64,000 nt of DNA from contig JAOANR010000010.1 in NCBI GenBank assembly GCA_030278955.1, forward strand, positions 17,824,444-17,888,443. Direction: 5' to 3'. Below the pieces are notes generated by a model that saw nothing but the letters and a program-made list of their open reading frames with translations, did not search any database and had not been told where the DNA came from. Source of the DNA: Hygrophila difformis. Taxonomy: Eukaryota; Streptophyta; Magnoliopsida; Lamiales; Acanthaceae. The stretch's first letter is position 1, and every line of letters starts with the position of its first letter. Shown one piece after another: positions 1-64,000 of the stretch. A program made the translations under genes and the position numbers.

Positions 1-1
1 T

Positions 2-313
2 GCTGCAACCTGTTGCTGCTCTCAATTAATGTGGATGAAGCAACCTTTGGCAGACTATGGAGTAAATCAAGATAAGTTCATAGTATTCTGTGACAACATC
101 AGTGCAATAAACATCTCAAAGAATCCAATCCTTCACAATAAAAGCAAACACATTGATATCAGGTATCATTTCATAAAAGATTTGGTTGAGAATAACATTT
201 GTGATATTCAACATGTAGGTTCGTCAGAGCAACGCGCAGACATCTTAACTAAAGCAATGGACGGAGACAAGTTTGACAGGCTTAGACAATTCTGGGCCTA
301 TGCTCTTATATAG
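2..313 (+). pseudogene. Copia RNase H domain, C-terminal end (partial)
   Basis: Open from the window edge to a TAG at 311-313. The frame reads TCCSQLMWMKQPLADYG, then FCDNISAINISKNPILHNKS and KHIDIRYHFIKD, the conserved Copia RNase H motifs (catalytic D in the CDN motif; H and D in KHIDIRYHF), followed by the usual ADILTKAM tail. This domain degrades the RNA strand of the RNA/DNA hybrid during reverse transcription. The first Met at 29 is internal to the domain, so the true start is upstream of the window. The fragment is uninterrupted, unlike the ORF after it. Confidence 0.9.
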
Positions 314-635
314 TTTAACCAAAATATTTTTGGGCCTTGTTTTTCTTTGTAGTTAATGATTTTTGCAGGCCTAAATAATTTGAAAGGGAAATCCGATAAT
401 GCCAAGGACGGAGATATGATACGACGTCTGAACTTTGTCATCATTACTCTGGGACTGTAGTAACAGTCTCCTCAAGGCTGCTGAGCACGACGTTCAAAAA
501 CGCCATCATCACTCTGCCGATTTGATTTCTTCCGTCGTGGTTTAAACTTCCTTATTTTCTCTTCTACATATACTGTATTTCACTTTTTTTTTATTGTTGT
601 GCTCTCTTCAGTTCTTCTGTCACAGGAGAAACACA
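314..635 (+). other. Non-coding spacer between pol and third ORF of the Copia element
   Basis: No coding signal was seen here. It lies between the RNase H stop and the start of the third ORF and ends in a T-rich tract just before it. Spacers of this kind separate pol from the extra ORF in Sireviruses. No promoter motif stands out. Confidence 0.4.
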
Positions 636-2120
636 ACAATGGCAACTTTTTCCTCATCCCCAAAATCCCTTGTTTCATCCCCTCAAAATGGAACCGTCGA
701 AAATCTTAACCCTGTTCCTCCGACTACTACTAACCCTACTGAAAATGTGCCAACCGATTCTCAATCCACTCAAATGACCTTAACAAACGCTTTTGCCGAA
801 AATGCTGGTGAGCCAGCAAGAGATTCTTCCTCTAAGTTACCTGTCGCCTGCCGGAGCACTACCAGCGCCCACTCCACCTGCTCTGCCTGCAACACAGAAC
901 GAAACCTTTTTTGTTTACTGGGACCATGGCACCACTGCCACCTATCCTCATGCCTACGAAGATCATAACCAAAACGAGTATGATGAGGACATTGGAGACC
1001 AAAACGAACAAGAGGAGACCCAAACTGGAGTCGAGACTACACCACAACAACGCCCTACAGCACGCACTCCAGTCACCAGATCTCGCAAGCGAAGGGATAA
1101 AGAACCTGTTGACGAGACATCTGAGAAACGACCAAAGAAGATTGGGCCTATGACCGTGAGAGATGCTCTCAACTTCAAATACTACGACAAGGAGATGCAA
1201 CATTTTGGCAAAGACCTCAACAACAGGGATTTCATTCCGGAGGAACAGTTCACTTATTCTATTTACAGAGAACTTGGTTTCTATAAATATATTGAGGACT
1301 GCAAGCTTCATTACTGAGCAACAAAGCTGGAAGACTACTCCCCTGCCCTAGTCCGAGAGTTCTATGCTAATCTCCATCAAGACGTCCTTGATCCAGAGTC
1401 GCCATTTGCTGGGAAAGTGTACATTCGAGGCCAGATTCTGGACATCAAGCCTCATGTCATCAATAGGCTATTGAAGGTGAAGGATAACAATACTCTGGAC
1501 GATGTGACCAAGTATATGCCAGACTCAAATGTTGAGGTTTCATATGTCATCTCCAATACCAAGAGTGTTGGTCTTGGACGCGGACAGTTGCGGACCTCCC
1601 AGCTTACCCTGAAGTTTAGTTGTCTCTTTGACTCTGCAGTTCCAACATTGTTCCTACCGCAATGCCAGTAAAGTTTCTTCTCATATGGGTAAAATGATGT
1701 TTTGTATTGATAAATATTTGTCTATGACAAACTTTGGTCTTTCTGTGCTCACAAAGATACTAGGTTACACCCGCGGATCAATTGGCAAAACTGATTTACT
1801 GCCATATCCAGCTTGATCACCCAATTCTTGAAAAAGAATGGGATGAAAGTTCTAAAGGACGAGCAGATACCTCTTAAGAAAAGTACTCCTACTCATGACC
1901 TCCAGAACATGCACAATGACATTCTGCTTGGACCAGCCCTCTCTGGCACTGCCTAGGTGAACCACTTGAAGACAACCATCCTCAATCAAAATGAGGAGGT
2001 CACCAATATGATCAATGTTGGTATCCGAATCAGAAAGCGAAATGTCTACATTTTGAAGCTACTTCCATGATCATTTGACTCTCATCCTACTGGAGAGGAA
2101 GATGATGAAGAGGAGTGAAT
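636..2120 (+). pseudogene. Degraded third ORF of the Sirevirus-like element (plant transposon protein domain)
   Basis: Several reading frames joined by frameshifts make one protein. It begins MATFSSSPKSLVSS at 636 with a Ser/Thr/Pro-rich stretch, moves to a second frame about 850 (acidic and basic region with TRSRKRRDKEP), then a third frame from about 1315 (LVREFYANLHQD, GKVYIRGQ). Further pieces include KMMFCIDKYLSM and a Glu-rich tail near 2110. LVREFYANL followed by VRG is typical of the domain called putative plant transposon protein (Transposase_32), which occurs in retroelement ORFs. The function of these ORFs is not established. At least two frameshifts and several in-frame stops (for example at 1315) make it non-functional. 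Confidence 0.6.
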
Positions 2121-2587
2121 CATCAAGGGAGAGATATGTCTCAAATGGTTGTTTGCGGGTAGTAAGAACTACAGGGAAGGGGTACTTTCTAAACTGGAAC
2201 TTTTAAATATTTTTGAATAATGGCTTGTAACTAATTAGAGCTTTTATGGGTGGATTTTGAATACTGTCTGATGGATTTGGGATGTTTGGATGATTGCTTT
2301 CTGTTTCGATTTTTGTACTTTGATGCATGGTTTATGTAATGTGGATTACTGGTAGAATATTTTGTTATGATCTTATTTTGGTTAACGATATTGTTTAGCT
2401 GGTGTTTGCATGGTGGATAAATTTCTGATTGAATGACATCTTTTACCTTCCTCATGATTAGTCTGATCTGTTTTCTCTTAATCTTATCCCTAATTATGTT
2501 TTATAAGTCTCTCTTCTGAATTGATTAATTCTTACTATGTTTGAGATCTTGTGATGAATCATCCTCTCCATGTAAAGAGGGGGAGAT

Positions 2588-3360
2588 TGTTGGCACACTA
2601 ACTTTCCATGCAGATTTACCGGTAGTCAATTCATCACAGTGACAACAGGGAAGTTATTTTTGCAACAGATCAAATGGTCACCAGCCGCCAGAGCTTAGGA
2701 TCAAGATTGTTCTTATTATACATACATTGTGTCTGAGTCCTTTGTAGATTTTGGATATTACTTCTATACACATTCTTCATGTATTAGCTACTTGTTTAGA
2801 AGTTCTTGAGATTCAAAACATTGTGTATTCAAGATTTAGTCTTTTGAGTGTTTTTGACTTGAATGGTTTAGATTTGGTTTTCTCTGTAAATCTTCTTAAT
2901 CGAATTGTAAAGGTCAAGAAAGAAGATGGAGTCTTCTTCTTGATGTAGAAAGGATACATTCTAGGGTGATTGGCAAGGCATCAAGACGACATGAGCAAGC
3001 TAGAGTCTTATATCAGGTGTCAAGGAGGAGCTTTGACAGTTCGTGTTCGATCAGATAGGATTTGTTTTAGTCTTGTAAATTTGAGTCTTGTTCATAGTAG
3101 AGTCTAGCCTAGATTGTGATCCCCCCAGACGTAGGTCGAAAGCCGAACTGGGTCAAAAAATCAATTGCATTCTATTTACTTTTCTGCCTTGGTGATTAAT
3201 AGTTTAGCGTACATGGTAGTTTTGATTTCACGCTGTCAGCGGGCTCAAACGGAACTGTCAACTATATTTCCACAATTTCTTAGAATTTGCATGAATCGTT
3301 TACCAGATAATTTTTTTTTCTGCAAAGTTTTCCTTGTCCTCACTAATGTTTTCCATTACA
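2588..3360 (+). repeat. 3-prime LTR of the Sirevirus-like element
   Basis: Starts TGTTGG right after a purine-rich tract (about 2573-2586), the expected polypurine primer site. Inside, near 3123-3153, it has the motif CCCCCAGACGTAGG followed by CCGAACTGGGTCA, which recurs in the LTRs of the second Copia element (around 6560 and 11130, other strand) and is common in plant Copia LTRs. The right border is uncertain: no second LTR is in the window; TACA at 3357-3360 is one candidate. Confidence 0.6.
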
Positions 3361-4150
3361 GGGTACAAAAATTATGGGATGCACTTTTGATAGAGACATG
3401 CCTATGTTGGATGCCTGCTTAACTCTGTTCAAAACATATGAACTTTTTAGCTTCATCTCCAACACATAGCTCAATGACCTACCCAATTATCATCTTGAAC
3501 TCGAACTTACTTTAAACTAGAAAAAAAACATCATCTGCCCTGTTGAAGCTGATCGAACTTAAGCCTTTGTATTGCTTACACATTAATGAGAAGCTAAGAC
3601 TTTCAAAGGATTGGATGCATTGTATCTCTTGAATTTTTTATTGAAGGAAAAGTTTCTTTGCACCATGAAATTGAATGCCATCATAGGTATCTTTCCGCTG
3701 TTGTAATTTGCATCATGGCTCCCTGGCATGTGAAGTTCTTAGCACCAGTTTTATAAATTTGACATGTCTGCTTGCAGTGAAAGCAGATAATACAGCTCTG
3801 GTAGTATACATGTCAGCCTGAATCCTAAGTGTGATCGTCTCCATAACTTGATTGATAACAAACTAAACATAAATTTATACTTTGATTGTCCATAACAGTT
3901 AGTTGATCCTATTGTGGATAATGAATCATATATCAGTGTTCTGTGGCTTTAAACAGGTAGTACACCAGTATAACTGTTTGATTTCATTAAGTTTTCAAAT
4001 CACTAGGTGTATGGTTAACTTGCCATGCAATTACTATATGTTATGTTGTCTGTTTTACTTTGTCTATACTGGGAAGGCGCTATGAGTTTTAATTTGGGGG
4101 ATAAAATAGTATCAATTGCTGATCAATGAGCCTAAAAATACAGATGATTC
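3361..4150. other. Intergenic, no gene recognised
   Basis: AT-rich sequence with many stops in all frames. I found no conserved protein motif, RNA gene or clear transposon end in it. The ORFs in this stretch are short and show no family signature. Confidence 0.4.
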
Positions 4151-4548
4151 AAAGTGAGTGTCCGAAAAAAATCCCTATTCAATTGATGGGGGCTCTAGGT
4201 ACCCCTTTTCTCCTGATCCAGCCGCCTTTTACTTGAAGAGTCATCATCACCTTGCCCTTTACTAGCATCATGATCTTTTTGAAGCACACTCTTTATTCAA
4301 TCTGAAATGTACACAAATGAACAAAACCAAATAAGAATTTAATTTTTTCCAAGAATCAGAAAAGAGAAAATAAAAATAAAAATACAAACCTTGCAGGCAC
4401 ACTGCAGTATCCCGAAGAGGAATCTTTCATTTTCCTACCACAGTATCGACATCCTCCCAGACTGGGATTATAGGCTTTATCTCCACCTTTTACATGAAAT
4501 AATTGTGAGCCTTGGTCTATGTACGATTGGATGTCCACCAAATCCATG

Positions 4549-5041
4549 TAGTGTTGACCGGTTCCACCAAACTGGCGGTTCCAGTTCGGTGGTTGGGGTA
4601 AAAAAAACCCCAACCGTAACCGTGAACCGCCGAACCCAGCCAGTTTGGTGCCGGTTGAAACAGGCCGATTCGGTGGTTCAACTGCATTTTTTTTAAAAAA
4701 AGAAAAACAATTTTTTTGTTAATTAAAATAAAATTTTGAATTTCCTGCTTCAACCTCCGGTTAACCGGCGGAAAGGGGGGAAATTCAAATTCAAAATTGA
4801 ATTTCCTTAATCTCGGTCGTTGATCTTCAACGGGCGACTGATCTGGATCGTTGATTCATCAACGGTCCAGAAACCGGCGGTTCAACCCAGTTTTTCTAAA
4901 AAAGAAGAAAACTTTAAGAATAAAAGAAAAAATTTAAAAACCGTGTGAACCGCGGGTTGGGGTTCACCGGTTGCGCTCAGTTTCGGTTCTGAACTGAAGC
5001 GCTGGTCGAACCGGCAGTTCCAATTAAAATGGGCAACTCTA
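4549..5041. mobile_element. Non-autonomous hAT element, 493 bp
   Basis: Left end TAGTGTTGACC, right end (reverse complement) TAGAGTTGCCC: an 11-bp imperfect terminal inverted repeat of hAT type. Flanks are AATCCATG (4541-4548) and CATCCATG (5042-5049), an 8-bp target duplication with one mismatch, as hAT elements make. No transposase ORF. The interior is rich in CCGGTT/AACCGG motifs. Removing it and one target copy rejoins PLATZ exon 2 (EPYMD to LVDIQSYID), and the uninterrupted paralogue at 49.7 kb has the same protein pattern at that point, which confirms the insertion. Confidence 0.75.
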
Positions 5042-5148
5042 CATCCATGTATGGTTCCATTTCGGAAGCATGTACGGACGACACTAGTTTTTTAATGAAA
5101 AACTATATATAAATAATAATAAAAAATATTAATTGATGGTTATTGAAG

Positions 5149-5400
5149 TACTACCTCCGTTTTGAAATAACTGGTCAATTTCTAATTTTCAGTTTTCACG
5201 CAGTTCAAGACACATCTTTAACCCTTAATAACTCAAATCATATATAATAAAAATTACAAAAATTTGATATTCTAAAACTAGGTCATTAGACGAATCCAAC
5301 AAGATCTCACTCGACTATGTTTTATTTTATACAACTGTACTAAAAAGTTAAATCAAAGATATCAATGAATAGTAAATACTATTCAAAGGGTGAAAATTAT
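5149..5400. mobile_element. Stowaway-like MITE (degenerate), in the PLATZ intron
   Basis: Left end reads TACTACCTCCG, close to the Stowaway end CTCCCTCCG with TA target. The interior shares the family body seen in six other copies in the window (GAATCCAACAAGATCTCACT near 5295, then a tract around ACAACTGTAC). The right end has decayed. It sits in the first intron of the PLATZ-like gene. Confidence 0.55.
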
Positions 5401-5624
5401 AACAAAACAGATGAAGTATCTTTTAACTAAAGAAAAAAAGTTACCTGTAAAACCTCAAAATGTCCAGTGTGATAAGTATGAAGCTTCCAACAATGGTGGC
5501 ATAGCGTATTATGCTTGCAACGCATGTAGTAATAGCTGCGGTAGCATTTCTCGTGAATTGTACATATTTCAACAAAATTCAGCCACACCCACTCTGATAA
5601 CCAGATGGGGGTGGGGTCAGCCAT

Positions 5625-5925
5625 TAGCGACGGAATTTTCGGTCGGTAATGCGATCGGGAAACGTCTCCAGAGACCCTTTGGGACCAGGCATTACCAACT
5701 GCATATGCGGTCGGTAATTCGGTCGGTGTCGACCCCTTTTTGGTCGGTAAAGCTGTCGGCAAATGTCCCGACTCCATGGGCTGGTGGTCGGCGCCCAAAT
5801 CCTTACCAGCTCATTGCCGACCGAGTTTTTGCAATCGGGAAGTCGGTCGGTATGGGTCAAAACGACCCGTATCCTAGGTTACCGACTGAATTTTTCGGTT
5901 GGTAATCGTGAATTTTTTTATAGTG
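5625..5925 (-). mobile_element. CACTA-transposon terminal fragment
   Basis: The right edge read on the minus strand is CACTATAAAAAAATTC, the CACTA terminal signature. Inside are many copies of GGTCGGTAA and GACGGAATTTTCGGTC in both orientations, typical sub-terminal repeats bound by CACTA transposase. The left end directly abuts the ATG of the PLATZ-like gene (5624) and has no CACTA terminus, so this is one end of a larger or deleted element. It removed whatever promoter stood there. Confidence 0.7.
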
Positions 5926-6055
5926 GAAAACCAACAAAATTATGGGATTATTAGAGTTTTTTTTTTTTTTCCGTACAACCATATAACAAAACGACATGGA
6001 GGCGGCCAAGGCCCCATGTGATATGATTCTTTCTACCCCTCTCCTCAACCTAACA

Positions 6056-6396
6056 AAGGTCCGTTCTGCACGTCGAACTGTATCTGCAAGCTGTAGGCCG
6101 CAGCTGTATGGAGCTGTAGTAGTTGTATCTATCAGTTTTTGCATAAGTGTTTGGTAAAAGTAGCTGTAGCTGTCATAAAGTGTTATTTAAAGATAAAAAT
6201 TAATTAAATTTGGAAAGTAGCTTTCAAAAGCTCCCAAAAGCTACTAAGCGTAGCTTCTGATTGTAGAGCTTTTCGGAGCTGCAATTTAAAACCTTCAAAA
6301 ACTATTGTGCAGAACAATGCTATTGTTATCAAACAAAAGCTAAATCTCCTTAAAGCTCCCAAAAATTTCCAAAAGTTGCATGCAGAACAGACGCTA
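6056..6396. repeat. MITE-like repeat with AGCTGTAG/AAGCTAC motifs
   Basis: Ends GGTCCGTTCTGCA and (reverse complement) CGTCTGTTCTGCA form an inverted repeat; the interior has repeated AGCTGTAG and its complement-like AAGCTAC motifs. Similar non-autonomous repeats are common in plant genomes. Target duplication was not resolved, so the superfamily is open. Confidence 0.45.
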
Positions 6397-6417
6397 AGGG
6401 GGAATCCTCATGCAAAC

Positions 6418-7299
6418 TGTTAGGTCCGTTTAGTGGGATAACCTGTAAACTATTCCTGTAAACTGGATCAAACACCTTTCGTGGACACGTTATTCAGTTT
6501 GAAATAAATAAGCAGCGGAATGAAAATAAACAGAAAAGTAGTAAACAAACTCAAGGATTTGTTGACCCAGTTCGGCCTAAGCCTACGTCTGGGGGATACC
6601 AATCCAGGAGATTTCACTAAGTGTTTTTCAATGATCCACGATCAAAACAATAGTGAATAATCCACCAAACTCCGATCTCCAAGCAGTTGAATTGTCGAAC
6701 CAAAACGCTTCCTCATTTTGGTGAAGATCTCCCTGACCTTGCTCCAATTCCTTGAAGGCTCTTCCTTCAAGTTATCGTTGGACGAAACCTGTTTGCGGAT
6801 TCTCCTTGTAGAGATGTTTCGGTTAAGCACAAGTGTAGACAATTCCTTGAATGCTTTGATTGAATTCGTCAAGTTCAATCAATGTAACAATAGCACCTCG
6901 TCTAACCAATCACCCAAGGTAGTGTTGGTCGAAAGACTTCCTTCAAGATGGATGTAATCTAGAACACCGTGAAGGAATAGATGAATCACACACTCGAAAG
7001 GATTTTTGGCACGTGCAAAACTAGTTGATTCAAAAGTCGTATGCCGCCCCTTTTGAAGTAATTCAAATCTCCATTATAAGGAAATAAGATCTTGCGATAA
7101 TACTCATTCCTTAGAATGGAGTTTCCTGGAATAGAAGATCTTGTTCCCATTCTCCTTGTGCACTCTCCGGGTAAGTGATTAGATAGCCGTTGGAAGATAA
7201 TCCCATGCAGATTCGTCAGCTGATCTTCCCTAAAATAGTTTTTCAAATAGATATGCGGTTGGTTCAACAAAAGTAGTCCAGACATCGGTTGTGAACACA
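6418..7299 (-). repeat. 3-prime LTR of the Copia element
   Basis: Plus-strand ends TGTTAGG and GAACACA, so the minus strand starts TGTGTTC and ends CCTAACA. Matches the 10988-11883 LTR nearly base for base apart from a short indel near 7035 (14 bp missing here) and scattered substitutions. Confidence 0.85.
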
Positions 7300-7481
7300 T
7301 TTTCAACAAAAGGAGTGTCGATTACAATTTTGTCTTCTGGTCTTTCGACAAGTGTCCATACTTCATTCCGTTTGAACTGAAGTAGCTCATCCTGCATGGC
7401 AATTATCCAGTGTTCATCTTGAAGAGCTTCTTCCACTTTAGAGGGCTCAATCTTGGAAGTGAAGCAGTGAAAACCGGCCAA
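7300..7481 (-). pseudogene. Copia reverse transcriptase stub
   Basis: Reads MAGFHCFTSKIEPSKVEEAL, then DEHWIIAMQDELLQFKRNEV and WTLVERPEDKIVI, the N-terminal entry motif of Copia RT (usually followed by GTKWVFKNK). Here the next residues are DTPFVENVF, that is, the frame runs directly into the LTR. The palm domain with its YVDD motif and the RNase H are gone. Confidence 0.8.
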
Positions 7482-7586
7482 TTCTTTGAAATCAATCTTC
7501 TTGCCCCTGTTTTTTCTCTTCTCGTTGACATCACCAATTATATCTTCAGCATCATGATGTTTGTGAATACGACTGTTAAGATCTTT

Positions 7587-9378
7587 CTATTGTTCAACAT
7601 CATCCGGAGAGGTGTTCAGTTCTGGTGTTTGGACTACTTCCGTGGACTCCTGGGTAGCAGGAAATTGTTCAACACTGGTCTGTTTGTCGCTTTGACTGCT
7701 TGGGGAGACAGATGCATCTTCATCCTCCTTGTGTTTTAGAATTTCTTTGCATGGAACATCTTCTATGATTACATTTGTGGATTCAAGCACCTTCCTTATT
7801 TTGGGAATGTATATCCGATAGGCCCTGCTTGTGTTGGAGTATCCCACAAATATCCCTTCATTGCTCTTCTCTTGGAATTTTCCCACGTGTTCCCTGTCAT
7901 TTAAAACAAAACATTTGCTGCAAAAAATATGGAAATAAGTGATAGAGGTCTTTTTACCATTCCATATCTCATATGGCGTCAAGAGATAGTTGGATCTTAA
8001 GTAGATACGATTTATGGTTAGCAAGCAGTGTTGACAGCGTCAGCCCATAAGTATTCAGCATCATGTTTGGCATTGAGCATCACCCTTGAAATCTCTTGTA
8101 TAGTTCTGTTCCTTCTTTCCACAACTCCATTTTGTTGAGGGGTCTTCAGTGCGGAAAATTCATGTTTGATTCCATGCATGGTGCAGTATTCCTAAAAGTA
8201 TTGGTTTTTGAATTCCCGTCCATGAGCACTTCGAATACATTTTACTTTTGTGTCCTTTTCAGTCATGAGTCAGTTACACAACTTCTGAAAGGCTTTGAAT
8301 GCATCACTCTTTTCCCTGAGAAAATCCATCCAAGTGTATCTGGAAAAGTCGTCAATACATAAAAATATATACTTTTTTACCTCCCAAGCTTTCAACCTCA
8401 GTTGGACCAACAAGATCTATGTGTAACAGATCAAGATATTTTGTTGATCCAAGGTGTTCGGACAACTTGTGTGAACTCCTATGCTGCTTGTTTTTGGCAC
8501 ATTCATCACAGAAGTCAGTGTTGGATATTTTGAAGTGGGGAAGAACTTTGACGGCATCCGTTCTGCTTAGTCTAATCAGATCCTTGAAGTTTAAGTGCCC
8601 AAACTTTTCATGCCATAACATGATGTGATACTCACCTGCAGCTGAAACAAAATTGCAAGATTGAACAAGTTGATAACAATTATTTTTAGAGCGCAAACCT
8701 TTCATAACACATTTCCTATTTATGTTGAAGACTTTGCAATCCTTCTTGGTGAATTGAACCATGAAGTCTTCATCACATAGTTGACTGATACTGATCATAT
8801 TGGCTTGAAGTCCGTCAACATAGAATACTGGAGTTAGCTCTAGTCCACTCTCATTTTCCATGGACCCTTGACCAACCAATGCAGCTTTCTTTCCATCTCC
8901 AAATACTACAAACCCACCATCGATTTCTTTAAAATGTTTGAGAAGTTTCTTTTCTCCAGTCATGTGTTTTGAGCACCCACTGTCGAAGTACCATATAGTG
9001 TCTTTACTTTTTCTTTTTTTGGGACAGAAATGCAACATGACATCTATTTTGGGCTTTGGGAACCCATTCTCGCTTGATGGAGATCAGCTTCATCTTCATT
9101 TTGTCATTTGGCCAGACAATAGGTCTCCCTTCATGTAGATCCTTGACTATAATTCCACAATTCTTGGTTTTGTGACCTTCGAGTTTGCAATAATCACATC
9201 TAAGAGGGATGAGAGGAGGTGGCCTCCTTGTCCATTTGTTCCTTGTTTGGTGACAAGGTCTCTTAACAACTTTGTAGTTATCTAGCATTCCTCCGGATAC
9301 AAATTTATTGTTATTCTCGCTTTTTGAGGTAGATGCTTGATATCCTAAACCTTGTTTGTTGCCACTGGATCTACCCAT
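7587..9378 (-). pseudogene. Copia zinc knuckle, protease and integrase, frameshifted
   Basis: From right to left: a CCHC knuckle CDYCKLEGHKTKNC (ORF 9378-9004); the protease active-site region YFDSGCSKHMTG; the integrase zinc domain with LWHEKFGHLNFKDL and CDECAKNKQHRS (HHCC pattern); the integrase core start DLLHIDLVGP (ORF 9038-8352). After a break the integrase C-terminal part continues (8024-7587) with PYEIWNGKK and GIFVGYSNTSRAYRIY. At least two frame breaks around 9010 and 8350-8030 make it inactive. Role in the family: maturation of the polyprotein and insertion of the cDNA. Confidence 0.85.
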
Positions 9379-9397
9379 GGCTATGACATCATCCAGC

Positions 9398-10940
9398 TTA
9401 GCTTTCCCTTTTATTAAGCGATGTTAGTGTTCCTTCGGCTTTGGTCAGTTTTTCTTGAACTTCTGTTAGCTCAGTTCGAAGTGCATCTCTTTGACCATGC
9501 ATACTCGCATACCATAGTTTGTAGTCATTATTTTCTTCTTCAAGATCATCATTATCCTTCTGAAGTTCTGCATTCTTCTCAAGTAGTTCATCAACCTGTT
9601 CAGACAGTGCCTTTAATTGACTTTCAAGCTCTTGATTTTTTATTTCAAGAGTGTTGATGTGTTTCCTCAATTTTTCATTTTCGACTTGAAGTTCCACTAC
9701 TTCATCCATGGATATCTCCAACCTCTCAAAAGTTTCTTCATAGAGGTTATTGAGTTTGCTAATGCTTTCTTCCTGTTCCCTGTTGGTGAGAGAATGAACC
9801 ATATTAGAGGAAACCGTATTGATAGAGTTGGTAGATATACCTGATTCTTGTTCATCGTCACTGTCTGAATCCCATGTACCGACAAGTGCTACTCGATAGT
9901 CTGATTCATTGTCACTAGTTTCATTTTCATCTTCGGAGTCAATGAATGTTGCTTGATAATATTTCTTGGTCTCCTTTGGTCAGAGATTGACACAGTCTTT
10001 TCTTACATGACCTCTTCCGCCACATTCAAAGCAGATGATTTCCTTGTCATCTTCAAATCTAGATTGTTTGGATCTATTTCGGTCGAATGACTTAGAGTTC
10101 TTTAAAGAAGGCTTGGTATTTGACGTCCCGGCATCCTTCTTCTTGGATGGATTGAATATGGTCCTCCGGTTCTTTAGAATCTGGTTCAGCCTCTTGGACA
10201 ACATCGCGAGTTCTTCCTCATCACTGTAGTCACCAGGGTCTTCGGAGGATTTTTCATCAATTCCTTTGGTCTCAGTTTTGAAGGCAACTGTTTTGTTTTT
10301 GCCCTTAGGACAGTGATCCATCTCCCAGGATTGTAGAATTCCCATTAACTCATCAACCTGTAAATTATCAAAGTCTTTATATAGTTCAAGTGCAGCCACC
10401 TTTGCATTGAACCTTTCTGGAAGCGTCCCAATGATTTTGCCTACAATATCCTACTGAGAATATTCTTGCCAAGCTGAAGGGCTTGGTTAGTTAGATCACG
10501 AATACGACCAATGTATTGGCCAACAGATGCATTATCATCCATGGTAATTCTATGAAATTGAGCATCAAGAGTTATGATTCTAGATTTCTTTACCTGCGCC
10601 ATATCCTCGTAGGTATTGGCTAAAGTAGTCCAGACGTCATAGGCAATCTTACAACCTGCAATAAGGCGATATTGATCCTTCGTGAGAGCATTGTGAATAG
10701 TATCAATGCTTTAGAATTCTTTGATGCAGCAAGTCTCTCAGTTGCAGTCCATTCACTCCTTGGTTTCAAGGTTTTCACACCGTCTTTTTCAACAACTGGA
10801 GGGAGATATTGAGTTTCAACTGCATCCCATGCTCCTTCATCTAGTGCAATGAGGAATGCCTCCATTTGATCTTTCCAATAGGCATAGTTTGATCCATCGA
10901 GTAGCGGGGGTCTAGATACTGAACCACCTTGGTTATCCAT
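9398..10940 (-). pseudogene. Copia gag with CCHC knuckle and coiled coil, frameshifted
   Basis: Starts MDNQGGSVSRPPLLDG at 10940 with NYAYWKDQMEAFL, the usual N-terminus of Copia gag (DUF4219/UBN2 type). A frameshift near 10640-10690 shifts the frame; the middle piece reads LDAQFHRITMDDNAS. ORF 10399-9980 ends with the nucleocapsid knuckle CFECGGRGHVRKDC. ORF 9802-9398 is a long heptad coiled coil (LEIKNQELESQLKAL, ELLEKNAELQKD). Gag forms the virus-like particle and packages the RNA. Stops and frame changes show the copy is dead. Confidence 0.8.
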
Positions 10941-10973
10941 TCTTCATAACTGGATCTCGCTCAAGGGCATGTA

Positions 10974-10986
10974 GCTCTGATACCAA
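10974..10986 (-). promoter_or_regulatory. Primer binding site (initiator tRNA-Met)
   Basis: Minus strand reads TTGGTATCAGAGC one base after the LTR end, a perfect match to the 3-prime end complement of initiator tRNA-Met. It fixes the orientation and the inner end of the 5-prime LTR. Confidence 0.9.
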
Positions 10987-10987
10987 T

Positions 10988-11883
10988 TGTTAGGTCAGTT
11001 TGGTGGGATAACCTGTAAACAATTCATGTAAACTGGATCAAACACCTTTCGTGGACAGTTTATTCAGTTTGAAATAAATAAGCAGCGGAATGAAAATAAA
11101 TTGAAAAGTAGTAAACAATCTCAAGGATTTGTTGACCCAGTTCGGCCTAAGCCTACGTCCGGGGGATACCAATCCAGGAAATTTCACTAAGTGTTCTTCA
11201 ATGATCCACGGTCAAAATAATAGTGAATAATACACCAAACTCCGATCTCCAAGCAGTTGAATTGTCGAACCAAAACGCTCCCTCGTTTTGGTGAAGATCT
11301 CCCTGACCTTGCTCCAATTCCTTGAAGGCTCCTTCTTCAAGTTACCGTTGGACGAAACCTGTTTGTGGATTCTCCTTGTAGAGTTGTTTCGGGTAAGCAC
11401 AAGTGTAGACGATTCCTTGAATGCTTTGATTGAATTCGTCAAGTTCAATAAATGTAACAATAGCACCTCGTCTAACCAATCACCCAAGGCAGTGTTGGTC
11501 GAAAGACTTCTTTCAAGATGGATGTAATTTAGAACACCGTGAAGGAATAGATGAATCACACACTCGAAAGGATTTTTGGCACGCGCAAAACTGATTGATT
11601 CAAAATTCGTACTCCTCACAAGCTCGGCCGCCCCTTTTGAAGTGATTCAAATCTCCATTCTAAGGAAATAAGATCTTGCCATAATACTCCTTCCTTAGAA
11701 TGGAGTTTCCCGGAATAGAAGATCTTGTTCCCATTCTCCTTGTGCATTCTCCGGGTAAGGGATTAGATAGCCGTTGGAAGATAATCCCATGCAGATTCGT
11801 CAGCTGATCTTCCCTAAAATAGTTTGTCGAATAGATATGCGGTTGGTTCAACAAAAGTAGTCCAGACATCAGTTGTGAACACA
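10988..11883 (-). repeat. 5-prime LTR of the Copia element
   Basis: Partner of the LTR at 6418-7299. On the minus strand it starts TGTGTTC and ends CCTAACA, next to the primer site. It contains the conserved CCCAGACGTAGG/CCGAACTGGGTCA segment shared with the LTR at 2.6-3.4 kb. Confidence 0.85.
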
Positions 11884-13388
11884 TTTGCTCAAAACTGGTT
11901 CCCAACACAAACCCTCCATCATCATATTCTACCCCCTTCATATTGACCAACCATTTGAATTCATTACATTGGAAGAAAATTCCAACAGCCTCTTTATTAC
12001 ACATCTCATCAATTATAAATTTAACATATAGCTAGTGATGAATGCAACTTGGGTTTATTTTTTATTAATTTTTTGTTTTACAACTTCGGGGCATGAATAG
12101 TTAAGTATTAGAACTATCTATTGTTTAAAATATTTTCAAAATTTCGGGTTTCGGAACACCTCGAAGCGAAATTTCACCTACTCGAAATTTCGTTCGAAAC
12201 TCGATAATTCCCGAAATTTGACCGAAATTTTCCGAAATTTCCCAAAAGTATTTTTTTTTAAAAAAATGTTTTTTTTCTAAATTTTAAAAATATATTTTTA
12301 AAAAAATTAGAATTTACGCTTGGACACATATTGATTATGTCATCCAATTAACTTATTTTCATAGATTAAGTCAAGATCATCTCAATTAACATGGTGCGTG
12401 ATATCAAATTATCAACCATATTATCAAAATATTGTATCATTGAATGAGTATTGTTAGCATATTACTAATTATAGAGCAACAAAGAGGATGAATTTTGAAA
12501 TATCTTCATTTTCATCCTCTCAGAATCTCAATGTGGTTTTCTTAAAAAAATTGCAAATATTTCCGGAATTTCATCCAAAATTTCAAATATTTTCGAAATT
12601 TCCGTAAATTTAAATATCCGATATAGACACCGATACCGATATTTAAAACCTTGGAACTATCAATCATTCACATTTATCAAGAAAACCCTATTCAATTGGT
12701 GGGGTTAAAATATGTTCCGATCTTGGTCATTAATTATATTATTCTCTAGTGGTCAGTAAACAAGTGTTGGCCAAGATGGTGTTGATTACTTAACTCGTTT
12801 GCTACTTGAGTAACACAATTTTAGGGTTTTTAATTGGCTATTGATTATCCATTTACTATAGTATTTAAATGAAATTAAATTGATTATTATACAATAACTA
12901 ACCCCATTGAGTATTGTATTCACATTTTTAAGAGTTCAATAATAGTGCCAGACTATATGTTAATAATGTCTTTTACCTATATAGTCACACATAATGATGA
13001 ATATAATGATAATTTTGAATTTTTTTGTCCATGATGATTAAGGCAATATTGATGGTTCGAATTCTATGATACGGTACATCTATCATCTTCATTCCTAGAT
13101 ACTTAAATTAATTATTTGATCGAAGATCTAACGTGGGTTTCAGAAGTGAATATATCAATACTACTGGACGTTGAGATGTTGAATGTTTTATACTTCAGTA
13201 ATAAATCAGACTTGAAATATTTGACTTGTCATACGAAATTAGCTTCCTACTATATCTAATCTCTATATATAATTACTTTAGTAGTAGTAGTGCAGTACTA
13301 TATTTGAAGAGCGCAAGTGAAAATCCTTTTAAATCTTAATTTCATTTTCATCCGTTAGATCACAAATTGCAATTGAAATTACGGCCGT
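11884..13388. other. Intergenic, with diffuse GAAATTTC-rich repeat
   Basis: No gene seen. Around 12130-12260 and 12540-12650 there are many CGAAATTT/AAATTTCG motifs in both orientations, ending in CGATACCGATATTTAAAACC, a degenerate plant repeat whose type I cannot name. The remainder is AT-rich unique-looking sequence. Confidence 0.4.
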
Positions 13389-13909
13389 GTGATTAAGATC
13401 CTGTTTGCACACTATAGGGTCGGATTTTCCCCGTATTGTCAATCTCTCATTCTCTCTTCTTCTGGAGTCCTCGTTCGGCCGAACACCCATCGTTCTCCTT
13501 TCGCCTACAAAAATTTCTGTTGCATCTCCTCACCAATGTCCCCAATTTTCCGTAGCTCCCCATCGCTGCTCATTGCCGATAAGAAAATAGCGTGCCGCCG
13601 AACTGCCACACTGCCGCCAATGTCGTCCCTTCCCCGCGAGCCCTGCTCGTCACGCCTTAGGCCTCCGCGCCCCTCTCTGCAAACTCGCCCAGTCCCGAAA
13701 TCCGTCCTGGAATCCCGGAAATTTCCTCTGATTCTGACGATTCCAATTCAGGGCCTTCCGACGTACACATTTACTCACGCTTATTGGCCTTTAGGTTTTT
13801 TGCTTGCTCCCTTTTCAATTTTAATCGATTTTTGCCCTTCGGTTTCCATCGTGTGTTGTCTTGTTCGAAAGTGTTGTTTCTCGTTTTGCTGTCATCTATT
13901 TATTTGGTT
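13389..13909 (+). other. Possible 5-prime exon region of an unrecognised host gene
   Basis: GC content rises sharply here and the plus strand has overlapping open frames rich in Ser, Pro and Arg (for example MSSLPREPCSSRLRPPRPS), as in the 5-prime exon or transit-peptide region of many plant genes. A Ser/Asp-rich reading (EISSDSDDSNSGPSD) lies in another frame. The start and the frame cannot be fixed. A long-LTR element is inserted immediately downstream, and exons compatible with the rest of a gene appear after it at 20460-21032, so this may be exon 1 of that gene with the element in intron 1. Confidence 0.35.
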
Positions 13910-13914
13910 GGACC

Positions 13915-16220
13915 TGTAATACCCACGATTTAGTCGATTTAAATCATGCTTAAAAAGAAATGGAATTAAATTCAAAGATCAAAAAGAATTTAAATTCCAA
14001 GAGCCCGTGAAGCCGGAAATAATTTAATTAAATAAATTATTGCATGGGAACCAATAGTTGATGAATTAGATTTCGAATACGAAATTAATTCGAGTTCGAA
14101 ATGAATTTAAAGTAGAAGTTTATAGTTTGAGAATAACCCGATATATAACCTCAAGAAAAATAGGTGGAGAAAGGCCCAAAAAGAGGGGGAAAAGGCCCAA
14201 TGGGATAGCATGGCCCGGCCTAGGCCAAGGCCGTGCGGTGGTGGCACTTCTTGTGCCGCTTCAGACAGCAGCGGCCTGGACGGGAATTTGCCACCCGACT
14301 CTGGATTTTACGCTGTTTGCTCCACTTCTTGCGTCCCAAGACTTCTCTAACTGATCCCTGGACGTGTGAGAGTGGTTAGGGGTTATAAAATATCCCGAAT
14401 CTAGCTCTTAGATACTTTTCAAACACCCCATATCACTTCCCACCTTCAAAATTCGAAAAAAAAAAAAAAACCCTAGTTGTGAGCATTTGAGGATGATTCC
14501 GGCGTAGAATAAGGCAAGTTGGACGAGATCCAACACTCCACACCCATAGGTTGGTGGTATGAGGAAGTTTCAATCCATATTTCATGTAATTTGGTCGATC
14601 ATTAGTTAACATTAGGTTTTTCTCTCTTATAATCATAAATCGGGACCGAAGAAAAGGAGACGAGGAGAATTGGACTTGCTCGGAGGTTCTGGAGGCCGTT
14701 CGAATAAAATCCAAGACCTAGATTTCATCTCCTGTAAGTTAGTTCTTACCATACCAATTTTGGAGATTGAAATCGGATGGTTTATGTAATAGAAGTGAAA
14801 TACATAAAATATGTCATTAGATAACTCACCTTGCGCGGTTTCGGAAATCTAATAACTCGGACCTTTTCGGAACTTAGCTACAAACTTGTTCCTAACACAC
14901 CAAAGAACATTGTGTAAAAATTTCATGAATTTTAGTCAATATTTGGACCCTAAATTTTCATTTGGTTTGTTCTGCGTTTCTATTAAATTCCGAAAATCTG
15001 ACAGGATTTTAATCCGAACTAAATCAGTTTTTTTCTACTAGATCCGGTCTGAACTAAACTTTGCAAAACAAATAAAAGTTGTAGATAATCATTTCTAGTT
15101 TATGCCAATAAATTTTCGTAATTTTTGAAGCCTGTTTGGTATGTCGAAAACTTGTTTTAAAACACCACCAAATCTATAAACTGACAGCATGTAGTTCTGT
15201 GAAGAATCTCAATTTTTTACTTAGATTCGTATCCTATTTTGAGAAACTTCATCTAATGTAAATCATTCGTATTGGTCTTATGAACTTATGAACTTACTGT
15301 ATAAATTTCATGACGTTCGTCTTAGAGACGGATTTTTAAAATCGGAAGGTGTAAACTGAGACGTAAACGTTTACTATATATGTTGAATTCGGATTTTTCT
15401 GAACTTATGGGTTGAAATTCCTATTAAAATGATAAAAATGATTTTTAAAAAAAATTCGTTACACTAGGTTGAGCTAGATCTCCACTTGCGAGTTAGGGGT
15501 GAATGCTCCGCAGGGTGTCTCTCTAACTGTTCAAGTCGTGCCTAGAGGGACGATGGTGATTTTGTGATGGCCTGCCAAAACGGCAGTTGAAATACATGGC
15601 CTGCCCAAACGGAAGTTGAAACACGAGTCTGCACTCTCGGGTGTATCTGTATGGGTTATCGAGGCTCCAGAGTGGTACTGTGTATGGCGGATACCAGGAT
15701 TGCTTCGGCAATACTGAAACTTGATACTTGATACTTGAGAAACTTGATACTATGATTGTGGCGTCCTCCTCTTGGTTAACGGGAATTAAAAGACTTAATT
15801 GTGCATTTTAATTATTTAAATATTCACATGCTTTTAAATTCTTGTCTACGCTTTTATTTAGGTTTTTCATTCAATGCATTTAGTATCTTGTCACCTTTTT
15901 AAATTACATCCACTCTTAAATTTTTGCATCGGGCTCGGGAAATAAAAACATTACCATTATGTTGCATCCTTTTTTATTAAACTTAAATTACTCACTGCGT
16001 TTTGGCAAGTCGGACCAATTTTATTTTCAGCTGCTATTTACTTTGAATAATACATGAGATAGACTATATTATTTTATTATTATTATATTGGGCTTGTTTT
16101 TAAAATATTTTCTAAAATACCTCAGCCTTGTATCTCTCAAGTGAGCTCGAATGAGTCGTGTCTCGTTTGATAGGTGTGGGGTAGCATCCCGACATGTGTT
16201 ATCAAAACCGGGGTGTTACA
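13915..16220 (+). repeat. Left LTR of the long-LTR element
   Basis: Highly similar to 17396-19980. It lacks about 200 bp present in the right LTR at about 19407-19617, deleted between short GCA-containing direct repeats, and also lacks the long ATT microsatellite. These differences account for the length gap. Confidence 0.8.
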
Positions 16221-17395
16221 AGTTGATATCAAAGCCATGTATATTTTAAAGCTATTATTTTAAAGAGACCAAATTTTTAAACCCAAATTTTTAATAGCCC
16301 AAGTTTCTAAAGCCCAAATATTTCTAAGCCCAAATTTTTAACCCACTACCTGTACTTTATTTAGAGCCCGAAGTTTATTATTTTGGGCCCAATATAGTGG
16401 CCCGATGATTTTAATCATTATTTTAAAACTATAAAGTATTATTTCCATGGAATGAATTTCATTTTTAAAATCCATGGAAAAGTAAATATATATGTATATA
16501 CATTGCATAAAATATTTTCGAGAGGTCGCATATGCATATATATATACATACATATTATGCTAACCTTTCTAAGTGAATTATATGTGTTAAATAACGCTCT
16601 TATTTTAGATTTCGGCTTGACATCGACTTAGAAGTACTAACTTGAGACTAATCTTGCCTTAGTCTTAGATCTAGATCACCTATGCTTATCGCACCTGTAT
16701 ATGTCTTTGTCATTCCTATAATGTAGATCTTTACCAGTACGTTATATATTGACTTATCGAGGAACCTTACTGAATATGAGGGTTGAGTACCCATTTGGAT
16801 TTAAGATGGAGTTGGCTAAGAATTTGGATTGAGAGAAATATTCCTTGAGAATTTTGGACATTAAAGAATGGTCATTGGACTTAGTCGATGAATATGGTGA
16901 GGGTACCATGCCATGTTGAACCAAATAGTGAGGAGGCTAACAATGGCGTCCCTCCAAATGTAGAAAACCTAGAAGTATTAACTTGGGGATTCAATTACCT
17001 TTGGGAAAAGGGGTATAATACTCAAAGAGGTATGGTGAAATCCCCATAACAATTAAAAAAAAAAATTGAATTCTTTTCGAAACCTAGTAGAATTGATCTT
17101 AGAAACTTTGATTCGGAACCGATATGAGGCAAAGATACTTGAATTGTTTTTTAAGATCAATTCATTGGCAGTTATGGGAACATAACTGAAGCCCTAAAGG
17201 GGAGAGGATGTGATACCCCGTAAGAAGTCGTCAAGCATTGAGGTGAAAATTTATTTTTTAGGACCTCAATATTTTTGTGCGTGCAACTGCTTGTCCACGT
17301 TGAATTAGCGCAATGCGAATAATTTTATTCTTGGCATTACCATTTCGAGTATGACAGAACTTCAAGGACAAAGTTGATTTCTAAGGAGGGTAGAC

Positions 17396-19761
17396 TGTAA
17401 TACCCACGATTTAGTCGCATTTAAATCACGTTTAAAAAGAAATGGAATTAAATTCAAAGATAAAAAAGAATTTAAATTGCAAGAGCCCGTGAAGTCGGAA
17501 ATAATTTAATTAAATAAATTATTGCACGGGATCCAATATTTGACCAATTCAAGATTTCAAATACGAAATTAGTTCGAGTTCGAAATGAATTTAAAAGAGG
17601 AGTTTATGGTCCGAGAATAACCCGATAAATAAGCCCAAGAAAAATAGATGGAGAAAGGCCAAAAAGAGGGGGAAAAAAGCCAATGGGATAGCACGGTCCG
17701 GCCCAGGCCCAGGCCGCACGGTGGCCGCGCGGTCTGTGTCAAAACCGCGCCGCTTCAGACAGCAACTGCCCGAACGGGATTTGGCCACCCGGCTCCAGAT
17801 TTTTCGCCATTTGCTCACTTCTTGCGCCCAAGACTTCTCCAACTGATCCCTGGACGTGTGAGAGTGGTTAGGAGTTATAAATACCCCAAATCTAGCTCCT
17901 AGATACTTTTCAAACACCCCATATCACTTCTCACCTTCAAAATTCGGAAAAAACCTTAGTTGTGAGCATTTGAGGACGATTCCGACGGAGAATAAGGAAA
18001 GTTGGACGAGATCCAACACTCCACAGCCGTAGGTTGGTGGTATGAGGAAGTTTCAATCCATATTTCATGTAATTTGGTCGATCATAGAGTTAACATTAGG
18101 TTTTTCTCTCTTATAATCATAAATCGGGACTGAAGAGAAGGAGATGAGGAGAATTGGACTTGCTCAGAGGTTCCGGAGACCGTCCGAACAAAATCCAAGA
18201 CCCTAGATCTCATCTCCTATAAGTTAATTCTTACCATACCAATTTTGGAGATTTAAATTGGATGGTTTAGGTAATAGAAGTGAAACACATAAAATCTATC
18301 ATTAGAGAACTCACCCCGCGCGGTTTCTAAAATCTGATAACTCGGACCTCTTCGGATCTTCAAATGGAAAAATGTAAAACTACAAACTTGTTCCTAACAC
18401 ACCAAAGAAAATTTTGTAAAAATTTCACGAATTTTAGTCGATATTTGGACCCTAAAATTTTATCTGGTTTGTTCTACGTTTCTGTTAAATCAAAAAATAT
18501 GACAAGTTTATAATCCAAACTAAATCAGTGTTTTTATACTAGATCCGGTCCGAAAGTTGTAATAATCATGTCTAGTTTATGCCCATAAATTTTCGTAATT
18601 TTTGAAGCCCGCTTGGTATGTCGAAAACTCGTTTTAAAACACTTCGCCAAATCTGTAAACTGACAGCACGTAGTTCTGTGAAAGATCTCGATTTTTTTAC
18701 TTAGGTTCGTATCCTATTTTGAGATACTTCATCTAATGTAAATCGTTCATATTGGTCTTATGAACTTACTGTATAAAATTTCATGGCATTCGTCTTAGAA
18801 ACGGATTTTTAAAATCGAAAGGCGTAAACTGAGACGTGAACGTTTACTATATATGTTGAATTCAGATTTTTCTAATCTTATGGGTTGAAATCCCTATTAA
18901 AATAATAAAAATTATTTTTTTTTAAAAAAAAACCCCGTTACACTAGGTTGAGCTAGATCTCCACTTGCGAGTTAGGGGGTGAGTACTCCGCAGACTGCCC
19001 CTCTAACTGTTCACGTCGTGCCTAGATGGACGATGGTGATTTTGTGATGGCCTGCCAAAACGGCAGTTGAAATACATGGCCTGCCCAAACGACAGTTGAA
19101 ACACGAGTCTGCACTCTTGGTTGTATCCGTATGGGTTACCGAGGCTCCGGAGTAGTACTGTGTATGGCGGATACCAGGATTGCTTCGGCAATACTGAAAC
19201 TTGATACTTGATATTTAGAAACTTGATACTATGATTGTGGCGTCCTCCTCTTGGTTAACGGGAACTAAAAGACTTAATTGTGCATTTTAATTATTTTAAT
19301 TATTCACATGCTTTTAAATCCTTGTCTGCGCTTTTATTTAGGTTTTTCATTCAATGCATTTAGTATCTTATCACCTTTTTAAATTACATCCACTCTTAAA
19401 TTTTTGCAATTTAAATTCTTATGAATTATTCAGTCAAATCCTATTTCGATATTATGTTAAAACTGAGCATGATTAAAAAGGTAAATTTTTATTAATTAAA
19501 TTTTTAAACCCAATATTGCTATGTTAGGAATTAACTTGCTTAGTATTTTATATACTGATAAAACGTTGCTATTTTCTTTTTTAGAATATGGAGATATGGC
19601 ATAAGCATTTACATGCATCGGGCTCGGAAAATAAAAACATTACCATTATGTTGCATCCTTTTTTATTAAACTTAAATTACTCACTGTGTTTTGACCATGT
19701 CAGCCCAATTTTATTTTCCGCTGCTATTTACTCTGAATAATGAATGAGATAGACTAAATTA

Positions 19762-19843
<82 letters not shown>

Positions 19844-19980
19844 ATATTGGGCTTGTTTTTAAACTATTTTCTGAAATACCTCAGCCTTGCATTTGTCATG
19901 TGAGCTCGAATGAGTCGTGTCTCGTTTGGGAGGTGTGGCGGTAGCATCCCGGCTTGGGTTATCAAAATCGGGGTGTTACA
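17396..19980 (+). repeat. Right LTR of the long-LTR element
   Basis: Begins TGTAATACCCACG exactly like the left LTR and ends GGGTGTTACA. Carries the segment missing in the left LTR and an expanded ATT microsatellite at 19765-19842. Confidence 0.8.
19765..19842. repeat. ATT microsatellite, about 26 units
   Basis: Uninterrupted run of ATT triplets inside the right LTR. The left LTR has only a few units at the same place (about 16075), so expansion happened after insertion. Confidence 0.95.
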
Positions 19981-20459
19981 GGACTTGTGCATTTTTACTG
20001 TTTACCTTGTTCTTTATATGCTATGGCATATGGATATCATTGTTAATTGTGTGGAAACGGAAGTAATATCTCTTTAGTTTTCAATACTTTGTGCACGCCG
20101 GTCCCTCTCAAATGTGAATGAACCATAAGCCTTTCAAGGTGCATAACTAATGCCCACATTGTGTTTTCCATAATGTCTGCATTTTCCAGCTTATTTATTC
20201 TGTTGTTATATCTAATTGTTGCTAAGGCCTCTTTCCTGTGCTGTGGATTGTAGACACGAAGCTGTTAATATATTGCATTACTCTTTCTGTTAGGCTATGT
20301 ATCTATTTTGGATCAATTGATTTGGGTCAGTTCATGTTGCCTGCTATGATTCCCAATCTGTTGGTGTTAGTGTTGTTGCATTAGTTGTGCTTTTCTTTAA
20401 TTATCTTCAAAATCGTGTCATCGCCTTGAGGTTGCTTTCTTTCCATGTCCGTTTCACAG

Positions 20460-21032
20460 GCCAAATCACCGGTATCCTTAGTAGCCCGGAGCTCTCCTGG
20501 TAAGAAGAGTTGAGTTAATTCTCCTCATAGGTCACAACTTCATCCAGTTCCTCCCTTCTCACTTTGGTGATCTCGATGTTGCAGCTGTCGCATGTGGTGC
20601 AGGTCGTGCAATTGGTAACGAGGTAACTATTGTTTTCCGAAACATATGACTACTGTGCAAGATATAATTAACATTTAGCACAAAAACGATATATTGAATT
20701 TTAAATAAATTAATCATCAAGGGATATATTTATCCTCTGATGTCCCACATACTAAACATGCCCTAAGAGTTACTTTGCTACTCTAGAATGTTCTCATTGT
20801 GCATTCAGGCTTTGTTGTAGACATTTTATTTCTCATTAACCATTCCTTGTAATTTACTCTTTACTCTTATAGGATGAGGGGACTCAAGTGTGCATTGTTG
20901 CCATGGATCAAAATCTGGAACATGGGCCATCTGGAACGTTCATCGTACCAGTTCTTGCTACCATGCCAATTGTCTTACTACCACTTAATGGTAGTTTGGT
21001 TGGTTGGGCTTATTCGGGGCATTAAAATGTCT
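20460..21032 (+). CDS. Unrecognised conserved-looking gene, last three exons
   Basis: Three pieces join in one frame with GT-AG borders: exon 20460-20501 (AKSPVSLVARSSP), exon 20530-20623 (GHNFIQFLPSHFGD, DVAAVACGAGRAIGNE) and exon 20873-21032 (TQVCIVAMDQNLEHGPSG, then the hydrophobic TFIVPVLATMPIVLLP and WAYSGH stop). The phases agree (1 then 0), which argues for a real gene. The last exon holds one likely membrane helix. I do not recognise the family. Upstream exons may be at 13.4-13.8 kb with the 6-kb retroelement in the intron; that link is inferred from position only. Confidence 0.45.
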
Positions 21033-21213
21033 TCACTAGCATCATGCCCAAAGGAATATTGCTTTCATGCCAGAGCATTTCGCAAAAGATGCCAGACTTG
21101 CTAATTTTTTCTTCGCGAATTCCGAGAGCATTAGATAGGGTTTTGCTAGTATGATGCTAATTTATTTATTTATTTTATTTCACTTTTTATTTTTCCTTAT
21201 GAGATCTTTATTA

Positions 21214-21473
21214 CTTCCTCCGTCTCACTCATTTTGTTATAAATCATTTTTTGACACTATTTACTGTTTAACTTTGATTCAAATTTTTATCATAGTTATA
21301 TAAGAAAAAACATAGTCAAGTGAGATTTTGTTAGATTCGTCTAATCTTGTAGTTTTAGACAAACAACTTTTTATAACTTTTCGTTGTACAAAATTTAAGT
21401 TATTAACCGTTAAAAATGTGCATCGACATGCGTGTCGAAAGGGTTTGTAACAATTAAAATGAGACGGAGGAAG
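21214..21473. mobile_element. Stowaway MITE, complete
   Basis: Starts CTTCCTCCGTCTCA and ends with its perfect reverse complement, flanked by TA on both sides (21212-21213, 21474-21475), the Stowaway/Tc1-mariner target. Length 260 bp, no ORF. Best-preserved copy together with 56910-57168. Confidence 0.85.
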
Positions 21474-21754
21474 TATCATCTTTTGGTGCTTGATGAACCA
21501 CATGCTTCCTGTGCATCTTGTTGGATGCCACTATGGAAGTATATTTTGATCAAACTCATTGCCACTATGGAGTAATAAAGCATCTCCTTAATCCTTGCAA
21601 CGATTATTTAATAAAAATGTCTACCCGTTCAATAATCAATACAATCCTACATCTATGAAACACCAAAAGTTCAAGTCGCTGATGATTTATACTTCACATG
21701 AAATTTTTTATTATTCTGTGTCTCATGTCTTAATTTTGTAATGATATCATCTCA

Positions 21755-22543
21755 ATGGGGGTATTCCGGCCACAGCCTGAGGGTCGTATACCCCCGCCTG
21801 CGTGGGGTGTCTTATGCATTGAGGTGGCACCTCGGCTTGAGCACGATCACGAGCTGCGGTTGACGACGATGGACACTCCTTGGCGTGAGCTCACTCAGAT
21901 ATGGTTAGGGCGCGTCCGGCCGATTACCTGGAGCCATATCGTCCTAGATCATGTCTATGAGACCATTTGCTTTATCGCCCGAGGCGGTAGGGTAAATGTT
22001 AGAGCTTGTATTGAGGACAATCTGAGGGGTATGCGTCGAGGACGAGGGAGTAGGGTGATCACTCATGTTCACCTTGTTTGTGGTTTGTGTGCGACTCAGG
22101 GGATCCGTACGACACCGGAGACGGATCCTTACAAGTTAGCTGCTGTTGATTATTACCGTGTCCCTACCTACACTGCTCGACGCAATGTCTTGCGGCGCGG
22201 AGCTCCTCGGGTTGTCCTTCGCCCGGAGCCCGATGATGGTGGTTTGATCCTAGTTGTTCCCCCTGGGCAGCCACCTCCACCTCCCGTGGTTCCCCAGCAG
22301 GGTCCGGAGATGCCGCAGATACTTCAGATGATGCAGGGTATGCAGCTTAGTATAGATGCTGGGTTCGCAGCCGGGCAGGCTCGTTATGATGCTTTGGATG
22401 CCAGGATGGATCTATACCAGGCTCGCATGGATACGATCACTACGGGGCAGCTGGAGCAGCAGGCCACCATGACCGACATGTATGCCTACATGCGTCAGAT
22501 GGACGAGTATATGCGTCGTCAGTTTCCGCCTCCCAACCAGTGA
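21755..22543 (+). CDS. Intact TE-like ORF with Pro-rich hinge and Gln/Met-rich C-terminus
   Basis: 262 codons without interruption. Begins MGVFRPQPEGRIPP; the middle reads LGRVRPITWSHIVLDHVYET then HVHLVCGLCATQGI, a Pro-rich hinge (PPGQPPPPPVVPQQ) follows and the C-terminus is amphipathic (MRQMDEYMRRQFPPPNQ). The layout resembles the plant transposon protein / retroelement ORF1 proteins found in Gypsy and Sirevirus-like elements, but I cannot place it firmly. A stop in frame lies just upstream of the Met, so the start is reasonable. The GC content and codon use differ from the AT-rich surroundings. No LTR was found next to it on this strand. Confidence 0.5.
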   Translation: MGVFRPQPEGRIPPPAWGVLCIEVAPRLEHDHELRLTTMDTPWRELTQIWLGRVRPITWSHIVLDHVYETICFIARGGRVNVRACIEDNLRGMRRGRGSRVITHVHLVCGLCATQGIRTTPETDPYKLAAVDYYRVPTYTARRNVLRRGAPRVVLRPEPDDGGLILVVPPGQPPPPPVVPQQGPEMPQILQMMQGMQLSIDAGFAAGQARYDALDARMDLYQARMDTITTGQLEQQATMTDMYAYMRQMDEYMRRQFPPPNQ

Positions 22544-22858
22544 TCTTTCATCTCTGCATCTCCATTTAGGGCTCGTAGTAGTAGTATTCTGTTCGGTTGT
22601 TTTTCTATGAGACTGTATGACGATGATCTTGCTGACTGTGTTTAGTAGTTTATGCTTTCGTTGTATCATTGCTTAGTTGTTTGGTTTAACTGTTGTCTTT
22701 TTAGAAGAAATGTGGTTGAACCATTCTGTCCTAATTCTATGGTTTCACATTTTTTTTTTAAGAATCAAACTTGTATTTTATTCCTTAAAAGAAATTTGAT
22801 ACAAGTAATAGGATGCGCAAAATAGATGTACTATCTAAGACAAAATATCTAAAAAGAT

Positions 22859-23461
22859 CTATGCTGCCTCCGGCAGAGTAGCAGGGTCTTCCATTGGATC
22901 ATCCTCATCAGAGACTTGGCCGGTGCCCAAAGGCCCATAAAATACTGGGGACGGTGGATCGACGGCTTTCGGAGCTGGTCCTTGTAGTTCCTCCAAATGA
23001 TTCTCCACGGGACTTAGGTTTGGGCTTGGGTTCGGCGACGGGCGAACCATGTGAGGCCAGAGTCCAAGGGTTCCGTAACGGCCATGGATAAGGCCGGATG
23101 GGCTTTCAACTGCGGGTGTTGGACTTCGTGGTCCCATCAAATGGTCTTCCACAGGGCTGTATGGTACCACGATATCAGTGAGGTCGAGCAGGTCCATCCC
23201 TAGATCCTCGATTCTATCTATCATCGCATCTCCCCGTTCAGTGAGTTTTTGCACTTGAGTCTCTAAGTCTTTTATGCGACCTTGATTAGCAGCTCTCAAA
23301 TTCAAAAAGTGTTGGAGGTCGGCTTCCCTTAAGTCTCCCATTTGGTGCAGATTTGCCTCCAATTGAGTTATACGATATTTCATTTGTTGTATGGTTTGTT
23401 GGGAATCGAAGTGAGAGTTCATCATTTTGATCATCAAGTTCATCATATCTTGACTAGCCAT
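22859..23461 (-). CDS. Coiled-coil ORF of the long-LTR element
   Basis: Starts MASQDMMNLMIKMMNSHF at 23461. Residues about 15-90 are a heptad coiled coil (QQTIQQMKYRITQLEANLHQ, RIKDLETQVQKLTERG); the second half is Pro/Ser/Asp-rich (PSPNPSPNLSPVENH) and ends DEDDPMEDPATLPEAA. There is no zinc knuckle, protease or polymerase. It occupies the gag position after the primer site. It could supply a structural protein for the non-autonomous family; this is inference. Uninterrupted, so possibly recent. Confidence 0.55.
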   Translation of the reverse strand: MASQDMMNLMIKMMNSHFDSQQTIQQMKYRITQLEANLHQMGDLREADLQHFLNLRAANQGRIKDLETQVQKLTERGDAMIDRIEDLGMDLLDLTDIVVPYSPVEDHLMGPRSPTPAVESPSGLIHGRYGTLGLWPHMVRPSPNPSPNLSPVENHLEELQGPAPKAVDPPSPVFYGPLGTGQVSDEDDPMEDPATLPEAA

Positions 23462-23832
23462 CTAGCGCAAGCAAAAGATCTAAGTCAGAACGTATCACGC
23501 TTCTAAGTTCTTTAAGTTTAGGCAATGCAGTATGCACATGTAAATGATGATTTCCCCCCAAAAATAATTCATGCACTATGTATATATATATATATATTTC
23601 GAATTTCCATGGGTTTTAAAAGTAAAAATCCATTCCATGGAATTAATGCTTTAAAAATTTAAAATAATAGTCAAAATCCTTGGACCTCTATATTGGGTCA
23701 AAAATAATTATCATTTGGGCTTCTATAATTATGACAATAATAATTTAAAAATAATCATGGTTTAAAAATAATAGTTTAAAAATAATAATCTAATAGTTTA
23801 AAAATAATAATACTAATTTAAAAATAAACCTG

Positions 23833-23844
23833 GCTCTGATACCA
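23833..23844 (-). promoter_or_regulatory. Primer binding site (initiator tRNA-Met)
   Basis: Minus strand TGGTATCAGAGC, three bases after the LTR end. Perfect tRNA-Met complement; the sister element at 16.2 kb has a mutated version. Confidence 0.9.
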
Positions 23845-23847
23845 ACT

Positions 23848-26426
23848 TGTAACACCCCGGTTTTTTGTAACCCAAGTCGGGATGTCACCGCCACACCTCC
23901 CTAGCAAGACATGGTTTCTCCGAGCTTACTAAAGAGATGCAAGGCTAGGTATTGCAGTATTTAAAATATTTAAAACAATAAAAAACAGCCCATACAATAT
24001 AAATCCAAAAATAATATTATAATGCAGCGGAAGAATAATAGCTAAGTATAAGTATTGCAGCGGAAAATGTAAATAGGGCCAACATAGCAAAAACATGGGT
24101 TAAACAGGACCATTCATACTATTGTCTAATGCAAAATTTAAATGTAAAGTGTTCCCAAAATCCCATGTATGTACGTGCTCAAGTATAATCCACATGCTCT
24201 GTAGGAAAAAGGAAAGAAATGGATTGGGTCAGCACAACTTGCTGAGTAAGTTAACACATACATGATCGTGAGGTTTCAAAGCCATTAAATTAATATTTAA
24301 ACAAAGGCATGATCATAATTCATGAACAATTTAATTTAATTAACTTGCATAACTAATTCATGGATTCTAACAAGTAACACATTTAGCATAATTTAAATAA
24401 AAGCCATAATTAATTTAAATAAAGCATTAAATAATTTAGATGGACTATAAATAAATATTTTAACTATCCCCATTACACCCAAGATTTAGTATTTCAAGTA
24501 TTTCACGATTGCATCACAATCTCGTCAAGTTTAGCCGGTAGTCCGGCGGCCTAAGCCGTATCCACCATACCCAGTACCACTCCGGAGCCTCGGGAAACCC
24601 ATATGGATATTCTCGAGAGTGTAGGCAATATATCTCATGCTGTTTTGGCAATATATCTCAAATTTCGCACGGGGTCACCATCGTCCATAAAGGCACGAAG
24701 TGAATCGTTAGGGGGGCACCCTGCAGAGTACTCACCCCCTAATTTTAATTGATCAAGTTTGTAAGGGGATTTTTTTTCAAAATTCTTATTTCATGTATTT
24801 TAATTCAAGAAGAGATTTCTACTCGTTTAAACCTTAAAGGCTAATTTCACCGTTTCAACAAGATTTCCAAGATTTGACTTTGTCAACACACTGTTTACTC
24901 CAAAATTAATTAAAAATCTGTCCTAAGTCCAAAAATTCTGAAATTTGACCAGTGACTCGAAAACACAGAGATGAACAAGTTTTGTGTTTTAGGTTTTTCG
25001 ATCCGAGTTAAGGAAATAAGTCAAAAACGTAAATTTTCATCAGGATATTAATCTGTCCGAATTTTCAACAAAGCAGTTTCAAAATTTCGAGATCTACCAT
25101 AGCAAACTAACTCCAAATTTGATGACATTTTACAAGGAGATACTTAAGACATATATCTACAAGTTTCATGTTCAACAAAAGTTCTAATTAAACCTAGATC
25201 TATTGTCAAAAATGCCTATACGTTCGGACTAAAGTTCTGTCAAGATTTCAAGATCTAAATTTAGAACAGTTCGGTTTGGAGTCGATTTCAGATATCAAAA
25301 CTTAATGAAAAATTATGACATTTTTAAAGAACCTAGATTAATGTTTTAGGAACGTTTTTCATGTTTTAAGTTTTCTCGTTTGATCAGTTTAAAGGGTTCG
25401 GAAAAATCGTGCAAAAACGCTGCGCCATAGAGATTCTCGTCGTGACAGATTTTTAAGTTCTTGATTTAGATCTTTAGATTAAGTATATTTTAATTCTCCC
25501 AAAACCATTTAAGCACTAACTTACCGATCTATGGACGTTCCGGCTCGTCGATTCGAAGGCGTGGCTTCCAGTCCACCATTTATCTCCTTGATTCGTCGGG
25601 TTCTTCGTTCTAGATCCGGATCGGGGTTTAGAATAGAAAAAGGATGAAGTTAGGATTCGTTTTCGAATCAAGAATGGAAAAGAAACGGACCAGAACTTAC
25701 CACAACGGCAAGGCCTCCGGAATTTCGTCCAAGTCAGTCTCCTCCTCTTGGTTTCATGCCTCCGACGACTCCTGGATTAGGGTTTGTTGTGTAGAGATTT
25801 TTCGTAGAGTTTTAAAAAGTGTTCGGGGCTGAGTAAGGGGCTTATTTATAGATGTAAGGGACCTAGGGGACGTCCAAAGTCTTCCCTAGTAAGTCTTGAG
25901 CCACAAGGTGAGCAACCGAAGTCGAAAAATCCGGATTCGGGCGAGAAAATCTCGCATGGTTTGTTACTGCCCGACGGTGCGGGGTTGGCGCGCCGTTTAG
26001 GGGAAAACCCGCGCGGTCACCGCCTGGACTTCGGTCCGGGCGGGTCATGCGATCCGTCGAGCGTTTCCTCCTCTCTTTCGGACTTCTATCCCTCTATGTT
26101 CTCGGATTCCGATTTCCGAGCTATTTCCGGATTCCAATTTCCTATCTAAAATTTTACTCGGGTCTAGATTTAATATTGGCCTCGAATTCTCGAGTTCATT
26201 GGTGTCGGGTTCTCGTGTACAATTTATTTGATTAAATTATCTTTGTCTTTACGGGTATTGGAAATTTAATTCCTTCTTAAATTAAATTCCATTTCTCATT
26301 TCCTTATCTATGTACTATGTCTATTTATTTATTATATTTAGTTATTGTTATTGTTATTTATTGTTTATTTATTTCTTTATTGTATTTATTTATTTATTTT
26401 TTGTTGCAAAATTCTCGGGTATTACA
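23848..26426 (-). repeat. 5-prime LTR of the truncated long-LTR element
   Basis: Ends TGTAACACC and TATTACA on the plus strand, which are the TG...CA termini read in reverse. Similar in length and end sequence to the LTRs at 13.9-20.0 kb. Confidence 0.7.
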
Positions 26427-26439
26427 ACCCGGCCCCTTA

Positions 26440-26535
26440 TCCCTCCTCTTTATCCTCCTTTGCAATTTGTGTGGCTTGGGCTCCCACACACCTTTGCCGA
26501 CACATGAGTGTCAATGTTTATCCAAAAAAAAAACA
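26440..26535 (+). mobile_element. SINE 3-prime fragment
   Basis: Contains TTTGTGTGGCTTGGGC and ends in a run of A at 26525-26534. The same core (ATTTGTGTGGCATG) is found on the minus strand at 26885-26954 and 47417-47575, the latter with a full tRNA-like head. Confidence 0.5.
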
Positions 26536-26679
26536 ACTTAACTGCTCATATTTTTCAAATTAACCCGAACATAAGGTATTAGAGCTAAAAGCGTAATCCC
26601 AAAATTTGACCGTAATTCCTTTCTTTTTCGTCGCCGAATTTGTCCATCTATATTTAACATAATATTGAATAGAAATATA

Positions 26680-27026
26680 CTTCCTCTGTTCTCATGAATA
26701 TGCAACATTTACTCTACACATGTAATCCAATGCACATTTTTAACAATGAATAACTTACGTTGTATACAAGTAAAAAATTATAAAAAAAGTTGATAATCTA
26801 AAACTAGAAAAGGAGACGATTATAACAAAATACCACTTGACTATATTTTTTCTTCTATAATTATTATATAAACGTGAATCAAAGTTTTTTTTTTTGCTGA
26901 ACAGTCTATACGGGCTAGGAAATGGGTGGTGAAGCCCATGCCACACAAATTACGAACGTGAATTAAAGTTGAATAATAAATAGTGTCAAAAAATCAAACG
27001 TTTTACTTTAACGAATACGAAGGTAG
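26680..27026. mobile_element. Stowaway MITE split by a SINE fragment
   Basis: Left end CTTCCTCTGTTCTCATG after TA (26678-26679), right end near 27026 (GAAGGTAG then TA). The body matches the other Stowaway copies but is interrupted at 26885-26954 by a 5-prime-truncated SINE. Confidence 0.6.
26885..26954 (-). mobile_element. 5-prime-truncated SINE with 14-bp target duplication
   Basis: Poly-T at its left (poly-A on the minus strand) and flanks AACGTGAATCAAAG (26871-26884) and AACGTGAATTAAAG (26955-26968), a 14-bp duplication with one mismatch, typical for target-primed reverse transcription. Shares the ACACAAATTA core with the SINE at 47.4 kb. Confidence 0.7.
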
Positions 27027-27726
27027 TAATTTTTTTCTAAAATTCTATCATTAAAAATTAATTTTTTTTCCAAAAAAGAAGGAAAAAAAATTTCATGCAA
27101 AACACCAATTTTCCTGCACAGTCCTAATGCTCGAAATATCACCCCCACTTTCTTCCTTCTTGGAATTTTGTTGCTAAATGATCCGACGAACGAAATCATC
27201 ACCTTCTAACCCTCAACCCAGGTTCATTGTCCACTATCTACGATTTGTTGTGCGTTACTCTTCGATCTTCCCTCTTTCTAAATCCCCTTCAACATAAGTT
27301 CAACTCCCTTTTCGGTCATAATAATTAATAAATAACTAAAATTTAGGTTATCGAATGTGTATAAATGGAAAATGTACAGTACTTGTGTGGGAAATAGTAA
27401 TGGTATAATTGTAGTATTTGACCTTTGAATAAATTTTATTATGACATTAACAGTCAACTTCCAAATTACCAAGTGTTCCACAATACCACTCGGTTGATTC
27501 ATCCAATTATTAATAATATTGTAATAAAATATTTATACAATATATGTAATCTTTATTATTATAAAGAATCGAACAATTAAAATTTGTTGTTTAGTGCATT
27601 CAATTAGAAAGAAGTCAAGTTTATTTGGCCCAAAATCTATGAAAACCTCCTCAGGCCCTGAAAACTTTGCGGCCAATTTGATCCAATTTGCGATGAAAAA
27701 AGAAAAAGAAAAAGGTCGTTTCAAGA
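27027..27726. other. Intergenic, downstream of the MADS gene
   Basis: AT-rich; no gene motif found in either strand. It would hold the 3-prime untranslated region of the MADS gene at its right end. Confidence 0.4.
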
Positions 27727-28269
27727 TTAATTCGCCGCCGGCGCCGCCTTCATCTGCGTTGCGGGTTTCTCCATATTTTGAATTCGGCGAAGGACATCAC
27801 CCCTTAGGGTTTCAATGGCGGCCCAGTATTCTTCAAGTTCCTCTTCATCATCTTCCATTAGTAGTACATCGTTTACAGGCTCAACAAACCAGAATGCATT
27901 GGCGCCATTTTCTTTGATTTTCCTCTCCTTTTCCTTTTCAATCTGCAATTCCCTCACAGCTTCCGTATAAAATAGTCTCCCAATGTCGGCACTAATTTCA
28001 GCATCGTCGCCTAAACCCGACGACGAAGCTTCCCCGCTTTGGAATCGGCGGAGCACCGATTCCACCGAGGGGTTGCCGAAAGTATACATTTTTCCGGCCG
28101 GCGACTGCACCAGAATCCCAATTTGTGCACTGCAGAGAACGGAGAGCTCGCTGGCCTTTTTGAACAGACCCGCTCGGCGCTTGCTGAAGGTCACCATCAA
28201 ATTTGATTTTTTCTCGATTTTCCGAATAGGGATTTTCCTCTTGCCCAAGGTTTTCTTGGTGCTATCCAT
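27727..28269 (-). CDS. Type I (M-alpha-like) MADS-box transcription factor
   Basis: 180 codons, single exon, as usual for type I MADS genes. The start at 28269 (MDSTKKTLGKRKIPI) is preferred over the ORF start at 28392 because the MADS domain begins there. MADS domain residues about 10-68: KRKIPIRKIEKKSNLMVTFS, KRRAGLFKKASELSVLC, AQIGILVQSPAGKMYTFGNP. The rest is acidic with a short helical region (EREL-type EAVRELQIEKEKE) and a C-terminal segment AAIETLRGDVLRRIQNM. There is no K-box, so it is type I. These factors bind CArG-like DNA as dimers and mostly act in female gametophyte and endosperm in plants (family knowledge). No damage seen. A palindromic copy of a related C-terminal region lies at 50.92-51.14 kb. 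Confidence 0.85.
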   Translation of the reverse strand: MDSTKKTLGKRKIPIRKIEKKSNLMVTFSKRRAGLFKKASELSVLCSAQIGILVQSPAGKMYTFGNPSVESVLRRFQSGEASSSGLGDDAEISADIGRLFYTEAVRELQIEKEKERKIKENGANAFWFVEPVNDVLLMEDDEEELEEYWAAIETLRGDVLRRIQNMEKPATQMKAAPAAN

Positions 28270-30415
28270 CACTCTCACAAGTCTCTGAATTACTTGAATT
28301 GATTTATTTGATCTTTTGTCTTTCTTTCTCAGAATTGACAGCGGAGAGAATACGATTTTTCTGTCGTGCGATAGTTGAAATAGAAAGAGCAAAGGATAGG
28401 GGTGAGGGTACTTATAGCAGTAATTGTCTTTGCTTCTAATGTTTCTTATTTATTACCGGTTACCTGTTGTTATGATTGGATAGATTTCTTCTAACGGCTA
28501 GTTTTAAAAAACTCTTCTTTTGCTTGTGTTTTTATCCAGCTGTAATCTTTTCTAGCTTGTGTTTTTACCCAGCTGTCATCTTTAATTACACCAGTTTCTT
28601 GAATCTTGATTCTTGATTCTTGATTGTTGAATATTCTTCCTATTTATCATGGCTTTTCTTTCCAATCTTCTCCCTGTTCATGGGTACCGATTAATTTCCC
28701 CCTGTCGACATTTCCGGTGAGAGACGCAGCAGGGAGGTAAGTTTTATGGGTTCTGTTTTATGGATTTTGTTGTTGGCTGTTAAATTTCTTGATTTTGGGT
28801 GTAATGCTTGTGTGGTTGGGAAATTATGTGGCTGTAGTAGTAATTGAAAGTCGGATTACAGTAGCGAATTCTTTTTGTCCTGTGAATCTGGTAGAAACTT
28901 TTATGGGTTTTGTTTTATGGATTTTGTTCTATTGTTACTGTGTGAATTTTTGGTATGAGGAAATATGTAGAGTAGGAAAACCTTCGACTTTGTCCTTGGT
29001 AGTATAATTTATACTTACAAGATTTGGGGGGTGTAAGGGATCAATTTGCAGCCTTTTTGATATGGAAATGGTAGAATTGGTAGACTGCAGTGTCTATCCT
29101 CCTAAAAGAATTGGGAGTTTATGTTACGGGTTATATGGTTAATTATTTATTACCATCAGATTTCATGAGAAAAGAGAGTAGCAAGCAGCACAGTTCTCAT
29201 TTATAAATTTCACATATTGAGCTAAAACTACAGTTCGGAATTTTGCATAATCTACAGAAATATAGCATACCAGGATAGCATGGCTTGTGTTGAATCCTCA
29301 TATTGCAAGACCATTATTACTGCAAATCCCAAGCTGTTGATTGTATGTTTAACTAAATGCGGCATCAACACCAAATGCTGAAGACCCTGTAAATGATGAA
29401 AAAACTCAAGAAACAAAAATGTCAGGCATGCGGAAGAATAATATTCACAAACAACCTGTAGTTTATTACAATTAGATTTTTTGATGAGCTCCTCTTTAAT
29501 TTTCTTGGCTGAACTTTACTGCAGAATTAGGAAATAAACTGAATTAGGGTATGCAATCTAAATTTTGATAGTTTCTGAGTTGTATAAATCACATTTACTA
29601 TTTGGTAGATAGTAAATGTATAAATCACATTTGATAGATAGATAGATAGAGAGAGAGATGCATGGATAGATCAATCCCTCATCTTATGCTTTTTTATTTT
29701 TTTATTTTTTATTTTGAATTTTTAAATAAGGTTCTTTTTGAACTCGATCTGTGTTTCTTCAGGATTATCTATGAACATGCAGGATTAGTAACACATGATA
29801 AGATCAACATACATTAATGTTGTGATAATAACAAGGATTGTTCCCGTTAAAATCATCATAAGTTTTATTCATTGTCTTTCTTGATTTCTTCGTGATATAT
29901 TCTTGTAATAAATATGCTTGTATAGTTGTATGTAGTGAGAAACCACAATAGGATCTTTTTTATCCATTTCAAACTATGAGAGGACAGTATGATATTTTTT
30001 GGCCAAATTTTCATTGTATTTCCAATCCTTTGTAATCTAGTATACACCTCTAGGTAAGCAGATGCAGATGAGTTATGATCCATTGGCATATCCGTGTTTT
30101 GCCATGCTACATCATATTCTCTGTAGAATTCAAGCCATGCTCCTTCGTCCAGTGCCATCCAGGGGGTTTTGCGGTCGGCTCCAGTGTCCTCACTGGTCCG
30201 ATATAACCTTCAGGTACTATATTATGCTGTCTTCTTTTACTGAATTAACCTTAATGGTTCGATTGCACCTTCTTTAGAAATCGGGGGTTATCTTTACTAG
30301 AGATAGGAGTCTTATGGATGTATGTTATCCACGGCTCAATACCCTCAAGTTTCTAGAGTTTATAATATGAAGTATTATAGTAATTTACTTTTGCAACTGT
30401 AGTTCATATAGCAAA
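28270..30415. other. Intergenic, with MADS promoter side and simple repeats
   Basis: At 28517-28585 a unit of about 33 bp beginning GCTTGTGTTTTTA is repeated in tandem in the MADS upstream region. A TTGATTC run lies at 28602-28625 and a GATA/GAGA microsatellite at 29631-29660. A short minus-strand reading ALDEGAW near 30150 looks like a Copia gag crumb. No gene recognised. Confidence 0.45.
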
Positions 30416-33212
30416 ATGAATAAAACAGGTATAGTGCACCACTTGGTCCTCCGGGCCACCACCACCCACCTCAGATTACTCATTTACGCTGCCGCATCAC
30501 CACCGCCCGCCTCCACCAATCGGGACATTGCCTCCTTTCTTTGCCCTCAACCTTCCTCAGCCACCATGAGTGCATACAATACCGTCGCTACAACCCATGT
30601 GGACACACTTTTCAAGCTGAAGAAAGCTCTTCGCACCAAAGTGAGAAAAGAACTCAAGTCCATGGACCCCCAGCTCAGATCTCAAGAAGGCAATCTGTTT
30701 GTTTTAAAAGCTGATTGATGCATATCTATTCAGTTAACTCGATTATGAATTTGTACTCATTTTGGTATTCTTAGACTTTTCGGTTTGTGCGAATTTTTGT
30801 CTTCTTTAGATGACGCAATACAGAAGATAGTGTTGAATGCTCCATGGTTCAAATCTTGTACAAGACTATGTGCTTACATCAACTGTGCTCCTTTGCGAGA
30901 ATGGATACCAGTAATGTTTTATTCCCTCTCAGTTCTTACTAAGCCCAATAGTATCAACAAAGTTCATTAATGATACCCACTGTTATAGACCAATTTCAAA
31001 AATTGGTGATTTATAAAATGCCCTGTTATTTTCATCTTATTCTTGGTTAGCTTTGAAAATGATTCATTGTGTGTTTTCATATGTGCAATATGTGATTACT
31101 GCCCTCGTTTTCTTTTTCCCGCAAATAGTGTTTGGATTGCCTATGATGCCTTTACTTAATAACATAATGTTATGTGCTGTATTCTCTTGTGATTGTGCCC
31201 ATTCACACGTGCCACTTCAATTCATTGGACTTCAAGCTTTATGATAACACTGGTTTTTTTATTTTGTGGGTGGAATGCTAGATCCGTGAAATGTAAGTTC
31301 TTATTTTGTTATTCTTCAACAAGGTGATCATCCGCAAGTGCCAAAAAAGCTTTATGTTCCTCGGGTAGAAGACAAGAATAGTTTCATGAGGATGTTGAAC
31401 ATTTCTAGGATGGATGATTTGATCGCAAATTCCATGAATATAATATTGGAGCCGGCTCCACGTGATGCTGAGGAAAATGAATGCAAAGATGGTAAGTCTT
31501 GTTTCTTGTATACTTTGAACTGTTTCTTGTGCAGTAGTAGGCTGTGTTGATGATACACAAGTTGTGTTTTCTGATCAGATGTGGGGTCTTCCCTGCACCT
31601 GGAAGTAAGTTTGTTGTAGAGCATGAATGCATGATTGATAGGGCATATAGCTTTTAAATGAACAATAGGATTATGAATGCTTTACATATTTTTATCCGTG
31701 TATGCTTCAAGAAATAGTAGTATAGTACATGATGGGTTGAATTCGAGTTAATTAAGAAATGATATCTTTATCATTCTTCCAGAAGATATACCAAGAATAC
31801 CTGGTTCGGCTAACTTCATAAATCCAGTAATTTCGGAGTTTGGACTTTCATTCCATTTACTGGGGAAATCATCTATAGTTGGCCTGACATCATTGAATTG
31901 CATGAATATGAATAATACTCATATGCTCATATTCTGCTTCACACACACCATTAACAGTGTAAATTGTTATACTATATAATGACTGTAAATTGTTATACTA
32001 TTGCCCTCAAATTACTGGGTGGCTGCTTCCTTATATGATATCTGAATTAAGGCATGTCTTCAATGCAGTAATGTTTGCAAATGAACCTGTGGAGTTGTTC
32101 CTTTTACCTGGTATGGCCCCAACCTCCTCAATTCTAACTATTATTCTACTCTCACAATGGATATGGTAGCCTATCTTAACTTCAGAGCTTTACATCTTTG
32201 TTTGCTATTTGTTTACATAGGACTTGCTTTTGACAAAATGGGCAGGCGCTTGGGCCGTGGTGGAGGGTATGTAATCTATTCTCTTTATAAAATCTGATTT
32301 TCATCAATCAAAGTCCCAAACTTAAACTTTTAGTACACCTTTATACGTGACGGAACATTTTCTTGGTCTCTAGCATTGCAAGTGACCAAGCACTGCAAAT
32401 TCAAAGTTTATCGGCCTGTCACAATGGTGGAAATTCTCCTTGTCCTTGCCTCCTGGGGCTAAAATGCATGTTGACTCAATCTTATTTTTTCCTTTTCTGC
32501 ATTTCCCTTGGAAGAGCTTGATTTTGTAGTAATATGCTGAGTGATTTAATTTTTTGTTCCCATGTTCGTCACCATACCCTTTAAAAAGTGATGACTTTTC
32601 TGATACTACTGTTATGCTCTTTAATTTTCACGCTTTCTTTGTACTTGATTGTGTTGTATGAAGTAGAGGATGAAATCATGTGAATCTGTGTAGAGGATGG
32701 AAACATGTGAAGTAGATTGAATGTTGTGTTGTATGTGTGCCCTTGTTTATATATAAATCCTGAGTATTAACATATGCAGATGTCAAGTTCAGTAAATTTT
32801 CTCTCTTCGGGGGTGTTCTCTATCTATTTTGAATTTATACGTTTTGACCCCCATGTGTTCTTTACATGTAACAATGAATCAATTGTAGCTATTATGATGA
32901 CTTCCTCACAAAATATGAAGTGCTTACAAAGGACCGCAAGTGGAAGAAACCTTTATTTGGTATGCTGATTATTCATCACAATCTTATGTATTGGCTAAGC
33001 CATAAGTGTAAAACATAGTCACACCACAGGACACATTAATCTCTGAGTATTAATACTTATGCAACCGCATGCAGTTGCTCTGTCTTATTCGTGCCAAATA
33101 CTAGAAGACAGTGTTATACCAATGACTCCAAGTGACATCCACATTGATGCTCTTGTTACATCGTCTGGCTGGCGTGATCCCTGCTGTTCCTGCTGTTCTG
33201 TTAACTGGTTGA
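30416..33212 (+). pseudogene. 5FCL: 5-formyltetrahydrofolate cyclo-ligase gene, decayed
   Basis: The enzyme turns 5-formyl-THF into 5,10-methenyl-THF with ATP; the plant form is mitochondrial. Exons: 30416-30689 (in-frame upstream Met gives a targeting-like leader; core starts MSAYNTVATTHVD at 30566), 30810 to about 30915 (KIVLNAPWFKSCTRLCAYIN), 31324-31491 (KKLYVPRVEDKNSFMRML, ANSMNI, LEPAP), 32069-32110 (ANEPVELFLLPG), 32221-32266 (LAFDKMGRRLGRGG), 32889-32959 (YYDDFLTKYE), 33075-33212 (ALSYSCQILED, DIHIDALVTSSG). Intron 1 has a GC donor (AAG/GCAATC) with matching phase. Damage: one base missing near 30901 (CGAGAATGG where GAAGTGG is expected) and a 4-bp duplication TGGC at 33166-33173 that shifts the C-terminus (without it the frame ends at TGA 33210). 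The ATP/substrate motif GRGGGYYD is kept. Probably non-functional. Confidence 0.85.
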
Positions 33213-34019
33213 GTTCTGGTTCAAGTTTCCAGGTTTACAAATGCTCTTGCAACAGCTCAATTTGTGGTTTCCTGATTCTGTCGTCGATGTTGCGAAGGAT
33301 CAATTGTGCAAGCTGTTTGAACATGACTTGTAACATTGTCATGGCCCCGTTGATATGCCAAAAAGGGTATACTAGTAATTATTATTTTATGCATTGGAAT
33401 TGAGTCGGTTTTATTAACAATGCTTTGTAGCAGGACTGCCCCCGAAGATGTTACTGATTTTGGATTATGGTTCTTGTTAGGATTTGGTACAGTTTGAAAT
33501 TAAATTCTATTCGGAATAATTAGGGAGTTCAAGTAGAAAATAAATTAATACTGCAAAGAATTATGTGTGCCCGACATGCCCACTATTTGTAAAGTAATTT
33601 TCTAACAACTTAAATTTTTCAAGAATGAAAAAATAATAAAATAAAATAAATCTAACATTCATGCGCCCAACACGCAATGGCGGATCCAAAAATTTTTTCT
33701 AGTGGTATCACAACATGATGGAAACAATATTGAAATTAAGGATGCTAATCAAAATACAAAAACTACTTAAAAAATTTAGATTATAATTGATTATAGTGGT
33801 ATCATCACAAAAACTCAGTGGTTGCACCATGCAAACTCAAGTTAAATGTAAAAATATTTTAGCTTAAAATATTAATTTTATTAATTTGAGTGGTATTTCA
33901 TACCACCGTCGTTCCCTCAGTGCATCCGAGATAAATCTAGCATAATAATAAATTGTAAGTGTTTGATCTTCTTGAATGGTGTATTTCCTACTTTGCATAG
34001 GGTTGCTACCAAATCTATA
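33213..34019. other. Intergenic with a repeat remnant
   Basis: A segment about 33675-33925 starts GGCGGATCCAAAAATTT and ends with GGTATTTCATACCACC, similar to a stretch at 51.75-51.99 kb (ACACCACTTAA, CTGGACCCGTC); likely remnants of one transposon family. No gene seen. Confidence 0.4.
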
Positions 34020-35216
34020 TCTATATAATATATAAAAACAATATCCCTTATGAACAGTAACATACTCTTATGAACAGTAACCTCTCAATTATCTCTCACA
34101 AAAATCCCCTTATGAACAGTAACCTACCTATTTCCTCAACATTCACTTTCTGCACGCAATCCAATACACATTTCTAATGATCAATAACTCATCAATAATT
34201 CAAAATGTGTACAAAAAAAATTCTAAAAATTTGATATTTTAAACTACATGATGAGACGAATCTAATGAGATCCCACTTGACTATGTTTTTTTTAGATGTT
34301 GTATAAGCATTAGTCAAAGTTGAATAATAAACAATATCAAAAGTCAATTTCTTTTCATTATAAAAATGAAGGAATTATTTAAAAAGAAAAAATATAATGC
34401 ACTTTCAAAATATCGAATAACCAAATTCGAGAAAAATTCACATTAGATAATTTAATTTTATTAATTATTATACATAAAGTATACTACCAAATAAAGGATG
34501 TAACAAAAACTTTATGTGTTGATATTATATATATTTTTTAAATATAATTTAAATATTTGTTATTATTCTTAACCGATACTCTATTAACTGAAATTATAGA
34601 TAAAGAATATATTGTAAATTACTAACAAGTACTTTATAAATTGATATTATATTCACTAATGAATAGAAAATATTTGTATTAGATAAATTAACTAAATTAG
34701 ATGAATTGGAATACGATAATAAGTCGATGAACCTATAATCATTTTAATTTGTCAATGGATTCATTTACAAAAGTATTTCTTATAATTTTCTAATTTTACT
34801 TTGAAAATATCTACATTTTAATGAAATTTCTAATGTCTCAACGCTTTAGGGTGAATCAATATAAATAATCAATTATCGAGTACAATACGATTACACGTAC
34901 TTTCTTTGTCAATATATGACATTAGAGTCGTGAATAGAAATGTTTTTATCTTTGTTTTTTCATTTTTTGTCTTTTCAATTATTGTTTGTAGTAAAATATT
35001 TTTTAAGATACTAAATTGTAATATATAAATATTAGTAATGACATATGGTGATCGATTTATATGCAATGTATAGATTTAATGATGTAATGCTTAAAATAAT
35101 TTAAGGAGGTTGGAGAATGTAATCGACATAATAAAATTAAACAATTCTATTTGTTAAATTGGATAATTTTATTCATATTGTCTATAATTTCCGCCATTGG
35201 GCGGGAGAAGTACTAG
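34020..35216 (+). mobile_element. Small non-autonomous Helitron
   Basis: 5-prime TC (TCTATATAATATATAAAA) after A at 34019; 3-prime hairpin CCGCC-ATTG-GGCGG at 35191-35204, eight bases, then CTAG (35213-35216) followed by T. These are the Helitron terminal features (TC...hairpin...CTRR, A/T target, no duplication). Near the 5-prime end CTTATGAACAGTAAC occurs three times (34047-34116). A degenerate Stowaway copy is nested about 34130-34370. No coding capacity. Confidence 0.7.
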
Positions 35217-35656
35217 TTTATGATAATGCCTTCATACACTTATGTGATTTGTTAGTGAGATAGAGTTGTTCTCAAACCCTACAGTCGACACATATATTTC
35301 GCCCGTCGAGATACTATGGAATGCAGTTTAAATAAAATTATATTGTGAATTTTTAATATAATTTTATTGGAAGACCATGGAATTATAGGAAGTATTATTT
35401 ATATTTATTTATTGTTATGATTATTATGATTAGTAGTATTATTATTATTTGAAGATGGAAATGGAACTGAAAAGTTGGGTAGGGGAAAAACAATAGAAAA
35501 ATTAATATTTTAACCCTTTAAATTTTAAAATTCGCTAAAATGGTCTCTTAATTTTAATTAGAAAAATCAGACCAATAAGTTTTTTTTTTTGTTTTTTTTT
35601 TGTTTACTTTTTGGAAGTAAAGTATGTAATTTTAAGGACCCATGCCACATGCAATA
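35217..35656. other. Spacer between the two Helitrons
   Basis: AT-rich, with ATT-type simple sequence near 35410-35450 and a T-run near 35580. Nothing coding. Confidence 0.4.
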
Positions 35657-36010
35657 TCTATTAATACTATATAAATGGGAGAGCAAAAAATTTTGCCAAA
35701 TCTCTATTTCAATCACAACCATCCGATGGCAGCATAAATTCCAATTTCGACCGTAGGATGCCAGCTTCAATCTTAATTTCTAACCGTTTGATTCTGACTT
35801 CCATTGTGTGTGATTTATTACGGATCACAAATCACAGATGCCTGCGTCTCTCCACCTAAATCCGCGATTCTCTCCAATAGCACCTCCTCCGCATCCAATC
35901 GGCGGTCTTAATTGGGCCTGGCATTGCCGCCGCCGTTCTGGTCTCGTCTCAGACCGCCCCCGCCGCCGTTCTGCCTTTCTTCAATTTCACTCTTCTATCT
36001 TCTATCTGTA

Positions 36011-36213
36011 ATGGGCGGTTCTAAATTAGGGCTCGTACTTGCAACGCCGCCGCTGCACCGCCATCTGCCTAGCCCTAATCTCTCCACGGTCTCCGCTTCG
36101 TGGGCCCTTGCCCTGCCTCAGCTCGCAGGGCCGCCACTGCCCCGCTTTCGAAGCCGCCATAGGCCTCAGTTCCACTCCACCGGCAACCCTACTCCGCTCC
36201 CGCTCTCGTGCAG
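36011..36213 (+). pseudogene. Transit-peptide-like first exon in Helitron 1
   Basis: GC-rich exon-like block starting MGGSKLGLVLATPPLHRH with a clean donor CAG/GTATAA at 36213/36214. Pro/Arg/Ser-rich, as in organelle targeting exons. Its phase (2) does not fit the next exon (phase 0), so it either belongs to another source gene or an exon is missing. Confidence 0.4.
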
Positions 36214-36454
36214 GTATAAAATCGTGTTGCTTTATTGTTCAATTTGGGGATTTTGAGTTGGAGACCGTGAATTAGGGCTTTTAATTTGAGTTACTTGTAT
36301 GCTTACGAGTAGCGCTCCCGGCAACCCTGCCCGGTGGAACGTTGTCACTACTACATATTTTTTTCAAGTGACTGGTCTTCGTCCGTTATATGTGCATTTT
36401 TTCTTAAGTTTTTAGGCAGTCTAACAAATGCACTTTTCTTAATTTTGAACGCAG

Positions 36455-37573
36455 TCCTTGAAGTTGCATGTTTTAAAGCTCAGCAGCGATATTGATGAAC
36501 TGAAGCTGAAAATGGTACCCTTTTTTTCGGGAGATTTTTTCATTTGTAGCCAATTACATGGAATTATGGGAAGATAAAACTGAATTTTATAAAACTAATT
36601 AACATCATAGTTTTATCCCAGGCCAAAGTTGAAGATAGAAATAGTGTACAGCTGACAGAAAATCAGGAACAAGGATTTGTAAGTTATATTTGTTTAATGA
36701 TTTGCAGTTTTCGGTTTATGCTTTAATGATTTTGTCATTTCAACCATTTACTGATGCTTTCTTTGTATCATTGCCACTAAGGTTGACCAGGAGATTAGCG
36801 AAAACAATGATAATGATGATAAACTATCTCATGAAAATCCAGAAATTGATTATGGTTCATTGCCTGGAGAGTGTGCCAATGAGGTAAAGTCAGCAGGCCA
36901 CTCTGCATGAACGTACATGTTTCCATTTTGTATGTATTTCCTTTCAATAATGAAAAATTTACCAGATTCAGCAGATAGACGAGATTAATTTTGTTTTTCA
37001 AATTTTCACTTGTCTGTTTATTTTCCTTTCAATTGCAAAAAGGCTATTGAAAGTAGGAGGATTGGTGAGACTTCCAATAAACTTGAGGTTTCCATGCATG
37101 TTCCAAAAGACTCCGTGCCTCTTCTTGGACAAGATTTACGAGGACATGCGACGTTAAGGCATGCAGTTAAAGGAAATTATCTGTTTGACTCTACAGAAAC
37201 CGAGATTCAGTGGGGATCGCAACCTAAGGGAACAAAGGGTTTTCCAAACCTAAGCGAGCAAAGTGGAAATGCTGAACTACCGAACAATTTCAGGGTGAAC
37301 TATGAAAGTTCTTTGTTTTCTGCTTGTATTTATTTTGTTTTATCTAAGCATTTTCTGTCATTAAGTAAATTTGATACATTATTTGTTGATTGTAGACTGA
37401 AGATCAAACAAGATCTTCAGCAGTTGCTAAAACGGAACCATCCCATGCTCAGAAGGGCAAGGATGAGAAGTCACCAACAATGCCTTTTCGAGCACCACAG
37501 CTTTCTAACCGAGAGAGGCTAATTTTAAGAAAGCAAGCCCTGCAGATGAAAAAACCACCTGTGCTTGCAGTTG
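36455..37573 (+). pseudogene. CRM-domain (CRS1/YhbY) splicing-factor fragment
   Basis: Five exons in one continuous frame with matching phase 0 borders: 36455-36514, 36622-36678, 36791-36883, 37043-37294, 37396-37573, where the last ends LSNRERLILRKQALQMKK then PPVLAV. That last motif is the start of a CRM RNA-binding domain as in the CFM2/CFM-type chloroplast group II intron splicing factors; the first exons are acidic linker (EISENNDNDDKLSHENPE). The CRM core that should follow (for example a KSNIVTG-like loop) is absent; the next exon-like piece 37651-37696 (PSSAVLKNAASTLA) is unrelated. So the copy stops at an intron or exon edge within the domain. Confidence 0.55.
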
Positions 37574-38499
37574 GTAATGATACTCATTTTTTTTTTGTAT
37601 GAATTATGAGGTGTAGTGTTCTGTTTCAGATTATTGTTTCCTAAATGCAGATCCCTCGTCTGCAGTTCTAAAGAATGCCGCTTCAACTTTAGCAAGGTAA
37701 TGATACATTTTTGACCATTTGTTTTAGATTTGATCAAGTGAGAAGGTTCCCCCATACTGACCATTTGAATTTTATGTTTTTCAATCAATGGATGTTGCAC
37801 CTCTATTGTGATCATGATTTTTCCTGTTGAGTATCTTGGGTATGGTTCTTAGGTTTGTTAATAGTTCTTTTGGATTGTGCAGAGTGTTTAATTTTTTGAA
37901 AGGTAGTCCCTTTGTGATCAAATTGGCTTCAGCGGTGGGTGTTGTTAAAATCGAGGTAGACGTTTTGTTTTTGCTGCTGTGTAAATTGTTGTTCAAGTGA
38001 GTGCTGTAAATTGGGGCAAAGCTAGCTTCACTGATGCGGTAACTGAAGGGAATACTCCCTGGGATTTGTCAGCCAGGCTATTGAATCATCCCAGTCAATC
38101 TTTCTCTTTTTAATTTGTATCCTAGAAACTTAAGCTTCTGTTTAACAAGATCTAGCAGTTTGGAAGGCTTCGGGACAGAATTCTCCGCAGAATTACTGCT
38201 GCGGATCTATATGTCACGAAAGCAAGATATTTATATGTTGAAAGATATCAAGTTATCAAAACCTTATTCTTAAAGTTACATGGTGGAAAGATATTTATGT
38301 GTTCACTGAAGTTGGCATTTACATTGTTATGGCATGTTAGAATTATATTTGTTTCAGTTGGTATTTGTAAAAGGTACTGTTGTAAACTTGTTTTTGTATG
38401 CTATGCTCATTTTGGTTGCTTTTACTTTCTTAGTTAATAGTAAAGAAACAGGCTGTGACCTTGACACATCTAGGGACCTTGGAGGTTGTATGCTATGCT
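37574..38499 (+). other. Intron-like and unassigned sequence in Helitron 1
   Basis: Contains the short exon-like 37651-37696 with proper AG and GT borders, and coding-looking scraps such as WGKASFTDAVTEGNTPWD near 38015-38070 and GFGTEFSAELLLRIY near 38165-38210. I cannot assign them. Confidence 0.35.
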
Positions 38500-39117
38500 C
38501 GTTTTTGTTACATTGAAGACTGAGTTGAGGTCAACCAATGGACAATTATATGCTCTGGTGAGGAGAGCTGCTGCAACAAATTTGGGGAAGTTTGCTGCCA
38601 CTGTGGAATCTTCTCATCTCAAGACAGATATCATGTCCATGTTTGGGGAACTGACACAAGATGGTAATTGTACCTATTCACATACATGTGAATGATAAAA
38701 TAATACAATCGAATCGGTTGAACCGATTGTACAGATTGTGTAGCTTAAGAATATTCAAATGGAGAAAAATATGATTTTTTTTTTGCGCAAGTTGAGACAG
38801 CATGGTTATACTCAATGATATTTAAGGGGTAATTTCTTTATTTAAAGACAGTATGATGCTAGAGGATTACTCTTTTTCAACCTGGTACTGTAGCATTTAG
38901 CTTGTGTTTGATATCTTTATTAATTTTGGTGAGTGTTGGACGTAAGATGTAACAAGACACTTGTGGTTATGAATTAATACTAAAAGTTCATTTTCCTTCT
39001 TTCTCAGATCAGGATTCTGTTCGCTTGCTGGCTGTTGAGGGCTCTGCTGCTCTTGGAAAGTTATTGCATCCTCAAGATTGTGTAGAACATATACTCCCCG
39101 TAATTGTCAGCTTCTCG
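38500..39117 (+). pseudogene. PP2AA: PP2A scaffolding subunit A fragment
   Basis: PP2A subunit A is a HEAT-repeat scaffold joining the catalytic and B subunits. Exon about 38500-38663 reads VRRAAATNLGKFAATVES, HLKTDIMSMFGELTQD; a phase-1 intron with GT donor follows; exon 39008-39117 continues DQDSVRLLAVEGSAALGKLL, PQDCVEHILPVIVSFS. This equals one to two HEAT repeats of the family. The start is damaged (ELRSTNGQLYALVRR where several residues between Leu and Val are lost). The exon then passes without an intron into ARIA-like sequence at about 39118. Confidence 0.85.
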
Positions 39118-39419
39118 CGTTCTGAGGATTCCGCTATACATTATAAAGTGGTATCTTTCTTGTTTTCATGCTCTATAACTTCTTATTACTTATCATTGAT
39201 TTCCACTTGCGTCCTGGCATATAAATTTAAGAGACTAAAGATGTGGATAATGCTTACCTGTAATGCGGAGCTTTTATATGCAAGCAACTTGTCCTGATTC
39301 CTAATCATAGATGTCTTAAATTATCAGGTTGGTGTCATTGGTAATCTGGTGCACTCATCCCCAAACATCAAGAAGGAAGTCCTGACTGGAGCTTTGCAAC
39401 CTGTCATTGCTTTACTTAG
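39118..39419 (+). pseudogene. ARIA-like armadillo/BTB protein fragment
   Basis: Directly fused in frame to the PP2A piece: RSEDSAIHYKV (39118-39150), intron, then 39328-39419 VGVIGNLVHSSPNIKKEVL, GALQPVIALL. This is a conserved armadillo-repeat segment of the plant ARIA/ABAP1 proteins (usually HYEAVGVIGNLVHSSPN). One residue is lost at KKEVLT-GALQP. Confidence 0.75.
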
Positions 39420-40010
39420 GTATGATTGCCTACATTGTAGAAAAGCCTATGGTCCTTACTGACCTTTTTGGGAAGACTTAGATCATGCCATGACTTGAAC
39501 AACTCTTTGGCAGTATGATTGTAGCTGTTGGTCAATGAAATAGAGAGATTAGATGCATTATGATATCTTTATTTTAGACTATCTCTTGTTGCAGCACACC
39601 ATGAGGGTTATTTATTGTAGCAAACAGCACGAAAATAAATGCTTTATTGAAGATGACATCTTTGTGAGCACTGAGTAAGTAGCAAATGTTCATTACATGA
39701 TGGCCATAGTGTGCTGGAATGCTGTGTAGAGAAGTTTTATTAATTAATGATTAGTTTCTGTATCTGCATATATGCATTCTTCAATTATCAATTACCCACA
39801 AACACTGTTCTATGTTAAAGATCACCCAGCTTTTTGAAGTGGCTGTCCCGTTTACTTTCAAGTTTCAACATTTCTTGTTTAATCTCCAAGAGTACACCAA
39901 CTACCTGGGCTTAAAGTAAACTCGTTCTATTGCTGCATAATATGGTTTGTGCCCCGTGAGTAACTTCAGAAATTGTAATAACCATAAAAAGCATTCTGCT
40001 GTGCAAGTTT

Positions 40011-40218
40011 ACAATTTACTATTCTATCAGTTTTGTGTTGCTAAACTTCTGCTTGTTGCAGGCACAAAGTATTGATATTATTGGTATTATTATTATTATC
40101 CAGAAGTAAATTATATATTTTTCTTTATTTGTGATTTACTATTCTGATGTGCAAGCATAAAATTTACTATTCTATTAGTTTTGCGTTGCTAAACTTCTGC
40201 TTGCTGCAGGCACAAAGT
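40011..40218 (+). repeat. Tandem duplication of an intron/exon border
   Basis: A block of about 85 bp containing TTTACTATTCTAT, TTGCTAAACTTCTGCTTG and TGCAGGCACAAAGTA occurs at about 39995-40069 and again at 40135-40218. The second copy serves the uridine-kinase-like exon; the first ends in a dead duplicate of the splice acceptor. Confidence 0.8.
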
Positions 40219-40296
40219 AGTGATAGTTGAAGGTAACTACTTGCTTTTGGATGAAGATGTGTGGAGGGATGTCTCCTCCATATTTGATGAGAAGTG
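40210..40296 (+). pseudogene. Uridine-kinase/phosphoribulokinase-like exon
   Basis: Single exon with AG and GT borders: HKVVIVEGNYLLLDEDVWRD, VSSIFDEKW. VEGNYLL is the conserved central motif of plant P-loop uridine-kinase-like proteins. The P-loop exon is absent. Confidence 0.7.
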
Positions 40297-40629
40297 GTAA
40301 CATACATCTTCTGATTCTTGTATTGTTCACTGCAAAATCAACAACTGATATCCTTGATTATACTCTGTTAAGATATAGGCATACGGTTTAGTACTACCTC
40401 CCTCTCTTTTTACTTTTTACTTTTTACTCCTCCCTTTTTGGACTGTTTTGAAGTAGGGCATATTTGGTAACTTTCTCTCTCCATCTACTAAATAAAATAC
40501 TCCCATTCTCCTGTTTCCTTTAATCCCATGGCTAACCCAAATATAATACCTAAAGCGAAATGGAGGAAGAATTTGGGAGAGTTTACTTTAACTTGACTCC
40601 TTTTCTGAATATGCAGGATCAAACCCTAG

Positions 40630-41224
<595 letters not shown>

Positions 41225-42162
41225 ATGCCTCCTTACGGGACACCAGTTCCATGCACAGCTTTATATCCTCATGGGGGACTCTATGCTCATCCTAATATGC
41301 CTATGGTAATCAAGGACCTGTTAGCACATATTCTTGAAGTAAATTGGTAGTTTATTTTGCATTCTTGTACTGGATGATTAATGTGGTTGGTGTTCAAAAG
41401 GCTTTTGCATTATATGTGCCTATCTGTTTTCTTGACAGGCCCCAGGTGTTGTTTCTGGAAATGCTGAATTAGATGGGAAAGGTACTGAGGGAAGGGACAA
41501 CGCTTTGGGGAAAAAAGACAAAGTGCCTTCTGGAAATCATGTCTTGGCTGGTGGCAAGACTGGAGATACTGGAAAAGTTGCTTCTGGCTCTGGAAACGAT
41601 GCTGGTACTCAAAGGTGGGTTTAGACTTTAGACATTCTACTTCTTGAATTGTTGTGTGTATTTTGACAATTTTGATCTTGCCTATGAGTGATTACGTTAA
41701 ACTATTTTTGGTCTGAACATGAGTTTTATTTTTCTTTTGACCAGTGCTGACAGTGGGAGTGAAGGTTCATCTGATGCAAGTAATGATGACAATAACCAGG
41801 TATTTTCATATTCTCTAATTTAAACAAAATGTACATTGTACTGTTGCAGTGTTTGCGGCTGAACCGGGGAACTTGGCACATTTGTTTGTTAAGATACAAT
41901 AGATATGTGTGCATTTGTGTGTGTGTGTGTGTGTGTGTGTGGTTTAATTGTTTTGAGTTTGCCTTTTGGGGAACTGATGTGGCTATAAAAATTCAAACAA
42001 TGATGATTGAGACTTGGGAGGTCAAGTAATATGAGATACTAAACGAGTACATCCTGAAATGTAATGAACTTTTTAATCTTACAGGATGAACGGGAACTAA
42101 AAAGACAAAAGAGGAAACAGTCTAATCGGGAATCTGCTCCAAGGTCAGGATTCCGAAAACAG
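41225..42162 (+). pseudogene. G-box-binding bZIP (GBF, bZIP16/68-like) fragment
   Basis: Begins within the ARF1-GBF hybrid exon (to 41305) with MPPYGTPVPCTALYPHGGLY, AHPNM, the Pro-rich activation region of GBF proteins. Next exons 41439-41614 (ELDGKGTEGRDNALGKKDK), 41745-41799 (ADSGSEGSSDASNDDNNQ) and 42085-42162 (DERELKRQKRKQSNRESAPR then SGFRKQ). The last is the DNA-binding basic region, normally SNRESARRSRLRKQ; here the invariant Arg has become Gly and another Arg is Pro, so DNA binding would be lost. The leucine zipper is missing. Confidence 0.85.
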
Positions 42163-42634
42163 GTACAATGATTTTCCACAACTGTGATTAGGGTTTAATT
42201 GTAAGGATCAGATTATTATTATTGAATTGGATTCCAATGATTGTTATATTCCTTGTCAGTTGTCACCAGTTAGTATCCTTTATTACAGGAGTCATCTTTT
42301 CTTCTTATATTTTAATTGTCAAAATGACTCTTCAAACAGCTCCTCATAAAGAACCATGATGTGTAATAGACTGTAGGCTATTTCTTGCAATCAATCAACT
42401 TGTTTACAAAACATAAGCTACACCATTTCTCTCAACCAATTTTCTTTTTCTAAATTGTTTAAAGTTGACTAAAATTATGAAGACTAGGCTAGGATCTGTT
42501 GGTATTTTGTTTCTTTCCATTTTAAGATTTTTAAACCACTATCATGCATGAATACCGGCATTCCAAAATCCAGAATTTTCCAAGTGAAATGTTCTTCTCA
42601 CGTGGTATGTGCACGTTGGAACTTCTCTTTGTAG

Positions 42635-42762
42635 GTACCTTTCTAATTGAGTGCACAGAGACAGCATCCGTTTTGCAGAATGCTACACAGAACTCTCTTG
42701 TTCTTCTTGATGAATTGGGAAGAGGAACAAGCACTTATGATGGATATGCTATAGCATATGCT
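42635..42762 (+). pseudogene. MSH6: MutS homologue 6 ATPase exon
   Basis: Exon with AG and GT borders: [18 protein letters not shown], then Walker [21 protein letters not shown]. This is the ATPase segment of mismatch-repair protein MSH6 ([14 protein letters not shown] is typical for plant MSH6). The Walker A exon is absent. Confidence 0.8.
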
Positions 42763-43492
42763 GTGAGATTCCTATTTCTTTCCTATTATATTCTTTTGGT
42801 GGTGTTATGGAAATATCCCTTAGATTCTTGGCATACCTTACTATACAAACTTTATACAGAAAAAATAACAATGTAGAACTCCATTTTGTTTTAACTTCTT
42901 TTTATAATGTCTGATTTATAGCGTTACTTCGTCTTGTGTAAACAATATTTCAAGAACTTTTTTACAGTTCGCTACATTATTCTTGTCCAATGGTGCAGCT
43001 TATATTTGTACTGGTGCCTTAATTTTATCCCTGTTAAATTATATCTTTTCTTTTTCTATATTGGAATGGAGTTTATATGATGTTGTCCAGGCATGATAAT
43101 GGGGGCTTCTGCGTCATCGGTTTGGTTCAACATTAGGTGCCCCATCCATGTACAGAAGCACCAATAATTGATTATAATTTGGCTCTTCTGTTTCAGCCTA
43201 TGCTCATGCTTGGCATAACCCTTGTTGTGTGATTGAGCGTAGTCTTCCCGTACTGGCTCATAACTGTATTTGTCATTGTTTTGTTCATTGGTAAGATGAA
43301 AGATCAATTCTTATTTTTGTAAATAGTAGTTGCATTATTATAAGCTACAGAGATGGATGATTATTCATTGAGTTTCCAAGAGTTACAGTTATATATGAAT
43401 TGCTTACTTAGAAGTGTTTCGACATTTTTAGAATTGTTAAATTGTTGAAGGTGATTGGCACATTTCTTAACATCTTTCTTCTCACTCAACAG

Positions 43493-44560
43493 AAACATCT
43501 TCTCGATCTTTTGCCAAGGGAATTGAGATGTGGAAGGAGGAAACTTTGGTCAAGGTTTGTTGGCTCCCTAAACCCTAAACCCTAAACCCTGATTTGTTTG
43601 ATTGAAATGTGTCTTAAGACAAACTTTTTCTGAAAGGCCGCATACAAAGTTGTTTTTCTAAGTTCATGTTGAATTGCTTCAAGATGATTGTTACATTTTT
43701 AATTATTTTAAATTCGTTGTCGTGCTGCAAAAAAATCGATTGAATGTAAGATAAACATAAAATCTATTGTCACGGTGAATGTAAGTAACTCGATTGAATA
43801 CCACCAATTCAAGGGGTTATGAATGTAAGTAACTCTATTCTCTTATTTTTCTCTAAATCAGTACTGATTGATGCCGAGTGTGAATCTTTGGTTCCTAAAG
43901 AGGATAAAATGCTCTTGTTGAGCATATCGTAATCTACTTTCTGAGTTGTGTCTGTCTCTATATTTCATCCTACGTGTTCACATAAAATCCCTTTGTATTC
44001 CAGCAAATTATGAGAGGCAACCTTAATCTTAAGAGATTTCTTGTGCTGCTGGTTATATGGCTTTGCTTCTTACTTGTTCAGGTGACCAAGGTAACCTTAC
44101 ATGGTGTAATATTTTTCAGTTTCCAATGAATAATCACCTTTCTATGTCTTAACTCTGGTACAGTTGTTGAAACTACAATAAAGGACTTCGTTCCAGCTCT
44201 AATAAAATGGGGAAATGAGCTGAATCATATTTTGCAAGTTATCCTCTCTCGAATCTTGGGCTCCGCTCCGGTAACTCTGCATATATGTTTTCAATTCTTG
44301 AGCAATGTCATGCTGTCAATTCTATCAATGCATTATGTCTTCCAGTGTTGCCCTCCTCTTTCAGGGGTTGAAGGTTCCATTGAGTCCCATCTTCGTGCAT
44401 GAGGTGAAAGAGAACGTTGGATAGTTGAAGTTCTGTTGCGGCTTCTTTGTGAACTGCTTTCACATATTTACAAGAATGTTGTTGCCGCGTGCCCATTTTC
44501 TGTACTTCCAGATTCTACAGGAATTTTTTTTACTCAACCTCTTCTTCAACTGTATGCTGG
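43493..44560 (+). pseudogene. Unrecognised captured gene fragment(s)
   Basis: Four exon-like blocks with AG/GT borders: 43493-43554 (SRSFAKGIEMWKEET), 44004-44090 (NLKRFLVLLVIWLCFLLVQV, membrane-helix-like), 44164-44270 (TIKDFVPALIKWGNELNHIL, QVILSRILGSAP) and 44365-44560 (GVEGSIESHLRA stop GERERWIVEVLLRLLCE, then AACPFSVLPDSTGI, FTQPLLQLYAG). The last two look like parts of one large helical protein. A TGA interrupts the frame near 44401. I cannot name the sources; the first two blocks may come from other genes. Confidence 0.4.
43566..43590. repeat. Short telomere-type repeat
   Basis: Three and a half units of CCCTAAA directly after an exon donor in Helitron 1. Plant-type telomere unit; short runs also act as telo-box elements near promoters. 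Confidence 0.8.
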
Positions 44561-45237
44561 GTGAGCTTCTGAAGTCACTTGTGTCTTCTTTTATCCTTGA
44601 GTTAGTTGATTTGAAGTTTTTATTTGTGAGTCAGGAGCCCTTGGTTTAATGCTTATTGTACCAAAGAAAAACATACCAAAAAATTAAGGAATGGCCTGCG
44701 TTTGAGTGCTTGCATAATGAATGCTTTATCAGTTTGATTCGCTTGGCCTCTCTATTGCCACCAAAGGAAGACAACTTAAGAAATTGCATAGCAAGGGTAA
44801 GTGCAAGCTGTTGCCAATTGTGTTCATGCTGATCTTTTTGAACTACAGTCTTTGGCCTCTATCTGTATATCTCTTTCCTTTAGTCTCTCTGTACTTAGGG
44901 TTTTATGTTATTAAATACAGTTTTTGGCTGGCGATGACTTCACGGTTTGGCGAATCTTATTTGACATCCTGCAGGCCAGGTATGCGTTCGTTCAATTGCT
45001 TTTTTTTTTTTTCTATAATTTTATTTCATCCTTGATAAAAAATCCATTGAATCTATCTTGGCTCCAATAGACTTTCTACACGGGCTTTGACTTCTAGATC
45101 GATGTGCCACACGTGATAGCAACCATCATGAATTTGTTTCGAACCTGATAGTTACACATGATTTACACACCGATCATGTATATAAACCATTAACATCTGT
45201 TTTCTTTACCCTCTGTCTTAAATTTAGGTTATTCAAA

Positions 45238-46469
45238 TGAACATCGAAGAATATGTGAGCAAGCATATTGCAGAAGAACTGAAAATTAACCAGTCGTCTT
45301 AGTGTCCTTATGTTGTCGTTTGCTATCAGTCTTTCTATGATAATGGTGCTATCTCCATAATACTTGAGTATATGGATGGTGGATCTCTTGCAGATATCCT
45401 GAAGAAAGCTAACATGATTCCAGAACCATTTCTTGCTGCAATTTGTAAACAGGTGGTGTATGTATTCTTGTTTCAATATTTTGTTGATTTTTATCCTTTA
45501 CTGACGATGTTTATTTCAATGTTGGTGCTTAAAGGCTTGTGGTATCTTCACCATGAGAAGCATATTATACACAAGGACTTGAAACCTTCAAATTTGCTGA
45601 TCAATCACAGAGGTGAAGTCAAGATAACTGATTTTGGTGTCAGTGCTATACTTGTCAGCACATCTGGTCAAGCCAACACTTTTGTTGGCACATACAACTA
45701 CATGTCTGTGAGTATTTTGCATGCTGCTTTGCCCCCTTTATTTCTCTCTCTGTTCCAAAGTCAGTTAGAGGTGTAACATGGAGAGCACACACAGCCATTT
45801 TGCTAGACAACAAAGTGGCCTTTCATCGCTTTTGCTCTTGCAGTTTGATGCTTTCTGAACATTTACACTATGTTTGCATTTTCTGAATGATTTTTTTGTT
45901 AGCCTGAAAGAATCATTGGAAACAACTATGGTTACAAAAGTGACATCTGGAGCCTTGGTTTGGTTTTCCTTGAGTGTGCAGCTGGGCAATTTCCATATTC
46001 CTCACCACACCTAGAAGGCTGGGTTAATGTCTATGAGCTGATGGAAACCATTGTTGATCAACTAGCACCCCGTGCACCTCCTGATCAATTTTCGCCAGAG
46101 TTTTGCTCATTCATTGAAGCCTGGTAATTTAAACATTCTCCACATAACTTTTTGGGAAGGCATTGAAATACCAGATGTCTGAAAATCTGGTTGAGATGCT
46201 TGCATAACTATTTCTTGTTCACCTTCTTAAATTCAATCCCCTTAAAATGCACTCAGTGTATAAACTTATTACTGTAATTAATATACTTATCTAAGCACCT
46301 TCCTTGCAAATTTAACATTGAATATTCTTCAATTTTTTGTTCACTGAGATACTGATCATTTCAGTTCCATTTTTATATGCTTAATTAATAACATAACAGT
46401 AAATTGAGATTTTGTTATTATAATTCCAGTGTTCAAAAGGAACCCAAGGACAGACTTTCAGCCAAACGG
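45238..46469 (+). pseudogene. MAP kinase kinase (MKK1/2/6-like) fragment
   Basis: Exons 45238-45452, about 45524-45707, 45903-46123, 46430-46469 cover the kinase domain from VIQMNIEE to KDRLSAKR. Seen: the hinge [18 protein letters not shown], catalytic loop [13 protein letters not shown] (Arg of HRD is Lys), DFG in ITDFGVSAI, activation segment [11 protein letters not shown], and [17 protein letters not shown]. Missing: the Gly-rich loop and the ATP-binding Lys exon. A TAG at 45300-45302 replaces the CAG of NQSSQCPY, and exon 2 lacks an AG acceptor (ATGTTG before GTGCTTAAAG). MAPKKs phosphorylate MAP kinases in stress and cytokinesis signalling; this copy cannot. Confidence 0.9.
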
Positions 46470-46497
46470 CGATCGCTGGACGATGACGGTGGTGCTG
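46470..46497 (+). pseudogene. Short unknown tail fused to the MAPKK exon
   Basis: After SAKR the exon continues RSLDDDGGAG instead of the MAPKK sequence LMNHPF, then a GT donor. Source unknown; possibly an exon end of the gene that supplied the next piece. Confidence 0.45.
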
Positions 46498-47078
46498 GTA
46501 TCTCTTCTTCTTTTTTCTCTTCTTTTCTCCTATCAGTTGAAAGTTGTGGTTTTATGGTTATTTGATGCTTTTGTAATTGGTTGGAATTTTCGGATTGTAG
46601 TTCATTATTGTTTAGTTTGATATTTTTGGTTGTTTCACTTTATATCAAGATACACAATTTCTGACTAATTGGATATACCTCCAAAGCACGAGGAATTGTC
46701 GGGATGACATTCAATTGGAGTGTGGTTGACATTCAATTGCTTATGGTATTGCATTTTCAAGTGATTCTTTTTTTAAGGAATTTTAAGAATACGGTGTTAT
46801 TTTCCTTCCCTTCATTTTGAATGTTCATAATTTTGTCTTTGTAGGCAATTCATATTTGGAGTGTGAAACAAAGTTCATTTCTGAAATTTGAATTTGATTG
46901 AATGTACAGGTTGAAATTTAACCAACTTGATTATGTTTTGATTGTCTTCTGTCTTTGTTGTGGTATTATTGCTCCAATTTAAGTTATTTTTTTACATATA
47001 TTTATTATACGTGTTTGATTACAAATGTGTGTTTTAGTTGTCTGAATGACTTCTTTATTATTTGCAACTACAATTCAG
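46498..47078 (+). other. Intron-like spacer in Helitron 1
   Basis: T-rich sequence between the MAPKK hybrid exon and the MAP65 exon; no coding signal seen. Confidence 0.4.
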
Positions 47079-47297
47079 GATCAGAAAAAGATACATGATA
47101 TGCTCCTCGCTGAGAAAGAATCCATCTATGGGTCTAAGCCAAGCCCGCGGAGAAGCAGCAGCTTTAAGAATGGAAATGGGTACCGTACCTATGGAAATGG
47201 GTCGGCGACCCCCTCACCACGCCGGAACTCAGTTGGCAGTTCAAATTCGGAGCTCCTCACACCACGATCTTACTCTGGCAACCAAATTAGGAAATAA
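47079..47297 (+). pseudogene. MAP65 microtubule-bundling protein, C-terminal exon
   Basis: Exon after TTCAG: DQKKIHDMLLAEKESIYGSK, then PSPRRSSSFKNGNGYR, ATPSPRRNSVGSSNSELL, TPRSYSGNQ, stop at 47295. The KESIYGSKPSPRR motif followed by Ser/Pro/Arg repeats is the disordered microtubule-binding tail of plant MAP65 proteins. The spectrin-like domain is absent. It is the last captured piece before the Helitron 3-prime hairpin. Confidence 0.8.
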
Positions 47298-47379
47298 ATT
47301 GTTGTAGATAGGAACTCACATACACTTACCTATAATTATTTTTTCTTTCTCTATAGGCAGTTGTACATCCCTTTTACGC

Positions 47380-47405
47380 TGTGCATCGCACATGTATTTA
47401 ACTAG
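47380..47405 (+). other. Helitron 1 3-prime hairpin and CTAG terminus
   Basis: Stem TGTGC/GCACA with loop ATC (47380-47392), nine bases, then CTAG (47402-47405) before a target T. Matches the terminus of Helitron 2 (stem ATTGTGC/GCACAAT, same loop). Confidence 0.75.
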
Positions 47406-47416
47406 TATATATATAT

Positions 47417-47575
47417 TTTGGAGGAGCATTGGAGGCTTGGAAAGGGGTGGTGGGAGCGCATGCCACACAAATTACAATGGAATCAAAGGAAGGGATGGAG
47501 GTCGGTGGGGATCGAACCTCCAACCTTCCGTTGGAAGTCAAGGGACTTAACCACTTGGGCTAAGTCCTCATTCCC
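47417..47575 (-). mobile_element. tRNA-derived SINE
   Basis: On the minus strand it begins GAGGACTTAGCCCAAGTGG, with A-box TTAGCCCAAGTGG and B-box GGTTCGATCCC, the internal RNA polymerase III promoter of a tRNA-like head. The 3-prime part holds ATTTGTGTGGCATG, shared with two truncated copies near 26.5 and 26.9 kb, and ends at an A/T-rich simple tract. It sits just beyond the Helitron 1 terminus. Confidence 0.75.
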
Positions 47576-47935
47576 CACATGCAACATATTTGGTTCCATA
47601 TTATTTATCAGCATTTACCTGTGCAGTGTAGTATAATAACACTATACTTTTACAATTTTTTATTATTAAATTATTAAATTTATTAATTTTTGCAATTATC
47701 AATTTTTTTATTTTCTTAATAAATTTGATTTTTCTTTTTAATAAAGTTTACTAAAGAATATATAAAATGTAAATTTATAGTACTATAAGTATAAATACAG
47801 TTATCAATTTTTTCTGAACACACATGTTTTTTTTTTATTTGGATAATTCTAGGATATCCCCAGGTCTTAATAGATTTTAATCACTCGAGGATCGAATAGG
47901 CATTAAAGGGTTGTTTCTCTTAAAAGCGTTTTAAG
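47576..47935. other. Intergenic
   Basis: Very AT-rich; no gene, RNA or clear transposon end found. Confidence 0.4.
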
Positions 47936-48014
47936 GGTTCTTGAAGCTCACGAAAGCTCTTGGTACCAAAGTGGGAGAGGAACTCAAGTCTATGGACCCG
48001 CAGCTCACATCTCG
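47936..48014 (+). pseudogene. Second 5-FCL exon 1 fragment
   Basis: Reads KLTKALGTKVGEELKSMDPQ, matching residues of the 5-FCL first exon at 30610-30685 (KLKKALRTKVRKELKSMDPQ) at both DNA and protein level. It breaks off at a MITE inserted after CTCACATCTCG. The remaining exons are not found near it. Confidence 0.75.
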
Positions 48015-48015
48015 G

Positions 48016-48086
48016 CTGCGTTTGGTTAACAGACGCTAGCGTCTAGCTTTTGACTTTTAAAATGCATACTAAAAATAAACTAGAAA

Positions 48087-48127
<41 letters not shown>

Positions 48128-48825
48128 TACTAATTTCAATAACTGCCAAATTTTAAACTCCAAACTCTAAACTCTAAACGCTCATCTCCCACAACTTTTA
48201 GCTTATCAAACTCCAGTCTGTAAACTCTAATTTAAAATTGCATTACCAAACACCATTATTCAAAATTACCTCAATTTAAAACTATGAGCCTGTTTGGTTT
48301 GGCTTAATTTTTTCTTCTTTTGACTTTTGCTTCACCCAAAAGTCATTTTGAATTTTTTTAACTGTTTGTTTTGACTTTTTTAAAAGTCAAATGAGAAGCA
48401 AAAGTTAAAATTCAACCTTTTTTAAGAAGTAGGTAGCAGGTTATTTTTTTAAAAGGATAAGTCATTTTTGAATAAAAATACAAAAATATCCCCATTTAAA
48501 AGGAAATAAAATGTATATTGTAAATATATTTACAATATTTATGTCCATTTTAGTAATTTTAATATATTAAAAGTCCTTCTACGTACAATTCATCCAAACA
48601 TGTTTCTGTTGAAAAACAACTTTAATAATATCAATCCAAACAATTATTTGAGTTGCTTTTGCTTTTGAATTCTCATTCTCTCCCCTTCTCCTTTTACTAC
48701 CGACTTCTCCTTTTTTTCAAAAACCAAAACAAATCATGCCCTATATTTTACCATTAATCTCAAACTCCAAACTCTAATCTCTAAAATCCAGACGTTAATG
48801 TCTAATTATTTCCCAAACACGGTCC
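48016..48825. mobile_element. MITE (outer) with nested MITE
   Basis: Outer ends GCGTTTGGTTAACAGACG and (reverse) GACCGTGTTTGGGAAAT, interior motifs CAAACTCTAAACTCTAAAC. A second element lies inside at about 48286-48740 with ends GCCTGTTTGGTTTGGC and (reverse) GGGCATGATTTGTTTTGG. An AT microsatellite is at 48090-48122. Both are typical small non-autonomous plant elements; target duplications were not resolved. Confidence 0.5.
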
Positions 48826-49347
48826 TCAAGTCCATAGAGAATTAGGGATGATAACTGATAAGGATGTGAAAAATTAAAATTTTAAAATTTTAAATATCCA
48901 TAATTACGGACATAATGGGGTGCTTGTAAGTTTTAAATCTTTAACATCTACGGGTTTGAATATCATGCTGAATTGAAAAAGTTCAGTTTCAGCATGTATT
49001 GGTGTGCTAACCCAATAGGTATTTAGTGTTCAATACTAATGAGCTGTGATAGGTATCATACAAAATATCATTCATCAAGTGAAAAGGAGCATGGATAAAA
49101 AATATCATTCATCTGTGTGATAGTTTATGGAGGCTGGAGCAAGCCAATGAAAGTCGATAACATACAAAATACCATTCATCTGTGTCATAGTTTATTGAGA
49201 AGAAGAAAAAAAACAAAAATAAAAACAAATAAGAGAAAAGAAGGAAGAAAAAAAAGTTTATATTTTTGTTTGTTTGAGAAAACCTGTATACTTGAACAAA
49301 GTACCACACTTTTATGCAAAACGACTTATTACTCTTACACATCCTAT
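48826..49347. other. Intergenic
   Basis: AT-rich, with a purine-rich tract near 49200-49255 and a duplicated ATCATTCATC/ACCATTCATC segment about 49065-49185. No gene recognised. Confidence 0.4.
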
Positions 49348-49955
49348 TCAGTTACATAGGCCCGCCTGAGGGACCCCTTTACTCCTCTTAGGAGGAGTAA
49401 TACTATCATTATCTTGCCCTTGCCCTTCCCTACTCCTACTCGTAGAGCCTTGTTGACCACCCTCCACACAACCTTTAATCTGAAAGTACAAAACGAACAA
49501 TATAAAAATTTAATTGATTCAAGAATTAAAAAGGAGAAAAATATTACAGACCTGGCAGTCGAGGTTGCAGAAAGAATTTGTAAGTGAAACCTCATTTTTC
49601 TCCCGCAATATTCACAACATTCAGGATTGGGATTAGAATCTTTGTCAACTCCTCCTCTCAAATGGACATAGCTTGTGCACTGCTCTACGTAGGGTTGGAT
49701 GTGGGATACATCTATATATGGTTCCAATGTTGCAGCTTTTATGGACGACACTTTTTTTTTAAAAAAAAAACCTATGTATACATAAAAAGAAAAGTAATTG
49801 ATAGTATAAAGTACTACTATCTTTTAACATAAAGAGAATACAAGTTACCTGCAAATACTCAGAGTGACTAGTGTTTGTCTTGTGCAGTTCCCAGCAGTGG
49901 CGGCAGTACGAATTAGCCTTGCAGAGAAGGCATAAGTGCGCACGGTTAAAGGTTT
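49348..49955 (-). pseudogene. Second PLATZ-like gene, 5-prime-truncated
   Basis: Minus-strand exon 1 (about 49955-49849): ECH then NRAHLCLLCKANSYCRHCWE, LHKTNTSHSEYLQ, the Cys/His block of PLATZ. Exon 2 (49750-49552): SSIKAATLEPYIDVSHIQPY, GGVDKDSNPNPECCEYC, then after a one- or two-base frame change NSFCNLDCQ. Exon 3 (49479-49348, 44 codons): IKGCVEGGQQGSTSRSREGQ, then ITPPKRSKGVPQAG and stop; a basic tail is a family hallmark. The frame change near 49612 and the loss of the N-terminus (a truncated Stowaway element abuts at 49956) suggest a pseudogene. It shows the intact layout of the exon that the hAT element interrupts in the 4-5.6 kb copy. Confidence 0.6.
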
Positions 49956-49959
49956 CTGG

Positions 49960-50200
49960 GTGACACTGTTCATTGTTTAACTTTGACTCAATATTTTCAT
50001 AACTATATATTTGAAAAAAAAATAGCCCGAGTTGAGTTCGGACTTGTTAGATTCTTCTAATCGTATAGTTGTAGAAACATATATTTTGTATAATTTTCAG
50101 TTCTATATATTATGTGATATATTAATGATAAAAAAAGTGAATTGAATTATTTCCAAAAATAAAAAATGACATTTTAAGTGGAATGGATGGAGTAAATACG
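49960..50200. mobile_element. Stowaway MITE, left-truncated
   Basis: Body motifs shared with other copies (TTGTTTAACTTTGACTC, GTTAGATTCTTCTAATC) and a right end GGATGGAGTA. The left terminus is missing where it meets the PLATZ-like exon. Confidence 0.6.
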
Positions 50201-50909
50201 AAGGATGTATACATTATATAAAGAATCATGCAATGCAAGCAAGGTAACCAACCCCTTTATAGAATAGTATAATTCAATTCAGCTGAATCGCAACCATCCT
50301 CCTCAAACCTCTAACAATTTTCTTTCTTGCGGAGGATGTTGTGCAATACAACTGCTATCCATAAGATGCAACTCATGATATATAATCACACAGCATAGCA
50401 GCCCATCTATATATTCTATAGTCTTTATATATAAAAAGGGAACCACACATAGAGACTTACATACCAAGCTTAACCACCTTCCACAAGGCACAACCAAATC
50501 TGAATGGAATTCAAATCTAATCCATCTTTTCATTTTTTAATTGCTTGTATTCCTCTGTTTTTTTATTACTTTCATTTTCAATGTAACCGTTTTGTTTTTG
50601 AGCTTGCCCCGTTTTTTTTTTAATTTATCAAGTTGCCAGATTTTAGATAATTAAAAACTATAGCACCATAGGGGTTCATGGTTATGTAATAGTACTAGTT
50701 AAGATCAAGCAAGGTCGACCGAAACACCGGCAATTCAAACACATAAATACACAACTATCGAAAACAATCAATCATTTCAAGCAGGTGCAGAAAAAAGAAA
50801 GAAGAAACAAAAGAAAAACAAAAGATATAATGAAACAAGAAGCAGGGAGTTGATACTGTGCAAAGAGTTAAAAATAAGAAGCAGGGAGTTTGATACTTGG
50901 ATTTTCAAC
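50201..50909. other. Intergenic
   Basis: No gene recognised. Purine-rich tracts occur about 50780-50830. A short GAAGCAGGGAGTT is repeated at 50840 and 50880 just before the MADS palindrome. Confidence 0.4.
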
Positions 50910-51142
50910 AATTGGCGCCGGCGCCAGTTTCTCAATTCGTTGATAGACATCAACCCTTAGGGCCTCAATGGCTTCCGAATACTGTTCAAATTCATCCCCA
51001 TCATTCATTGCACTCTTGGGCGCTCAATAAAGAGTTGTTGAGCCGCCCGAGAATGCAATGAATGATGATGAACTCGAATAGTAATGGGAAGCCATTGAAA
51101 CCCTAAGGGTTGACTTCTATCAACGAATTGAGAAACTGGCGC
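50910..51142. repeat. Palindromic duplication of a type I MADS-box 3-prime end
   Basis: Left arm about 50921-51027 and right arm about 51036-51142 are inverted copies (roughly 85% paired by eye) with a spacer of under 10 bases. The outermost 27 bases pair perfectly, then 13 and 12 base blocks pair between short mismatches; one 3-bp gap. Read in sense, the right arm encodes EAIETLRVDFYQRIEKLA and the left arm (minus) EQYSEAIEALRVDVYQRIEK, the C-terminal segment of M-alpha MADS proteins. A GCCATTGAAACCCTAAGGG block (51091-51109) is identical to the antisense of 27801-27819 in the intact MADS gene. A transcript across it would form a long hairpin. Confidence 0.85.
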
Positions 51143-51361
51143 GACATTATGCAACCGCGACTCTGTCCAAGATAACTATTTATATGGAAAATATTGATTA
51201 TTGTGAAAACTAATTATAAAATATATGGAAAACTATTTATGCGTTTTTAATTATTGTGAAAAGAACTAAATTCAAGATAACTAAACAAACAAATTTTAAT
51301 ATTGAACTTTTTTTGTTTCGATATTCATTTATGATAGAAGTAGTGATGCGCAAAAAGAAGG

Positions 51362-51362
<1 letters not shown>

Positions 51363-51438
<76 letters not shown>
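51363..51438. repeat. AAT microsatellite, about 25 units
   Basis: Uninterrupted run of ATA/TAA triplets. Confidence 0.95.
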
Positions 51439-51441
<3 letters not shown>

Positions 51442-52184
51442 TAAAATATTAGTTACTCTTCCTCACTACTCTTTTGATCACTAACTTCTCAAAACTTGCT
51501 CACTCACTTCTCATAACTACAAATGAAGGGGCTCACCCCTTCTTTTATAGGGTGAGCAAAGTCTTTAGAATATTCACAAAAATTATTATTAATGCTACTC
51601 TAGAATATTCACAAAAGTTATTATTAATACTAAATCTAAATTATTCTAAGGAGTTCTACATAAATCCATTTCTTCATTTTTTCTAAGATATTTTATTTAA
51701 TAGCACTTATAATATTATGTATTTTTGTATTGATACCTAACATTATAATTAGGGGTGGCACGGGACACCACTTAAATTGATGAAACTGTTACTTTAAGGT
51801 AGAAATGTTTTTACATTTAACTAAATTATAGGTATGGTGACACCACTTAATTTTGATGGTGACACCACAATAATTTATTTCCACCAAGTTTTCCTCTATG
51901 TTTTTCGTGTTGTAACTACTACCCCTAATTTAAATATAGTTTACTATTTTTTTGGAACACCACTTAAAAAAAATTCTGGACCCGTCAGAGGAGGGATCAG
52001 CCATGGCACAAAACAAGAATGCACAACCTTGAGAGGAAGGGTTTTGGGGAATTGCGATGTGAGAGCCTAAAATTTTCAAAGTTTAGTACTTATAATTAAA
52101 TTTGAACAGTTATGATGCAATTTTTTTCAAATTATTATTTTAGTTTTTAAGATATACTTCCTCGTGTCACAAAAAAAAGATATA
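51439..52184. other. Intergenic with repeat remnant
   Basis: TTATTATTAAT and AGAATATTCACAAAA are each repeated about 51565-51635. A segment 51750-51990 resembles the remnant at 33.7 kb. No gene. Confidence 0.4.
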
Positions 52185-54266
52185 CTTCCTCTTTTTTTTT
52201 TTTATTTGCTATGAACCTACCCAACAAGCAGTCTAATGTATATTTTAAATTATTAATAACTCAAGTTCGGAATAAATAAAAATTCTAAAAATTCGGATAT
52301 TTGAAAACTACACGGCGAGAGGAATCTAACAAGATCCCACTTGTCAATATTTTTAACTTGTATAACTATGAAAAATAAAAATTAGGGAATGGTTATGGTA
52401 CTACCAATGTGAATGGTAGTACATCAAGACAAATCATCTCAACCATACAAAAATATCCAATGGCTATAAAATAAAAAGGGTAGAATTATCAAACATAAAT
52501 AATTATATCTTTAGTAATAAAATCATTCACAAAATCAATTTAGTGATTTCTATCCTTAAATAAAGTTCATATAAAAAATTTGCATAAGTTAGCCCTCTTT
52601 TGATACAATTCATGGCATAATAATAGAGAAATTATTTTTATTCATCTCTTTCACTCGTTAGTCTTTCATTCCTCTTAATTTGCTATTTTTCTATTTTGAG
52701 TTTCTAAAATATGATCTGATATTTAGATTCCTTGCATCAAGTAGATAAATTTTTATATAAAGAACGTCCAAATCCGAGCTCATTTGAGAAAGTTAGAGTC
52801 ATTTGAAGTTTGTAATATAAATTTTGTTCTATATACTACGTCGTTGAAATGGAAGTATAAGCTATGTCGCTGAATTGTAATGTCTCCATCGCTGAATTGT
52901 AAAGGCTCTGTCGCTGAATTACATAGTCACCGGTCGCTGAAATGTAAAGACTGTATTTTTTTAAAATCGTAATGCACTTTAAATGGCTCTAACTTTCTCA
53001 AACGAACTCGGATTTTGACGTTCTTTATATGAAAATCTACCTACTCGATGCAATGAATCTAAATTTCTCATAAAATTTTGAAAATTATAAATAGATAAAT
53101 ACCAGATTTTCAAAAGAAAAGATATCTTATGCTCGTTGTTTTGAAAATATGATATTTATATGTTTAGACTTTCTAAAATCTGAGAGAATATTTAAATTCC
53201 TTGCATTGAGAAGATAGATTTTCATATAAAGAACGTCCAAATCGGAGGTCATTTGAGAAAGTTAAAGCCATTTGAAGTTTGTCACATAAATTTTGTTGTA
53301 TTGGCTACGTCGCTGAAATGCATAGGCTATATCGCTAAATTATATCGCCTCCGTCGCTGAATTGTAAAACCTCCATCGCTGAATTGTAAAGCCCCCGTCG
53401 CTGAATTACATAGCCACCGTCGCTGAAATGTAAAGACTGTGTTTCTGAAAATCGCAATGAACTTCAAATGACTCTAACTTTCTCAAATAAACTCGGATTT
53501 TCACATTCTTTATATGAAAATCTATCTACTCGATGCAAGGAATTTAAATTTCCTATCAAAATTTTGAAATTACAAATTGATAAATACCATATTTTCAAAG
53601 GAAATGATATCTTATTCTCGTTATTTTAAAAATATGATATTTATCTGGTTAGACTTTCTAAATTTTGGTAGGATATTTAAATTTCTTGTGTTGAGTAGAT
53701 AGATTTTCATATAAAGAACGTCCAAATCCGAGCTCATTTGAAAAAGTTAGAGCCATTTGAAGTTTGTCATAAAAACTATATTGTATAGGCTATGTTGCTG
53801 AATTGTAAAACTCCCGTCGCTGAATTGCAAAGCCACCGTCGCTCATGTAAATGCTACGATTTTTTAAAATTGCAATTAACTTCAAATGACTCTAACTTTC
53901 TCAAACGAACTCGGATTTTGACGTTCTTTATATGAAAATTTACCTACTCGATACATGTAATCTAAATTTAGTATCAAATTTTAGAAATTCCAAAAAGAAA
54001 AAGTAGATTATGAGGGAGAGAGAAGTATGAGCATGAGAATTGAGAAAAATGAATAGAGATTATTTGGATCTTATTGAAATTACAATAGTACCCTTTGTAT
54101 TAATCTTAGCCATTGATTTCAATATTTCATCAATGGTTTGGATGTGCCACGGTACATCAAGAGACATGGGTCTCAACATCCTAACCAAAGCCTAAAAATT
54201 AAAGCAATCTAATGAATATTACTAAAATTTGGTTTGGCTAACCAATTCTGAACGGAGGAAGTATAA
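52185..54266. mobile_element. Stowaway MITE split by a foldback element
   Basis: The left part (about 52185-52383) begins near ACTTCCTC and has the family motif GAATCTAACAAGATCCCAC; the right part (54193-54266) ends GAACGGAGGAAGTA, the inverted terminal end. The 1.8-kb element between them has a direct repeat TAAAAATT at both borders. Order of events: Stowaway first, foldback element second. Confidence 0.6.
52384..54192. mobile_element. Foldback element of three palindromic units
   Basis: Flanked by TAAAAATT (52376-52383 and 54193-54200), an 8-bp target duplication (9th base differs). Ends share GGTTA motifs and, further in, ATCCAATGGCTA with (reverse) ATCAATGGCTAA. The interior has three tandem units spaced about 475 bp (about 52730-53060, 53205-53540, 53690-53960); each starts TATAAAGAACGTCCAAATC and ends with the reverse complement, so each is a palindrome. 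Between the arms are minisatellite copies of GTCGCTGAATTGTAAAG. No ORF. hAT- or MULE-like by duplication size. Confidence 0.65.
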
Positions 54267-55766
54267 TTTTATAATTTTAGGATAATTTCAGGCATTACAT
54301 TTACATAAGGTATACTAGTTTTATCAATCCAAGTTTCAACGGAACTGTATTTATTATATATGCCTCTTTTATTTATTAGCAAAATTATATTTTCATCGTC
54401 GGATGTTTTTTTTTAGCGCCAAGTGAATATTTTAATTGGATCATTTAGTAAAGGAGTGTTTTTATTTTCATATATACTAGTGTCTTGGTGAAGAACCACT
54501 TTTTTTTTTTAAAAAAAATTATGTTCAAGTTGGAAAGCATTTGGCATGGTGATATGTTGATCGGACACAGCACACTTTATTTCAATAAATTCCGAGTTTG
54601 AGCTCTTTTTTTAAAAAAATAAAAAATAAAAAATAAAAATAAATCCCATTACCCCCATGCCTCTCACGTGCGTTTATCAACCGATGGCTATTTAGATGAC
54701 CAACAATCATTGCCTATAATATTTTTCCAGTCCAAAGCTAGAAGAATAGGAGATTAGGAGTATTTCCTCTTGTATTGTTCAGCGAAGCAGTGAATGGAAT
54801 GAATTCCTCAGATCCACTGTGATTGTTGAATGTAAATTTCAATTTGCTGACAATTTGATTTGGACGCCACTTGTAGAACATATGTAAATCTGGTTTTTAC
54901 AGAGCTAAGAGCTTGGCTGACGACTCACCTTAGGTTAGGTTCCCTGATGCAGTAAATCCTCCATTAGATGCCTTTCCTATATTATATAGTATAAATGTTG
55001 TGGTTGCAAAGTTTCCTTGTATTACTTCCATTCCATCAGTGGTATATCTGCCATGCAGCAAATCATGGACTATGTCGTTTTTTTCTGTGTCAGTAAACCC
55101 TCATGATCGATCAAGGGCATTATTCCGAGTCACAACTCACAAGCAACACAGATGATGAGAATATATCATGGAAAGAGGAAAAATTCAAGCATCATAAAAT
55201 ACGGTACTCTTACACCTTAGGAAACTGTTGTCTTCAACAAACTGGTAAATAATAGTATTTGTATTGGAGTATTCATGTGGTCAATTGATATACATGTCGG
55301 TCGGGAAGCTTTTTACCTTACTTGGTCTGATTTTTTGTGTTGTAGTAAAATTGGGAATTAGCTGACTGACTCTTGCAAGACTCTGGATAGCTAGCTTGTA
55401 ACATGTTGATAGATTCTCAGATGGTGACACAGATGATGATGATGATGGAACAGAATCAAATTTGAAAAGAAGTTCTTGTACTCCGAATAGGTTACTATGC
55501 AGACTGCTGGGTGTCTGCATATCCCGACGTGTTCCGCAGCAGTGGAGGAGATGCTACGCGTCCTCCATCCAGTCACACCTTCCATTCAAAGCCATATCAA
55601 TGACAAAGGAAAAGGAAAGTGGATCTGATTATCCCCAATTTAAGGCGTCATGAATGAGGGATTAGTAACCTCCATTTTTATTATGGCGAGAAAATGGAAA
55701 ATTGGGGAGGAATTCCGGAACAGGGGAAAATAGCATACCATTCGAACAGGGAGAGTATTACCGAAG
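54267..55766. other. Intergenic, no gene assigned
   Basis: AT-rich, with A/T homopolymers to about 54640, then more balanced sequence. Minus-strand ORF 55520-55281 (MQTPSSLHSNLFGVQELLFK) has a Ser-rich middle but no motif I recognise. Confidence 0.35.
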
Positions 55767-56108
55767 ATGCTTGATCTGAATTCGTCCCCAGAAGATCTAG
55801 GTAAAGCCGGAGAGAATGCTAGGGCAACCGAGGACATCTGTCACGGAGATGATGTTACACAGGATGTGGAATGCTATGTGGACGACCGCGATGATGGTCT
55901 GCGCTGCTGTGATGATTCATTGCCATTACCACTGAATGGAGTTGGGGTAGACGACGACGATGATGAAGACAATGGTCGAACATGCTGTGATATGTATCCC
56001 TTATGTAATACCGAGAACACGGTAAAGCACAATTTTCGAACACACAAAGCACGGTCATATTGGGACAACAGCATTGGGGATGGCAGAATTGAATATGTAA
56101 TGGTTTAG
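55767..56108 (+). CDS. Uncharacterised acidic ORF
   Basis: 113 codons: MLDLNSSPEDLGKAGENARA, an acidic middle (GVGVDDDDDEDNGR) and several Cys pairs (RCCDD, TCCDMYPLC). No family recognised; an LDLN string at the N-terminus resembles an EAR repression motif, but chance is likely. It could be a TE remnant. Confidence 0.25.
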   Translation: MLDLNSSPEDLGKAGENARATEDICHGDDVTQDVECYVDDRDDGLRCCDDSLPLPLNGVGVDDDDDEDNGRTCCDMYPLCNTENTVKHNFRTHKARSYWDNSIGDGRIEYVMV

Positions 56109-56845
56109 ATTTTAACATTCCATATGTGATGGCGGGAGAATCACAGTCAAGGAAAACAAAGAACACGATGAAGGCATGATAAAAGCATATAAACAATGTG
56201 GAATGATCATTGACAAGAATGCCTCATAGCACGATAACAAAGCAACATGGACTGGAATATGGAATATGGCTGGCACATTAAACAACACAAAGAGGACAAT
56301 GTTATATAATGACATTGAGTGTAACATGTTAAGGCATGGTGCATAGCATTACGTGAGTGGAAAATAGCATGAGATCAAAGCGCCTGACTGAGTGTCTGCA
56401 ACTCAAATGTAAAATAGCATGGTAAGACAAATGTAAAATGTCGCTGGAAGCTAAAATGTGCAACTCAATATTCTGGGCCCCACCACAATTAGTTTCCTAC
56501 ACAAATGAGTGCCACAATTTCGGGAGAAAGATTTGGAAGCAACCCTTAATTTGGACCAAATTTATAACGCATATAAAAGGACAGAAAATTAATATCTAGA
56601 GTCTACTGGGAAACCAAAAAAAGAACACTTATATTGCATATACATATCACGTCTGGATATGCAGACATCCGGATGTGAACCCATTCCCTTGTACTCTATC
56701 ACGATTTAATAAAGGATGGATATCCTGACGATCATGTTTGTTACTATAAGGATCTGTACAACTTAATTAGTGTTGCTGAAACAGGTGAGGTGACATATCT
56801 CCTTTTTGGGTTTGCTATATATATGAAATATGACATATAGTAGTA
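56109..56845. other. Intergenic to the Helitron 2 terminus
   Basis: No gene found. Several GCATG-containing short repeats (AAATAGCATG at about 56362 and 56412; AATGTAAAAT nearby). Confidence 0.35.
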
Positions 56846-56873
56846 CTAGTAGAGTTATTGTGCGATGCACAAT
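56846..56873 (-). other. Helitron 2 3-prime hairpin and CTAG terminus
   Basis: Seven-base stem, three-base loop, seven bases, CTAG, host T. The loop and inner stem GTGC-ATC-GCAC equal those of Helitron 1, so both belong to one family. Confidence 0.8.
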
Positions 56874-56909
56874 ATTTTGGATATATAACTGTCCATGGGA
56901 AAATAAATA

Positions 56910-57168
56910 CTCCCTCCGTCCCACCAAACATGTCCTGTTTGACTTTTTGACACTGTTCATTGTTCAACTTTGACTCGATTTTATTTCAAGTATACATTTG
57001 GAAAAAATAGTCGAGTTGGATCTTGTTAGAATCGTATAATCATGTAGTTTTAGAATATATATTTTACATAATTTTTTCTTGTATATATTTTGAAATATTA
57101 ACTGATGAAAACGTGCATTGGATTGTGTGCAAAAGTCAAACAAGACAAGTTAAATGGGACGGAGGGAG
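56910..57168. mobile_element. Stowaway MITE, complete
   Basis: Perfect terminal repeat CTCCCTCCGTCCCA, flanked by TA (56908-56909, 57169-57170), 259 bp. Inserted just inside the Helitron 2 3-prime end. A second partial Stowaway end (CTCCCTCTGTTCCAG) starts near 57212. Confidence 0.85.
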
Positions 57169-57470
57169 TAATATTTTTTAGGTGAGCGACTTTGTCTTCC
57201 TTATATTTTACTCCCTCTGTTCCAGCTATCTTGTCTTGTCTGATCTTTTAATACTATCCAATTTGCAAAATCTATTATAAAGGATTACTATCTCTTTTTG
57301 AGAAACACCACCACCAATAAAAAATCAAACTAATAACATACATCCCCAAATATCAAATAAGGAAATCAAAAGGGCCACTTACATTGATGATTATAGTGTT
57401 CTTGAAACTTCTTCAAGAATGTGAGGCCTGAAAATTAATGAAAAATAATTTCAATGAAAAATAATTTCAC

Positions 57471-57770
57471 CTGCAGCTGCTGCATATTGCTGTTGGACAC
57501 CAGCAGATGTTTTCTTTGGTACTGCTGCATTAATTTTCATGGTCTGGTAGAGCAATAGACGCCATTCATCTCAACCATTGTCTGGTTCCTTTCCATCTCA
57601 TCTACAAACCTAACAAACCCATATCCCTTCGAGCGCCATGTGTTAGGATATATCACAACCTTTGCTCCTCTAACTGATTGGTAGTTGACTCGGAAAGTCT
57701 CCTGCAACAGATAATCTGTAACATCTGGTGCTAAATCGCCCACAAAAATGGAGTGTTCAAGCATAGAAAT
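57471..57770 (-). pseudogene. RBP45/47-type RNA-binding protein, RRM2 fragment
   Basis: Minus strand from about 57770: LEHSIFVGDLAPDVTDYLLQ, then ETFRVNYQSVRGAKVVIYPN, RSKGYGFVRFVDEMERNQT, EMNGVYCSTRP; RNP2 is IFVGDL and RNP1 is KGYGFVRF. This is the second RRM of plant oligouridylate/poly(A)-binding RBP45 proteins. One base is missing at CCATGAAA (57541-57543 region), so the frame breaks to MKINAAVPKKTSAGVQQQYA, followed by a GT donor at 57470. RNP-adjacent substitutions (TGRSKG to TWRSKG) also suggest decay. Confidence 0.85.
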
Positions 57771-58258
57771 GTGGGTAGTTAAATTTCTATGTACACATTT
57801 TGAAAAACTGTTGCAGAGGTTGATCCTTCCCAATTCCGCACACTAATCGTCCCAATATGATAAGCATATAACACAAAATTCTACAACGAAGTTTCCTAAC
57901 CAGCTATTTTTCATCATGGTTTTTCCATCTTTTTTTCTCTATATGAAGGTTATGACAAACAAAAAGTTCATTCCGGCTTACTTGGTCATGAACAAAAGGA
58001 TTGGCAGATACTCTCAACAGAGAGTTAGGTACAGGCTCTTTTTGCCAACTATTGCTCTGTGGGCAGACTCCTCTCAAACCATTCTACAGGAATAGAGAAA
58101 TAGTGACTACAACAACACAGAATCAGTTCAAAGAAATCAATAGCAGCCGAGGAAACACACGGATTCAAGATCGTAATCCAACTTTAAGAGAGATATCGAT
58201 ACTTTGCTTTTACATATCATGAAAATAAAGTCCAACTGGCAGTTTCAATTCAGATCAC

Positions 58259-58372
58259 CTTGTCAGGAGCATTGATATCCACACTGTGCTTTAAGAAAGA
58301 AGTCATGAGGTAGAATTCCCCAGCAGCGATAAGGCTATGCAGAGAATGCCAATTCGTCCCTGGTATTCAAAC
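58259..58372 (-). pseudogene. Ankyrin-repeat protein exon fragment
   Basis: Minus strand: [33 protein letters not shown], then a GT donor at 58258. WHxLHxLIAxGEFYL...DINAxDK is an ankyrin repeat pattern as in the plant AKR-type chloroplast protein. Only one repeat is present. Confidence 0.6.
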
Positions 58373-59267
58373 TACAATTGAGCACAAACAAATAGAACCA
58401 GCAAAGGACATTAAGTGCATCAATAGGAAGTATAGTCCATTGAATACATTTGATTAAAAATAAAACCAAGGCATGTTAAAGGCATGTATTCAATAAAGGC
58501 ATGTGTAAGGCACGAGGGCAAGTAGAACATTAAAAAGTTCAATTGAATACATACCAACACTGTTCTGAACAGAATAAATAAGGCATATCAAATGGAAAAA
58601 AACTGTAAACAGAAGAGGAACAAGTAATGATTCCTGAACAAAAGTAGCCACAATAAAATGTGTGATAAAATATACCCAAAAATAAGAATCGAAAAAGAGA
58701 AAACACTTCTGGCATCAATGTCCATGTCATAATGCACACACAGTTATTGATTCCAATATACAAACAAACATTATGTAAGGGACAAGAAAAGAAAGTTCCA
58801 AGTTCATTTGAGCTTGAATGCAGCAAAATCCATAGTCATACATCATCAATATGACTTACATTGAAAAACGAAAGGAACATAATTACTAACCCCAACAAAA
58901 CAAAGATCATCTGTAAATTCTCTCAAAAGGGGAAAGAGTTCCAAATAAAAATAAATTGAGTGTAACACGGATAATTATAAATCATCTGCACAATCTTGTC
59001 AATTCTTAATGCATAACCTCATTAACAAAAGCACTTACTTCTTCATAAGTTTCGCCTTTTATCTCTCAAAAGCACCAAAAAAGCACAAATCAAAGCTTCA
59101 CCAGCACCATCCAACAGAAAATTAAGAGAGGCCTAAGTTTCCGCTTCTGATGGATCTTTCCTGCTAATCAAATCCTCAAGCAACTACACCTCACCCAAAA
59201 ACCAATAAAAACAGTCAAAGCTCCATTCAAACCCAAACCCCTCAAGAAAAAAAGATAAACGCGACAT
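58373..59267 (-). other. Intron-like spacer in Helitron 2
   Basis: AT-rich, no coding motif found on either strand. Confidence 0.4.
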
Positions 59268-59957
59268 ATTTCATCTTCGGTGGATTCAAAATGGTTTTCG
59301 GCTTTAGAGAGAATGTGCACCTTCTGGAAGAAGTTTGCGGGCACCAGTGGACAAGTCCTGAAGAGTCAAAACCATGGCATGGGGCAATGGTTTCGTCAGC
59401 TGCTCGAATAAAGGAACTATAACTCCCATACTAATGTTTATCAACCGCTTGAGAGCGAGACGCTGGAGATAGTGATGGAAAAACGCTCATGTCATGTTCA
59501 TGCCAAAGGCAACAAAATAGTTATTTATGGTGATGGTTCAAAATCTTGCCACAAAATGGATTGCTTGCAGCATCTTTATCATCGACTGGGGGAAGCTCTC
59601 TCAACAAGATTGAATCGACACTTGCCAGATCCTGCATTTATATCAATTATGTTATGAAAATTACGATTTAGAAAATTGAAATTCCATATCCAGCAGGATT
59701 GAAGGATTTTCAGTTCTTACCTTGAATGGCATTCCAACAAGTTTTGCCGCTAAATACTTGTATAGAAGCTCAGGTGCCTATTTAAAACAACATTAAGCAG
59801 ATGATTATCATAAGTTAAAACAAGAAGCACAGGAAGGAATGAAAACATTTCTTTATACAAACATCAAAACACGACACACCTTCAATTGATTCAAAGAAAC
59901 AGACATCAGAGCAGAGCCATCACGATGAAGTACACCTCGGTAATCAACCTCTTCGCC
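59268..59957 (-). pseudogene. Unrecognised captured gene fragment
   Basis: Exon-like pieces on the minus strand: 59957-59880 (GEEVDYRGVLHRDGSALMSV, SLNQLK), 59777-59721 (APELLYKYLAAKLVGMPFK), 59631 to about 59525 (DLASVDSILLRELPPVDDKD, NPFCGKIL) and about 59478-59327 (LALKRLINISMGVIVPLFEQ, PLPHAMVLTLQDLSTGARKL). Borders are AG/GT and phases agree for the first three. Family not recognised. The third piece runs into a stop after HHHK without a donor. Confidence 0.45.
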
Positions 59958-60409
59958 CTGTATCAGTAACAATTAACCAGTATTAGCACAAAAGCTCCAA
60001 AATAAAATAGAAAAACATATCAAATACAATATTAAATTGAAATCTGATCTCCTTTTGAATCGGAATATAATTAATATTAATTTATTGTTTATGGAATTTA
60101 TTTATTTATTACCTATAAAATAATATTGTTGGGCCTCATTGCCTCAGGGAGAGGAGTAGTATTTACGCTGTTAATTGACAGAAGTAGTATTTACATTATT
60201 TATTTAATCATTAGTAATTTGTTTTTTAGTAGGAAATATCAATATGAAAGCGTACAAATACAATTAAAAGGCAGCCCTTTGCCCTTTGTGCATTCCCTCA
60301 CCTGGTGCCCCAGTCTAAAGGATCAGCATCCATGTGTAAAATGACTCCCCTCCTATCTCAATTGCTTGCAGTAAGTCTAAGATCATAAACATATGAATAC
60401 ATGGGAAAA

Positions 60410-61003
60410 CTATTTCTTCTTCTTGCCTGCACCAGCCCTGGCCTTTACCTTTTTGTTAGCAGATTCCTTCTCGGTCGTTTCCTGTTTTTAAGTTGTGCAT
60501 AATTTCACAAGTCACAACCATCTATGATAAGTACATATTATACAACTATGACAATTAAAATATCAAAAACCAAGCAGCACAGATAAGTAGATGTAACAAC
60601 TCTTACATTGTTTGCCATCAGAAATGAAAAATGCAGTCTACAAACATAGGTTTGAAGAATAGCATACCTGTCGCTTGGCAGGAATTGTTGTGTTAGCAAC
60701 TGGTTTGAAGAATGATTCTAACCCGTTCACAGAAACCAATGAGAAAACGGTACTTATCAAGGAAAATATTGATTTAAATCTACTCAACAAATCCATAGCT
60801 GCCCTGTGAAGATTTGTTCTTGGCTGCCTTAATCTTTTCTATTGCCTAAACATGTCAGAGCAGCAATTAGGCAACAGTGTGATTCTCTCTTCATGTCATC
60901 ACACAGAATGGAGGAAAAAGGGAATAAGAGAAAAGTGTCAACATACCTTACTTATTCTCTCACTGCTGAACACATTTTCATTCACCCAAAAGTTTATCAG
61001 CCC
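60410..61003 (-). pseudogene. FEN1: Flap endonuclease 1, C-terminal exons
   Basis: Minus strand exons: 61003-60947 (GLINFWVNENVFSSERISK), 60845 to about 60803 (AIEKIKAAKNKSSQG), about 60722-60668 (LESFFKPVANTTIPAKRQ) and 60481-60410 (ETTEKESANKKVKARAGAGK, KKK stop). ESFFKP is the PCNA-interaction region and the Lys-rich tail is the nuclear-targeting C-terminus of FEN1. The nuclease core is not present. Borders look mostly intact; the catalytic part was never captured or lies outside. Confidence 0.9.
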
Positions 61004-61284
61004 CTGAAGCAGAACAAATAAAAGAAAAAACCATAATCCGTCATCAACCATTGTGATGCCAACAAGGACATAGCCAAAAACAATCTAGAGAATTTGTTTC
61101 CTAATTATAAGATAAAATTATTGTACGGATAGAGTAATAATGATTTAATATCAAATAAATGATTTGTTTTCAATCATATGTTTCCAATTTCAATACTAAC
61201 TACTTGTCAATAAATTAGCTTATCAACACTTAAGGTACATACATTTGCTACTCGACTGCTTTCTTGGGAAAAGGCAGCAACAGA

Positions 61285-61424
61285 ACATATCTCTGATCAA
61301 CGTGTCTGCAAGACCCTGTAGCCCAATTCCTATAGGCCTGTGACGCATATTTAGACCTTTCTGCAGTTTCAACAGGGTAGTAGTTAACATCAATAATCTT
61401 GTTAAAATTTCTAGCAACAATTGC
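61285..61424 (-). pseudogene. RNR1: Ribonucleotide reductase large subunit fragment
   Basis: Minus strand exon from 61424: AIVARNFNKIIDVNYYPVET, then in a second frame NMRHRPIGIGLQGLADTLI. This is a highly conserved part of the class I large subunit that reduces NDPs. One extra base in TCTAAATATGCG shifts the frame between the two parts (about 61350). The active-site exons are absent. Confidence 0.9.
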
Positions 61425-61895
61425 CTTGAGGTGACAAACAGCAGGCGACAAACAACTGCCTATAGGCCTGCCACCATCAAAGAAAGGGCAGTTTTGAGGA
61501 AAATTTATAATTGAGTTGTGCATTAAATTTCTAGCGGGCTCCAGTAAATAAAAAATTGTGATTGAATTGTTCATTAAATTGACGTATATATGCAGATTAA
61601 GCACAGGGTACACATGTAAGTAATGACACCAAAACAAAATCGTTACATGGAGATATCACCTTGACATCAGGAGGAATTATTTAAGTCTTTGAAGAAACCT
61701 TTTCCAAGCCAGCATGTTCCAAGAGCTATTCTCTTTTCTTGTCACCAGTGATCTGAATTAGCAGGGCATAATTCATGCAGATAGTGAAGTAAACAAGAGC
61801 TAAATTGGCAATAGCATTTTAGGGGGAAAAAAACCAAGCAAGGTGTAGTAAACTGTCTTCCACTTTAATAATAGTTTGTTTTGCTGTAATTTTAC
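61425..61895 (-). other. Intron-like spacer in Helitron 2
   Basis: No motif recognised between the RNR1 and SEC23 pieces; minus-strand ORF 61637-61248 here only extends the RNR1 exon upstream without family similarity. Confidence 0.4.
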
Positions 61896-61973
61896 CTCAG
61901 TCTCCATTTTATAAGAAGCTAATCTAGCCATTACTACAGCAGCAACTTCTTGATCAAATCCATGAACTAAATC
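61896..61973 (-). pseudogene. SEC23: SEC23-like COPII coat exon
   Basis: Minus strand exon with AG and GT borders: DLVHGFDQEVAAVVMARLAS, YKMETE. GFDQEAAAVVMAR is a signature of SEC23, the GTPase-activating COPII coat protein. A single 78-base exon only. Confidence 0.75.
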
Positions 61974-63132
61974 CTGCATGCACAAACAAATAAGGAATGG
62001 AATTACAGCTATGACGGAACCTGGAGTGATAAAACGAAAAACCAGGGAAGAAAACAAAAGCAAAAAGTATGACTTTCAAATGGTAACTATGATAAAAATG
62101 AGAAACTTCAAATATCAGTTCAAAAAACAAATAAAAAGCCCAACTACTGGGATCTTAAGCATAATATTATCTCAAGGGTCAAAGGTATCCAAATCATAAT
62201 AACTAAACTTTCAAGTTTCAAGAATTACCAGTCCAGCTATACAAAATGAAGGATGTTCAAGATCTCTTGGGTCATTGTGCCTTTGATAGTGAGGGTAGCT
62301 CCATAGATTACCATCACAATGTTTGTCAATGTTCAAGCGGCATTTGGACCTTCACAGAAAATGTCCACAACTTTCAACACAGAAGAGATGTAATAATCAA
62401 TCAAACTATCAAATATGAAAAGAAAAGGAGAACCTTTATTGAACCCCTTTCTTAAGGGTAAAATAGTTGTCTACATTTTACAAATTATCCTAAAGTGACT
62501 TCGCAAATCACAAGTTTAAGTTGAAGTGAACATGTGTTGTTTACTTAGAATAGAAAATGCTTTAAGCAATGTTGAGCAGCATAAAATAATTATTCGACAG
62601 AAGTAGAGGACTTAAAAAACTTTCCAAAAGTTAAAAAAAAATGTTCAAAATGACATTGTCAAAAGAGTTCACAGATTTTAGAATTAATACATGCGATTAG
62701 CTATATCATTCTGAGAAGTTGGATTCCATGCTTCACTTAATACGATAAGGCGAAAACCTAATAATCACAAACAAATTTGAGAATGTACATACGAATTAAT
62801 CTTAAATCTAAGCAAATTAAATAAACATATAGAATTGTTTTTGCATATAAAAACTGGTAAATGTGCTATATAAATTTATTGGTTGCTTCACATCACGATA
62901 TTGTCCCCACCTTGAGTTCTTAAACCATGCAAAAACAACTAATTTGGCAAATATCAAAGCAATACTTGACAATGTAAACATCAATAGGACCCATTGTGCT
63001 TCTGAGTATAATTATGTATCTCCTCAGGGGATAGTCAACAACCTATTCAGAAAACCGAAATTATTTAAGCATTGAAAAGCAACTCGTGACACACCTAATG
63101 GCAGCCCAATATCTTGGTTATTTATGCATCTC
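61974..63132 (-). other. Spacer in Helitron 2 with one unassigned exon-like block
   Basis: About 62345-62232 on the minus strand reads DKHCDGNLWSYPHYQRHNDP, RDLEHPSFCIAGL followed by a GT donor; source unknown. Otherwise AT-rich without coding signal. Confidence 0.35.
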
Positions 63133-63613
63133 AACAGGATCTGGAACTTCAAGGGTGATCCCATCTGGAGCTTTGATACGGAAAGTTCCTTTTTTTTTTC
63201 TTTTTTTCTTTCGCAAATATTGTCATGTGTAATTACCACACGGACAAGAAAACAACCTGGAAGCAGAGCAAACTTTTAATATCATCTTCAGTTACAAAAA
63301 GCCATCTACGACAAGCAAAGTGATTCAGGGAAAACAGTGGTCAGGCCTCAGGAAATGCTTCAAATTTATTCATACAATTTAAGCAAGAAGATAGAAGGTT
63401 TACTTTTGGTTGTTTTCATCTTCACTCAAATCTCTAAACCTTCCCTGCATTTTGCATGTTAAGTGTTCATTAGTAAGATAGGATAAAAATATATATATAT
63501 ATCTAAGGAACTACTGACAACGACATATTTATTTACAGAACAATTCACTGTTAAGTACACACCTTATTTGTGCTCGTCCAATCTTTTTTCTTCCATAGAA
63601 AGACTTTCGATTT
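63133..63613 (-). pseudogene. E2F transcription factor fragment
   Basis: Minus strand exons: 63613-63563 (EIESLSMEEKRLDEH), 63444-63404 (RFRDLSEDENNQK), 63305-63257 (WLFVTEDDIKSLLCFQ) and 63189 to about 63133 (TFRIKAPDGITLEVPDP). These are the dimerisation coiled coil and start of the marked-box of plant E2F, which controls S-phase genes. Phases agree across the second and third exons. The DNA-binding winged helix and the remaining marked box are absent; a stop follows VEMHK. Confidence 0.85.
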
Positions 63614-64000
63614 CTGCATGCACATGAAAAACAGGAGAAAACAATATCAATGATGATTCAATTTGAACAAATTTCTGCATCAAGCAAAACAAAGAATAAA
63701 TAAGACCAGCATTTACAATTTTAGAGAAGAAAATTTAAAATAGACAAACTAAAATACTCATTACGCATAAACATGACTGCAATAGAAACTTTGGGTATGA
63801 TCAAACACAATGATGGCAATTAATTCTTATACCTAACCCAGAATAATGGGATGGAGTTATGTAGGAGATGATTATGTTTCTATTGTAAACCTGTAAAAGA
63901 GTGGCATTATTATCCACCTGACCATGTTTTGAAGGATCAATTCCCCTGGAAAATAATAACATAGCTCCTCATAAACAAGTATTATAGCACATATTCATTA
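63614..64000. other. Window end, no gene recognised
   Basis: AT-rich; would continue Helitron 2 toward its 5-prime end. No motif seen. Confidence 0.35.

Follow-up and report, generated by a model that had tools for sequence, protein, structure and literature searches.

An 11.7-kb stretch in the genome of the eudicot Hygrophila difformis (915 Mb), lying within the 64,000 nucleotides of DNA analyzed here (the window), had been predicted to be a Helitron carrying exons of at least nine unrelated genes in one orientation. This raises the question whether the stretch is a single transposable unit and by which route so many gene pieces came together in it. We found that it is a non-autonomous Helitron with pieces of about ten unrelated source genes, all in one orientation (Table 1).

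The element has the ends of plant-type Helitrons, i.e., A/TC at 35656/35657 and CTAG/T at 47405/47406. The original prediction of these termini, together with a GTGC-ATC-GCAC hairpin, proved exact to the base at 35657 and 47405. In an empty-site reconstruction, joining the flanks restored a SINE-like repeat; its target-site repeats, CCACATGCAA (10 bp each), now lie 11.9 kb apart. Because the insertion splits a repeat that bears target-site repeats of its own, the boundaries of the Helitron are fixed independently. A first-look genome search with the SINE-like repeat gave 3,044 candidates, 40 of which were scored; on the window, ARAGORN reported no tRNA and Rfam no match at the gathering threshold. 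A copying route via RNA or via another transposon (Pack-MULE, CACTA), with merely coincidental Helitron ends, has a practically negligible probability. We found no support for it; the Helitron ends are exact and interrupt a repeat that is itself flanked by target-site repeats, and sibling elements carry the same ends. Moreover, the CRM, PP2A-A, ARF1, GBF, RELCH and MAPKK pieces still have introns between their exons, as had been claimed, which argues against an RNA intermediate.

Among the 14 plus-strand CTAG sites of the element, a hairpin of the right kind is found at the terminal one only. The C2, L035 and L014 copies retain this hairpin, its loop being one base longer in C2; the folding energy of the hairpin is unremarkable (no better than that of 25 of 200 shuffles, z −1.25). 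The genome is dense in Helitrons, and at C185 another Helitron-type 3′ end is followed after ~9 bp by a 5′ end, which would both suit a nest of Helitrons inserted into one another instead of one element with cargo. We consider such a nest extremely unlikely, since among 14 CTAG sites per strand a hairpin of at least 5 bp at the right distance occurs only at the terminal site, and since donor pieces and blocks are joined directly, with microhomology. Also, the 5′ 200 bp and 3′ 150 bp of the family had no significant second match inside the element (best E 0.016, 19 bp), in a test that is blind to Helitron families with other 5′ ends. Nested insertion was rejected, as no internal termini of the element's own family were present.

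The single Helitron belongs to a family. Its 5′ module, with a GC-rich stretch that by eye resembles a first exon and is closed by a GT donor near 36215, had 41 matches in the genome, window included (40 scored of 44 candidates). The last 150 bp gave 785 first-look candidates. Among 40 scored places, and with the window left aside, the 3′-end match began at position 181 of the query (47060) in 36 cases, at 182 in one case and at 170 in two. Four further elements have both termini, so that the termini are not private to this copy. Of these, a 7,889-bp sibling on C2 was read at both ends and has an interior unlike that of the window element, and three (C2, 10,452 bp; C9, 11,465 bp; C14, 32,554 bp) were defined by paired places only, in a comparison of 17 of the 41 5′ places with 45 3′ places; the C9 and C14 interiors were compared in part. 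In plus frames, Pfam gave no above-cut-off match in two siblings, one on C2 (whole) and that on C9 (10 of 11.5 kb), and dense capture may hence be untypical of the family. A long-query match list, which omits even the window itself, showed the whole mosaic at no second place; the searches that recovered the window covered the filler region and the GBF–MutS join only. The mosaic may therefore not have moved since its assembly.

Pfam searches of the three plus frames returned Arf, MFMR, MutS_V, Pkinase and a bZIP_1 match below cut-off (E 0.0018, 18.8 bits compared with 27.6). All Pfam matches in the element thus lay on the plus strand, in agreement with the predicted orientation, and the three minus frames gave no family. 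A PDB search of the plus frames identified PP2A-A, ARF1, MutS/MSH and MEK, the PP2A-A exons corresponding to residues 159–215 and 213–267 of entry 7xvk. CRM, uridine-kinase-like and RELCH identities are supported via donor genes, and the uridine-kinase-like piece matched an Andrographis paniculata protein at 84%. Among named taxa, Lamiales are nearest to the host. Eight names rest on these tool results (Pfam, PDB search, donor genes). The other two were assigned by eye: we take the exon at 39328–39420 to be ARIA-like and that at 47079–47294 to be MAP65-like; the MutS piece is presumably MSH6 and not another MutS homologue. Pfam found no family in L053, a longer MAP65-bearing relative, nor in one minus frame of L026. 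All nine predicted pieces were supported, and a tenth source, RELCH, had been overlooked. By eye, AG or GT is retained at most exon borders, give or take one or two bases. Genome matches listed for the element were 84–99% identical, mostly over 0.3–2.8 kb, with base-sharp ends, and are hence not due to chance. The ARF1 piece is without one base that is present in six relatives, a stop lies at 44400 inside the RELCH piece, and the captured sequence resembles pseudogenes in decay. Several pieces within 37593–38508 had likewise escaped the prediction; 37575–37636 is common to the element and its sibling L005.

Table 1 Features of the Helitron and its insertion site (window positions).
Feature	Positions	Strand	Evidence and remarks
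Target-site repeat CCACATGCAA, left copy	35645–35654	.	Empty-site reconstruction
Whole non-autonomous Helitron	35657–47405	+	11,749 bp, between A (35656) and T (47406); termini and empty-site reconstruction
5′ terminal module	35657–36348	+	Starts TCTATTAATACTATATAAA; aligned copies 81–95%
Block B, CRM-domain gene, five exons and introns	36349–37592	+	Donor L017; CRS1_YhbY in homologous L020
Filler, several pieces (37632–37947; 37980–38236; 38256–38481)	37575–38508	+	99%, 91% and 93% matches at C14 (two places), C2, C8
Block C, PP2A-A scaffold exons 38522–38662 and 39007–39150; ARIA-like ARM exon 39328–39420	38509–39649	+	PDB 7xvk
Block D, putative uridine kinase C227.14 exon 40211–40297 and introns	39645–40614	+	Donor L026
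Block E1, ARF1 exons 40645–40794 and 40907–40966, then GBF exons with MFMR	40609–41809	+	Pfam, PDB, six other copies
Block E2, GBF bZIP exon 42085–42162	41800–42190	+	bZIP_1 below cut-off; L014 98.2%
Block F, MutS_V exon ~42634–42765 (MSH6-like)	42184–42962	+	MutS_V 59–103; donor L030
Block G, RELCH (LisH/HEAT, RAB11-binding) exons 44160–44963	43014–45051	+	Donor gene L036; copies L009–L012
Block H, MAPKK exons between 45228 and 46466	45054–46465	+	Pkinase E 2.9e-38; MEK1 in PDB; L009, L010, L022–L024, L027
Block H3	46466–46905	+	Matched in L009/L010 among fetched loci
3′ terminal module with MAP65-like last exon 47079–47294	47060–47405	+	3′-end genome matches; L014 3′ end
3′ hairpin TGTGC-ATC-GCACA, then TGTATTTAA and CTAG	47380–47405	+	Hairpin 9 nt before CTAG
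Dispersed SINE-like repeat	47406–47569	-	AT tail is the Helitron insertion point; tRNA-like head by eye
Target-site repeat CCACATGCAA, right copy	47575–47584	.	Empty-site reconstruction

Apparently intact donor genes for four pieces lie on other chromosomes (C3, C12, C15, C8), i.e., within the host genome the fragments are not a row of adjacent intact genes. The CRM donor L017 (C3:25.776 Mb) differs by 8 substitutions in 1241 positions over the whole of block B, and by eye the gene continues on both sides of the captured stretch. The uridine-kinase donor L026 (C12:24.338 Mb), with exons on either side by eye, has 10 substitutions in 963. For the MSH6-like donor L030 (C15:16.235 Mb) we counted 5 in 778; L030 covers MutS_V profile positions 20–62, 59–103 and 101–185, and block F only 59–103. 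These three pieces thus differ by 0.6–1.0% from their donors, and RELCH by 6.3% from L036 (C8:69.725 Mb; 50 of 797, over 812 of 2,038 bp). Among the nine predicted parents, those of the CRM, uridine kinase and MSH6-like pieces were found together with their divergence, and the other six (PP2A-A, ARIA, ARF1, GBF, MAPKK, MAP65) were not located.

The low divergence of these three donors fits a direct capture from genes. For maize, such capture has been proposed to add one piece at each transposition. Against an origin of all ten pieces in this way, RELCH is closer to L009–L012 (2.2–3.0%) than to its gene, and L010, at 2.2%, has the same RELCH–MAPKK join. The RELCH–MAPKK stretch including this join is common to L009 and L010. 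ARF1–GBF is found at six other loci as a single block whose ends are identical, and in L014 the order of E1, E2 and the 3′ end is as in the window element. Shared joins thus refute direct capture for blocks E and G–H; for block C only its multi-copy pattern argues against it, the whole block being present in L021 and parts of it in L025, L028, L031, L034, L037 and L038. Direct capture of all ten pieces is very unlikely and was rejected on the divergence figures. As judged from sequence comparison, the ARF1–GBF and RELCH–MAPKK blocks derive via other multi-copy mosaics, candidate ones in the case of L009–L012, and the PP2A/ARIA block probably via a candidate multi-copy mosaic as well.

Six joins or deletions between identified sources could be placed exactly, with overlaps of 5, 6, 4, 7, 0 and 5 bp. 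Five of the six hence have 4–7 bp of microhomology (p ~3e-8 compared with random joins) and one has none. At the GBF–MutS join, the left side was matched at five other places (position 1 or 2 to 241) and the MutS gene matches 235–501 at 100%; only the window spans both sides (40 scored of 56 candidates). Two deletions removed ~992 bp and ~135 bp, the latter at 46124–46128 within the MAPKK block.

Rep/helicase families are absent from the element (Pfam, six frames, E 1), and a Rep domain search elsewhere in the genome gave 764 candidates, 150 of which were scored. We are highly confident that the element is a non-autonomous Helitron mosaic that arose via microhomology joins from an L014-like ancestor and was mobilized by RepHel encoded elsewhere. 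RepHel proteins from putative source loci would act on the element, and during rolling-circle copying strand synthesis would repeatedly switch template at 4–7 bp of shared sequence; alternatively, broken intermediates may at this step be end-joined at such sequences. The ancestor, which would already have borne the ARF1–GBF block and the MAP65-type 3′ end, may have gained pieces both from three genes (CRM, uridine kinase, MSH6-like) and from other mosaics (PP2A–ARIA, RELCH–MAPKK), and the final mosaic would then have inserted into the SINE tail. At four other loci, on C4, C5, C11 and C15, the ARF1–GBF block lies at a constant 4,676–4,677 bp from a Rep domain; the 3′ end of the present family was not found in the 4.5 kb after the block on C5. 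Chimeric transcripts may arise from the element. A broader scheme is doubtful: RepHel-encoding Helitrons and mosaic vectors of exon blocks might trade cargo, with sense-only switching at 4–7 bp of microhomology building mosaics whose transcripts would start at a shared 5′ module and be spliced into chimeric mRNAs.

The element is an extreme addition to the gene-capturing Helitrons best known from maize, being dense, unusually readable and of non-grass origin. Maize helA elements likewise end in CTAG, contain multiple gene fragments and were built up step by step out of related elements (Dong et al. 2011, PMC3288121). They contain 0–12 fragments (mean 3), the putatively autonomous ZmhelA1 eight, whereas ten sources could be named for the window element, whose host is a eudicot; the words "microhomology" and "filler" are absent from the main text of that article. 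That capture is known mainly from maize, as had been stated, is outdated: a 2025 study of Brassica napus, likewise a eudicot, describes 3,156 capture events from 326 donor genes (PMC11986588). Non-autonomous Helitrons of Arabidopsis and rice share termini, as in the present family, but are short (means 950 and 441 bp), with five capture events described in 565 Arabidopsis elements (Sweredoski et al. 2008, PMC2575219). Helraiser/Helibat also transposes by rolling circle, uses a 3′ hairpin as termination signal and captures host DNA, adding flanking DNA at the 3′ end by read-through (PMC4778049); in contrast, most pieces of the window element are internal and joined at microhomology. In 2008 it was an open question why the Helitrons of maize captured many genes, compared with the few captured in rice and Arabidopsis (PMC2575219). 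It can be asked anew in the present genome, which lies outside the grasses and combines mosaics like those of maize with recent captures and Rep candidates in the hundreds. As donor, acceptor and join are known at single-base precision in several steps, filler-DNA or template-switch models become testable against read-through, and the ARF1–GBF block beside Rep domains ties the exchange of cargo to possible providers of the enzyme.

The element at 35657–47405 is a real, young and unusually rich Helitron, and gene-capturing Helitrons are already known. The prediction that Helitron-type termini bracket the gene mosaic was borne out at both ends, with A/TCTATTAATACTATATAAA at 35657, GTGCATCGCAC-ATGTATTTAA-CTAG/T at 47405 and a rebuilt empty site. 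The right flank is a dispersed minus-strand repeat that by eye is SINE-like with a tRNA-like head, although ARAGORN called no tRNA in it; a genome search gave 3,044 first-look candidates for it, of which 40 were scored. A 10-bp target-site repeat, CCACATGCAA, adjoins its head at 47575 and recurs at 35645, left of the Helitron. Removing the Helitron in silico left a single SINE-like repeat with an unbroken TATATA tail. Since the flanks rejoin as one repeat with its own target-site repeats, both element ends are fixed independently of Helitron motifs. No nesting of Helitrons was seen: a hairpin was present at one of 14 plus-strand CTAG sites, the terminal one, and at none of 14 on the minus strand. 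A further 3' end of Helitron type lies at window 56846 on the minus strand, where the hairpin core is likewise GTGCATCGCAC and CTAGT comes next.

We searched the 915-Mb assembly (246 contigs), in which the window is C2:17824444-17888443. A search with the first 344 bp returned 41 matches including the window (40 of 44 candidates scored); for the last 150 bp, 40 of 785 candidates were scored and were 94–100% identical, the window included. Other copies sharing both termini had been called for, and among the places compared four further elements pair them on one strand. The shorter C2 sibling, read at both ends, shows A/TC...CTAG/T in an AT-rich target. Its interior, like the compared parts of the C9 and C14 siblings, did not match our element beyond the ends. 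Pfam found nothing over cut-off in plus frames of this C2 interior and 10 kb of the C9 interior, which counts against dense gene cargo as a family rule.

Related elements, loci and donor comparisons
Feature	Location	Value	Remark
Sibling element	C2	7,889 bp	both termini paired
Sibling element	C2	10,452 bp	both termini paired
Sibling element	C9	11,465 bp, or 28,976 bp if farther 3' place is partner	both termini paired
Sibling element	C14	32,554 bp	both termini paired
Rep loci with ARF1-GBF block	C4:22536941, C5:28935749, C11:54479046, C15:38394281	4,676-4,677 bp	spacing
CRM block vs donor	L017	8/1241	substitutions
MutS block vs donor	L030	5/778	substitutions
Uridine kinase block vs donor	L026	10/963	substitutions
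RELCH block vs donor	L036	50/797	substitutions, over 812 of 2,038 bp

In a six-frame Pfam scan, the plus frames gave Arf, MFMR, bZIP_1 (below cut-off), MutS_V and Pkinase, and the three minus frames no match. A PDB search of the plus frames returned PP2A-A beta (two adjoining stretches), ARF1, MutS/MSH and MEK1. The CRM domain, putative uridine kinase C227.14 and RELCH were named via donor genes; the closest match of the genome's RELCH gene is in Andrographis paniculata (73%), ahead of Paulownia and other Lamiales, and its uridine kinase is 84% identical to that of Andrographis, which places the host among the eudicots, most likely in the Lamiales. Two further pieces we take to be ARIA-like and MAP65, and the MutS piece is presumably MSH6 rather than another MutS homologue. 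These names cover the cargo outside 37593–38508, 42963–43013 and 46466–47059. Of the original prediction of nine unrelated gene pieces in one orientation, plus strand (10 of 10 named pieces) and retained introns (in every multi-exon piece) stood, while the count rose to ten named pieces with RELCH included; parent genes were found for the CRM, MutS, uridine kinase and RELCH pieces. Nothing suggests a coding function of the cargo: the ARF1 piece lacks one base present in six relatives, and a stop at 44400 interrupts the RELCH piece at a point where the donor's frame stays open. Judged by eye, AG or GT is retained within 1–2 bases at most exon borders, so that spliced chimeric RNA is possible from the sequence.

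A search with 36460–47300 (300 candidates, 39 scored) gave 48 matches in blocks with sharp, recurrent limits, the longest covering 2,741 bp of the query; as this list lacks the window itself, it says nothing on the whole mosaic being single-copy. Where the window was listed, no second place spanned 37560–38540 among 21 scored candidates, or the GBF/MutS join among the other 39 scored of 56. In L030, MutS_V segments 20–62, 59–103 and 101–185 surround the captured exon, and in the other three donors the gene by eye continues on both sides. The RELCH-MAPKK stretch is closer to L010 (2.2% divergence), with which it shares its join, and ARF1-GBF differs from L013/L014 by 0.9–1.3%; L014 continues with the GBF bZIP exon and the family 3' end with CTAG/T, in the element's order. 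Parent ARF1, GBF and MAPKK genes were not found. From these substitution levels and shared joins, three blocks look like direct, recent captures from genes, and the remaining blocks probably arrived with other mosaics. Assuming 7e-9 substitutions per site per year, 0.64% divergence would be about 0.5 million years. In a relative, L005 (C3:37302654), 37575–37636 comes 222 bp after the 5' module, a layout suggesting that in our element the CRM block entered between these two. An 85-bp repeat in the uridine-kinase intron (39993–40225) is also in the donor and is thus older than the capture. The MutS block opens with 48 bp (42184–42231) that are intronic in the donor and are a dispersed repeat, matching 29 other listed places at 90–98%, several of these paired on one strand 1–2 kb apart.

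The Rep domain PF14214 had 764 candidates (150 scored), many of those listed lying within open frames longer than 1,100 aa. The best four lie 4,676, 4,677, 4,676 and 4,676 bp from the ARF1-GBF start of L015, L016, L019 and L018, each on the strand of its block; this constant distance and orientation indicate that the ARF1-GBF block rides in elements predicted to encode at least Rep. A TruB piece occurs in L013, L016 and L019; of the Rep loci, both that were scanned (C5, C15) have it. L021 matches Nckap1 weakly, short of that family's cut-off. The family 3' end was not found in the 4.5 kb after the C5 block.

Six joins were resolved base by base on both sides, four between sources and two left by internal deletions, of about 992 bp (ARF1/GBF block) and 135 bp (MAPKK). 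Overlaps were 5 (TATTG), 6 (ATATGC), 4 (TTTT), 7 (GTGATTA), 0 and 5 (GTAAT) bp. Random positions from the same loci gave at least 4 bp in 2.2% of 200,000 trials against five of six observed (p about 3e-8, alignment choice not being modelled). The 7-bp overlap is independently repeated: the matches of five GBF-bearing places extend to query position 241, and that of the MutS gene begins at 235. The pieces may have been joined by template switching or end joining, and the overlap pattern fits either alike. Read-through as shown for Helraiser would in contrast place cargo at the 3' end (PMC4778049).

Maize helAs hold 0–12 fragments (mean 3), stepwise capture is argued for them, and one putatively autonomous maize element has been described as carrying eight gene fragments (PMC3288121). 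According to a review, maize Helitrons reach nine fragments and 39 kb (PMC6431247); few capture events are described in rice and Arabidopsis (PMC2575219) and many in B. napus (PMC11986588). We found no eudicot Helitron with ten or more source genes described in the open literature, seen mostly as titles and abstract openings.

Elsewhere in the window, 6407–11886 is an LTR retrotransposon, with 93% identical direct repeats (6407–7302, 10977–11886) around minus-strand gag/pol pieces with zf-CCHC (just under cut-off), gag_pre-integrs and Pol_BBD domains. Two 2-kb direct repeats, 88% identical (13914–15928, 17395–19408), are possibly a second LTR pair. A minus-strand open frame at 27730–28449 has an SRF-type MADS domain, its third-ranked match being Sesamum AGL62-like (54% over 70% of the query). 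At 52677–54015, a 22-bp unit (TCGCTGAATTRTAAAGCCTCC-like) forms tandem and inverted repeats within a 485-bp period.
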